Assembly: GCA_027315165.1 (NCBI GenBank)
Contig: DAHUYN010000007.1
Span: forward strand, 74,260 to 112,470
Origin: Thermoplasmata archaeon
Lineage (GTDB): Archaea > Thermoplasmatota > Thermoplasmata > Lutacidiplasmatales > UBA184
DNA length: 38,211 bases
Direction: 5' to 3'
A program made the translations under genes and the position numbers. This document shows, one piece after another, positions 1 to 38,211 of the stretch. Position 1 is the stretch's first letter. Every line of letters begins with the position of its first letter. The notes beneath the pieces are model-generated. The model did no database searches, was not told where the DNA came from, and saw only the letters and a list, made by a program, of their open reading frames with translations.

Positions 1-218
1 TCGCCGGCATCTTCTGGTTCATGCTGAAGACCTACGCGGTGTTCGCGATCTTCGTCTGGATCCGCGCCTCCCTGCCGAGGGTCCGCACCGACCAGCTCCT
101 GCGGATCGGCTGGATGCGGATGATCCCGCTCGCCCTCCTCTCGATCGTTCTCGCGGGCCTCGTCGTGCTCGCGCGGTGCCTGCCCGTCTTCGGGTGCGTC
201 CCGACGCTGGGGGGCTGA
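1..218 (+). CDS. nuoH: NADH-quinone oxidoreductase subunit H, C-terminal end (partial)
   Basis: Only the last 72 codons are present; the reading frame enters from the left edge (first full codon at base 3) and stops at 216-218. The visible part holds a hydrophobic segment, the conserved NuoH-like stretch RASLPRVRTDQLLRIGW (the R-P-R-x-D-Q-L region of complex I subunit 1) and a last membrane helix. NuoH anchors the membrane arm of complex I to the peripheral arm and forms part of the quinone chamber. It is followed after 9 bases by nuoI, which fits the standard H-I-J-K-L-M-N order. Identity is inferred from this motif plus gene order; the N-terminal three quarters lie outside the window. Confidence 0.88.
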   Translation, partial: AGIFWFMLKTYAVFAIFVWIRASLPRVRTDQLLRIGWMRMIPLALLSIVLAGLVVLARCLPVFGCVPTLGG

Positions 219-227
219 GGGAGAGCG

Positions 228-1004
228 ATGGCCGCGAGCAAGCCCGAGAAGCGACCCGAGGAGCGGCCGACCGGACTCGTCTGGAAGCCGCTCACGACGG
301 CCGCGCGGCAGTTCGCCAAGTCGTTCGTCCGCCCGTCGACGATCCTCTACCCGTACGAGAGGCTCGAGGACCCGAAGTTCCGGGAGAAGGTCGCCGTCGA
401 GTCGGGCCGCCCGATCGGGGTCGGCGAGATCTGGGACAACTACCGGGGCGTCCACGCGCTGAACATCGCGACCTGCATCTCGTGCAACCTCTGCGCGTTC
501 TCCTGCCCGGACCTCTGCATCGACATGGTGACGGTCCCCGGCGGGGACCCGAAGCACCCCAAGAAGTGCCCCCAGATCGACTACGGCAAGTGCAGCTACT
601 GCGGCTTCTGCTCGGACGCGTGCCCCGAGGGATGCCTCACGATGACGACCCACTACGAGCTCTCGACCCCGAAGCGCTCGGAGATGGTCTACTCGCCCCA
701 GCGCCTCTTCGAGAACTACCAGCACAAGCTGCCGATGAACCCCATCCGGCTCGCCCGGCCCGCGAACGAGGACGCGATCCTCCTCGACGCGCCGCTGTGC
801 ATCGGGTGCAACGCCTGCGCTCGTGACTGTCCGACGAACTGCATCACGATGCTCGACGTCGCCAAGCCGACCGCGAAGCCGGGCGAGAAGCTCCCGCGAC
901 GGATCTGGAAGGAGCCCGTCGTCAACGACTCGGACTGCGTCCGCTGCGGCACCTGCATCTCCGTCTGCCCCAAGGAGTGCCTGTTCTGGGGGACCCACAA
1001 GTGA
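228..1004 (+). CDS. nuoI: NADH-quinone oxidoreductase subunit I with four [4Fe-4S] motifs
   Basis: Iron-sulfur subunit that passes electrons toward the quinone site in complex I. The 258-residue protein carries four CxxCxxCxxxCP motifs: C83/C86/C89/C93, C122/C125/C128/C132, C191/C194/C197/C201 and C237/C240/C243/C247. Canonical NuoI has only two, so this is either a tandem duplication or a fusion of NuoI with a second 2[4Fe-4S] ferredoxin module. The first pair (residues 80-140), preceded by a basic N-terminal region, looks like the true NuoI core. The second pair starts near residue 187 after a linker containing a conserved-looking NPIRLARP segment. Extra cysteines lie at 97, 114, 136, 205 and 251. 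ATG start 9 bases after nuoH with GAGGGAGAG upstream. Its stop overlaps the GTG start of nuoJ. Confidence 0.93.
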   Translation: MAASKPEKRPEERPTGLVWKPLTTAARQFAKSFVRPSTILYPYERLEDPKFREKVAVESGRPIGVGEIWDNYRGVHALNIATCISCNLCAFSCPDLCIDMVTVPGGDPKHPKKCPQIDYGKCSYCGFCSDACPEGCLTMTTHYELSTPKRSEMVYSPQRLFENYQHKLPMNPIRLARPANEDAILLDAPLCIGCNACARDCPTNCITMLDVAKPTAKPGEKLPRRIWKEPVVNDSDCVRCGTCISVCPKECLFWGTHK

Positions 1005-1489
1005 TCCTCGAGCAGGTGGCTTTCGCGTCGCTCGCCGCCGTCGCCGTCGTCACGGCGCTCCTCGCGCTCCTGGTCCGCGAGCTCGTCCACACGATCCTCT
1101 GGATCGCCGTCTTCTTCGTCGACCTCGCGGCGATCTACTTCCTCCTCTCGGCGCCGTTCCTGGGGGTCCTCCAGCTCGGCGTCTACGCCGGCGCCGTGAC
1201 GATCCTGCTCCTCTTCGGCGTGATGGTCACGCGCAAGCGGATCTTCTCCCGCGAGGCGGTCACGGGGATCGGCCCGTCCTCGCTCGCGCTCGCGGCGCTC
1301 GTCGTGATCCTGCTCGTCGCGGCGGCGACCGTCGTCCCCAACACCGAGGTGCCGGTCCGCGCCTACGACGTGACGCTCCTGTCGACGACGCTCTTCAACC
1401 AGGACGGCTCGTGGCTGCTCCTGCTCGGGCTCACGATGCTCGGGGCCCTCGCCGGGGCGATCTACCTCGTGCGGGAGGGGCGCGAATGA
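1001..1489 (+). CDS. nuoJ: NADH-quinone oxidoreductase subunit J
   Basis: Integral membrane subunit of complex I, 162 residues. It shows four to five hydrophobic helices and the NuoJ-typical region GVLQLGVYAGAVTILLLFGV (helix 3, containing the pi-bulge/YxGAV motif). The GTG at 1001 is chosen as start because it forms a GTGA overlap with the nuoI stop and has a G-rich stretch (TGGGGGACC) just upstream. A GTG 24 bases earlier would add eight residues inside nuoI. The protein ends with an ATGA overlap onto nuoK, so translation through I-J-K is probably coupled. Confidence 0.92.
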   Translation: MILEQVAFASLAAVAVVTALLALLVRELVHTILWIAVFFVDLAAIYFLLSAPFLGVLQLGVYAGAVTILLLFGVMVTRKRIFSREAVTGIGPSSLALAALVVILLVAAATVVPNTEVPVRAYDVTLLSTTLFNQDGSWLLLLGLTMLGALAGAIYLVREGRE

Positions 1490-1803
1490 CGTCGCTCGTC
1501 CCGCTGGACCTGCTCGCCCTCTCGGCGGCCCTCCTGGGGATCGGCCTCTTCGGCATCCTCACCCGACGCAACTTCATCCTGCTCCTGATCTCGATCGAGA
1601 TCGCGATGAACGCGGCGATCCTCAACTTCGTCATCTTCGGCGCCCTCTCGGGCGGCCCGGGCGGGGTCTCGGGATCGGCGATCGCGGTCGTCCTCGTCGG
1701 GCTCGCGGCGACCGAGGTCGCCGTCGGCCTCGCCATCGTGCTGGCGCTGAACCGGTTGCGCGGATCGATCAACGTCGCCGAGTCGGCCACGCTGAGGCTG
1801 TAG
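1486..1803 (+). CDS. nuoK: NADH-quinone oxidoreductase subunit K
   Basis: Small antiporter-like membrane subunit of complex I (homologue of MrpC), 105 residues with three transmembrane helices. The two membrane glutamates expected for proton translocation are visible in ISIEIAMNAA (helix 2) and AATEVAVGLA (helix 3). ATG start overlaps the nuoJ stop (ATGA); stop TAG is followed 12 bases later by nuoL. Length and helix pattern are normal for the family. Confidence 0.94.
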   Translation: MTSLVPLDLLALSAALLGIGLFGILTRRNFILLLISIEIAMNAAILNFVIFGALSGGPGGVSGSAIAVVLVGLAATEVAVGLAIVLALNRLRGSINVAESATLRL

Positions 1804-1815
1804 CGGGAGAGCGGC

Positions 1816-3831
1816 ATGGGCGTGCTCGACGGCCTCTTCGGATGGGCGTTCCTGGTCCCGCTGTTCCCGGTCCTCGCCTTCGTGATCGTCGGGCTCCTCG
1901 GCCCGCGGCTGAAGTCGCTCGAGTGGGGCGGCTGGGTCGCCGTCGCCTTCGCCTTCCTGGCGATGGTCACCGGGATCGTCATCGGGGTCGGCGAGATGCT
2001 CTCGCCCGGCCGGTACACGGACACGAGCTTCACCTGGTTCACGCTCGGCGCCTCCGGCGGCTCGGGGACGTTCCCGAACGGGTTCTCCCTCGTGATGGGG
2101 ACGCTCGTCGACCCGATCTCGGCGCTGATGCTCCTCGTCGTCAACGTCGTCGGCTTCCTCGTGATGCTCTACTCGATCGAGTACATGCACCACGACCGGG
2201 GGCTCCCGCGCTACTACGCGGAGCTCTCGCTGTTCCTGGCCGCGATGAACGGCCTCGTCCTCTCGGACAACCTCTTTGAGTTCTTCCTGTTCTGGGAGCT
2301 CGTCGGGGTCTGCTCCTACTTCCTCATCGGGTTCTACTACGAGAAGCCGAGCGCGGCGAGCGCCGCGAAGGAGGCGGTCCTCGTCACCCGCATCGGCGAC
2401 GTGCTGGTCCTGCTCGGGATCGTCCTCTACTTCGCCACCTCCGCGACGAGCGGGGGCGGTGCCGGCTGGGCCGCCTCGGGCTTCAAGTTCGCGGCCGGGA
2501 ACGGCCCGTTCCTCGGCGCGGCCGTCGGGTCCGCGCAGTCGACGACGCTGACGATCGCCGGCCTGATGATGCTCGGCGGCGCCGCCGGCAAGTCGGCGCA
2601 GTTCCCGCTGCACGTCTGGCTTCCCGACGCGATGGAGGGCCCGACGACCGTCTCGGCGCTGATCCACGCCGCGACGATGGTCGCGGCCGGCGTCTACCTG
2701 CTCGCGGTCGTCTCGCTGTTCCTCGGGTTCACACCCGAGGACCGGCTGGCGATCGTCGCGATCGGAGGCTTCACGACGTTCTTCGCGGCGACGATGGCGA
2801 CGGTCCATCGCGACATCAAGCGCGTCGTCGCCTACTCGACGATCTCCCAGCTCGGCTACATGGTGCTGGCCGTCGGCGCCGGGTTCACGATGGTGGGGCT
2901 GTTCCACCTGTTCACGCACGCCTTCTTCAAGGCGCTCCTGTTCCTCGCCGCCGGCGCGGTGATCCACGCCGTCGGCACGCAGGACCTGTTCCGGATGGGC
3001 GGGCTCCGCAAGGCGATGCCCATCACCTCGACGGCCTTCCTGATCGGCGCCCTCTCGCTGTCGGGGATCCCGCCGTTCGCCGGCTTCTTCAGCAAGGACG
3101 ACGTCCTCGGGTCGGTCTACTCGCAGACCGCGGCGCACCCGCTCTACTGGCCGTTCCTGATCCTCGCCTACGCCGCGGTGTTCCTCACGGCCTACTACAT
3201 CTTCCGGGCCTGGTTCCTGGCGTTCTCCGGCCCCGCGCCCCGGGACCCGACGCTCCCCGACGCCCACGAGGGGAGCTGGGTGATGACGCTCCCGCTCGTC
3301 GTCCTGTCGGCCCTCGCCGTCGGCGCCGGCTTCCTGGTCTTCGTCCCGGGCTTTGCCCACCTGTTCCTCGCGCCGACCGCGGCGGTCGGGCTTGCCGCCA
3401 ACCTGCCGCCCGTCTACGGGACGACGGAGATCCTCCTGTCGGTCCTCTCGGTCGGCCTCGGCGTCGCCGGTCTCGGGACGGCGGCGTACCTCTGGGGCAA
3501 CGGCCGCACGGTCACGCTCGCCGACGATTCGGCGGTCCAGCCGGTCCGCAAGCTCCTCCTCAACCGCTACTACTTCAAGGTCGGCTACGACTGGATCGGC
3601 CAGCGCGGCGTCTACACGGTCGCCCGCGTCGGCGACTTCCTCGACCGGTTCGTGATCGACGGGGCCGTCCGCGGGATGGAGCGGCTGTTCGCGAGGCTCT
3701 CGGACGGGATGCGGCGCCTGCAGACGGGGGTCGTCTCCGACTACGCGGCCTACGTCGTGAGCGGGGTCGTCGCGTTCCTCCTGCTGCTCCTGTTCGTGGC
3801 GCCGTGGATCGTCACGGCCTGGGGGGGATAG
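1816..3831 (+). CDS. nuoL: NADH-quinone oxidoreductase subunit L
   Basis: Large antiporter-like proton-pumping subunit at the distal end of complex I, 671 residues. It has about 16 hydrophobic helices and a C-terminal extension that would include the lateral amphipathic helix. Family landmarks: TM5 glutamate E161 in FFLFWELVGVCSY, TM7 lysine K259 in GGAAGKSAQFPLHVWLPDA, and the following AMEGPTTVSALIHAATMVAA block. Preceded by GCGGGAGAGCGGC before the ATG. Four bases separate its stop from nuoM. The pumping role is known for the family; the quinone partner is not determined by the sequence. Confidence 0.96.
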   Translation: MGVLDGLFGWAFLVPLFPVLAFVIVGLLGPRLKSLEWGGWVAVAFAFLAMVTGIVIGVGEMLSPGRYTDTSFTWFTLGASGGSGTFPNGFSLVMGTLVDPISALMLLVVNVVGFLVMLYSIEYMHHDRGLPRYYAELSLFLAAMNGLVLSDNLFEFFLFWELVGVCSYFLIGFYYEKPSAASAAKEAVLVTRIGDVLVLLGIVLYFATSATSGGGAGWAASGFKFAAGNGPFLGAAVGSAQSTTLTIAGLMMLGGAAGKSAQFPLHVWLPDAMEGPTTVSALIHAATMVAAGVYLLAVVSLFLGFTPEDRLAIVAIGGFTTFFAATMATVHRDIKRVVAYSTISQLGYMVLAVGAGFTMVGLFHLFTHAFFKALLFLAAGAVIHAVGTQDLFRMGGLRKAMPITSTAFLIGALSLSGIPPFAGFFSKDDVLGSVYSQTAAHPLYWPFLILAYAAVFLTAYYIFRAWFLAFSGPAPRDPTLPDAHEGSWVMTLPLVVLSALAVGAGFLVFVPGFAHLFLAPTAAVGLAANLPPVYGTTEILLSVLSVGLGVAGLGTAAYLWGNGRTVTLADDSAVQPVRKLLLNRYYFKVGYDWIGQRGVYTVARVGDFLDRFVIDGAVRGMERLFARLSDGMRRLQTGVVSDYAAYVVSGVVAFLLLLLFVAPWIVTAWGG

Positions 3832-3835
3832 TACG

Positions 3836-5317
3836 ATGTTCCCGATCCTCTCGCTGATCCTGGCCACGCTCCTCCTCGGGACGATCCTCACGTTCCTCTC
3901 CGGCGAGCGGGCGCGCTGGGTCGCGCTGCTCACCTCGGTCGCCTTCCTCGCGGAGGTCGCGGGGCTGCTGGGAAGCTTCACAGGCTGGGCCGGGGCCGTC
4001 AACGGGGTCCCGAGCTTCTCGGCCCAGGAGTCCTACTCGTGGATCTCGATCTCCTGGCTCCACGTGAACTACACCGTCGGCGTCGACGGCATCTCGCTCA
4101 CCCTCATCCTGCTCACCGCCTTCCTGCAGATCGCGACCGTCGTCTACTCGTGGGAGGAGGAGCGCCACCCGGCGGCGTGGTTCGGCCTCCTCCTGCTCAC
4201 CTGCCTCGGCTGCTTCGGCGTGTTCATCGCCCTCGACATCCTCCTGTTCTTCCTCTTCTGGGAGGCCGTCCTCGTGCCGATGTTCTTCCTCATCGGCTAC
4301 TGGGGCGGACCCCGGCGCCGCTACGCGGCGTTGAAGTTCTTCGTCTACACGCACGTCGCCTCCGTCGTGATGCTCGTGGCGCTGCTCTCGGTCGCGTTCT
4401 ACGCGAGGGCCCCGTCCCTCGACTTCGCGGACGTCGCGCGCGCGGCCGGCTCGGGGCCCGGCGCGCTCGTCGGCGCCGCGCCCGTCGTCATGTTCGTCGC
4501 GCTGTTCTTCGGCTTCGGCGTGAAGTTCCCGATCGTCCCGTTCCACACCTGGCTGCCCGACGCGCACGTCGAGGCCCCGACCGGCGGCTCGGTGCTCCTC
4601 GCCGGCCTCCTGCTCAAGCTGGGCGGCTACGGGCTGATCCGCTGGGGGGCCGAGCTGCTGCCCCACGCGTTCGCGATCGCGACCCCGCTGCTGTTCTTCG
4701 TCGCGCTCCTCTCGATCGTCTGGGGCTCGCTCGTCGCGCTCGCGCAACGGGACCTCAAGCGCCTCGTCGCGTTCTCCTCGATCAACCACATGGGCATCGT
4801 CCTGCTCGCGATCGCGGTGAACTCGCAGCTCGGGCTCACCGCGGCGGTGCTCCTGATGTTCGCCCACGGCGTCGTGAGCGCGCTCCTGTTCATGGTCGCG
4901 GGCAGCGTCCACCACACGTTCGGGACCCGGGACCTCGCGTCGCTGCGCGGGATCACGCCGACGACCCCGATGCTCTCGGTGATGACGATGGTCGGCGCGC
5001 TCGCCTCCCTCGGACTGCCCGCGCTGATCAGCTTCCCGGCGGAGTTCGCCGCGCTCTTGGCGACGTGGGACCGGCTGGGCTACTGGGTCTTCGTGCCGCT
5101 CGTGATCCTCGTGGTCACCGCGGCGTTCTACATCTGGATGATGCAGCGCCTCCTGTTCGGGCCCCCGAAAGGGATCCCCGAGAAGGCGCACGACCTCCCG
5201 TGGTACGAGGCGGCGGGGATGGGGATGCTCGTGGCGCTGATCGTCCTCTACGGCGTCCTGCCCGGCCTCTTGGTGAACGTGATCACGAACTCGCCGGTGC
5301 GCATGCTGGGGTCGTAG
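3836..5317 (+). CDS. nuoM: NADH-quinone oxidoreductase subunit M
   Basis: Second antiporter-like proton-pumping subunit of complex I, 493 residues, about 14 membrane helices. The essential glutamate is E143 in FFLFWEAVLVPMFFLIGYWG and the central lysine K230 in FGVKFPIVPFHTWLPDAHVE, followed by the APTGGSVLLAGLLLKLGGYG motif typical of NuoM. ATG starts four bases after the nuoL stop; nuoN follows after ten bases. Length matches the family. Confidence 0.96.
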   Translation: MFPILSLILATLLLGTILTFLSGERARWVALLTSVAFLAEVAGLLGSFTGWAGAVNGVPSFSAQESYSWISISWLHVNYTVGVDGISLTLILLTAFLQIATVVYSWEEERHPAAWFGLLLLTCLGCFGVFIALDILLFFLFWEAVLVPMFFLIGYWGGPRRRYAALKFFVYTHVASVVMLVALLSVAFYARAPSLDFADVARAAGSGPGALVGAAPVVMFVALFFGFGVKFPIVPFHTWLPDAHVEAPTGGSVLLAGLLLKLGGYGLIRWGAELLPHAFAIATPLLFFVALLSIVWGSLVALAQRDLKRLVAFSSINHMGIVLLAIAVNSQLGLTAAVLLMFAHGVVSALLFMVAGSVHHTFGTRDLASLRGITPTTPMLSVMTMVGALASLGLPALISFPAEFAALLATWDRLGYWVFVPLVILVVTAAFYIWMMQRLLFGPPKGIPEKAHDLPWYEAAGMGMLVALIVLYGVLPGLLVNVITNSPVRMLGS

Positions 5318-5327
5318 GAGGACGGCG

Positions 5328-6896
5328 ATGGGCGATGTCCTCTCTCTCGCGGCGTTCGCACCGGAGGCGCTCGTCCTCGCCGGGGCGCTCCTCATCCTGC
5401 TCCTCGATGCCCTCGAGGTGCGCAAGCTCGAGCTGTTCGCGGGGATCTCGCTCGTCGCGTCGTTCGGCGCCCTTCTCCTCGTCGTCGCCGACCTCGGCTT
5501 CGCGCCCCTCCACCTGCTCGCGGGCGTCCCGGCCTCGGCGATCGACCTCCCGCCGACGACGAGCGCCCTCTGGGGGTTCTCGAGCCTGGGACTGATCTTC
5601 CAGGCGGTGTTCCTCCTCGCGACGTTCCTGGTCTCGCTCGGCTCGCTCTCGCGACCCTCGGACGAGAAGGGCTCGGCGGTGTTCTTCGCGCTCCTCCTCA
5701 TCGCGACGGTCGGGATGCTCCTCGCGGCGATCGCCGCGGACCTGATCTTCCTGCTCCTCGCCATCGAGGTCGTCGGCATCTCGACCTACCTGCTGGTCGG
5801 CTACACGCGTCGGGACCCCCGCGGGCTCGAGGCGGCGATGAAGTTCTACATCGTCGGGGCGCTCTCGAGCGCGCTTTCCTTCTTCGGCGCGTCGCTCCTC
5901 TTCGGCGCCTACGGCTCGACGAACCTCACCGTGCTCTCGCAGGCGACGGGGACCGTCGGGTATCCGGCGCTCGCGCTCATCGGCTACGCCCTCCTCATCG
6001 CGGGCGTCGGCTTCAAGGTCACCGCGGTCCCGTTCCACGCCTGGGCCGTCGACGTCTACGACGGGGCGCCGGACGACGTCACGGCGTTCCTGGCGGGAGG
6101 CTCGAAGAAGGTCGGCGTCTTCGCGTTCTTCCTGGTGTTCATCGGACCGCTCACCATCCTCGACCGGCCCTGCGCGAGCGCGGCCTGCGCGACCCCGTTC
6201 CACTTCGCGCCCACGCTCCAGCTCGCCCTCGCGCTCCTGAGCCTGCTCACGATGACCGTCGGCAACGTCCTCGCGCTGCTTCAGCGGGAGATGAAGCGGA
6301 TGCTCGCCTACTCCTCGATCAGCCAGGCGGGCTACATGCTCCTCGGCATCGCCATCGGCACGTCCCCGGCCCTCGCGGGCGCGACCTTCCAGGTCTTCGC
6401 GCACGTCTTCATGAAGCTCGGGGCGTTCCTCGTCGTCGCGGCCGTCGCCGGCCTCGGCATCGGGCCGCTCATCGAGGACTGGCGCGGGCTCGGACTCCGC
6501 CGCCCGTGGCTCGGGGTCGCGTTCGCGCTGATGCTCCTCTCGCTCGCCGGCGTCCCGCTCACTGTCGGGTTCGTCTCGAAGTTCGTCCTCTTCTCGGCGG
6601 CCGTCCAGGCCCAGGGCCTGTTCGTCTGGCTCGCGGTCGCGGGGCTGCTCAACAGCGCGCTCTCCGTCTTCTACTACGCCCGCGTGCTCCGCGTCCTCTA
6701 CATGGAGAGCCCGGACGACGCGCCGGCGCCGACGCCCCCGTCGTCGAACGGGCTCCCCCTGGGCGGCCTCGGCTACGGACGGGCCGCCGCGATCGGTCTC
6801 TGCGCCGTCGCGATCGTCGCGATCGGCGTCTACCCGCAACCCGTCCTCTCCGCGATCCAGAGCGCGGCGAGCCACTTCGCGCTCACCGGAGCGTGA
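5328..6896 (+). CDS. nuoN: NADH-quinone oxidoreductase subunit N
   Basis: Third antiporter-like subunit of complex I, 522 residues with about 14 helices. Key residues are E147 in LLLAIEVVGISTYLLVGY and K230 in GVGFKVTAVPFHAWAVDVY; the PDDVTAFLAGGSKKVG segment is characteristic of NuoN. A strong Shine-Dalgarno-like TAGGAGGACG precedes the ATG. It is the last complex I gene in the window. The flavoprotein gene begins four bases after its stop, so the operon probably continues into isoprenoid genes. No nuoE/F/G-like gene is visible here, so the electron donor may not be NADH (inference). Confidence 0.95.
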   Translation: MGDVLSLAAFAPEALVLAGALLILLLDALEVRKLELFAGISLVASFGALLLVVADLGFAPLHLLAGVPASAIDLPPTTSALWGFSSLGLIFQAVFLLATFLVSLGSLSRPSDEKGSAVFFALLLIATVGMLLAAIAADLIFLLLAIEVVGISTYLLVGYTRRDPRGLEAAMKFYIVGALSSALSFFGASLLFGAYGSTNLTVLSQATGTVGYPALALIGYALLIAGVGFKVTAVPFHAWAVDVYDGAPDDVTAFLAGGSKKVGVFAFFLVFIGPLTILDRPCASAACATPFHFAPTLQLALALLSLLTMTVGNVLALLQREMKRMLAYSSISQAGYMLLGIAIGTSPALAGATFQVFAHVFMKLGAFLVVAAVAGLGIGPLIEDWRGLGLRRPWLGVAFALMLLSLAGVPLTVGFVSKFVLFSAAVQAQGLFVWLAVAGLLNSALSVFYYARVLRVLYMESPDDAPAPTPPSSNGLPLGGLGYGRAAAIGLCAVAIVAIGVYPQPVLSAIQSAASHFALTGA

Positions 6897-6900
6897 GCCC

Positions 6901-8001
6901 ATGGACGACTACGACGTCGTCGTGGTCGGGGCCGGCCCCGCGGGAAGCCTCGCCGCCCGGTTCGCGGCGCTCGGGGGGGCTCGAACGCTCCTCGTCGATC
7001 AACGGGAGACCCTCGGCGTGCCCGTCCAGTGCGGCGAGTTCCTGCCGAGTCCGGTCGAGCTCGCGGACCTCCTCGGGTGCCCCGACGTCATCGCGGAGGC
7101 GTTCCGCATCCCCGCGGGGACGATTCTCCGCGAGACAACGACGATGGCGTGCGTCGCCCCGACGGGCCGCCGCTACGTCTTCCCGCTGAAGGGCGTCTCG
7201 GTGAGCCGGGCCCGGTTCGACCCGGCGCTCGCCAACGAGGCCGTCGCGGCCGGCGCGGAGCTCCGGCACCCGCTCGGCGTCACGCGCGTCCACGACGACG
7301 TCGTCGAGTTCGCCTCCCGCGCGCCGGTCCGAGCGCGCGTTGTCGTCGCCGCGGACGGTCCCCTGTCGACGGTCGCTCGGGGGGTCGGCTTCTCCGTCGA
7401 GCGCGAGATGTTCCGCATGATCACGGCGACCTGCCGGGGCGACTTTCCCGGCGAGATCGACCTGTTCTTCGGGCGCGTCGCGCCGGGCGGCTACGCCTGG
7501 ATGATCCCCAAGGACGGCGAGGCGAACGTCGGTCTCGGCGTCACGCGGCTCGATCGAGGCCGTTCGCTCTCGAGCCTGCTCGACGCGTTCTGCGCGGCCC
7601 AGGGCTGGGACCGGGCGACGGACCGCACCCGGTGGTGGGTGCCGATCGGTCCGCCTCCGGTGAGCGCGGTCCGGGGCCGCGCGCTCTTCGCCGGCGATGC
7701 GGCGAACCTCGTGATGGCCACGAACGGCGGCGGCATCCCGACGGCGATGATCTCGGGGCGGGACGCCGGCGTCGTCGCGGCGGCCCACGTCCGCGACGGC
7801 CGCCCGCTCGCCGACTACGACGAGCTCCTCGGTCGGCACCTGCGAGAGCCGCTCGCCCGCGGCCACAAGATCAAGGTCTTCGGGGCGCGCGTGCTACGGC
7901 ATGACATGCTCCTCGCACTAGGGATGCGCTATATCGGGGCCAGCGGTTTGGATGCGATGATGCGGCTGCGGTGGCCCCGGCGGCTCGGGAGGGCCTCGTG
8001 A
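6901..8001 (+). CDS. Geranylgeranyl reductase family flavoprotein
   Basis: FAD-dependent oxidoreductase of the geranylgeranyl reductase/digeranylgeranylglycerophospholipid reductase family, 366 residues. N-terminal Rossmann FAD motif VVVGAGPAGS (residues 7-16), family motif VQCGEFL with C44, a GYAWMIPK segment matching the family's YxWxFPK substrate motif, and a late GDAANLVMATNGGGIPTAM flavin-binding motif. Members saturate isoprenoid double bonds in archaeal membrane lipids or in menaquinone side chains. The gene begins four bases after nuoN and overlaps the prenyl synthase gene (GTGA), so a role in respiratory quinone or lipid saturation is likely but not decided by the sequence. Confidence 0.85.
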   Translation: MDDYDVVVVGAGPAGSLAARFAALGGARTLLVDQRETLGVPVQCGEFLPSPVELADLLGCPDVIAEAFRIPAGTILRETTTMACVAPTGRRYVFPLKGVSVSRARFDPALANEAVAAGAELRHPLGVTRVHDDVVEFASRAPVRARVVVAADGPLSTVARGVGFSVEREMFRMITATCRGDFPGEIDLFFGRVAPGGYAWMIPKDGEANVGLGVTRLDRGRSLSSLLDAFCAAQGWDRATDRTRWWVPIGPPPVSAVRGRALFAGDAANLVMATNGGGIPTAMISGRDAGVVAAAHVRDGRPLADYDELLGRHLREPLARGHKIKVFGARVLRHDMLLALGMRYIGASGLDAMMRLRWPRRLGRAS

Positions 8002-9059
8002 CGGCCCCCGCCGCCCGCTCGAGCGAGTCGTCCGAGCCGTCGCTCGAGGTGCTCGTCGGCCAGGCCGTCGGCTCGCGCAGCATCGGCGAGCTGGCCGACC
8101 TGCTCCCCGTGCTCTCGGAGGACCTCGCGGCGGTCGACCGCCGCCTGCAGTCGGTCCTGCCCGCGCAGTACCGGCAGCTCACCGACGCCGCCTCCTACGC
8201 CTGCTCGACCGGCGGCAAGCGGGTCCGGCCGCTGCTGATGGCCGCGATGTACCGCGCCTTCGGCCAGCCGTCGACGGTCGCGATCCACTCGCTCGCCGCG
8301 GCGTTCCAGCTGATCCACACCGCCTCGCTCGTGCACGACGACGTGATCGATCACGCCGAGCTGCGACGGGGGCGCCCGTCGGTCCCGAGGGCGTTCGGCC
8401 TTCCCGCCGCGATCGTCACCGGGGACTACCTCTTCGTCCGCGCCTTCGAGCTCGCGGCCGACTACACGCGGGGCATCATCCTGCGCTGCGGCGAGGCGTG
8501 CGCCGACCTCGTCGAGGGCGAGGTCCTTCAAGAGGCGAGCCGGTTCGACCTCACGACGGGGCGCGAGCACTACTTCCGCGTCGTCGAGCGGAAGACCGCC
8601 GCGATCATCGCCGCCGCGCTCGCGAGCGTCGCGGAGATCGGCGGCTCGGCGACCGCGGTCGTCGACGCCTGCGCGACGTACGGGAAGGCCGTTGGGATCG
8701 CCTTCCAGCTCCGGGACGACCTCCTCGACGTCTACGGGGATCCGGACCTTCTCGGCAAGCCGCTCTACGCGGACTTCCGCGAGGGGAACCCGACGCTGAT
8801 CTCGCTCGCCGCCTACCAGCGGCTCGACGCCGGCCGCCGCGCGGAGTTCGAGCGCATCTTCGCCCTCCGGCGCAAGCAGCCGGGAGACCTTCTGCGCCTG
8901 CGGAACCTCGTCGACGAGACCGGCGCCTACGAGGTCGCCGCGAGGGAGGCGACGGAGTGGGCGGAACGGGCGGTCCGCTCCCTCGACGCGCTCCCGAGGG
9001 GCCCGTACCATGACCTGCTCGACCGGATGGCCCGCGGCGCCGCCGTCCGCCCGTTCTGA
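7998..9059 (+). CDS. Polyprenyl (long-chain type) diphosphate synthase
   Basis: Trans-isoprenyl diphosphate synthase, 353 residues from the GTG that overlaps the upstream stop (GTGA) and follows GGGAGGGCC. Motifs: GGKRVRP (72-78), first aspartate-rich motif DDVID (114-118), RRGRPSVP after it, and second aspartate-rich motif DDLLD (240-244). Residues five and four before the first motif are A109 and S110. Small residues there leave an open product tunnel, as in octaprenyl/heptaprenyl synthases (the local context LIHTASLVHDDVID resembles bacterial IspB), rather than the bulky residues of short-chain farnesyl synthases. A quinone-tail synthase next to complex I is therefore plausible, though geranylgeranyl diphosphate for lipids cannot be excluded. 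Confidence 0.88.
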   Translation: MTAPAARSSESSEPSLEVLVGQAVGSRSIGELADLLPVLSEDLAAVDRRLQSVLPAQYRQLTDAASYACSTGGKRVRPLLMAAMYRAFGQPSTVAIHSLAAAFQLIHTASLVHDDVIDHAELRRGRPSVPRAFGLPAAIVTGDYLFVRAFELAADYTRGIILRCGEACADLVEGEVLQEASRFDLTTGREHYFRVVERKTAAIIAAALASVAEIGGSATAVVDACATYGKAVGIAFQLRDDLLDVYGDPDLLGKPLYADFREGNPTLISLAAYQRLDAGRRAEFERIFALRRKQPGDLLRLRNLVDETGAYEVAAREATEWAERAVRSLDALPRGPYHDLLDRMARGAAVRPF

Positions 9060-9119
9060 CGCCCGCGTGTCGAGCGAAAGCTACAAGTCGGGCGCCTCGG
9101 CTCTCGCCGCGGGCACACG

Positions 9120-9572
9120 ATGAGCTCCGCCTCGGGCCACCCGCACGCGACCGCTCCGGCACCCGCGGTCGAGCACCTCCCGCCGAAGTGGGAGCCGACG
9201 CCGGTGACGCCCTCGCTCCCGCTCGGCGTCGCGGTCCTCGCGGTCGCGATCGCCCTCGCGGGCGTGGTCGTCCTCCTCGCGGGCGCGCTCTACCTGCTCA
9301 ACGCCTACTTCGGGAACCTCGTGCCGGTCACGCTCCTCATCGTCCGCTCCGTCGACCCCGTGGGGGCGGCGATCCTGGTCCTCCTCGGGGCGATCCTGAT
9401 CAGCGTCGCCACGGCGCTGTGGCGCCAGGAATCGTGGGCGCTCTGGACCACGATCGTCGTCCTGTTCGTCTCCCTCGCCTACCTGTTCTTCACGGCCTCG
9501 ATCACGGTGCTGTTCGTCGTCTTCCTGCTCCTGTTCGTCTACCTCCTCGCCGTCCGACGGCACTTCTACTGA
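9120..9572 (+). CDS. Hypothetical membrane protein, four predicted helices
   Basis: 150 residues with a polar Pro/His-rich N-terminus (about 30 residues) and four hydrophobic segments near residues 33-60, 68-98, 105-124 and 126-146, ending in the basic RRHFY. No family recognised. A weak AT-rich box (AAAGCTACAAG, 9077-9087) lies about 35 bases upstream and could start a new transcript. Its stop codon shares a base with the start of the downstream amidohydrolase gene (TGATG), suggesting translational coupling. Confidence 0.7.
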   Translation: MSSASGHPHATAPAPAVEHLPPKWEPTPVTPSLPLGVAVLAVAIALAGVVVLLAGALYLLNAYFGNLVPVTLLIVRSVDPVGAAILVLLGAILISVATALWRQESWALWTTIVVLFVSLAYLFFTASITVLFVVFLLLFVYLLAVRRHFY

Positions 9573-10381
9573 TGCGGATCCTCCTGGCCCAGCTCGCCCC
9601 GCGCAAGGGCGACGTCGACAGCAACCTCGCTCGCCTGCGCAAGGTCGTCGGCGCCGCGCGGGCCGACCTCTACGTCTTTCCCGAGCTCTTCCTGAGCGGC
9701 TACTCGGTCGGCGACGCCTTCCCCAAGCTCGCCCTCGCTCCGGGGGCCCCGGCGTGGACCGCGCTCCAGCGGACCGCGGTCGACGCCTCCGCCGCCGTCG
9801 TCGTCGGCGGCCCGGTCCTCGTTCCCGAGCGAGCGGGAGAGGTCTACAACGCCGTGCTGTTCGCGACCCCGGACGGCGCGGTCACCTACCAGGCCAAGCG
9901 GTTCCTGCCGACCTACGGCCCCTTCGAGGAGGGGAGCCACTTCACCCCGACCGCGGAGAGCCGGGTCCGTCCGCTCGGGCCGCACCGGCTCGGCCTCGAG
10001 ATCTGCTACGACGCCTTCTTCCCCGAGGTCTCGAGGGAGCTCGCCCTCGGCGGCGCGGACCTCCTCGTCGTCGTCTCGGCCGCGCCGGTGACCTCCTCTC
10101 GGCTGTTCGAGCGGGTCCTGCCCGCGCGCGCCGTCGAGAACGCGCTTGCGCTCCTCTACGTCAACCGGGTCGGGGTCGAGGACGGCCTCGTCTTCGGCGG
10201 CGGCAGCGGCGCCTGGGACGCGCGCGGGGAGCCCCGCCCTCTCGAGCCCGCGGGGGTCGCCGGCCTCGCCCCCGAAGAGCTCGTCGTGCTCGTCGACCTC
10301 GACCTCACGGACGTCCCGAGATGGCGGCGGTTCCGCCCGACGCTGCGGGACGTCTCGAGCCGGCCCCCCGCGGCCCCGTAG
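9572..10381 (+). CDS. Carbon-nitrogen hydrolase (nitrilase superfamily)
   Basis: 269-residue amidohydrolase. The catalytic triad is visible: E38 in YVFPELFLSGY, K109 in QAKRFLPTYGPFEE and C145 in LEICYDAFFPE. The K-x-x-L-P-x-Y-x-x-F-x-E context resembles the glutaminase domain of glutamine-dependent NAD+ synthetases as well as stand-alone amidases. No NAD synthetase domain is attached or adjacent, so the substrate is undefined. Starts on an ATG overlapping the stop of the membrane protein gene. It ends 63 bases before top6B, leaving room for that gene's promoter. Confidence 0.85.
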   Translation: MRILLAQLAPRKGDVDSNLARLRKVVGAARADLYVFPELFLSGYSVGDAFPKLALAPGAPAWTALQRTAVDASAAVVVGGPVLVPERAGEVYNAVLFATPDGAVTYQAKRFLPTYGPFEEGSHFTPTAESRVRPLGPHRLGLEICYDAFFPEVSRELALGGADLLVVVSAAPVTSSRLFERVLPARAVENALALLYVNRVGVEDGLVFGGGSGAWDARGEPRPLEPAGVAGLAPEELVVLVDLDLTDVPRWRRFRPTLRDVSSRPPAAP

Positions 10382-10413
10382 GCGCGACGAGGGCTCGCTC
10401 GTCGAACCCACCG

Positions 10414-10421
10414 CTTATAGA
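10414..10421 (+). promoter_or_regulatory. TATA box for top6B
   Basis: CTTATAGA, the only AT-rich octamer in the 63-base gap. Its centre lies about 27 bases before the GTG start at 10445, the distance expected when transcription starts at or next to the start codon (leaderless mRNA). Confidence 0.7.
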
Positions 10422-10444
10422 CCTCGCCGGGTGGTGCAGGATCG

Positions 10445-12457
10445 GTGCCCGCGGCCCGGACGCTCGCCGAGACGCTCGCGGCGAAGCAACGCGAGATCTC
10501 CGTCGCGGAGTTCTTCGAGCGGAACCGCCAGATCCTCGGGTTCGACAACCCGCTTCGGGCCCTCCTCACGACGGTGAAGGAGGCCGTCGACAACGCGCTC
10601 GACGCCTGTGAGGAGGCCGAGGTCCTCCCAGAGATCCACGTCGAGATCTCGAAGGAGGGGGCCGACCGCCTCCGCGTCGCGGTCGACGACAACGGTCCGG
10701 GGATCCTCAAGCGGGAGATCCCCAACGTCTTCGGTCGGCTCCTCTACGGCTCACGCTTCCATGCCAACCGCCAGTCCCGAGGCCAGCAGGGCATCGGGAT
10801 CTCGGCCGCAGTCCTCTACGCCGGCCTCACGACGGCCCGCCCGGTCCTCGTGATGTCGAAGGTCGCCGAGGAGGAGGCCGCCCACGTCGTCGAGCTCCTG
10901 CTCGACACGCAGCGGAACCTCCCCAAGGTCGTCCGTGAGGACCTCCAGCTCTGGGACCGCCCCTCGGGGACCCGCGTCGAGCTGCTCCTCAAGGCGAAGT
11001 ACCAGCGCGGCCGCCAGTCACCGTTCGAGTACCTGCGGGGCACGGCGATCGTCAACCCGCACGCGCGCTTCGTCCTCACCGAGCCGGACGGGACCCGCAT
11101 CACCTACGAACGGGCGAGCGAGGAGGTCCCGAAGGTGCCGACAGAGGTCCCGCCGCACCCCTACGGGCTCGAGCTCGGCGAGCTCTCCTCGAGGCTGAAG
11201 GCCTCGCGTCGCGCGACGCTCTCGGAGATGCTCCAGACCGACCTCGCCGGCGTCTCGGCCCGCGCGGCCCGCGAGGTCCTCGAGGGGGCCGGTCTCAAGG
11301 CCCGCGACGTCCCCGGCGACGTCCACGGGGAGGCGCTCGAGCGGCTCCTCCAAGCGCTCCACACCGTCGCGCTCGTGCCCCCGTCGGCCGACTGCCTCTC
11401 CCCGATCGGCCCCGTCCTGATCAAACGGGGGCTCCGGAACGTCCTCGGGGACGTGCGCCCCGACTTCTACGCGCCGCCGGTGAGCCGGCCCCCGCGCGTC
11501 CGCGGGGGGTTCCCGTTCCTCGTCGAGGTCGGCCTCGTCTACGGCGGCGGCCTCCCCGTCGACCAGCCGATCCAGCTGCTCCGGTTCGCCAACCGCGTGC
11601 CGCTGTTGTTCCAGCAGGGCGCCTGTGCGATCACGAACGCCGTGCAGACGATGGACTGGCGGCGCTACGGGCTCGACCAGCGGGGCGGGAGCGGCCTTCC
11701 GGTCGGACCCTGCCTTCTGCTCGTCCACGTCGCCTCGACGAAGATCCCGTTCACGAGCGAGGCGAAGGAGGCCGTCGCCGAGGACCCCGAGCTCGACAAG
11801 GAGCTCACGCTCGCGCTGCAGTCGGCGGCCCGCCACCTGCGCACCCACCTCTCACGACGGACCCGTCGCGACCAGGCGGAGGAGAAGTTCGCGATCATCC
11901 TCAAGATCCTGCCCAAGCTGGCGGAGAAGACGAGCCACCTCGTCGGCAAGCCGATCCCCGACCTGACGCCCGTCATCACGAAGATCATGGACGTCGTCAA
12001 CGTCGAGACGACGATCGCGACGGAGGGGGCGCGCACGGTCCGGGCCGAAGTGACGAACTACACGCCGCGCGCGCGCGTGCTCGAGGCGTTCGTCGAGATG
12101 CCCGCCGAGGTCTTCGGCGCCGCCACCTTCGCACCCGCGCCGGACGGGACCGACCCGGCGCTGGGTCGGGCCTGGTGGACGCTCGAGAAGCTGGCGCCGA
12201 ACGGCCGCGAGCGTCTCGAGGTGGCGTTCCCGAAGGGGACGGAGGTCGACGCGAGCGACCTCACGTGGTACCTCGCCGGCGTCGACGAGGCGCATCTTCT
12301 CGGGGCGGAGACGCTCCCCGGCGACTGGGACATACGGCTCCCACGGGCCGTCATCGAGGCGGCGCAGGAGGCGGGCGAGCCCCTCCCCTCGCCCGAAGAA
12401 CCGGAGGTGGACTACGATGCCGCAGAAGCGAGCGAGCACGTCGAAGAGGACGACTGA
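10445..12457 (+). CDS. top6B: DNA topoisomerase VI subunit B
   Basis: ATPase subunit of the archaeal type IIB topoisomerase, 670 residues. GHKL motifs: N-box [10 protein letters not shown] with N50, DDNGPGI at 81-87 (ATP/Mg2+ site), RGQQGIGIS at 112-120 (glycine-rich ATP lid). The transducer domain carries the switch-lysine region [13 protein letters not shown]. After the helix-2-turn-helix and transducer domains a C-terminal part of about 200 residues follows, longer than in crenarchaeal proteins (about 530 residues) and reminiscent of the C-terminal Ig-like extension of some euryarchaeal TopoVIB. The GTG start is placed by the TATA box. The 3' end overlaps top6A by 41 bases, so both subunits are made from one message. 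Confidence 0.96.
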
Positions 12458-13556
12458 CGTCGAGGAGGGGTCGGTCCGGGCCGATGCGCTCGCGCCGACG
12501 TTCGACCTCGCGCGGTCGATCTACGAGCAGCTCGAACACGGCGAGATCCCGCGGATGCGGCTCCCGCTGAGGACCAAGCAGAACATCGCCTTCCAGATGC
12601 GCGAGGGGGTCTGGCGGCTCGGCCGGGCCCTCGGCACCCGCAGCGCGCGGAAGCTCGACGGGGCGCTGATGCTCCTGCGAACCTTCTACCTCGTCGACTT
12701 CATCAACGAGATGGCGCGCGACCGCAAGACCTCGACGCTCCGGGAGCTCTACTACATCTCCGAGGGCTGGGAGGAGGCGAAGTTCCACTCCGAGGACGAG
12801 TCGAACCTCCTCATCGAGGACCTCGAGGTCCTCTGCGAGCGCCTGCGCGAGGACTTCCGGGTCCACCCGGAGGAGAACGGCGCCTCCGTCATCGGCGACC
12901 TCACGATCAAGGAGCGCAACCGCAAGGGGGTCGTCAAGAAGATCAACTGCCGCGACGACGTCGGGGACGGCGGCTACGCGCTGCCGTTCAACGTCGAGAA
13001 GGAGAAGATCACCTTCGAGTCGACGGGCGCGAAGTTCGTCATCGCGATCGAGTGCGGCGGCATGGTCGACCGACTCGCCGAGAACGGGTTCGACGAGGAG
13101 AACGACGCGATCCTCCTCCACCTCAAGGGCCAGCCGGCCCGGTCGACGCGGCGCTTTCTCAAGCGCCTCAACGCCGAGCTGAACCTCCCCGTCGTCGTCT
13201 TCACCGACGGCGACCCCTGGTCGTTCCGCATCTTCGCGAGCGTCGCCTTCGGGGCCATCAAGACGGCGCACATCTCCCAGTACCTCGCCACGCCGTCGGC
13301 CGAGTTCCTGGGCGTGACCGCGAGCGACATCGAGAACTACAAGCTGCCGTCGGACACGCTCTCCGACCAGGACGTCCGGGCCCTGCAGGCGGAGCTCAGC
13401 GACCCCCGGTTCAAGACCGCCGAGTGGCGCTCGGAGATCGAGCTGATGCTCAAGAACGGGAAGAAGGCCGAGCAGCAGTCGCTCGCCAAGTACGGGCTCA
13501 ACTACGTCACGGAGACCTACCTCCCCGAAAAGCTCGGGGAGATGGGGGTCCTGTAG
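12417..13556 (+). CDS. top6A: DNA topoisomerase VI subunit A
   Basis: Spo11-like DNA-cleaving subunit, 379 residues. The winged-helix (5Y-CAP) domain has the nucleophile in [14 protein letters not shown]113, the second tyrosine, is the expected catalytic residue by comparison with Spo11. The Toprim domain shows the acidic metal ligands in VIAIECGG and VVFTDGDPW. With subunit B it forms an A2B2 enzyme that relaxes and decatenates DNA. The ATG lies 41 bases inside top6B in another frame. An N-terminal stretch of 20 polar residues precedes the conserved part, so a slightly later start is possible but no better candidate is seen. Confidence 0.96.
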
Positions 13557-13565
13557 CGGGGCATC

Positions 13566-13573
13566 CGTTAAGC
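13566..13573 (+). promoter_or_regulatory. TATA-like box for the SDR gene at 13597
   Basis: CGTTAAGC, centred about 27 bases before the ATG; the same GTTAAG form appears at the same distance before the genes at 18904 and 36299. Confidence 0.55.
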
Positions 13574-13596
13574 GGGGCGGTCGGCTCCCCCGAGCG

Positions 13597-14439
13597 ATGG
13601 CCGAGGGGGCGCCGCGGGTCGCCGTCGTCACGGGAGCGGCCGGCGCCGTCGGAGGGGCGGCGGTCCGCGCGCTGAGGACCCGAGGGTTCACCGTCGTCGC
13701 CGCGACGCGCGCGGGCGGCTCCGGTCTCGAGGAGGACCTCGAGGTCGCGGGCGCGCCCCCCGTCGAGATCGAGCGGTTCGACCTCGCGCGGCCGGCCTCC
13801 GTCCGGGCCGCGGCGGCCCGGATCGTCGCGCGACACCCGTCGATCGGGGCCGTCGTCCTCGCCGCCGCCGTCCTCGCGCGACGCCGGGTCGTCACGCCCG
13901 AGGGGTTCGAGCAGATGTTCGCGACGAACCAGCTCGGCCCCTTTCTCCTCGTCCACGAGCTGCTCCCCGCGCTCCGTCGGGCGGACGGCGCGTCGGTGCT
14001 CACGGTGACCGCTCCGTCGACGGCGGCGGTCGACCTAAACGACCTCGGCGCCGAGCGCCGGTTCTCCCCCGTCCGGGTCTTCGGCTCGACGAAGGCGGAG
14101 AACCTCCTGTTCGCTCTCGAGCTCGCGCGACGCGAGCGGGCCCACGGGGTCCGGTCGAACGCGGTCTTCCCGGGGGTCGTGCGCTCGGGGCTGATGCGCG
14201 AGGCGCCGGCGCTCGTGAGGCTCTTCGCCTACGCGGCCGGCCGCGCCCCTGACGCCGCGGGCGACGCGATCGCCGCGCTCGTCGCCGACCCGGCCTTCCG
14301 CGCGCAGAGCGGCGTCTTCTTCCGCCTCACGACGCCCATCGAGATCCCCGAGAGCGCTCGCGACCCCGAGCTCGCGCGGCGGCTCTGGACCGAGTGCGAG
14401 AGGCTCCTCGGCGTCGCGCCCGCGACGGATTCGGCCTAG
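13597..14439 (+). CDS. SDR family protein with Phe in place of the catalytic Tyr
   Basis: 280-residue short-chain dehydrogenase/reductase fold. The N-terminal nucleotide-binding motif VVTGAAGAVGGAA is intact, as are the central NQLGPFLLV region (N-helix) and a SNAVFPGVVRS segment after the active site. The expected YxxxK motif reads FGSTK, with F162 and K166, so the catalytic tyrosine is missing. This may mean altered chemistry or a non-enzymatic, cofactor-binding role. Codon use and length are normal, so it does not look like a decaying gene. It ends on a CTAG tetramer shared with the stop codon of the convergent gene. Confidence 0.82.
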   Translation: MAEGAPRVAVVTGAAGAVGGAAVRALRTRGFTVVAATRAGGSGLEEDLEVAGAPPVEIERFDLARPASVRAAAARIVARHPSIGAVVLAAAVLARRRVVTPEGFEQMFATNQLGPFLLVHELLPALRRADGASVLTVTAPSTAAVDLNDLGAERRFSPVRVFGSTKAENLLFALELARRERAHGVRSNAVFPGVVRSGLMREAPALVRLFAYAAGRAPDAAGDAIAALVADPAFRAQSGVFFRLTTPIEIPESARDPELARRLWTECERLLGVAPATDSA

Positions 14440-14864
14440 CGTCCCAACGGGCGCTCGAGGCCGAACCGTTCGAGGACGCCCGCCGCCGTCAGCCGCTCGG
14501 CGAGCTCGACCGGGACGTAATGACGTCCCCCCGGGACCTGCAGGGCCTCGAAGCGAATCCCCTGCTCCTCGAACTCGGTGCCCTCGGCCCCCGCCTCGAG
14601 CGCCGTGCCGGCGCCCCGGGGGCCCGGCGTCCGACCGTCCTGGCCGAGCACGAGCCGGTCGGCGGCGAGGTCGAGGAGCACCCAGTCGCCGGGCACCAAG
14701 AGGGAGAGCCGGAGGATCCTCGGACGGAAGCGCGCCTCGCTCTCCGTCTCCGTCCGCTGGAAGAGGACGACCTCGCGGTCGCCGACGCGCTCGAGCCGGA
14801 CGAACATGAAGCTCTTCTTGAGGAACTCGAGCACGTTCGTCTCGAGGTCGACGGGATCCACCAT
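14436..14864 (-). CDS. Hypothetical protein
   Basis: 142 residues, soluble, charged, rich in beta-forming stretches (RLERVGDREVVLFQR, LRLSLLVPGDWVLLDL) and ending in a helical VPVELAERLTAAGVLERFG segment. No family recognised. The ATG start is supported by a palindromic TTATAA box about 27 bases upstream. Convergent with the SDR gene: both stop codons are the two strands of one CTAG. Confidence 0.68.
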   Translation of the reverse strand: MVDPVDLETNVLEFLKKSFMFVRLERVGDREVVLFQRTETESEARFRPRILRLSLLVPGDWVLLDLAADRLVLGQDGRTPGPRGAGTALEAGAEGTEFEEQGIRFEALQVPGGRHYVPVELAERLTAAGVLERFGLERPLGR

Positions 14865-14887
14865 CTCGCGTGCCCATCCGACCGGCC

Positions 14888-14895
14888 GTTATAAC
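14888..14895 (-). promoter_or_regulatory. TATA box for the gene at 14864
   Basis: GTTATAAC, a perfect palindrome, centred 27-28 bases before the ATG at 14864; consistent with a leaderless transcript. Confidence 0.65.
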
Positions 14896-14960
14896 GCGCC
14901 GTGCCGTCGTGGCCGGACCGAGCTTCGTCTCCTCGACCGGCGGCCCCGGCCGAGACAAGC

Positions 14961-14969
14961 CTAATAAAG
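14961..14969 (+). promoter_or_regulatory. TATA box for eL41
   Basis: CTAATAAAG, about 42 bases before the ATG at 15007, predicting a short leader of roughly 15 bases. Confidence 0.55.
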
Positions 14970-15006
14970 GGTCGGAAGTAGGCCCCGCCGTTCCGGACAG
15001 GGTCGA

Positions 15007-15114
15007 ATGAAACGCAGCTCGCGCGTTTGGAAGAAGCGCGGCCACATGCGGTGGAAGTGGCGCAAGAAGCGGATGCGCCGCCGCATGCGCGCCCAGAAGA
15101 TGCGCAAGCAGTAG
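15007..15114 (+). CDS. rpl41e: Large ribosomal subunit protein eL41
   Basis: A 35-residue, extremely basic peptide. Residues 14-27 read MRWKWRKKRMRRRM, closely matching the eukaryotic L41 start MRAKWRKKRMRRLK. The preceding 13 residues (MKRSSRVWKKRGH) match the N-terminal extension I recall for euryarchaeal eL41. eL41 is a single helix that bridges the two ribosomal subunits. Trp and Arg/Lys make up most of the sequence and there is no acidic residue. The ATG at 15007 is preferred over the internal ATG at 15046 because of that extension and the upstream TATA box. So short a gene is easily missed by automated annotation. Confidence 0.88.
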   Translation: MKRSSRVWKKRGHMRWKWRKKRMRRRMRAQKMRKQ

Positions 15115-15163
15115 GCCCGGTGCTTCGCCCCCGTCGGGGAGCGGGTGCCGGACGAACCCCTTC

Positions 15164-15397
15164 CTACCGGCCGAGGCGGCTGAGTTCGCGCTCGGCCTTC
15201 GTCGCCTTCTTCCAGGCCTTGTAGTGGGCCCGACACAGCGGCGCGCGCCGGCCCTTCTCGGGCAGGCTCGAGAAGGCCCGGCGGGCCTCTGCGAGAGCGA
15301 GGTGGCGGAGCGCCTCCTCACCGCACCCCGGGACGAGGCAGGTCTCGGGGGCCTCCTCGCGACGGGCGCGCGGGGCGCCGTCCCCCTCGGGGCTCAT
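15164..15397 (-). CDS. Small Cys/His protein (putative zinc-binding), sucCD operon
   Basis: 77 residues. Cysteines 20 and 25 (CLVPGC) and the later C55-x2-H58 (LCRAHYK) form a C-x4-C ... C-x2-H pattern suited to binding one zinc ion. The C-terminal third is a basic helix (HYKAWKKATKAERELSRLG). The start ATG overlaps the sucD stop as ATGA, so it is the third translationally coupled gene of the sucC-sucD transcript. No function can be named; nucleic-acid or protein binding is a guess from composition. Confidence 0.72.
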   Translation of the reverse strand: MSPEGDGAPRARREEAPETCLVPGCGEEALRHLALAEARRAFSSLPEKGRRAPLCRAHYKAWKKATKAERELSRLGR

Positions 15398-16278
15398 CGG
15401 TGCCGGAGCTCCTTCAGCCGCGCCGCGACGAGGCCGGGGATCTCGTAGGGGAAGGTGGCGACCTCGGCCCCGGCCTCGCGGAGCGCGGTCAGCTTGCTCT
15501 CGGCCGTCCCGCGGCCGCGGGCGATGATGGCGCCGGCGTGTCCCATCCGCTTCCCCGGCGGGGCGGACCGGCCCGCGACGTAGGCGACCACCGGCTTGGA
15601 GAGATGCGCCTTCACGAACTCGGCGGCCTCCTCCTCGGCCGTGCCGCCGATCTCCCCGACGAGGACGATGAGGTCCGTGTCGGGGTCGGCGTCGAACAGG
15701 GGCAGCGCGTCGACGAACGAGGTGCCGACGACGGGGTCCCCGCCGAGGCCGATGCACGTCGACTGCCCGAGCCCGACCTCCTTGATCCCGTTGACGATCT
15801 CGTAGGTGAGCGTGCCGCTCCTCGAGATGATCCCGACGCGCCCGGGCCGGAAGACGACGTTCGGGATGATCCCGACCTTCGCCTGGCCCGGCGCGGCGAT
15901 CCCCGGGCAGTTGGGGCCGATGATCCGCGCCCCGTGCGCGCGGGCGTAGTGGTACATCGTGAGCATGTCGTGGAAGGGGATGTGCTCGGTGACGACGACC
16001 GCGAGGCGGAGCCCTGAGTCGACCGCCTCGAGGAGCGCGTCCTTCGCGTACGGCGCCGGGACGAAGATCACCGTCGCGTTCGCGCCCGTCGCGGCGACGG
16101 CGTCGGCGACGGCATCGTAGACGGGGACCCCCTCGACCGAGGTGCCGCCCTTGCCGGGCGTCACGCCCGCGACCACCTGGGTCCCGAACAGCTGCATCTG
16201 ACGCGTGTGGACGGTCCCCTGGTGACCCGTGATCCCCTGGACGAGGACCCGCGTCTCCGCGTTGACGAGAACGCTCAT
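15394..16278 (-). CDS. sucD: Succinate-CoA ligase, alpha subunit
   Basis: 294 residues. CoA-binding Rossmann domain with VLVQGITGHQGTVHT near the N-terminus, GPNCPGI and the SRSGTLTYE segment, and the phosphohistidine H247 in GKRMGHAGAI. With SucC it converts succinyl-CoA to succinate with substrate-level phosphorylation in the citric acid cycle, or runs in reverse. The ATG overlaps the sucC stop (ATGA), and the stop in turn overlaps the small Cys/His gene. Confidence 0.96.
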   Translation of the reverse strand: MSVLVNAETRVLVQGITGHQGTVHTRQMQLFGTQVVAGVTPGKGGTSVEGVPVYDAVADAVAATGANATVIFVPAPYAKDALLEAVDSGLRLAVVVTEHIPFHDMLTMYHYARAHGARIIGPNCPGIAAPGQAKVGIIPNVVFRPGRVGIISRSGTLTYEIVNGIKEVGLGQSTCIGLGGDPVVGTSFVDALPLFDADPDTDLIVLVGEIGGTAEEEAAEFVKAHLSKPVVAYVAGRSAPPGKRMGHAGAIIARGRGTAESKLTALREAGAEVATFPYEIPGLVAARLKELRHR

Positions 16279-17408
16279 GCGCGACCTCCCGCGGCGGCGA
16301 TCGCGGCCTGCGCCGATTCCTTGAGGTCCCGCATCGACGTGACCCCGGCCTCGCGGAGGATCGCGATCCCCTCCTCCTCGTTGTTCCCGCGGATCCGCGC
16401 GACGAGCGGGAATCGCTCCGTCGAGGGCATGTCCCGCATCGCCTCGACGAGCCCCGTGGCCACGGTGTCGCACCGGGTCACGCCGCCGAAGATGTTGAGG
16501 AAGACGGCCGCCGGACGGGCGCGGGCCATCAGTCGGAACGCCTCCGTGACCTTCTTCGGGTCGTCGGTGCCCCCGAGGTCCAGGAAGACGCCGGGGCGAC
16601 CCCCGAACTGCTGGAGCACGTCGAGCGTCGCCATCGTGAGGCCGGCCCCGTTGGCGATGACGCCGATGTTGCCGTCGAGCTGGACGAAGGCGATCTCCTT
16701 CTCGCGGGCGATCTCCTCGAGCTCGGTCCGGTCGTCGCGGACCTCCGCGTACTGGGGATGGCGGAAGGAGGCGTCGTCCTCGATGATCACCTTCGCATCG
16801 AGCGCGAGGACCCCTTCGCCGACGAGGGCGAGCGGATTCACCTCGACGAGCTCGGCGTCCTCGTTGAGGAAGAGGCGCCAGAGCTTGTCGAGCAGGCCGT
16901 CGAGGGACCGGGCGGCCGGGCCGGTGAGCCCGAGGGTCTTCGCCGCCGCGCGCTTCTCGAAGTTCGTGAGGCCCGCGAACGGGTGCACCCACTGGCGGAG
17001 GATCGCGGTATCCGCGACCGACTCGATCTCGACGCCCCCCGAGGCGCTGACCATCAGCACGGGCAGCCGGGCGCTCCGGTCCAGCGTGATCGACACGTAG
17101 AGCTCGCGCGCGATCGGGAGCTTCTCCTCGAGGAGGAGCTCCCGTACCTTCTCGCCCTTGAAGTCGAGTCCGAGGATCGCGCTCGCGGCGGCCCGAAGCT
17201 CTTCCACCGTGGCCGCGAAGCGGACCGCGCCGCCCTTGCCGCGGCCGCCCGAGAGGACCTGCGCCTTGACGACGCACGGCAGGGGGACGGCGCCCTGGGC
17301 GGCGGCCGAGACCGCCTCGTCCGCCGAGCGGACCACCGTGCCCTTGGGCAGCGGCACACCGTAGCTTCGGAAGATCTCCTTACCCCGCCACTCGGCCAGC
17401 TTGACCAC
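16275..17408 (-). CDS. sucC: Succinate-CoA ligase, beta subunit
   Basis: 377 residues. ATP-grasp domain with VVKAQVLSGGRGKGGAVRF at the N-terminal nucleotide site, metal-binding NEDAELVEVNPLAL, and the C-terminal ligase domain with DGNIGVIANGAGLTMAT, FLDLGGTDDPKKV and FLNIFGGVTRCD. Full length for the family. Start is a GTG at 17408. A TATA-like box sits about 36 bases upstream, inside the 3' end of the neighbouring coaBC gene, which is transcribed in the same direction and ends only 34 bases before it. Confidence 0.95.
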   Translation of the reverse strand: MVKLAEWRGKEIFRSYGVPLPKGTVVRSADEAVSAAAQGAVPLPCVVKAQVLSGGRGKGGAVRFAATVEELRAAASAILGLDFKGEKVRELLLEEKLPIARELYVSITLDRSARLPVLMVSASGGVEIESVADTAILRQWVHPFAGLTNFEKRAAAKTLGLTGPAARSLDGLLDKLWRLFLNEDAELVEVNPLALVGEGVLALDAKVIIEDDASFRHPQYAEVRDDRTELEEIAREKEIAFVQLDGNIGVIANGAGLTMATLDVLQQFGGRPGVFLDLGGTDDPKKVTEAFRLMARARPAAVFLNIFGGVTRCDTVATGLVEAMRDMPSTERFPLVARIRGNNEEEGIAILREAGVTSMRDLKESAQAAIAAAGGRA

Positions 17409-17439
17409 GCGAGTTCACCGCCGCGGCGAGCCGCCCCGG

Positions 17440-17448
17440 CTATTAAGT
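17440..17448 (-). promoter_or_regulatory. TATA-like box for sucCD
   Basis: On the minus strand ACTTAATAG, about 36 bases before the sucC GTG; it overlaps the last codons of coaBC, so sucCD can be transcribed independently. Confidence 0.5.
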
Positions 17449-18804
17449 CGCGCGGGGCTCTCGCGCGGAGCTCGAGGGTGCCGGGGCCGCCCGGCCGCCG
17501 TGCGTCGGGCGCCGGGGACGTGCGGACGGTCGTCGACGGGTCCGCCGGGCCGTCGCGGCGGCCGGGGTCGCCGCGATCTCCGCGAACTCGCGGCCCAGGT
17601 CGTCGAGGAGCCGCCCGGCGACGACCGCCTTCGGGCCGGCGAGGCGGCGACGCTCCCCGCGCCGCGTGAGCACGAGAAGCTCGGTGTCGGGCGCGCCCAT
17701 CGCGCGTCGGTCGTTCGCGACGACCCAGTCAAGGTCGGCGTCGACGAGGAGCCGGTGCGCCTCGGCCTCGAGGGCGGCCGCATCTCCGTCGGCGCCGAGC
17801 TTGAAGCCGACCAGGCGCGTCGGCGCGGGAGCCCGGCGCCGGAGCTCGGGCAGGAGCTTCGGGGCGCGCGTCAGCGTCAGCGTGAGCGTCGCGACGTCCC
17901 GGGAGGGGATCTTGCCGGGGCGGGCCGGGAGCGTGAAGTCCGCGAGCGCCGCCGGAACGAGGACGGCGTCCGCCTCGCGCAGGGTCCGGGAGCGCCGGCG
18001 GGCGAGCGCCCGCAGGTCGGCGACGCTCCGCCAGCGTTCCGTCGCGAGGTACGGGGGCACCGGCACCTCGAGCGGGGCCGCCCACAGCTCGACCTCTGCG
18101 CCGCGGAAGTGGGCCTGGGTCGCGAGCGAGACGGCCGTCTCTCCGCTGCTCTCGTTCGTCACGGACCGGACCGCGTCGATCGCCTCGCGGGCCGCGCCGC
18201 CGATGACGACGACGCGCCGCCCCTTCCAGGGCGGCCGGCCGAGCCGGTGCAGCACCGCCGCGGCGATCTCCTCGGGCGAGGCGAGCTTCTCCTCCCCCTC
18301 GGTCGCGACCGGCGCGAGGATCCCGACGCCCCAGCGGCGAAGCCGCTCGAGGTTCTCGCGGATCGCCGGGTTCTGGCCGAGGTTGGCGTGCATCGCCGGC
18401 GCGAGGAGCACCGGCACGCCTCCGCCGAGGGCGATCGAGGCGAACGACGTCACGGGGGTGTCGTCGATCCCGTGGGCGATCTTGGAGATCGTGTTCGCGG
18501 TCGCCGGGGCGAGGAGGAGAAGGTCCGCGCGGCCCTCGCCGGGACCGAGGAGGGAGACGTGCTCGACCTCGCCGGTGAGCTGGAGGATCGGGGGATGTCC
18601 CGTCGCAAAGGCGACGGACTCGGGCGTGACGAGGCGGGACGCCTCGGGGCTCATGACGGCCCGCACGTCCGCCCCGTGCCGGATCAGCTCGCGGATCACG
18701 CGGACGATCTCGACCGCGGCGATCGACCCCGAGATCCCGAGGACGATCCGTCGGCCCCGCAGCAGCTCCGACCGGCGTCCCCGGATCACGTGGCTCGGAT
18801 GCAT
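17443..18804 (-). CDS. coaBC: Phosphopantothenoylcysteine decarboxylase / phosphopantothenate-cysteine ligase
   Basis: Bifunctional coenzyme A biosynthesis enzyme, 453 residues. CoaC part (about 15-195): flavoprotein motif VLGISGSIAAVEIVR, active-site histidine H82 in GEVEHVSLL, PATANTISKIAHGI and APAMHANLGQNP. CoaB part (about 200-415): VVVIGGAAREAIDAVRSVTN and NESSGE nucleotide-site residues, then LVGFKLGA and WVVANDRRAMG. The protein contains no cysteine at all, so the lid cysteine of the bacterial decarboxylase is absent; the corresponding place reads ATEGEEKLA. The C-terminal 40 residues are an Arg/Pro/Ala-rich tail beyond the enzyme. ATG at 18804; no clear TATA box is seen just upstream. 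Confidence 0.92.
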   Translation of the reverse strand: MHPSHVIRGRRSELLRGRRIVLGISGSIAAVEIVRVIRELIRHGADVRAVMSPEASRLVTPESVAFATGHPPILQLTGEVEHVSLLGPGEGRADLLLLAPATANTISKIAHGIDDTPVTSFASIALGGGVPVLLAPAMHANLGQNPAIRENLERLRRWGVGILAPVATEGEEKLASPEEIAAAVLHRLGRPPWKGRRVVVIGGAAREAIDAVRSVTNESSGETAVSLATQAHFRGAEVELWAAPLEVPVPPYLATERWRSVADLRALARRRSRTLREADAVLVPAALADFTLPARPGKIPSRDVATLTLTLTRAPKLLPELRRRAPAPTRLVGFKLGADGDAAALEAEAHRLLVDADLDWVVANDRRAMGAPDTELLVLTRRGERRRLAGPKAVVAGRLLDDLGREFAEIAATPAAATARRTRRRPSARPRRPTHGGRAAPAPSSSAREPRAT

Positions 18805-18873
18805 CGTCTGTCCCAAGGGCGCGGACCGCACCGTCGGCCCCGAGCGCCGTCTCCCAGCGGGAGCCGCGGGGGA

Positions 18874-18881
18874 CGTTAAGA
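18874..18881 (+). promoter_or_regulatory. TATA-like box for the HAD gene
   Basis: CGTTAAGA, centred about 26 bases before the GTG at 18904; it lies in the 99-base divergent gap between coaBC and the HAD gene. Confidence 0.55.
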
Positions 18882-18903
18882 GCCCTCCGGGGTCGTTTCC
18901 CGC

Positions 18904-19809
18904 GTGGCGAAACGTCCCGTGAGGCGGCGCCCGACCCGTACGAGGCCCCCCACGGAGGCGACGTCGGAGGAGCCGCGAAGGCTCCTGCCGGTCCTCTCGA
19001 ACGCCCCGTCGCAGTTCGCAGAGGTCGCCCGCGCTCCGACGACGGAGCCGCCCGTGGCGCCGCGAGCGGTGGCGCGCGGCGTCGTCGTCTTCGACCTCGA
19101 CGGGACGATCCTCGACGACCTCGGCCTGATCAGCCACGTCGCCGGCGACGCGCTGTTCCGCGCCTTCGGGACCCCGGTCGAGGAGGCCCGCCTCCACTAC
19201 CTCGCGACGACGGGGATGCCCTTCGAGGCCCAGCTCGCGCAGCTCTACCCCGGGGCGCCCGCGGCGGACCGTCTCGGCGTCGCGCGGCTCTTCCACAGCC
19301 GCAAGGTGCAGGAGGCCTACGCGCTCGCCCACCCGTTCCCCGAAGTGCCCCGGCTCCTCAAGCAGCTCTCGCGCGACGGCTGGACCCTCGTCGTCTCGAC
19401 GGGGGCGGAGCGGGAGATGGCCGACCTCGTGCTCGAGCGCGAGGGGCTCCGGTTCTGGTTCGAGGACCTCCTCGGCTCGGCCCAGGGGACCAAGCGCGAG
19501 CACCTGCGCGAGTATCGTCGGCGCTATCCGGGAGTGCCCGTGTTCCTCGTCGGCGACTCGAGGTTCGACATGGAGGCCGCCGCGTCGGTCGAGGGCGTCA
19601 CGCCGATCGGCCGCGCCGCCTCGCTCCACGGCTGGACGCTCACGCCCGACGACCTCCAGCGCTGGGGGGCGCGATGGGCCGACTACTCCCTCGCGAGCCT
19701 GCCGACGGTCCTCGACAAGCTCCTCGCCCCGGCAGCGCCGCGGCGCAGGAAAGGGAAGGGCCGGGACCGAGAGTCTCAGGGGACGGGGGCAGGCCCCGTC
19801 TCCGTTTGA
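18904..19809 (+). CDS. HAD superfamily hydrolase (phosphoglycolate phosphatase-like)
   Basis: 301 residues. HAD motif I VVFDLDGTILDD with nucleophile D64 and D66, motif II VVSTGA, motif III lysine in GTKREHL, motif IV FLVGDSRFDMEAA. An alpha-helical cap lies between motifs I and II (about 75-150), as in phosphoglycolate phosphatase/beta-phosphoglucomutase relatives. The first 58 residues are Arg/Pro-rich and not part of the fold; the GTG start is chosen from the TATA spacing. The last ~20 residues are low-complexity and are encoded opposite the tRNA-His gene, whose T-loop supplies the TGA stop. The substrate is unknown. Confidence 0.82.
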   Translation: MAKRPVRRRPTRTRPPTEATSEEPRRLLPVLSNAPSQFAEVARAPTTEPPVAPRAVARGVVVFDLDGTILDDLGLISHVAGDALFRAFGTPVEEARLHYLATTGMPFEAQLAQLYPGAPAADRLGVARLFHSRKVQEAYALAHPFPEVPRLLKQLSRDGWTLVVSTGAEREMADLVLEREGLRFWFEDLLGSAQGTKREHLREYRRRYPGVPVFLVGDSRFDMEAAASVEGVTPIGRAASLHGWTLTPDDLQRWGARWADYSLASLPTVLDKLLAPAAPRRRKGKGRDRESQGTGAGPVSV

Positions 19810-19866
19810 ACCCGGGTCGAGGGATCCACAGTCCCCCAGGATAGGCCAAACTACCCCATCCCGGCC
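19759..19866 (-). tRNA. tRNA-His (GTG) with a T-loop intron
   Basis: Read on the minus strand. The acceptor stem is a perfect 7/7 pair: GCCGGGA (19865-19859) with TCCCGGC (19766-19760). G-1 (19866) faces C73 (19759), the histidine identity pair. T8, A14, G15, G18G19 and A21 are present in the D-arm, and the archaeal-type G10-U25 pair can form. The anticodon loop is CTGTGGA with U33 and anticodon GTG, on stem GGGGA/TCCCT. The variable loop is CGAC with C48. The T-stem CCGGG pairs with CTCGG only if 32 bases (19773-19804) are removed between A59 and T60. No CCA is encoded. A TATA-like AAAGGCTTTT lies about 31 bases upstream. The 3' half overlaps the end of the HAD gene on the other strand. Confidence 0.85.
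19773..19804 (-). other. Putative 32-base intron in tRNA-His at position 59/60
   Basis: It separates T-loop residues TTCAAA from T60 and the 3' T-stem strand. Its core folds as a 7-bp hairpin GACGGGG/CCCCGTC with a 5-base loop (19800-19782). Around the junctions a relaxed bulge-helix-bulge can be drawn, with three of four central pairs (GGAG with CTCG), not a perfect one. GAGAC repeats at both ends make the exact cut sites ambiguous by a few bases. Confidence 0.75.
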
Positions 19867-19892
19867 GCAACCGGCTCAGGGCCGGTTCGGCA

Positions 19893-19904
19893 GAAAAGCC
19901 TTTG
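19893..19904 (-). promoter_or_regulatory. TATA-like box for tRNA-His
   Basis: Minus-strand AAAGGCTTTTC, the only AT-rich element upstream, centred about 31 bases before G-1. Confidence 0.45.
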
Positions 19905-19996
19905 CCACAACGGCGACGGGGGCATCGGCCGAAGACGCGAACCGACGGCACGGAGCGCGGGAACCGCGGGGCCGAGGGCGCGCGGGAGCCCCCCCG

Positions 19997-20239
19997 CTAG
20001 CGGCCGGGACCCGGCGGAGACCGCGGCGTGTCGCCGAGCCCGAGAAGGGCCTGTCGGTCCGCCTTGGCCTGCCGCGCCGTGGCGGTGAAGATCCCGGCGA
20101 GGACCCCGAAGAGGGCCGGGGCGACGAGCACGAGAGGGTCGAGCGCCACAGCGCCTACGGCGGCGAACGCGGCCCCGACGAGCACCGCGAGGGCGAGGCA
20201 GAGCGCCGCGCCGATCGTGAAGACCCTCTCGACGAGCAT
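19997..20239 (-). CDS. Small membrane protein, two helices
   Basis: 80 residues with two hydrophobic helices (about 6-30 and 33-54, rich in Ala, Leu and Val) and a polar C-terminal tail (TARQAKADRQALLGLGDTP) that should face the cytoplasm. No family recognised. It starts 40 bases after the stop of the hemerythrin-like gene on the same strand and may be co-transcribed with it. Confidence 0.65.
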   Translation of the reverse strand: MLVERVFTIGAALCLALAVLVGAAFAAVGAVALDPLVLVAPALFGVLAGIFTATARQAKADRQALLGLGDTPRSPPGPGR

Positions 20240-20279
20240 TCGGCCCCCTCGCCCGGCGCGGCGGCGCCGGTGCCGTGCC

Positions 20280-20867
20280 TCAGTCGGAGGAGGCGTTCAC
20301 GCGCGAGCTCCAGGCGACGAGACGCGCCTGGGCCGCCGCGGCCTCTCCGGCGAGGGCGTGCATCGAGGCGAGCAGGCGGTCGAGGACCGGTGGGGGCAGG
20401 TGGTGGTGGAGCGGACGGTAGATCGTCTCGTCCTCCTCCCGGTGATGGTCGACGATCCGCTCGGCCTCGCGTTGGAGCGCCTGCGCGAGGGCCTGGCGGC
20501 GCTCTCGCGTGAGCGGACCGGCCGCGAGGAGACTCCGGGCCTCGGTCTCGAACCGCGAGGCCTCCGGATGCACCGTGGCGCACCGCTCGAGCGCGCGCAC
20601 GACGGCGGGAGGCGCGACCGGACGGACGGCGGCGGCGAACTCGCGCTCGCGGGCGTGGTGGACCTGGAGCAGGAACCGCTGGTGGACCTCGACGGCCTCG
20701 AGGAGCTGGGCCACCGTGACGGCCTCGCCGTGCTCGAGCTCGGACGCCATCTGCTGGAACCGCGCCGCGAGGAGCTGGAGCTCGGTGTGCTCGCGGAACA
20801 CGGGCACGATCGGGTCGTCGGTCACGGGTGCCTCGCCCTCGTCGCGAGCCTCGACCTCGTTCGGCAT
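20280..20867 (-). CDS. Hemerythrin HHE-domain protein
   Basis: 195 residues, almost all helical. Histidine/glutamate pairs typical of the HHE iron-binding bundle: VFREHTEL (H27), VEVHQRFLLQVHHAREREF (H62, H70, H71), and IVDHHREEDETIY (H141, H142, E145, E146). Such proteins bind a di-iron centre and sense or handle oxygen, nitric oxide or iron; which one is not decided here. ATG start supported by an A/T-rich GCTTTTTGC box about 31 bases upstream. Divergent from the S9 peptidase gene. Confidence 0.82.
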   Translation of the reverse strand: MPNEVEARDEGEAPVTDDPIVPVFREHTELQLLAARFQQMASELEHGEAVTVAQLLEAVEVHQRFLLQVHHAREREFAAAVRPVAPPAVVRALERCATVHPEASRFETEARSLLAAGPLTRERRQALAQALQREAERIVDHHREEDETIYRPLHHHLPPPVLDRLLASMHALAGEAAAAQARLVAWSSRVNASSD

Positions 20868-20893
20868 AGACGGCCCGACCGAGGCGCGCCCGT

Positions 20894-20902
20894 GCAAAAA
20901 GC
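20894..20902 (-). promoter_or_regulatory. TATA-like box for the hemerythrin gene
   Basis: Minus-strand GCTTTTTGC, about 31 bases before the ATG at 20867. Confidence 0.45.
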
Positions 20903-20930
20903 TCTCCGTCGGACCCGAGGGACCGGCGCA

Positions 20931-20938
20931 CCTTAAAC
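20931..20938 (+). promoter_or_regulatory. TATA box for the S9 peptidase gene
   Basis: CCTTAAAC, centred 26 bases before the ATG at 20961; leaderless spacing. Confidence 0.65.
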
Positions 20939-20960
20939 GCCCGCGCGGGACTCCCCCGCG

Positions 20961-22757
20961 ATGTCCGTCCCGGCCGGCGCCGCTCCGGCGGACCGGCTTC
21001 GAGCCTGGCTCGAGGTGCCGCTCTCCTCTCGACCCCAGGCCCTCGCCGAGGGTGACAGCGTCCTCTACCTGTCGACCGCCGGGGGACTCCCCGAGCTCTG
21101 GGAGGTGCCGGCGGCCGGGGGCCACGAGCACCGGGTCCTCGCCAGCCGGGAGCGGATCGCCGAGGTCGTCGCCTCGCCCCACGGTCGGCGCGCCGTCGTC
21201 GCGGTCGACCGGGCCGGTGACGAGCACTGGCAGCTCCAGCTCATCGACCGGAGCGCGGGCAGCGTGGGTGCCGTTGCGCTCACCGCCGACCCGACGGTGA
21301 TCCACCTCCCCGGCCGTTGGACGGACTCCGGCGACCGTTTCCTCTACGCCGCGAACGCGCGGGACGCGAGGTTCTTCGACATCTACGAGCTCGCCCCCGA
21401 CGCTCCGGCGGCGACCCCGAGACTGCGCCACCAGGGCGATGCGGCGCACCACGTCGTAGATGCGGGCGGGGGGCGCGTCCTGGTCGCTCGCTCGAACACC
21501 AACCTCGACCAGGACCTGCTCCTCTTGAGCGAGGAGCGCACCCTCGAGCTGACCCCTCACGACGGCGAGCTCACCGTCCTCGCCGCCGCGCTCTTGGCGG
21601 ACGGGGTCTACGCCGCCGCCAATCCGGGTCGGGAGCTGAGCGCTCTCGTGCGCTACCGCCCGGGCGCGAGCGCCCACGAGTTCGTCCAGACGTTCCCCGG
21701 GGACCTCGAGCTCGTCGAGCCTTCCCCCTCCCGCGAACTGCTCGCCCTTTCCGTCAACCGCGACGGCTGGAGCGAGGTCCACCTGTTCGACCCGAGGACC
21801 CGCGAGGACCGCGTCCTGCCCTCGGGGCCCCGCGGGGTCGTCGGCCGGATCGCCTGGTACCCCGACGGCAGCGCCTTCGCCTACGACGTGAGCTCCGTCG
21901 AGGGCGTCGAGGTCTACCGCAAGGTCGTCGAGACCGGGAAGGAGCGACGGCTCACGGGCCGCGCGGAGGGGCGACCCGCGCCGATCCCCCCGCCCCGGCT
22001 CGGTCGCGCTCGGGCGAGCGACGGCGTCTCGCTCCCGTTCTGGGAGTACCGGCCGGTCGGAACGCGGCCGCGCGGGACCGTCTTCTACCTCCACGGCGGA
22101 CCCGAGAGCCAGGCCCGGCCCGCGTTCTCCCCGTTCCTGAGCTTCCTGGTCGGGGAGGGCTTTCGCGTCGTCGCCCCGAACGTGCGCGGCAGCACCGGCT
22201 ACGGCCGGACGTTCACGCACCTGGACGACCGCCGGCTCCGGATGGACTCGGTCCGGGACGTCGCCGACCTCGCGCGCGAGGAGGTGCGGCTCGGGCGGGC
22301 GGAGCGGGGACGGCTCGGGCTCGTCGGCGGGAGCTACGGGGGCTTCTTGGTGCTCGCGGCCGCGGCGACGTACCCCGAGCTCTGGGGCGCGGCGGTCGAC
22401 CTCGTCGGCATCGCGAACTGGGTGACGTTCCTCGAACGGACCGGCCCCTGGCGTCGGCGGCTGCGTGAGGCGGAGTACGGGAGCCTCGACAAGGACCGAG
22501 AGTTCCTCGAGTCGATCTCCCCCGTGCGCCACGCCGCCGAGATCACCGCCCCGCTCCTCGTCATCCACGGGCGCAACGACCCGAGGGTGCCGGTCGGAGA
22601 GGCCGAGCAGATCGTCGCGACGCTCCGCGCGCTCGACCGGCCGGTCGAGCTCCTCATCTTCGAGAACGAGGGCCATGGGATCGTCCGGCGCGAGAACCAG
22701 CTCACCGCCTGGTCCCGGGCCGCGGCGTTCCTCGAGCGACACCTCGTGCCGAGGTAG
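20961..22757 (+). CDS. S9 family serine peptidase (prolyl oligopeptidase/acylaminoacyl peptidase type)
   Basis: 598 residues. The N-terminal half (about 20-340) is a beta-propeller with repeated strands such as LYLSTAGGLPELW, RFLYAANARD and LLALSVNRDGWSEVHLF. The C-terminal alpha/beta-hydrolase (about 350-598) has the oxyanion region FYLHGGPESQ and catalytic triad S458 (GGSYGGF), D540 (GRNDPRVP) and H572 (NEGHGI). No signal peptide, so it is cytoplasmic. The family removes or cleaves short peptides, often N-blocked ones. The ATG follows a TATA box at leaderless distance. Confidence 0.93.
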   Translation: MSVPAGAAPADRLRAWLEVPLSSRPQALAEGDSVLYLSTAGGLPELWEVPAAGGHEHRVLASRERIAEVVASPHGRRAVVAVDRAGDEHWQLQLIDRSAGSVGAVALTADPTVIHLPGRWTDSGDRFLYAANARDARFFDIYELAPDAPAATPRLRHQGDAAHHVVDAGGGRVLVARSNTNLDQDLLLLSEERTLELTPHDGELTVLAAALLADGVYAAANPGRELSALVRYRPGASAHEFVQTFPGDLELVEPSPSRELLALSVNRDGWSEVHLFDPRTREDRVLPSGPRGVVGRIAWYPDGSAFAYDVSSVEGVEVYRKVVETGKERRLTGRAEGRPAPIPPPRLGRARASDGVSLPFWEYRPVGTRPRGTVFYLHGGPESQARPAFSPFLSFLVGEGFRVVAPNVRGSTGYGRTFTHLDDRRLRMDSVRDVADLAREEVRLGRAERGRLGLVGGSYGGFLVLAAAATYPELWGAAVDLVGIANWVTFLERTGPWRRRLREAEYGSLDKDREFLESISPVRHAAEITAPLLVIHGRNDPRVPVGEAEQIVATLRALDRPVELLIFENEGHGIVRRENQLTAWSRAAAFLERHLVPR

Positions 22758-22772
22758 CGCGCGTTCCCGCGG

Positions 22773-23594
22773 CTATCCTCGGGGCTCGGCGCGCGGGGTC
22801 GAGAGGCCGCGAAGCCGCATCACGCCCCGGCCGAGCCACTGGCCGCCGTCGACGGCGAGGACCTGGCCGGTGATGTAGGCGGCCTTCGGCGAGGCGAGGA
22901 AGGCCACGGCCTCGGCGATCTCGCCGGGGGTGCCGAACCGGCCCATCGGGATCTCGGAGCGGATCGCGTCGACGAGCTCCTCGGAGAGCCACAGCTGGCG
23001 GTCGGTCCCCTCGGTCCGCACGGGGCCGGGGGCGACCGCGTTCACGCGGATCCCCGCGTCGGCCCACTCGACCGCGAGGGTCCGGGTCAGCGCGAGCACG
23101 CCGGCCTTCGCCGCCGCCGAGTGCGCGGTCCCCGGTCCGGCCATCCACGCGTAGGAGGCGACGAGATTCACGATCGACCCGCCCCCCGTCCGCACGAGCC
23201 TCGGGAAGGCGGCGCGGCTGCAGAAGAACGTCCCGTCGAGAACGATCCCGACGACGGCCCGCCAGCCGTTCGGCGAGATCGACTCTGCGGGCTGGATGAA
23301 GTTGCCCGCCGCGTTGTTCACGAGCAGGTCGAGACGGCCGTGCTCGCGCTCGACGTCGAGGAACAGCGCCTCGACCGCCGCCGGGTCGCGCACGTCGGTC
23401 GGCACCGTCGTCACGCGCGCCCCCGCGCGCTCGACCGTCGCGCGTCCCTCGGCGAGGTGCGCCTCCGACCGGCTCGCGAGCACGAGGTCGTAGCCGTCCT
23501 CGGCGAGCCGCACCGCGATGGCGCGGCCGAGGCCGGTGCCGCCCCCGGTGACGACGGCGACGGGCCGAGGTTCGGCGGACCGCTCCGGCGGCAC
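22773..23594 (-). CDS. SDR oxidoreductase, 2,4-dienoyl-CoA reductase-like
   Basis: 273 residues. NADP-type Rossmann motif TGGGTGLGRAIA, and the sequence LLVNNAAGNFIQPAE, a hallmark of 2,4-dienoyl-CoA reductases in the SDR family. The usual YxxxK is replaced by SAAAK (AHSAAAKAGVLALTRTLAVEW). Peroxisomal-type dienoyl-CoA reductases also lack that tyrosine, so this supports the assignment rather than signalling decay. The C-terminus has VNAVAPGPV and the YITGQVLAVDGGQW end motif of fatty-acid SDRs. A role in unsaturated acyl-CoA reduction is inferred. GTG start placed by the TATA box 26 bases upstream. Confidence 0.85.
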   Translation of the reverse strand: MPPERSAEPRPVAVVTGGGTGLGRAIAVRLAEDGYDLVLASRSEAHLAEGRATVERAGARVTTVPTDVRDPAAVEALFLDVEREHGRLDLLVNNAAGNFIQPAESISPNGWRAVVGIVLDGTFFCSRAAFPRLVRTGGGSIVNLVASYAWMAGPGTAHSAAAKAGVLALTRTLAVEWADAGIRVNAVAPGPVRTEGTDRQLWLSEELVDAIRSEIPMGRFGTPGEIAEAVAFLASPKAAYITGQVLAVDGGQWLGRGVMRLRGLSTPRAEPRG

Positions 23595-23615
23595 ATCCCC
23601 CGCGACGGTCGGGGA

Positions 23616-23623
23616 CTCTAAAC
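23616..23623 (-). promoter_or_regulatory. TATA box for the dienoyl-CoA reductase-like gene
   Basis: Minus-strand GTTTAGAG, centred 26 bases before the GTG at 23594. Confidence 0.6.
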
Positions 23624-23648
23624 GGCTTCGCCGGCGCGCCCGTCGGCG

Positions 23649-24389
23649 CTACGCGCTCGCGTGGACCGTGACGTCGAGGAAGAGCGCCGGCCGGTCGCCC
23701 GTGTTCCACGACGCGTGCGGGACCTCCTTCGGGATGAAGTAGGCGTCCCCGGCCTCGATCGTCACGCGCGTCGCCTTTCGGATGGTCCGGCGTCCGCGCC
23801 GCACGGAAAGGACCATCTCGTGCTCGAGCGCCCCCGAGAGGCAGACTCCGGCCTGGAGTGCGGGATGGGAGTGCGGCGTCCCGTGGTAGCCGACGGGCAG
23901 CTCGTAGTAGGCGAACTCGGCCTCGGGGGTCCTCGCGACCACGAGCCGGCGCCCGCCCACGGCGTCCGCCCGGCTCCAGCTCTGCCCCTTCGCCGGCGCG
24001 GGTCGCGCGACGAAGGCGGAGAGGGCGCCGGGGTCGCGCTCGGTCATCATCACCTCGAGGAGGACGAGAGGACGCGCCGGATCGACCCCGAACTCGTGGG
24101 GGAGGTGGGGAGGGATGTAGTAGCAGTCGCCCGCACCCACGGGGGTCGCGCGCGTCCGCTGGACCACGCGGCCGCCCCGAACGCTCCCCTCGACCCAGCT
24201 GTGGACCCCACGACCCGAGACGACGACGTCGAGCTGGGCCGCGGCGTGTTCGTGCAGGGGGTTGTGGAAGCCCGCATCGAGGCGGTGGATCATGAGCCGC
24301 GTGCCCGGAACCTCGACGAGGACCCGCTGGGCGAGGTGGGGGCCGATCTGCTCCCAGTCCTTCTGTTGGCCGGACAGGACGCGGGTCAT
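23649..24389 (-). CDS. Bicupin protein
   Basis: 246 residues with two cupin barrels. Domain 1 (about 1-120) has the metal motif HEHAAAQLDVVVSGRGVHSW and a later PHLPHEFG. Domain 2 (about 130-246) has HSHPALQAGVCLSGALEHE and VPHASWN. Both keep histidines able to hold a metal ion. Bicupins include dioxygenases, decarboxylases and sugar isomerases; no substrate can be assigned. ATG at 24389 is chosen because a TGTTTTGTAC box lies 26 bases upstream. Confidence 0.82.
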   Translation of the reverse strand: MTRVLSGQQKDWEQIGPHLAQRVLVEVPGTRLMIHRLDAGFHNPLHEHAAAQLDVVVSGRGVHSWVEGSVRGGRVVQRTRATPVGAGDCYYIPPHLPHEFGVDPARPLVLLEVMMTERDPGALSAFVARPAPAKGQSWSRADAVGGRRLVVARTPEAEFAYYELPVGYHGTPHSHPALQAGVCLSGALEHEMVLSVRRGRRTIRKATRVTIEAGDAYFIPKEVPHASWNTGDRPALFLDVTVHASA

Positions 24390-24410
24390 CGTCGGAGCGA
24401 CCGAGTACGG

Positions 24411-24420
24411 GTACAAAACA
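24411..24420 (-). promoter_or_regulatory. TATA box for the bicupin gene
   Basis: Minus-strand TGTTTTGTAC, centred about 26 bases before the ATG at 24389. Confidence 0.6.
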
Positions 24421-24496
24421 GGTCTCTTCCGGCCCGCTGCGGGCCGGCCGGCCTCCGCGTCGCAAACGCCATTCCCCCGCGAGGCGTCGCGGCGGC

Positions 24497-25417
24497 ATGG
24501 CTGCGCTGGCGGCATCGAACGCGTCGGTCGGGTTCGTCGGACTGGGCCAGATGGGGGAGCGGATCGCCTCGCGGCTGCTCGGGCACGGCCCGACGCTCGT
24601 CGTCTCCTCGCGCGACCCGGCGCGGCGGGCCGCCTTCGAGGCGAAGGGGGCCAAGGGCGCGCGCCGTCCGAAGGAGCTGGGACGCCTCGTCGGCGACGGG
24701 CTCGTCTTCGTGATGGCGCGGGACGGCCGGTCCGTCGCCTCGGTCCTGTTCGGCGCCTCGGGGCTCGCGGCCGGGCTCGCGCCCGGCGCACTCGTCATCG
24801 ACCTCACGACGATCCGCCCGGAGGAGGCGCGGGCCTCCGCCGCGAGGCTCGCCGAGCGCGGGATCCACTACCTTGACGCGCCGGTCGGCGGCTCGATCGA
24901 CGCGGCGAGCGAAGGGAGCCTCGTCTTCTTCGTCGGCGGGGAGGCGAGCGACCTCGAGCGGGCCCGGCCGTGGTTCGAGCGCCTCGGCCGACGGGTCGAG
25001 CACTTCGGACCGGTCGGGATGGGCAGCGCGGTCAAGCTCGTCAACAACCTGCTGACGATCGGTCACGTCGCGCTCCTCGCCGAGGCGTTGGCCTTCGGCG
25101 AGGGGATGGGTCTCGAACGGCCGAGGCTCCTCGAGGTCCTCGCGACCGGAGGCGCCCGGAGCGTGATGCTCGAGCGCAAGCGGGCCCAGCTGCTCGAGCG
25201 TCGGTACGTGCCGGAGTTCCGCCTCGCGCTCGCCGTCAAGGACCTCGGCCTCGTCGAGGCGAGCGCCCGGGCGGCCGGCGTCCCCGTCGCGATGACACGC
25301 GAGGCGCGCCGGCTCGCTCGAGAGGGCGTCGCGGCGGGCCACGGCGACGAGGACTTCTCGGTCCTTTTCGAGGCCGCGCTCGCCCGGCGACAGCCGGTCG
25401 GGCCCGTGGCGGCCTAG
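24497..25417 (+). CDS. Beta-hydroxyacid dehydrogenase (3-hydroxyisobutyrate dehydrogenase family)
   Basis: 306 residues. NAD(P)-binding motif GFVGLGQMG (12-20) with a following S-S-R suggesting NADPH preference. Substrate-binding motif DAPVGGSIDAASEGSLVFFV, catalytic lysine K180 in GMGSAVKLVNN, and the all-helical C-terminal dimerisation domain. Members oxidise or reduce short beta-hydroxy acids or semialdehydes (3-hydroxyisobutyrate, tartronate semialdehyde, glyoxylate); the exact substrate is open. It ends on a CTAG shared with the stop of the convergent SDR gene. Confidence 0.9.
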   Translation: MAALAASNASVGFVGLGQMGERIASRLLGHGPTLVVSSRDPARRAAFEAKGAKGARRPKELGRLVGDGLVFVMARDGRSVASVLFGASGLAAGLAPGALVIDLTTIRPEEARASAARLAERGIHYLDAPVGGSIDAASEGSLVFFVGGEASDLERARPWFERLGRRVEHFGPVGMGSAVKLVNNLLTIGHVALLAEALAFGEGMGLERPRLLEVLATGGARSVMLERKRAQLLERRYVPEFRLALAVKDLGLVEASARAAGVPVAMTREARRLAREGVAAGHGDEDFSVLFEAALARRQPVGPVAA

Positions 25418-26301
25418 GCGCCCGTCGTCGCGCCGACGAGCTCCCACAACCGGTCACCGACCGTGGTGTCGAGCGCCGCCCGGGAGGGCTGGGCGACGCG
25501 GGACCGGACGACGTAGGACCCGGTCGCGCTCCCGAGGCCCGGGTCGACCGCCGCCGCGACGACCGTACGGGCGGCCCGCTTGGGGGAGATCGCGAGGAGC
25601 ATCGCCGCCCGGAGGCCCCAGCCGGCCGCGCTGCGGTCGTTCGCGCCGAACCTCGAGCGCACGAACCCGGGGTGGACCGAGAGGTAGCTCACGACCTCGG
25701 CCGGCTCTCGCCGAGCGAAGGCGGCGGTGAGCAGGATCAGGGCGAGCTTCGAGCGGCCGTAGGCCGACCAGCCGCGGTACCGGGCGCGACCCTCCGGGTC
25801 CGCCAGGTCGAGGTGTTGGCCCCGGTGGGCCGCCGAAGCGACGTTGACGACGCGCGCCCCGCCGCCGGCGGCGCGCAGGGTCGGGGCGAGCTCCCGCGTG
25901 AGCAGATAGGGGGAGAGGACGTTCAGGGCCCAGGTCCGTTCGTGCCCCTCCGCCGTCTCCTCGCGCCGTCCGAAGATGGCGCCGGCGCAGTTGACGAGAC
26001 GGTCGACACGGGGATGGTCGGCCCGGATCCGGGCCGCCGCGGCCCTCACCTCCGCGAGCGAGCTGAGGTCGGCCCGGATCGGCGCCGCGGGCGGGACCGT
26101 GCCGAGGGCGCGAAGCCCGTCGACGGCCGCGCGAATGCGGGCCGGGTCCCGGCCGACGACCACGACCTCGAAGCCGAGCCGCGTGAGCGCGCGAGCGCTT
26201 TCGAAGCCGATCCCCGACGTCGCCCCGGTGACGACCGCCACCGGGGGTCGTCCGCCGGCCGGGGTCGCCAAGGCGGCCGCGGGCGCGTCGGGCTGGGGCA
26301 T
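25414..26301 (-). CDS. SDR family oxidoreductase (retinol dehydrogenase-like)
   Basis: 295 residues. Rossmann motif VVTGATSGIGFESA, VNCAGAIFG, NVLSPYLLT, active-site S in VNVASAAHRG and an intact YGRSK catalytic motif followed by HPGFVRSRFG. The order and spacing resemble the retinol-dehydrogenase/WWOX-like group of classical SDRs, whose members reduce hydrophobic carbonyls. The first 18 residues are an Ala/Pro-rich extension. It begins 22 bases after the stop of the PKD/winged-helix regulator on the same strand, so it could be the last gene of that transcript. Confidence 0.87.
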   Translation of the reverse strand: MPQPDAPAAALATPAGGRPPVAVVTGATSGIGFESARALTRLGFEVVVVGRDPARIRAAVDGLRALGTVPPAAPIRADLSSLAEVRAAAARIRADHPRVDRLVNCAGAIFGRREETAEGHERTWALNVLSPYLLTRELAPTLRAAGGGARVVNVASAAHRGQHLDLADPEGRARYRGWSAYGRSKLALILLTAAFARREPAEVVSYLSVHPGFVRSRFGANDRSAAGWGLRAAMLLAISPKRAARTVVAAAVDPGLGSATGSYVVRSRVAQPSRAALDTTVGDRLWELVGATTGA

Positions 26302-26323
26302 GGCTCCTCCGGCGCTCGGCCGC

Positions 26324-27664
26324 TCACCACTCGCGCTTGAGGGAATCCCGCGGGGCGCCGGGTCGGTTCCGGCGCATCTCCCGCGCGAGGGCCTCGCCGC
26401 GCATCGACAGTCGATAGACCTTGAGGCGGCGCGGCTGGCCCTGGACGTGCTGGAGCTCCTCGATGACCAGGCCCGAGGAGGTGAGACGACGCAGGACGTT
26501 GCTCACCTGGTTCTGCCCCGTGCCGAGCCGGTCGCTCATCCCCTTCTGGGTCCAGGCGAGCGTGGGAATGTCGTCCGGCCCGAGGGTCGGGAGAGAGCCC
26601 AGGTAGGCGACGAGGTCCCGCGACCAGCGTCGGGGCTCGGACGTCGCGGGCGACCCGCCCGGGACCGGAACGCTCGTCGGGACCGGGGGCTGGATCGTCG
26701 GGCGAGGCGTCAGAACGACCCGGGCGGCGCTCGCGAGACCCGCCGGGGCCGGTTCGGAGAGGGCCGCCGCGCCGGTGGCCTCGGAGCTCTCGGCCGCCCC
26801 GAGCGGAGCGGGCAGCGGAGCGCCGACGGGGCCGAAGGCCCCCGGCGGTACGGCGCCGTAGCCGCTCCCGTCGTCGAGGTCGTCTCGAGGGGCGCGGCGA
26901 CGTCGGCCGTTGTAGTAGACGCCAAAGGTGAGCCCGCCGCCGAGGATCCCCGCGCCCGCGAGCGTCGCCGGGCCGAGCTCCGAGGTCGGCGACGCCGAGG
27001 CCGCCGGAGAGACCGAGAGCGAGAACGAGGCGGCGCCGGTGCTGTTGGCCGAGTCCGCCACCGCGAGGGCGACGCTGTAGGTACCGGCGGCCCGGAACGT
27101 GTGCGAGACGACCGGCCCCGCGGCCGAGGTGCCGTCCCCGAAGCTCCAGTCGAAGGTCGGGTAGGTCCCCGTCCCGCCGGAGACGACCGCGCGGAAGACG
27201 ACGGAGAGAGGAGAGGCGCCGGCGGAGGGCGTGGCGGAGATCGCCGCGACGATCGGGCCGTTCGCGACCGCAACGGTCGTCGAGCCGGCGACGACGCCGG
27301 CGGACTCCGTGACCGTCGCGACCGCCGCGAACGATCCCACCGAGACGTAGCGGTGCGTCACGTCGAGCGCGCCCAGGCCCGCGCCGCTCCACGAGGCCCC
27401 GTCGCCGAAGCTCCACGAGACGGACGTCGGGGTCCCCGAGCTGACCGTCGCGCTCAGGAGCACGGTGAGCGGCACGGCACCGGACGTCGGCGTCGCGCTC
27501 ACCGAGACCAAGAACGGTGAGGTCGCGAGGGCCGGCTGCGCGGCGGCCGAGCCGGCGAGGGCCAGCAACGGAAGGGCGAGCACTAGCGCCACCCCCCCGA
27601 GGAGGGCCGGCGTCGGCGCGAGACTCGGCTCGGCACGTCGGCGTCGTGCTCGTCGATCGACCAC
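26324..27664 (-). CDS. Membrane-spanning PKD / winged-helix regulator
   Basis: 446 residues with an unusual order. Basic N-terminus and signal-type helix (about 17-43, ending SAAAQPA), PKD domain 1 (about 50-134, motif SWSFGDG, VTHRY), PKD domain 2 (about 137-220, FDWSFGDG, VSHTF), a Gly-rich hydrophobic span (about 231-251) followed by the stop-transfer YNGRRRR, a 95-residue Pro/Ala-rich linker, then a winged helix-turn-helix (about 347-430). The last has recognition helix NQVSNVLRRLTSSGLV and wing QGQPRRLKVYRLS. The predicted topology puts PKD outside and the DNA-binding domain in the cytoplasm. It follows a kelch/PKD surface gene after 52 bases. GTG start; TATCCGATA and a CTAAGAAC box lie 20-38 bases upstream. 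The regulatory role is inferred from architecture. Confidence 0.82.
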   Translation of the reverse strand: MVDRRARRRRAEPSLAPTPALLGGVALVLALPLLALAGSAAAQPALATSPFLVSVSATPTSGAVPLTVLLSATVSSGTPTSVSWSFGDGASWSGAGLGALDVTHRYVSVGSFAAVATVTESAGVVAGSTTVAVANGPIVAAISATPSAGASPLSVVFRAVVSGGTGTYPTFDWSFGDGTSAAGPVVSHTFRAAGTYSVALAVADSANSTGAASFSLSVSPAASASPTSELGPATLAGAGILGGGLTFGVYYNGRRRRAPRDDLDDGSGYGAVPPGAFGPVGAPLPAPLGAAESSEATGAAALSEPAPAGLASAARVVLTPRPTIQPPVPTSVPVPGGSPATSEPRRWSRDLVAYLGSLPTLGPDDIPTLAWTQKGMSDRLGTGQNQVSNVLRRLTSSGLVIEELQHVQGQPRRLKVYRLSMRGEALAREMRRNRPGAPRDSLKREW

Positions 27665-27680
27665 TGGGTTCCGCTCTGGC

Positions 27681-27691
27681 AGTATCCGATA
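27681..27691 (-). promoter_or_regulatory. TATC/GATA inverted element before the PKD/winged-helix gene
   Basis: On the plus strand AGTATCCGATA: the half-sites TATC and GATA flank a single base. The core resembles the GATACAC/GTGTATC elements in the divergent region at 30704-30736. It may be a TATA-region operator or simply a promoter element. Confidence 0.35.
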
Positions 27692-27716
27692 GGGGTTCTT
27701 AGTCTAGGCGTAGGCC

Positions 27717-30662
27717 TCATCCTCCCGCTCCTCCCCGCCGCCGGTGCTCCCGGCGGCGCATCGCGAGGAACAAAAGTGTGACCCCGACCGTCGCAACGGC
27801 GAGCGCCGCCGCGACGAGCGCGGGGGAGACGGGGGGCGGGGGCGCGACCGTCGGGCTCCCGGTCAGCGCGGGCGGTCCCACGCCGTCGACCTGGATCGTC
27901 GCGAGGACCCGGACGAGGACCTCGCCGGCGCCGTCGGTCGCGGTGAGGACGGGGTCATAGCTCCCGGGGACGGCGTAGCGGTGTACGACCTCGGTCCCAT
28001 TGACCGATGGCGAGGAATCGCCGAAGTTCCACGCGTAGACCACCGGCGCGACGCCCCCGATCGAGGAGGCGAGGAAGGTGACGGTGAGGGGGCCGGCGCC
28101 GGTCTGGCTCGTGATCGAGTAGCCGACGGCGAACGGGAGTCCGCTCCCCGAGCTGCCGCCGCCTCCCGACCCGCCGCTCCCCCCCGACCCGCCTCCGCCC
28201 GACCCGCTGCCCGTCGTCGCCGTGCCGTTGCCGGTGACGGTCGTCGAGCTCGCGTTGAGCTCGGTCGGGAAGACCCAGGTGTCGTTGAGCAGCCAGCCGG
28301 CGTCGCTCCCGCCGAACAGCACGAGAACGCCCTCCGCCCCGTCGTAGGCCATCGCGGCCCCGTCCCGGGGGAGCGGCGCGGCGACGCTCGGGCCCGTCAG
28401 GTTCGTCCACGCCCCGCTCGTGTAGGCCCACGTCTCCTGCGTGACGACGCACCGGCCGTTCACGGACTGCGAGCCCCCGTAGAGGACCACGGCCGCGTCG
28501 ACGCCGTCGTCGCCGCCCGCGGGAAGGATCGCCGAGGGAGGCGCGGTGACTCCACCCTGCTCGGACCAGGTGCCGCTGGCGTAGCGCCACGTGCCGCCGT
28601 TGGGATAGCAGGTCCCGGGAGCCCCGCCCGAGGAGATCGAGGAGCCGCCGTAGAGGACGACGGCAGAGACGGCGGCGTCGTAGACGGCGACGCCGCCGGT
28701 CGTCGGTGCCGGCGCGATCGTGAGTTGGGAGGTGACGTTCTCCCACACCCCCGCGCGGAACTCCCAGGTGTCCGCGTCGACCTGCGGGGCCGCGCCCGCC
28801 GGGCCCGCCGAGCTCCCCCCGAACACGAGGACGTAGCCGTCGTAGGCATCGAACGACGCCTGCGCGTCGGCGCGAGGCGAGGGGCCGCGGACGGAGAGGG
28901 CGTGCCAGCCGGTCCCGTTGAAGATCCAGGTGTCCCCGAGGTAGTCGGCTCCGTTCGTCCCGCCGAAGAGGACCAGGTCGCCGTCGATCGGGTCGGTGAC
29001 GAACGACCCCCCCCACCTGGGGGACGGCCCCGGCCCGATCCCGGCCGTCAGGTCGATCCAGACGTTGTTGACGAACTCCCAGGTGTCGCCGAGCGCGAGA
29101 CCCCCCGGGCCCTCGCCGCCGAAGAGGATCGCGGCCGAGAGACCGGGGTCGTAGGCGAACTGGGCGGCGCTCCGCGCCGACGGGGCGTCGGGCAGACCGG
29201 CGCCGACGTTCGCCCACTGGTGCGCGCCGGCCCAGGTGTCCAGCACCTCCACCGGGGTCGTGCGGACGATGCCTGCGCCGCTCGCGTCGTAGACCGTGAG
29301 CGTCGCCGAGTAGTTCCCCGGCAGCCCGTAGGCGTGGCTCACGTTCGCCGTCCCGTTGAGGTCGTTCCCGTCCCCGAAGCTCCAGAGGAAGCGGTACGGG
29401 GGCGAGCCGCCGGCGCAGGAGACCTCGAAGGCGGCGACGAGCGGCGCCGGCCCGGCCGTCGGCGACGCCGTGACGACGAGCGAGAACGGCGCCGGGGCGA
29501 GCGCCCACGTCTCGTCCACGGCCGCCGGCGCGGCTCCGCCAAAGAGGATCGCCTCCCCGAGCAGGGGGTCGTCGACGAGCGAGGCGCCGACGCTCGACGG
29601 AGGCGCCCGGCCGACGTCCGCGGTGACGTTGAACCAGCTCGCGCTGCGGTAGAGCCACGTGCCGGCCACCGCCGTCGAGGAGGACGGCCCGGAGCCGTCC
29701 CCGCCCAGGAGCACCGCGCCGCCGAGGAGGCTCGAGTACGCGAAGGCGGCCGCCGCGCGCGGCCCAGGGCCCGAGACGGAGGCCGCCGGCCCCGAGAGGT
29801 TCTGCCAGCCCGAGGCCGTGAGGGCCCACAGGGGATCGAAGAGCGTGTGGCCGCCGCCATCGGTGCCGCCGAACACGAGCAGCGCGCTCGTCGACGGGTC
29901 GTACACCGCCGCGGCCAGCGTCCGCGGGGACGGCGCGGCCCCGGGAGGGAGCACGAGCCGGCTCCAACCGGAGGCTCGGTGGACCCAGGTGTCGTTCTCG
30001 GGCATCCCCGAGGCCGAGGCACCGCCGAACAGGACCGGCCCGCCGAGGGCGGGGTCGTCGGCCATCGTCGCCCCGCTCCGGGCGCTCGGCCCCCCGAGCG
30101 CGCGCGTCGGCTGCCAGACCGACCCGTTCAGGACCCAGGTGTCGCCGAAGCAGTGGGAACCGTCGGTCCCTCCGAACAGCACGAGCTCGGCGGAGGCCGG
30201 GTCGTAGGCGACGGCGGCCCCCCAACGGGCCTCGGGTCCGCCGCCATTGCCGTCGACGGTGGACCACCCGGCCCCACCGAATCGCCAGGTATCGCCCAAC
30301 GCCGTCCCCGTGGCGGAACGGCCCCCGAAGACGACGACCCCGGGGAGAGAGGGGTCGAACGCCGAGGCCGCGAAGTCCCGGGCCGAAGGCGAACGGGCGA
30401 GGGTGGGCGTGAGGTCGATCCAGGTGCCGGACCCTCCGGCGGTCGCGGTCGGGGCGCTCTCACAGCCCCCGGGGGGTCCGCCCGGGCACGAGGGGCCCGC
30501 CGGCCCCACCCACGGAGCGCTCGCCGCCCTCGGGCCCGCCGGGAACGCGCCGCTCGAGGGCAGAGCGAGGAGGACGACCACGAGCGTCGACGCGACCGCC
30601 GGCGCGGCGGCCCGTCGTCGCCACAACGACCTCGACGGCCGCGCCCCGGGCGCCGTTCGCAT
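27717..30662 (-). CDS. Cell-surface protein: two kelch propellers, PKD domains, C-terminal membrane anchor
   Basis: 981 residues from the ATG placed by a TATA box. Signal peptide after an Arg-rich start (AAAPAVASTLVVVLLALP). First propeller (about 55-390) with six kelch-type blades, each with LFGG followed by D-T-W-x-F/L and a tryptophan. PKD domain (about 390-475, LWSFGDGN). Second propeller (about 478-805), again six blades. A Gly/Ser linker (about 819-837), second PKD (about 844-925, AWNFGDSS), one transmembrane helix (about 940-964) and an Arg-rich cytoplasmic tail. Many N-x-S/T sites suit glycosylation. Likely an adhesin or ligand-binding surface protein. It is transcribed toward the PKD/winged-helix regulator and is divergent from a second kelch/PKD gene. 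Confidence 0.88.
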   Translation of the reverse strand: MRTAPGARPSRSLWRRRAAAPAVASTLVVVLLALPSSGAFPAGPRAASAPWVGPAGPSCPGGPPGGCESAPTATAGGSGTWIDLTPTLARSPSARDFAASAFDPSLPGVVVFGGRSATGTALGDTWRFGGAGWSTVDGNGGGPEARWGAAVAYDPASAELVLFGGTDGSHCFGDTWVLNGSVWQPTRALGGPSARSGATMADDPALGGPVLFGGASASGMPENDTWVHRASGWSRLVLPPGAAPSPRTLAAAVYDPSTSALLVFGGTDGGGHTLFDPLWALTASGWQNLSGPAASVSGPGPRAAAAFAYSSLLGGAVLLGGDGSGPSSSTAVAGTWLYRSASWFNVTADVGRAPPSSVGASLVDDPLLGEAILFGGAAPAAVDETWALAPAPFSLVVTASPTAGPAPLVAAFEVSCAGGSPPYRFLWSFGDGNDLNGTANVSHAYGLPGNYSATLTVYDASGAGIVRTTPVEVLDTWAGAHQWANVGAGLPDAPSARSAAQFAYDPGLSAAILFGGEGPGGLALGDTWEFVNNVWIDLTAGIGPGPSPRWGGSFVTDPIDGDLVLFGGTNGADYLGDTWIFNGTGWHALSVRGPSPRADAQASFDAYDGYVLVFGGSSAGPAGAAPQVDADTWEFRAGVWENVTSQLTIAPAPTTGGVAVYDAAVSAVVLYGGSSISSGGAPGTCYPNGGTWRYASGTWSEQGGVTAPPSAILPAGGDDGVDAAVVLYGGSQSVNGRCVVTQETWAYTSGAWTNLTGPSVAAPLPRDGAAMAYDGAEGVLVLFGGSDAGWLLNDTWVFPTELNASSTTVTGNGTATTGSGSGGGGSGGSGGSGGGGSSGSGLPFAVGYSITSQTGAGPLTVTFLASSIGGVAPVVYAWNFGDSSPSVNGTEVVHRYAVPGSYDPVLTATDGAGEVLVRVLATIQVDGVGPPALTGSPTVAPPPPVSPALVAAALAVATVGVTLLFLAMRRREHRRRGGAGG

Positions 30663-30684
30663 CGGTCCCGTTCCTATCGGGAGC

Positions 30685-30692
30685 CTTTTAAA
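30685..30692 (-). promoter_or_regulatory. TATA box for the double-propeller surface gene
   Basis: TTTTTAAA-like run (plus strand CTTTTAAA), centred 27 bases before the ATG at 30662. It fixes the start there rather than at upstream in-frame codons, which would add 45 Arg-rich residues ahead of the signal peptide. Confidence 0.7.
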
Positions 30693-30703
30693 CCGCGACC
30701 TAG

Positions 30704-30740
30704 GATACACGCCCGATACACGCCCGCGGGTGTATCGGGC
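30704..30740. repeat. GATACAC/GTGTATC repeat cluster in the divergent surface-gene promoter region
   Basis: Two exact tandem copies of GATACACGCCC (30704-30714, 30715-30725) are followed by GTGTATC in inverted orientation (30730-30736). Copy 2 and the inverted copy form an 11-bp-arm dyad, GCCCGATACAC...GTGTATCGGGC (30711-30740). It lies upstream of the TATA boxes of both divergent kelch/PKD genes, where a shared operator would be expected. Confidence 0.6.
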
Positions 30741-30795
30741 CTGTACGGGGGGGCGGCGCGGCTCCGCCCACCGGGTCCCGGGAGGGCGGGGGACC

Positions 30796-30805
30796 AAAGC
30801 TTTTT
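30796..30805 (+). promoter_or_regulatory. TATA-like box for the surface gene at 30836
   Basis: AAAGCTTTTT, centred about 36 bases before the TTG start, predicting a leader of roughly 10 bases. Confidence 0.45.
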
Positions 30806-30835
30806 CCCGCCGACCCCAGGATAACTACCGGTCCC

Positions 30836-33025
30836 TTGAGGCACTCGACCCTCGCCCCCGTTGCTCACCGTCGCGGCCGGCTCGCCGCGCTCGTGCTCGC
30901 GGGCCTTCTCCTCGGCGTCTCGCTCGGGGCCGGCGGTGGCGGCCACGGGGGCTCGCTCCCACACGGGCCGAAGGTCGCTGCGGCGATCCCCTCGTGCTCG
31001 AGCGCTCGGGGAGCCCCGACGTGTCCGCCCGCGTCGGTGCCGGTCACGCCGTCGGTCGCGGCCGACCGCTGGTCGAACGTGACGGCCGCACAGCACTACC
31101 CGCCCCCCGGCCTCGTCGGCGCGAGCCTGGCCTACGACGCCGCCGACAACTACGTGATCCTGTTCGGCGGCTGCACCGCGACCCGCTGCCCCGCCGCGGC
31201 CCAGACCTGGAAGTACGCGGGCGGCCAGTGGACCAACCTCAGCGCGACCGCCGGGAGCCCGCCGCCGGCCCGCGCCTACGCGAGCATGGGGTTCGACTCC
31301 CGGGACGGCTACGTCGTTCTGTTCGGAGGGCTCGGCGCGGGCGGTCCGCTCAACGACACCTGGTCGTTTAGCGGGGGCCTCTGGCACAACCTCACCAATC
31401 TCTCGAGCGCGCCCCCGGCCCGCTACGCGGCCGCGATGGCGTTCGACCACGCCGACAACTTCCTCGTCCTCTTCGGTGGCTGCGGGGCCCAGGTCTGCCC
31501 GAGGAACGACACCTGGCAGTTCCTGGCGGGCGGCTGGAAGAACGTCACCGCGCTCGCCGGCTCGGCTCCGTCACCCCGCTTCGGGGCGTCGTTCGCCTTC
31601 GACGCGGGCGACAACTACGGGCTCCTCTTCGGCGGCTGCGGGCGCGTCTGCCCGCTCGGCGACACCTACGAGTTCTCTCGAGGTCGGTGGGTCGCGCTCG
31701 CGCCGGCCGTCAACCCACCGGCCCGGTCGTTCGCCGCGCTCACCTACGCCTCCGTCACGAACGAGACCTACCTCTTCGGGGGCAACGCGGGCGCCGCGGG
31801 CCTCAACGACACCTGGCGGTTCACGGCCGGCCGGTGGAGCGACGTGACCGCGAGCCTCGGCGCCGCGCCGAGCCTCCGGTACGGCGTCGCCTCGCTCTCG
31901 AGCACCGAGACGTGGACGACCTCCGGGGTCAAGCGGCTGCTGCCCTACGCGCCGTTCTACGGGGGCGCCAACGCGACCTGCCCGAACTGCACGGGCAGCG
32001 CTCCGACGCAGACGTGGATCCTCGAGCCGACGCTCTCCGGCAGCGCGAGCGCGCTGCCGAGCGTCGTCGAGGTCGGAGAGACCGCCTCCTTCAGCGGCAG
32101 CGCGAGCGGCGGCTCGCCGCCGTACGCCTACCTCTGGCAGTTCGGCGACGCGGCCTCGCAGGCGGCCCAGAGCGCGACGCACGCCTACGCGACCACGGGC
32201 AGCTTCTCGGCCGGCCTGACCGCGACCGACCAGGCCGGGGTCTCCGAGACGTTCCCCGTCGCGGTGAGCGTCGTCGCCGGACCGACGGTCCGGCTCTCGG
32301 TCCAACCGACCGTCACGGACGTCGGCCGGCCCGTGAGCTACTCGGGATCCGTCACGGGGGGCACTCCCCCGTACGCGGAGACCTGGAGCTTCGGGGACCT
32401 CACCGGCTCCGCCTCGCTCTCGACGACGCACGCCTACGGCGCCCCGGGGAGCTACGATGTCCAGCTGCACGCGACCGACTCGGTCCAGGGCTACGGGGAC
32501 GCCTTCGGCGCCGTGACGGTCCACCCGCTGCCCACCGTGCAGGCGCTCCCCTCGACGCTGACGCCGACCGCCGGCGCGGCCGTGACGTTCTCCGCCACCG
32601 TGAGCGGCGGCACCGGGCCGTTCGCCTATCGGTGGACCTTCGGGGACAATGCCTCGAACACCTCGGCGGACACGAACCACACCTACGCGAACGCCGGCAC
32701 CTTCCGCGCCTCGGTCCTCGTGACGGACGCCGTCGGCGGCTCGAGCCAGGCGAACCTCACGCTCGACGTCGGAGCCGCGGGAGGGGCGGGAGGGTCGAGC
32801 GTCCCGATCCCGGTGCTCCTGTTCGGGGCCGTCGGCACGGTCGCCGTCGTCGCGGTCGTCGCGGGGCTGCTGCTCGTGCGCCGCCGCCGCCGCACGCCGC
32901 CGACCTCGCTGGCCGCGGCCCCCGCCGACGGGCCCTCCTGGGTCGGCGAGGAGGAGGAGCCGGCGCCGCGGAGCAAGCGGGCGCTCCGCCGAGACCTGGA
33001 ACGGTTCTACCGGCGCCGTACCTGA
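30836..33025 (+). CDS. Cell-surface protein: kelch propeller, three PKD domains, C-terminal membrane anchor
   Basis: 729 residues. Signal peptide (HRRGRLAALVLAGLLLGVSLG), a six-bladed kelch-type propeller (about 70-395; LFGG...D-T-W-x-F in each blade), three PKD domains (about 398-482, 483-565, 566-648; LWQFGDA, TWSFGDL, RWTFGDN), a transmembrane helix (about 657-680) and a 48-residue charged cytoplasmic tail with EEEE and Arg-rich clusters. Three blades carry paired cysteines in the same loop (CTATRC, CGAQVC, CGRVC) and a later CPNC, likely disulfides. The start is TTG; no ATG or GTG in frame would keep the signal peptide intact. Same architecture as the divergent neighbour, but with one propeller. 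Confidence 0.85.
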   Translation: MRHSTLAPVAHRRGRLAALVLAGLLLGVSLGAGGGGHGGSLPHGPKVAAAIPSCSSARGAPTCPPASVPVTPSVAADRWSNVTAAQHYPPPGLVGASLAYDAADNYVILFGGCTATRCPAAAQTWKYAGGQWTNLSATAGSPPPARAYASMGFDSRDGYVVLFGGLGAGGPLNDTWSFSGGLWHNLTNLSSAPPARYAAAMAFDHADNFLVLFGGCGAQVCPRNDTWQFLAGGWKNVTALAGSAPSPRFGASFAFDAGDNYGLLFGGCGRVCPLGDTYEFSRGRWVALAPAVNPPARSFAALTYASVTNETYLFGGNAGAAGLNDTWRFTAGRWSDVTASLGAAPSLRYGVASLSSTETWTTSGVKRLLPYAPFYGGANATCPNCTGSAPTQTWILEPTLSGSASALPSVVEVGETASFSGSASGGSPPYAYLWQFGDAASQAAQSATHAYATTGSFSAGLTATDQAGVSETFPVAVSVVAGPTVRLSVQPTVTDVGRPVSYSGSVTGGTPPYAETWSFGDLTGSASLSTTHAYGAPGSYDVQLHATDSVQGYGDAFGAVTVHPLPTVQALPSTLTPTAGAAVTFSATVSGGTGPFAYRWTFGDNASNTSADTNHTYANAGTFRASVLVTDAVGGSSQANLTLDVGAAGGAGGSSVPIPVLLFGAVGTVAVVAVVAGLLLVRRRRRTPPTSLAAAPADGPSWVGEEEEPAPRSKRALRRDLERFYRRRT

Positions 33026-33038
33026 CGCGCGCGCGCCC

Positions 33039-33194
33039 TCACTCCGCGTCGACGCCGCAGACCTGCTCGGACCCGCGCGTGCGCGAGCATTCTTCGCAGA
33101 CCATCCGGGCCGGCCCTGGCGACGCCGGCGACCGCCGCGGAACGTGGAACAGCGTCGGGCATCCGCAGACGGGGCATGGCTGGATCCGGTTCAT
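33039..33194 (-). CDS. Small zinc-ribbon protein
   Basis: 51 residues with a CPVCGC knuckle near the N-terminus (C7, C10, C12), then VCEEC (C33, C36) and C46, so four cysteines could bind zinc as C-x2-C...C-x2-C. The start ATG is followed by a basic loop (HVPRRS). A weak CTCAAGA box lies about 28 bases upstream. No family or function can be named. It is preceded on the same strand by the pirin gene, 87 bases away and separated by a hairpin. Too short to be certain, but the cysteine spacing is unlikely by chance. Confidence 0.55.
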   Translation of the reverse strand: MNRIQPCPVCGCPTLFHVPRRSPASPGPARMVCEECSRTRGSEQVCGVDAE

Positions 33195-33240
33195 CGACGG
33201 GCGACGGTCGCGACGGGTCTTGAGGGTTGTCCGTCAAGGG

Positions 33241-33257
33241 GACGGCGGGGTGCCGTC
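33241..33257 (-). terminator. Hairpin between pirin and zinc-ribbon genes
   Basis: GACGGC-GGGGT-GCCGTC, a perfect 6-bp stem with a 5-base loop, 25 bases past the pirin stop. No T-run follows on the minus strand, so its role as a terminator is uncertain. Confidence 0.3.
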
Positions 33258-33281
33258 GCCCAAGGGCCCGGCCCCGCGCGC

Positions 33282-34154
33282 CTACTCCTCGAGCACCGGG
33301 GCGCGGTGCTTGACGAAGTCGCCGCGCCGAAGCTCGACGACGGCCTGCGAGAGCTCCTCGGGGCGGTTCATCACGATCGGGCCGTACCAGGCGACCGGCT
33401 CTCGCAGCGGCCGGCCCGTCACGAAGAGGAACCGGCCGCCGTCGGGCCCGGTCGAGACCGACACGCGCTCCCCCTCGCCGAACAGGGCGACGTGGTCGGC
33501 GCGGACCGCGGGGGCGCCGGGGGCGAACGAGAGGCTCCCGTCGATCACGAAGGCGAGCGCGGTGTAGCCGCGGCGGGCCGGCAGCTCGAGCGTTGTCGAC
33601 GAGGGGAGCTCGACGTCGAGGTACGTGGGATCGACCGGGATCCCGCGGACCGGCCCCTCGACGCCGTCGTGCCGTCCGGCGATGACGTGGACGCGGCCCC
33701 CCGTGGGCAGGGAGAGCCTCGGGATCTCGTCGGTGCCGACCCCGCGGTAGGCCGGGGTCGACATCTTCTCCGACGCCGGGAGGTTCACCCAGAGCTGGAA
33801 GCCTCGGAGAAGCCCGTCCCGCTGCTCGGGCATCTCCTGGTGGATGATCCCGCTGCCGGCGCTCATCCACTGAACGTCGCCCGCGCCGATGACCCCCTCG
33901 TTGCCGAGCGAGTCCCCGTGCGCGACGCGCCCGTCGAGCATGTAGGTCACCGTCTCGATCCCCCGATGCGGGTGCCAGGGGAACCCCGCGACGTAGTCGT
34001 GGGGGTCGGCCGAGCCGAAGTGGTCGAGCAAGAGGAACGGGTCGAGCTTGGGGACCTCCCGGTTGCCGAACAACCGGCGGAGGCGGACTCCGGCGCCCTC
34101 GAGGGTCTCCTGGCCCTTGTAGAGGGTCTCGACGGGGCGGATCGCTTCGGGCAT
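33282..34154 (-). CDS. Pirin family protein
   Basis: 290 residues, a bicupin. The N-terminal barrel carries the pirin metal site: HPHRGIETVTYMLDG (H and H), HGDSLGN and IIHQEMPE (H, E). The second barrel (about 170-280) lacks an obvious metal site, as is usual. Pirins are iron proteins reported as quercetinases or redox-linked regulators; the role here is open. ATG start; a CTTATCC box lies about 35 bases upstream. It is divergent from the MFS transporter gene. Confidence 0.9.
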   Translation of the reverse strand: MPEAIRPVETLYKGQETLEGAGVRLRRLFGNREVPKLDPFLLLDHFGSADPHDYVAGFPWHPHRGIETVTYMLDGRVAHGDSLGNEGVIGAGDVQWMSAGSGIIHQEMPEQRDGLLRGFQLWVNLPASEKMSTPAYRGVGTDEIPRLSLPTGGRVHVIAGRHDGVEGPVRGIPVDPTYLDVELPSSTTLELPARRGYTALAFVIDGSLSFAPGAPAVRADHVALFGEGERVSVSTGPDGGRFLFVTGRPLREPVAWYGPIVMNRPEELSQAVVELRRGDFVKHRAPVLEE

Positions 34155-34276
34155 GGGCCTTCCGGTCGAAGCAGCCCGGAGGCGCGGATAAGGGGGCGCT
34201 TACCCTCCGGCCACGGCGCCGGCGCGACCGTCTCCGCCCCGAAGGGGCCAAGACCCCCGACGGCTCGTCCGCCGGC

Positions 34277-35533
34277 ATGGCCGCGCCTCGGCTCGAGGGC
34301 CGGGGCGTCTTCGGCGGCCCCCGCGGCCGGGCGACGCTGCTGCTCGTCGGCCTCCGGGTCGCCTACGCCTACAACTGGTTCGACCTCGGACCCGCCCTCC
34401 CGACCCTCTCCGCGCAGTTCGGGGTCCCGCCGACGGCCTGGGGGGAGCTCGTCGCCGCCTTCCTGCTCGGGGCCGGCCTCTTCCAGGTCCCGTCCGGGCT
34501 CCTCGCGCGACGCTGGGGGACCCGGACGCTCTCGCTCGCCGGCGCGGCGCTCCTCGGCGTCGCGGGCGTCGCGTCGGCGTTCGCTCCCAGCTTCGAGGCG
34601 CTCCTGCTCCTGCGGTTCGCGAGCGGCGCCGGCGCGGGGCTGTTCTTCTCCCCCGCGATCGCGCTCGTCGGGGAGCTGTATCCGCCCGGCGAGCGCGGGA
34701 TCCCGGTGGGGACGTTCAGCTCCGCGTTCAGCGCGGGCGCCGGGCTGGGCGTCTTCGTTCCCGCGCTCCTCGTGCCGGTCGTCGGATGGCGGCTCCCCCT
34801 CGCGCTCGGCGGCCTCGCCCTCCTGCTCCTCCTGCCGTTCGCGCTGCGAGCCGTCCCACGAGGCGTCGGCGGCCCGCCGCCGGCGCCGACGACGGCAGGC
34901 GCCTGGCCGGGCGCGCTGACGGCCCGTGGGGTCTGGGTGATCGGGCTCGCCTTCGTCGGGCTCGAGGGCGCGTCCCTCTCCGCCGGTCAGTTCTTCGTCC
35001 CGTTCGCCGAGAGCGTCCATGGCTGGGGCCCGGCGCTCGCCGGCGGGGTCGGGGCGCTGTTCGTCTTCCCGAGCCTGTTCGGCGGACCCCCGGGCGGCCG
35101 CCTCACGGAGCGCTTTGCGAACCGCCGCACCCAGCTGGCCCTCGCGACGGGCGCGCCGGCGCTCCTCCTGTTCCTGCTGCCCGTCGCGGGGCTCGCGGCC
35201 ACGATCGCGATCGCCATCGTCTTCTCGTTTGCCTACGGGATGGTCTACGCGATGATGTACGTGCTCGCGCCGTACCTCCCCGGCGTCGCCGAGGGGGAGG
35301 TCTCGCTGGCGATCGGCCTGCTCAACGGCCTCCAGCTCTCCGGTGGGGCCGTCGTCGCGCTCGGGATGGGCGCCGCGGTCGACCGCTTCGGCTACGGGCC
35401 GGCGTGGGTCCTTCTCGGCGCGATGGTCCTCGCGCCGCTCGCGCTCCTGCTCGGACTACCCGTGACGAAGACCGCGCCGGGCGCGCCGAACCCTCCGGGG
35501 CGATCTCCGAGCGGCCCCGGGGTCAGGCCGTAG
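34277..35533 (+). CDS. MFS transporter
   Basis: 418 residues with twelve hydrophobic helices. After helix 2 the loop SGLLARRWGTR matches major-facilitator motif A (G-x3-x-R-x-G-x-R). Helix 4-5 contains FASGAGAGLFFSPAIALVGELYPPGERG. The substrate cannot be told from sequence alone; the closest general look is to sugar/organic-anion or drug exporters. Located in the inner membrane. Its 3' end overlaps the convergent acetyltransferase gene by 11 bases. Confidence 0.85.
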   Translation: MAAPRLEGRGVFGGPRGRATLLLVGLRVAYAYNWFDLGPALPTLSAQFGVPPTAWGELVAAFLLGAGLFQVPSGLLARRWGTRTLSLAGAALLGVAGVASAFAPSFEALLLLRFASGAGAGLFFSPAIALVGELYPPGERGIPVGTFSSAFSAGAGLGVFVPALLVPVVGWRLPLALGGLALLLLLPFALRAVPRGVGGPPPAPTTAGAWPGALTARGVWVIGLAFVGLEGASLSAGQFFVPFAESVHGWGPALAGGVGALFVFPSLFGGPPGGRLTERFANRRTQLALATGAPALLLFLLPVAGLAATIAIAIVFSFAYGMVYAMMYVLAPYLPGVAEGEVSLAIGLLNGLQLSGGAVVALGMGAAVDRFGYGPAWVLLGAMVLAPLALLLGLPVTKTAPGAPNPPGRSPSGPGVRP

Positions 35534-36173
35534 GCTCGAGCACGGGGACCCGGTCGCGGTTCGTTCCGGCCGCGGGCACGTCGGGTCTCAGGCCCACCTC
35601 GTCGAGGTCGACCTCAGCGAGCCAGAACTCCGACGCGGACGACCTCCGGTCGTGGAACCTCGTCGGCCGGAACCGGAAGCCGAGGGCCCGGTTCATCTCG
35701 AGGCTCGCCCGGTTCTCCGGGCGGATCAGCGCCTCGGCCCTCCGGGCCCCGAGCCGCCCGGCCTCTCGAAGGAGCTCGACCTTCAGCGAACGGCCGGTCC
35801 CCTCGCGCCTATGCGCGGGCTCGACGAGCAACCCCGTGCGGACGACGAGAACCCCCGCGCGCGTCTCGCGCCGGAAGCGTCCGGTGGCGAACCCGATCAG
35901 CCGACCGGAGGGGAGCTCGACCGCGACCCAGAGGAGGACCGCGGCCCCGGGGAGCCCTCGGAGGAGCCGACGGTTGAACCGCTGGACGACGACCATCGCG
36001 ACGAGCAGGGCGGCGAGCCGCGGGCGGTCGAACGGGAACGGGTGGTAGAACGCCCTCGACCCGGGAGGCTGAGCGCGATAGTGGTGGGCGATCGCGCGCA
36101 CGTCTCGCAGGCGAGCCGGGCGGAGGCGGAGCTCCCGCGCCTCGGGCCGGACGGCGGCGCTCCCGGAAGCCAC
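35523..36173 (-). CDS. GNAT family N-acetyltransferase
   Basis: 216 residues from the chosen GTG. GNAT core with N-terminal LRLRPARLRDVRAIAHHYR, central beta-4/motif A VVRTGLLVEPAHRREGTGRSL (R-x-x-G-x-G acetyl-CoA loop) and motif B ALIRPENRASLEMNRALGFRF. A hydrophobic insert (LAALLVAMVVV, about residues 50-60) is unusual. The frame is open for 22 more residues upstream. The GTG at 36173 follows a G-rich GGGGGGTG and a GTTTACC box about 38 bases upstream, so the start is uncertain. The acceptor substrate is unknown. Confidence 0.8.
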   Translation of the reverse strand: MASGSAAVRPEARELRLRPARLRDVRAIAHHYRAQPPGSRAFYHPFPFDRPRLAALLVAMVVVQRFNRRLLRGLPGAAVLLWVAVELPSGRLIGFATGRFRRETRAGVLVVRTGLLVEPAHRREGTGRSLKVELLREAGRLGARRAEALIRPENRASLEMNRALGFRFRPTRFHDRRSSASEFWLAEVDLDEVGLRPDVPAAGTNRDRVPVLEPTA

Positions 36174-36208
36174 GGCACCCCCCGCACGTTCGTCGCGACG
36201 ACGGTCAG

Positions 36209-36215
36209 GTAAACC
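36209..36215 (-). promoter_or_regulatory. TATA-like box for the GNAT gene
   Basis: Minus-strand GGTTTAC. It predicts transcription start near 36185, which argues against coding upstream of that point. Confidence 0.5.
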
Positions 36216-36267
36216 TTTCCCGCGGGTCTCACACGCCACAGCGCGGCCCGGGGCCGGCTCCCGTTCC

Positions 36268-36275
36268 CGTTAAGG
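36268..36275 (+). promoter_or_regulatory. TATA-like box for the gene at 36299
   Basis: CGTTAAGG, centred 28 bases before the ATG; same form as at 13566 and 18874. Confidence 0.55.
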
Positions 36276-36298
36276 GGAGGGGTCGGCTCTTGGGGTCG

Positions 36299-36850
36299 AT
36301 GGCCGAGCTCCGACCCTTCGCCTCCGTCGACCTGACCGCGCTTCGGTGGACCCGCCTTGCGACGGACCGCCACGAGTTCCTCCTGCAGTCGGGAGGGACG
36401 GCGCTCGCCCGGCTCGACCTCGCGGGCCCCGTCGGCTCGCTCGCGCACGCCACGCTGTCGAACGACGCGTGGACGCTCAAGCGCGGTGGCTTCCTCCACC
36501 CGCACGTCACCGTCCGGCGGCGCGACGGGATCGACCTCGCGCGGCTCCAGGCCCACCTGGGGGGCGGCACCCTCAGCGTCGTCCAAGGAGCCCGCTACGG
36601 CTTCCGACGGGCCGGGCTGCTCGTGCCGGCCTGGCAGTTCCTCGACCCGTCGGACCGGCCGATCGTTCACATCGAGCCCGTCGTGGAGCGCCGCCGCCTC
36701 GCGGGAGGCCTCGTCCAGGTCGACCCGTCAGCGACGGGGAACCCCGATCTTCCCCTCCTGCTCATCGTCGGGTGGTACTTCGTCTTCCTGGCGTCGTTCG
36801 AGGACGAGACGGTCCAGGCGACGGCCGCCGCCCTCTCCGCCGTGAGCTAG
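36299..36850 (+). CDS. Hypothetical protein, possible tubby/LURP-one-like barrel
   Basis: 183 residues made of alternating short beta-strands (RHEFLLQSGGTALARLDL, LKRGGFLHPHVTVRRRDG, YGFRRAGLLVPAWQFLD, PIVHIEPVVERRRLAGG) and ending in a single strongly hydrophobic helix (LPLLLIVGWYFVFLAS). Strands plus one C-terminal hydrophobic helix recall the tubby C-terminal-like fold (LURP-one-related and scramblase-like proteins), in which the helix fills the barrel. This is inference from pattern only. Alternatively it is a tail-anchored membrane protein. ATG at leaderless distance from its TATA-like box. Confidence 0.65.
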   Translation: MAELRPFASVDLTALRWTRLATDRHEFLLQSGGTALARLDLAGPVGSLAHATLSNDAWTLKRGGFLHPHVTVRRRDGIDLARLQAHLGGGTLSVVQGARYGFRRAGLLVPAWQFLDPSDRPIVHIEPVVERRRLAGGLVQVDPSATGNPDLPLLLIVGWYFVFLASFEDETVQATAAALSAVS

Positions 36851-36910
36851 TAGAGCGGCCGGCGGGGTTGTCCGGGGTCTGGATCGATAGTACCTTCCGG
36901 TGAACCGCCT

Positions 36911-36948
36911 TGCCTTCGGGCATGGTGGTTCGAGTCCACCCAATCACC
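36911..36948 (+). other. tRNA-like 3' fragment (arm plus T-arm)
   Basis: TGCC-TTCG-GGCA (36911-36922) is followed by a perfect T-arm, GGTGG-TTCGAGT-CCACC (36924-36940), and CAATCACC, which could be an acceptor 3' strand. No matching 5' acceptor, D-arm or anticodon arm was found upstream; the best 5' match is GGGGTTG at 36864-36870 with a mismatch. It may be a decayed tRNA or a fragment left at an integration site. Confidence 0.3.
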
Positions 36949-36949
36949 G

Positions 36950-37059
36950 ATGACGAGGGTAACTGACTCCGACGCATCGTCCGCCACGGCCAGGACGCGG
37001 TCGAGGTGAAGCGGGCCCAGGTCATCCTCGCCTCGGCTTAGGGGTTCACTCCGCCGAAG
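36950..37059 (+). pseudogene. IS630-type transposase N-terminal remnant
   Basis: An ATG opens MTRVTDSDA. A shift of frame then gives LRRIVRHGQDAVEVKRAQVI plus LASA, an in-frame TAG where a Gln is usual, and GFTPPK. This order matches the N-terminal helix-turn-helix region of IS630-family transposases (RRAQVILASAQG...PPEIA type). With a frameshift, a nonsense codon and loss of everything downstream, it is dead. The second IS element starts just beyond it. Confidence 0.6.
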
Positions 37060-37083
37060 GATACCGACTCTTGCGTAAGTAGG

Positions 37084-37090
37084 TTATTAT
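37084..37090 (+). promoter_or_regulatory. TATA-like box of the IS element
   Basis: TTATTAT, centred 28 bases before the transposase ATG at 37115; leaderless spacing like the host genes. Confidence 0.5.
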
Positions 37091-37114
37091 CCGGGATGTG
37101 TTCTCCCCTCTCGC

Positions 37115-37618
37115 ATGGGACGCTGGGCCCAACGCCGACGTGATGCGGCCCCTCTTGAGGAACGTCGCCTGAAAGGCCTCGCCCTGCTCCGCTCCGGCCT
37201 CTCGCAGGCTGAGGTCGCACGCCGCCTCGGAGTTACTCCCGTTGCGGTGTGCCATTGGAAGAAAGCCCTCGACCGAGGGGGCCCAGAGGCCCTCCACGCC
37301 GTCCCTCGACCGGGCCGACCTCCGCGGGTGCCAAGGGCTGACCAAGTCGCCCTCCCCGTGATTCTCGCCCAGGGAGCGCTGACCTACGGGTTCTCTACCG
37401 ACCTCTGGACGATCCCGCGCATCGTCCAGGTGGCGGAGACGCAGTGGGGGGTCCGTTACTCCGAGACCGCGATGTGGCGGATGCTCAAGCGCCACGGACT
37501 GTCGTGGCAGCGCCCTCGACGCCAGGCCCGAGAGAAGAACCTCGTGGCGGTGCGGAACTGGCGTCGGCGCTCCTGGCCACGGTATGAAAAAAAGCCCGAC
37601 GGCGAACGGCCGTCGTAG
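37115..37618 (+). CDS. IS630 transposase, upstream frame (HTH part, OrfA)
   Basis: 167 residues if translated without frameshift. Helix-turn-helix LSQAEVARRLGVTPVAVCHWKKA (about 30-53), an Arg/Pro-rich linker, then a second winged helix (TIPRIVQVAETQWGVRYSETAMWRMLKRHGLSWQRPRR). It binds the element ends in IS630/Tc1-mariner transposases. The reading continues as EKKPDGERPS and stops at 37616-37618. A -1 shift at A_AAA_AAG (37588-37594) would instead join it to the catalytic frame to make a protein of about 338 residues, the usual IS630 transposase length. Confidence 0.85.
   Translation: MGRWAQRRRDAAPLEERRLKGLALLRSGLSQAEVARRLGVTPVAVCHWKKALDRGGPEALHAVPRPGRPPRVPRADQVALPVILAQGALTYGFSTDLWTIPRIVQVAETQWGVRYSETAMWRMLKRHGLSWQRPRRQAREKNLVAVRNWRRRSWPRYEKKPDGERPS
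37588..37615 (+). promoter_or_regulatory. Programmed -1 frameshift signal in the IS630 transposase
   Basis: Slippery heptamer A_AAA_AAG in the zero frame at 37588-37594, then after two bases a perfect hairpin CGACGGC-GAACG-GCCGTCG (37597-37615) with a 7-bp stem. Slipping back one base enters the frame reading KKARRRTAVVVFVDESGF, which leads straight into the DDE domain. Confidence 0.8.
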
Positions 37619-38130
37619 TGTTTGTCGACGAGAGTGGGTTCTCGCTCATCCCCTACGTGGCGAAGACTTGGGCCCCCGTCGGCCAGACCCCGGTGCTGAT
37701 TCACCAAGGGCGCTGGCCGAAGTTCTCGGCGATCAGCGGCGTCACCCCGAGGGGTCGCCTCTACTTCCGGGTCCGGGAGGGGACGATCCGCGGACCCCAA
37801 GTGATCGCCTTCCTCCGGCACCGGTTGCGGCCTATCCGACGCCGGCCAATCCTCGTCTTCTGGGACAGCGGACCCCACCACCGCTCGAAGCTTGTCCAAG
37901 CCTTCCTGGCGACCCAATCCCGGCTCGAGGTTCACCGCTTCCCGGGCTACTCACCCGAGTTGAACCCGGAGGAGTGGGTGTGGGGGCACCTGAAGCAGCA
38001 CGGGCTGGCCAGCGATGCGCCGCACGACATTCGAGAGCTCCCTCGAGGGGTGAGATTATCAGTGATGCGAATGCGCGTGCGGCCGAGGCTGATCCGCTCC
38101 TTCGTCGCGGCGAGCCACCTCTACGATTGA
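37594..38130 (+). CDS. IS630 transposase, downstream frame (DDE catalytic part, OrfB)
   Basis: 178 residues when entered by -1 frameshifting at 37594 (a GTG at 37618 could start a shorter form). DDE catalytic triad: D in VFVDESGFS, D in ILVFWDSGPHHRS, E in YSPELNPEEWVWGHLK; all three are present, so the nuclease looks intact. The upstream frame is closed by TGA at 37585, leaving just the slippery site as the junction. Together with the upstream frame it should cut and move the element at TA dinucleotides, as known for IS630. Confidence 0.85.
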   Translation, partial: ARRRTAVVVFVDESGFSLIPYVAKTWAPVGQTPVLIHQGRWPKFSAISGVTPRGRLYFRVREGTIRGPQVIAFLRHRLRPIRRRPILVFWDSGPHHRSKLVQAFLATQSRLEVHRFPGYSPELNPEEWVWGHLKQHGLASDAPHDIRELPRGVRLSVMRMRVRPRLIRSFVAASHLYD

Positions 38131-38211
38131 GCAACTGACGGAGCCGTTCGATCAGGTCGCGGGGCAGTTCTCCTCGATGGGTGTTAAGCTATTTCGTCCG
38201 GTGTCAGTAAG
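38131..38211. other. Right-edge sequence after the transposase
   Basis: No coding signal is seen in the last 81 bases. An AT-rich patch (GTTAAGCTATTTC, about 38182-38194) near the edge may be part of the element's right end or the promoter of a gene outside the window. Confidence 0.3.

Follow-up and report, generated by a model that had tools for sequence, protein, structure and literature searches.

In the window, i.e., the whole stretch of 38,211 nucleotides analysed here, from a Thermoplasmata archaeon near Candidatus Lutacidiplasma, a soil archaeon, we find a locus that probably encodes a two-protein cassette, where a surface receptor and a tethered regulator control their own operon by a mechanism that we infer. 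The sequence-level evidence consists of the protein architecture, the predicted winged helix-turn-helix (wHTH) fold, the gene order, the natural fusions, a cytoplasmic tail motif and a promoter repeat. A previous sequence-only reading had described three adjacent genes here; all three ORFs are present at the places given, and Pfam finds PKD domains in the product of the first and kelch together with PKD domains in each of its two neighbours, kelch1 and kelch2. The features are as follows.

26324..27664, minus strand: PKD-PKD-TM-linker-winged-helix protein of 446 aa with a GTG start, the candidate membrane-tethered regulator.
26369..26641, minus strand: winged-helix domain, residues 342-432 (AlphaFold2, family alignment, PDB profile, Foldseek).
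26912..26974, minus strand: hydrophobic, Gly-rich span (residues 231-251) with RRRR after it; a weak putative membrane helix.
27017..27511, minus strand: two PKD domains, about residues 52-216 (Pfam, AlphaFold2, Foldseek).
27717..30797, minus strand: kelch-PKD surface protein 1 (kelch1), the upstream gene of a two-gene operon; ATG at 30662 is a more likely start than TTG at 30797.
30685..30692, minus strand: TATA-like TTTAAAAG, placed 30 bp before the ATG of kelch1.
30704..30745, no strand assigned: candidate operator, with the direct repeat GATACACGCCC occurring twice at 11-bp spacing and an overlapping inverted repeat.
30836..33025, plus strand: kelch-PKD surface protein 2 (kelch2), divergent.

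For the 26324-27664 protein, in which the order of signal peptide, PKD, span and winged helix had been read, the full-length AlphaFold2 model (mean pLDDT 73.2, pTM 0.35) has a signal helix predicted at residues 20-37, the PKD blocks at pLDDT 87-97 and the wHTH domain at 92-97 in blocks of ten residues, except for its first block at 82. The two PKD domains are also found by Pfam (E 8.9e-24) and by Foldseek, which aligns the region to a collagenase PKD domain with TMt 0.85. The wHTH domain modelled alone gives a mean pLDDT of 87.4 and a pTM of 0.75, and the claim that the C-terminal domain folds as a winged helix is thus upheld by structure prediction. The span at 231-251 is weak, its 19-residue Kyte-Doolittle mean peaking at only 1.18, and it aligns with stronger spans in most relatives. 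As regards the features of a transmembrane one-component regulator, the protein has the PKD and wHTH domains, while its own span is weak and that of most relatives is stronger. In regulators of the ToxR/CadC type the DNA-binding domain is N-terminal and the outside domain C-terminal; here the topology is the opposite, as had been pointed out, with the signal helix and PKD domains N-terminal and the wHTH C-terminal. Between the span and the wHTH lies a long linker predicted to be disordered (pLDDT <50). The linker, together with the lack of a span in some family members in our scan, would suit a pathway in which the protein, upon ligand binding or contact, is cut within or close to its span and the freed linker-wHTH reaches the DNA; however, a tethered wHTH can bind DNA as well, and we regard such release as improbable.

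For the 26324-27664 protein alone, no HTH family is found above the Pfam cut-off. Among 40 family members, at E<=0.01, 17 match HTH_Crp_2, 16 PadR and 13 MarR_2, and a 25-row family profile searched against the PDB matches the PadR-family protein Rv3488 at 4.2e-6. Foldseek with the wHTH returns MarR/PadR/HxlR-type folds weakly, with the best E of 1.6e-3. The predicted fold and sequence similarity, with the Foldseek match being only weak, place the domain in the MarR/PadR winged-helix superfamily. The weak Foldseek match would also be in line with an absence of signalling, in which case the PKD/kelch islands would have arisen by duplication and the wHTH would be an appendage that is structural or does not bind DNA, or would anchor the chromosome to the membrane. 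Against that account, conservation of the wHTH is far higher than that of the full-length protein (79% versus 50% in the G007 counterpart, L047/L084).

The wHTH family comprises 88 frames in 84 loci. The architecture of PKD, span and wHTH recurs in 39 of the 88 frames (PKD-TM-wHTH); a further 19 have a span with no PKD or kelch ectodomain detected, and 11 have no span. The neighborhood recurs as well: a PKD/kelch gene lies directly upstream on the same strand in 33 of the 37 PKD-TM-wHTH loci with room. The same holds for 15 of 19 TM-only forms, with another large upstream protein in three more, and for 2 of 10 no-span forms, with another large upstream protein in six more. Among control gene-like ORFs in the same PKD-rich loci only 12 of 247 have such a neighbor. 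In the set of PKD-TM-wHTH loci for which gaps were taken, these run from -4 to 97 bp. It is noted that the loci share ancestry, so that p-values overstate, and that the starts of other genes were set at the first ATG. PKD_4 is matched 76 times in the genome, in many cases in clusters, so adjacency of wHTH and PKD/kelch genes is partly expected, which favors duplication without signalling; but the adjacency exceeds that of the control genes in the same loci, the promoter carries repeats, and with the conservation noted above we consider this explanation very improbable.

Beyond what the sequence-only reading describes, the cassette is one of dozens, and its regulator also takes other forms, either lacking an ectodomain or joined with the surface protein. 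Single-chain kelch-PKD-TM-wHTH fusions are present at L044, L070, L081 and L139, and the upstream partner is missing at L045, L101, L106 and L107. Family f2 of the order aside, the placing of the wHTH gene beside kelch/PKD genes is kept across three of the family's genera, and one further family of the order has it as well (L069). That every wHTH match in the class represents a cassette is rejected, as the readable ones outside the order carry the domain close to their N-terminus, in several cases (by eye) ahead of a P-loop ATPase.

The sequence-only reading also missed that the partner surface proteins tend toward a common short cytoplasmic tail motif, about RREGxxLVxEL. A PSSM trained on 32 partner tails separates 19 held-out partner tails from 26 other PKD/kelch tails (p=1.2e-6) and also picks out nine partners with other ectodomains (p=6e-5). 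With a cut of >=2, which was picked afterwards, 45 of 51 partner tails, including 14 of the 19 held-out ones, and 7 of the 9 partners with other ectodomains score, as against 1 of 25 non-partners, and this sole non-partner (L101|6359-10438) itself adjoins a wHTH gene. Raising the cut to 5 leaves only 8 of the 19 held-out tails, the median score being 4.0 for held-out and 15.35 for training tails. Scores below 0 are given by the four kelch fusions that were scored and by 36 PKD-TM-wHTH proteins; in the FN3 fusions L108 and L110 the stretch scored lies away from the main span and so does not bear on their tails. A Shine-Dalgarno origin of the motif is rejected because its position holds to the span (SD 3.9) more tightly than to the C-terminus (SD 5.9; 41 tails), the motif starting on average 26 residues before the stop. 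In the window the tails of kelch1 and kelch2 are without the motif (scores -8.1 and -0.8), as also seem to be the partners in L048, L086 and L069, and the surface gene directly 3' of the TM-wHTH gene in L079 scores -12.6. Comparison by eye of the three frames with L047 and L083 gives no motif in another frame and hence no simple frameshift behind the missing kelch1 tail; the motif may have been lost or replaced.

These tails bear on the possibility that the PKD-wHTH protein senses alone as a stand-alone one-component regulator, the surface proteins being only its targets (adhesins) and not receptors. It would be consistent with the own ectodomain in 39 of 88 frames, with the fusions, which would combine sensing and regulation in one chain, and with the window's receptor having no tail motif. 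Yet the 19 frames with a span but no PKD or kelch ectodomain detected and the 11 without a span stand mostly at the same position, and the motif toward which the partner tails tend, nearly absent from the other PKD/kelch tails, is one that a mere target would not need. We hold sensing by the regulator alone to be unlikely.

The divergent promoter pointed to by the sequence-only reading contains the repeat-rich candidate operator at 30704-30745, whose inverted repeat has 16-nt arms (94%) and an 8-nt spacer and whose 11-bp-spaced direct repeats sit upstream of the TATA. Its repeat score is equalled in 0 of 300 mononucleotide shuffles and in 1 of 220 window tiles, namely the tile containing the repeat itself. 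GTATC-N6-GTATC has two sites in the 2.04 Mb genome, in this promoter and, in the opposite orientation, at the start of the operon of the C10 paralogue, both preceding PKD-TM-wHTH operons; the reversed-pattern control gives 0. The GTATC positions are -46/-57 in this window, -47 at C10 and -49/-60 at L053. Of 48 cassette promoters, 13 have GTATC at -62..-44 and 35 are without it there, as against 2 of 31 non-partner and 0 of 178 other promoters, so only a minority of cassettes show the DNA element. As a cassette-only element it is rejected, since it occurs within 150 bp in 8 of the 31 non-partner PKD/kelch promoters too. The 37 same-genus genomes have 11 GTATC-N6-GTATC sites, and around 7 of these the sequence retrieved shows neither a PKD nor a kelch nor a wHTH gene. 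YGTATCTCC is not useful as a genome-wide marker (5 matches versus 14 for the reversed control), and no RNA family scores above gathering in 26000-33500.

Based on our model, the first gene would give a surface protein that crosses the membrane once, with a short tail in the cytoplasm and, on the outer side, a beta-propeller, Ig-like (PKD) domains or both. The second would give a wHTH protein that is usually anchored in the membrane through a span of its own and in this window exposes two PKD domains on the outer side. Binding or contact on that side would alter the receptor-regulator pair, probably via PKD-PKD or span contact, the signal in most family members passing through the receptor's juxtamembrane tail helix. 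The altered wHTH, probably a dimer, would then bind the GTATC repeats, inverted and direct, that lie immediately before the TATA box, and would regulate its own operon and, in this window, also kelch2. Since the repeats lie upstream of the TATA, the sign of regulation may be guessed to be activation. Points against the model are that kelch1 here is without the tail motif, that the regulator's span is weak and that most cassettes do not show the DNA element. With sensing, receptor-regulator contact, DNA binding and sign of regulation thus conjectural, the earlier reading as a tethered surface-sensing regulator is supported in part.

Known systems share single elements with the proposed cassette. 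In haloarchaea, DUF7345 pairs with a C-terminal wHTH, possibly in the same order of outside domain, span and wHTH; none of 41 genomes of this group, this one among them, has DUF7345, and of 14 controls only Haloferax volcanii does. ToxS is the membrane partner of ToxR, and we know of no propeller/PKD receptor in ToxR-ToxS or TcpP-TcpH. TcpP-TcpH and ToxR are of the kind in which a transmembrane transcription regulator has a membrane partner (PMC11323476). LytTR Regulatory Systems are minimal two-protein systems that pair a transcription regulator with a membrane protein, with autoregulation reported and with direct repeats immediately before the promoter of the operon (PMC6193735). The cassette is likewise a two-protein unit with such repeats in this window (GTATC at -62..-44 in only 13 of 48 cassettes), its autoregulation being only proposed; but in place of a LytTR regulator and membrane inhibitor it has a MarR/PadR-like, usually membrane-bound wHTH and a large propeller/PKD surface protein, and no LytTR is among the Pfam matches of the 26324-27664 protein, which has a winged helix instead. 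SusR of Bacteroides binds maltose in the periplasm with its DNA-binding region near the C-terminus, and some SusR-like regulators co-localise with susC/susD-like genes (PMC3878776). Outside sensing, as proposed here, with a C-terminal DNA-binding end inside is thus not unprecedented, although SusR is of Bacteroidetes, its putative HTH is unlike other regulators' domains, and PKD/kelch are not in its excerpted description (PMC3878776). ArnR/ArnR1 of Sulfolobus are archaeal membrane-bound one-component regulators controlling surface structures, but have an N-terminal HTH and two C-terminal spans, with a large ectodomain not in their excerpted description (PMC6396743). We found no open-licence PMC paper joining PKD, Thermoplasmata, winged helix and transmembrane, nor one joining PKD domain, transcriptional regulator, transmembrane, archaea and helix-turn-helix; by word search, kelch, PKD and winged are absent from the main text of the Lutacidiplasmatales paper PMC9287336.

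A surface protein with an often tethered DNA-binding protein looks like an unstudied way to sense the outside and switch surface genes. To our knowledge, little is known of how archaea turn contact at their surface or ligands outside the cell into transcription. The family offers a concrete, recurring pair of genes for which an operator and a docking motif are predicted, and therefore the receptor, the regulator and the DNA site are each testable in recombinant form. More broadly, it may represent a new archaeal signalling class, in which adhesin-like propeller/PKD receptors with a cytoplasmic docking helix would act through a co-encoded, usually tethered wHTH that autoregulates the cassette, and in which repeated fusion, splitting and ectodomain swapping would give each genome parallel surface-sensing channels.

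The locus comprises the following features, the third gene of the list being divergent from the two-gene operon formed by the first two.
26324-27664, minus strand: the wHTH protein, with two PKD domains, putative membrane span, linker and predicted winged helix
27717-30797, minus strand: kelch1, upstream gene of the operon
30836-33025, plus strand: kelch2
30704-30745: candidate operator, GATACACGCCC twice at 11-bp spacing plus an inverted repeat with 16-nt arms
Elsewhere in the window, 23649-24791 (minus strand) encodes a two-cupin protein, the long Arg/Pro-rich N-terminus of which looks like an overlong ORF call.

The sequence-only reading described a PKD protein with one membrane span and a C-terminal winged helix beside two kelch-PKD proteins. 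The ORF 26324-27664 is indeed present (446 aa), Pfam gives two PKD domains in it (E 8.9e-24) and kelch and PKD in both neighbours, and our AlphaFold2 structure-prediction check predicts the winged helix at residues 342-432. Of the claimed span at 231-251, a hydrophobic stretch is there, but it is weak (KD19 1.18). The model of the whole protein (16 sequences; mean pLDDT 73.2, pTM 0.35) contains a signal helix (residues 20-37), the two PKD domains at block pLDDT 87-97 and a long disordered linker besides the winged helix, with the latter modelled alone (18 sequences) having mean pLDDT 87.4 and pTM 0.75. A Foldseek search with the whole model retrieves PKD domains (TMt 0.85 for that of collagenase ColG) as well as 1l0q, an archaeal S-layer protein with propeller and PKD, while the winged helix alone gives MarR, PadR and HxlR-type folds on top, weakly (best E 1.6e-3); the family profile matches Rv3488 (PadR family) at 4.2e-6.

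The wHTH of the window is a family member and no singleton. It occurs at 5 places in its own genome (2.04 Mb in 61 contigs), and in 40 of 61 genomes by single-sequence search; a 25-row profile at E<=1e-8 matches 216 of the 300 genomes from the class, other architectures counted in. All 17 named loci that encode a close relative of the wHTH come from Thermoplasmata MAGs, one being Candidatus Lutacidiplasma silvani; PMC9287336, together with isolate names, gives an acid-soil origin. Our classification covers 84 loci, the window among them, with 88 wHTH frames in all; the loci were chosen by score and not exhaustively. The frames run stop to stop, hence some are overlong at the N-terminus, above all L114 (2298 aa). 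The architecture of PKD, span and C-terminal wHTH recurs.

Architectures of the 88 wHTH frames
PKD-TM-wHTH: 39
TM-wHTH: 19
wHTH without span: 11
STAND-like: 7 (Pfam run on 4)
kelch-PKD-TM-wHTH: 5
N-terminal wHTH: 4
long frames with FN3 or similar: 3 (Pfam run on 2)

Four large AAA_16 ATPase proteins carry the wHTH at their C-terminus (L111:9845-12829, L112:7011-10241, L117:7048-10140, L138:9767-12670), three of them with MalT-like TPR matches. MalT ends in a LuxR domain, and these proteins look as if the wHTH had replaced that end. The FN3-repeat fusions L108:394-5121 and L110:4947-9878 have, by eye, an apparent second winged-helix-like stretch directly before the family wHTH.

The placement beside kelch/PKD genes recurs as well. 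In 33 of the 37 PKD-TM-wHTH loci with room, a PKD/kelch gene on the same strand ends immediately upstream; the figures are 15/19 for TM-wHTH and 2/10 for the span-less wHTH, as against 12/247 for control gene-like ORFs of the same loci (Fisher 2.8e-32, a value that shared descent inflates). A further 9 loci have a different large protein as upstream neighbour, with NHL or YNCE propeller matches in 4 and no Pfam match in 5; all five of them inspected by eye have a signal-like start. Exceptions to this order are L045 (divergent neighbour), L101, L106 and L107. Each of the five copies in the own genome has a PKD/kelch gene next to it: those on contigs C59 (the window, 74260-112470), C10 and C22 lie downstream of it on the same strand, that on C2 is a fusion between two such genes, and that on C33 is divergent. 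Stop/start overlaps of four bases occur in several loci, and L069, which belongs to a different family within the order, retains the PKD upstream gene and PKD-TM-wHTH. From the counts and the own-genome order, the conserved unit is thus a surface-protein gene followed by the wHTH gene (hereafter cassette), in the window kelch1 and then PKD-wHTH, with kelch2 divergent. The C10 paralogue operon is a three-gene unit, with a 197-aa, secreted-looking, single-span, Gly/Ser-rich protein (L043:12642-13235, minus strand) before receptor and regulator.

The cytoplasmic tails of partner surface proteins, those encoded beside the wHTH gene, share a motif, approximately [RK]REGxxLVxEL, on average 10 residues past the span. 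A PSSM trained on 32 partner tails tells 19 held-out partner tails apart from 26 other PKD/kelch tails (p 1.2e-6), as it does 9 partners whose ectodomains are of other kinds (p 6e-5). With cuts chosen afterwards, and one non-partner tail too short for scoring, a score >=2 is reached by 45/51 partner tails (held-out 14/19), 7/9 other-ectodomain partners and 1/25 non-partners, and a score >=5 by 37/51 (held-out 8/19), 5/9 and 1/25, respectively; the sole non-partner above the cut, in L101, lies beside a wHTH gene. The stretch that follows the span picked by the scan scores <0 in four kelch fusions and in 36 PKD-TM-wHTH proteins. We read the motif as a putative docking helix, dispensable when receptor and regulator form one chain. 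Against this reading count the lower scores of held-out than of training tails, the absence of the motif from the partners in L048, L086 and L069 and from the neighbour in L079, and the window itself, where the kelch1 tail scores -8.1 against 16.0 for its L047 and L083 counterparts. Because the window's receptor is without the motif, the main rival is that the PKD-wHTH protein is a stand-alone one-component system that senses by itself, the neighbouring surface proteins being mere targets.

It is also noted that a ACTAAGAACCC stretch beside the kelch1 end (27665-27716) is common to the window, L047 and L083, lying in an intergenic gap in the former and inside the coding tail in the latter two. 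Three-gene versions in L054, L090, L091, L093 and L098 consist, in this order, of a PKD protein lacking the tail motif, one that has it, and PKD-TM-wHTH.

The candidate operator lies between the probable kelch1 start (ATG 30662) and kelch2 (TTG 30836), with TTTAAAAG 30 bp upstream of the kelch1 ATG and GTATC at -46 and -57. Its repeat score is reached by 0/300 mononucleotide shuffles and by 1/220 window tiles, namely the one containing it. GTATC-N6-GTATC has two sites in the own genome (reversed pattern 0), the second, C10:25317, lying 83-98 bp before the ATG heading the C10 paralogue operon, in the orientation opposite to the window's; at -47 that operon also has one GTATC on its own. Across the 37 same-genus genomes searched, the pattern has 11 sites (reversed pattern 1). 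Of these, 4 precede PKD genes or cassettes: the window, C10, L053 (-49/-60) and L143 (about -49/-60), where the PKD gene lies at the edge of its contig; near the other 7 no PKD, kelch or wHTH gene was detected. In the promoter comparison of 5-7-mers GTATC is the top word (p 4e-7, uncorrected), being present within 150 bp in 19/48 cassette, 8/31 non-partner and 9/178 other promoters, and at -62..-44 in 13/48, 2/31 and 0/178. The element suits a subset of cassettes, and the others may use different sites.

Among known systems, LytTR Regulatory Systems (PMC6193735) are closest in layout to the cassette, but no LytTR domain is among the Pfam matches of the wHTH protein. SusR (PMC3878776) senses outside the cytoplasm and binds DNA through its C-terminal part, as is proposed for the wHTH protein, but the analyses run showed no relation between the two. 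ArnR has its HTH N-terminal and two spans C-terminal (PMC6396743), while the wHTH of the window protein is C-terminal. Searches of the open-licence PMC literature gave no description of the layout seen here.

The receptor/tethered-regulator scheme, each functional step of which we infer, is probably the one at work. The receptor and the tethered regulator would be made together, and binding or contact outside would rearrange the pair; the wHTH would then bind the repeats directly upstream of the TATA, which would alter the expression of its own operon and of the divergent kelch2.
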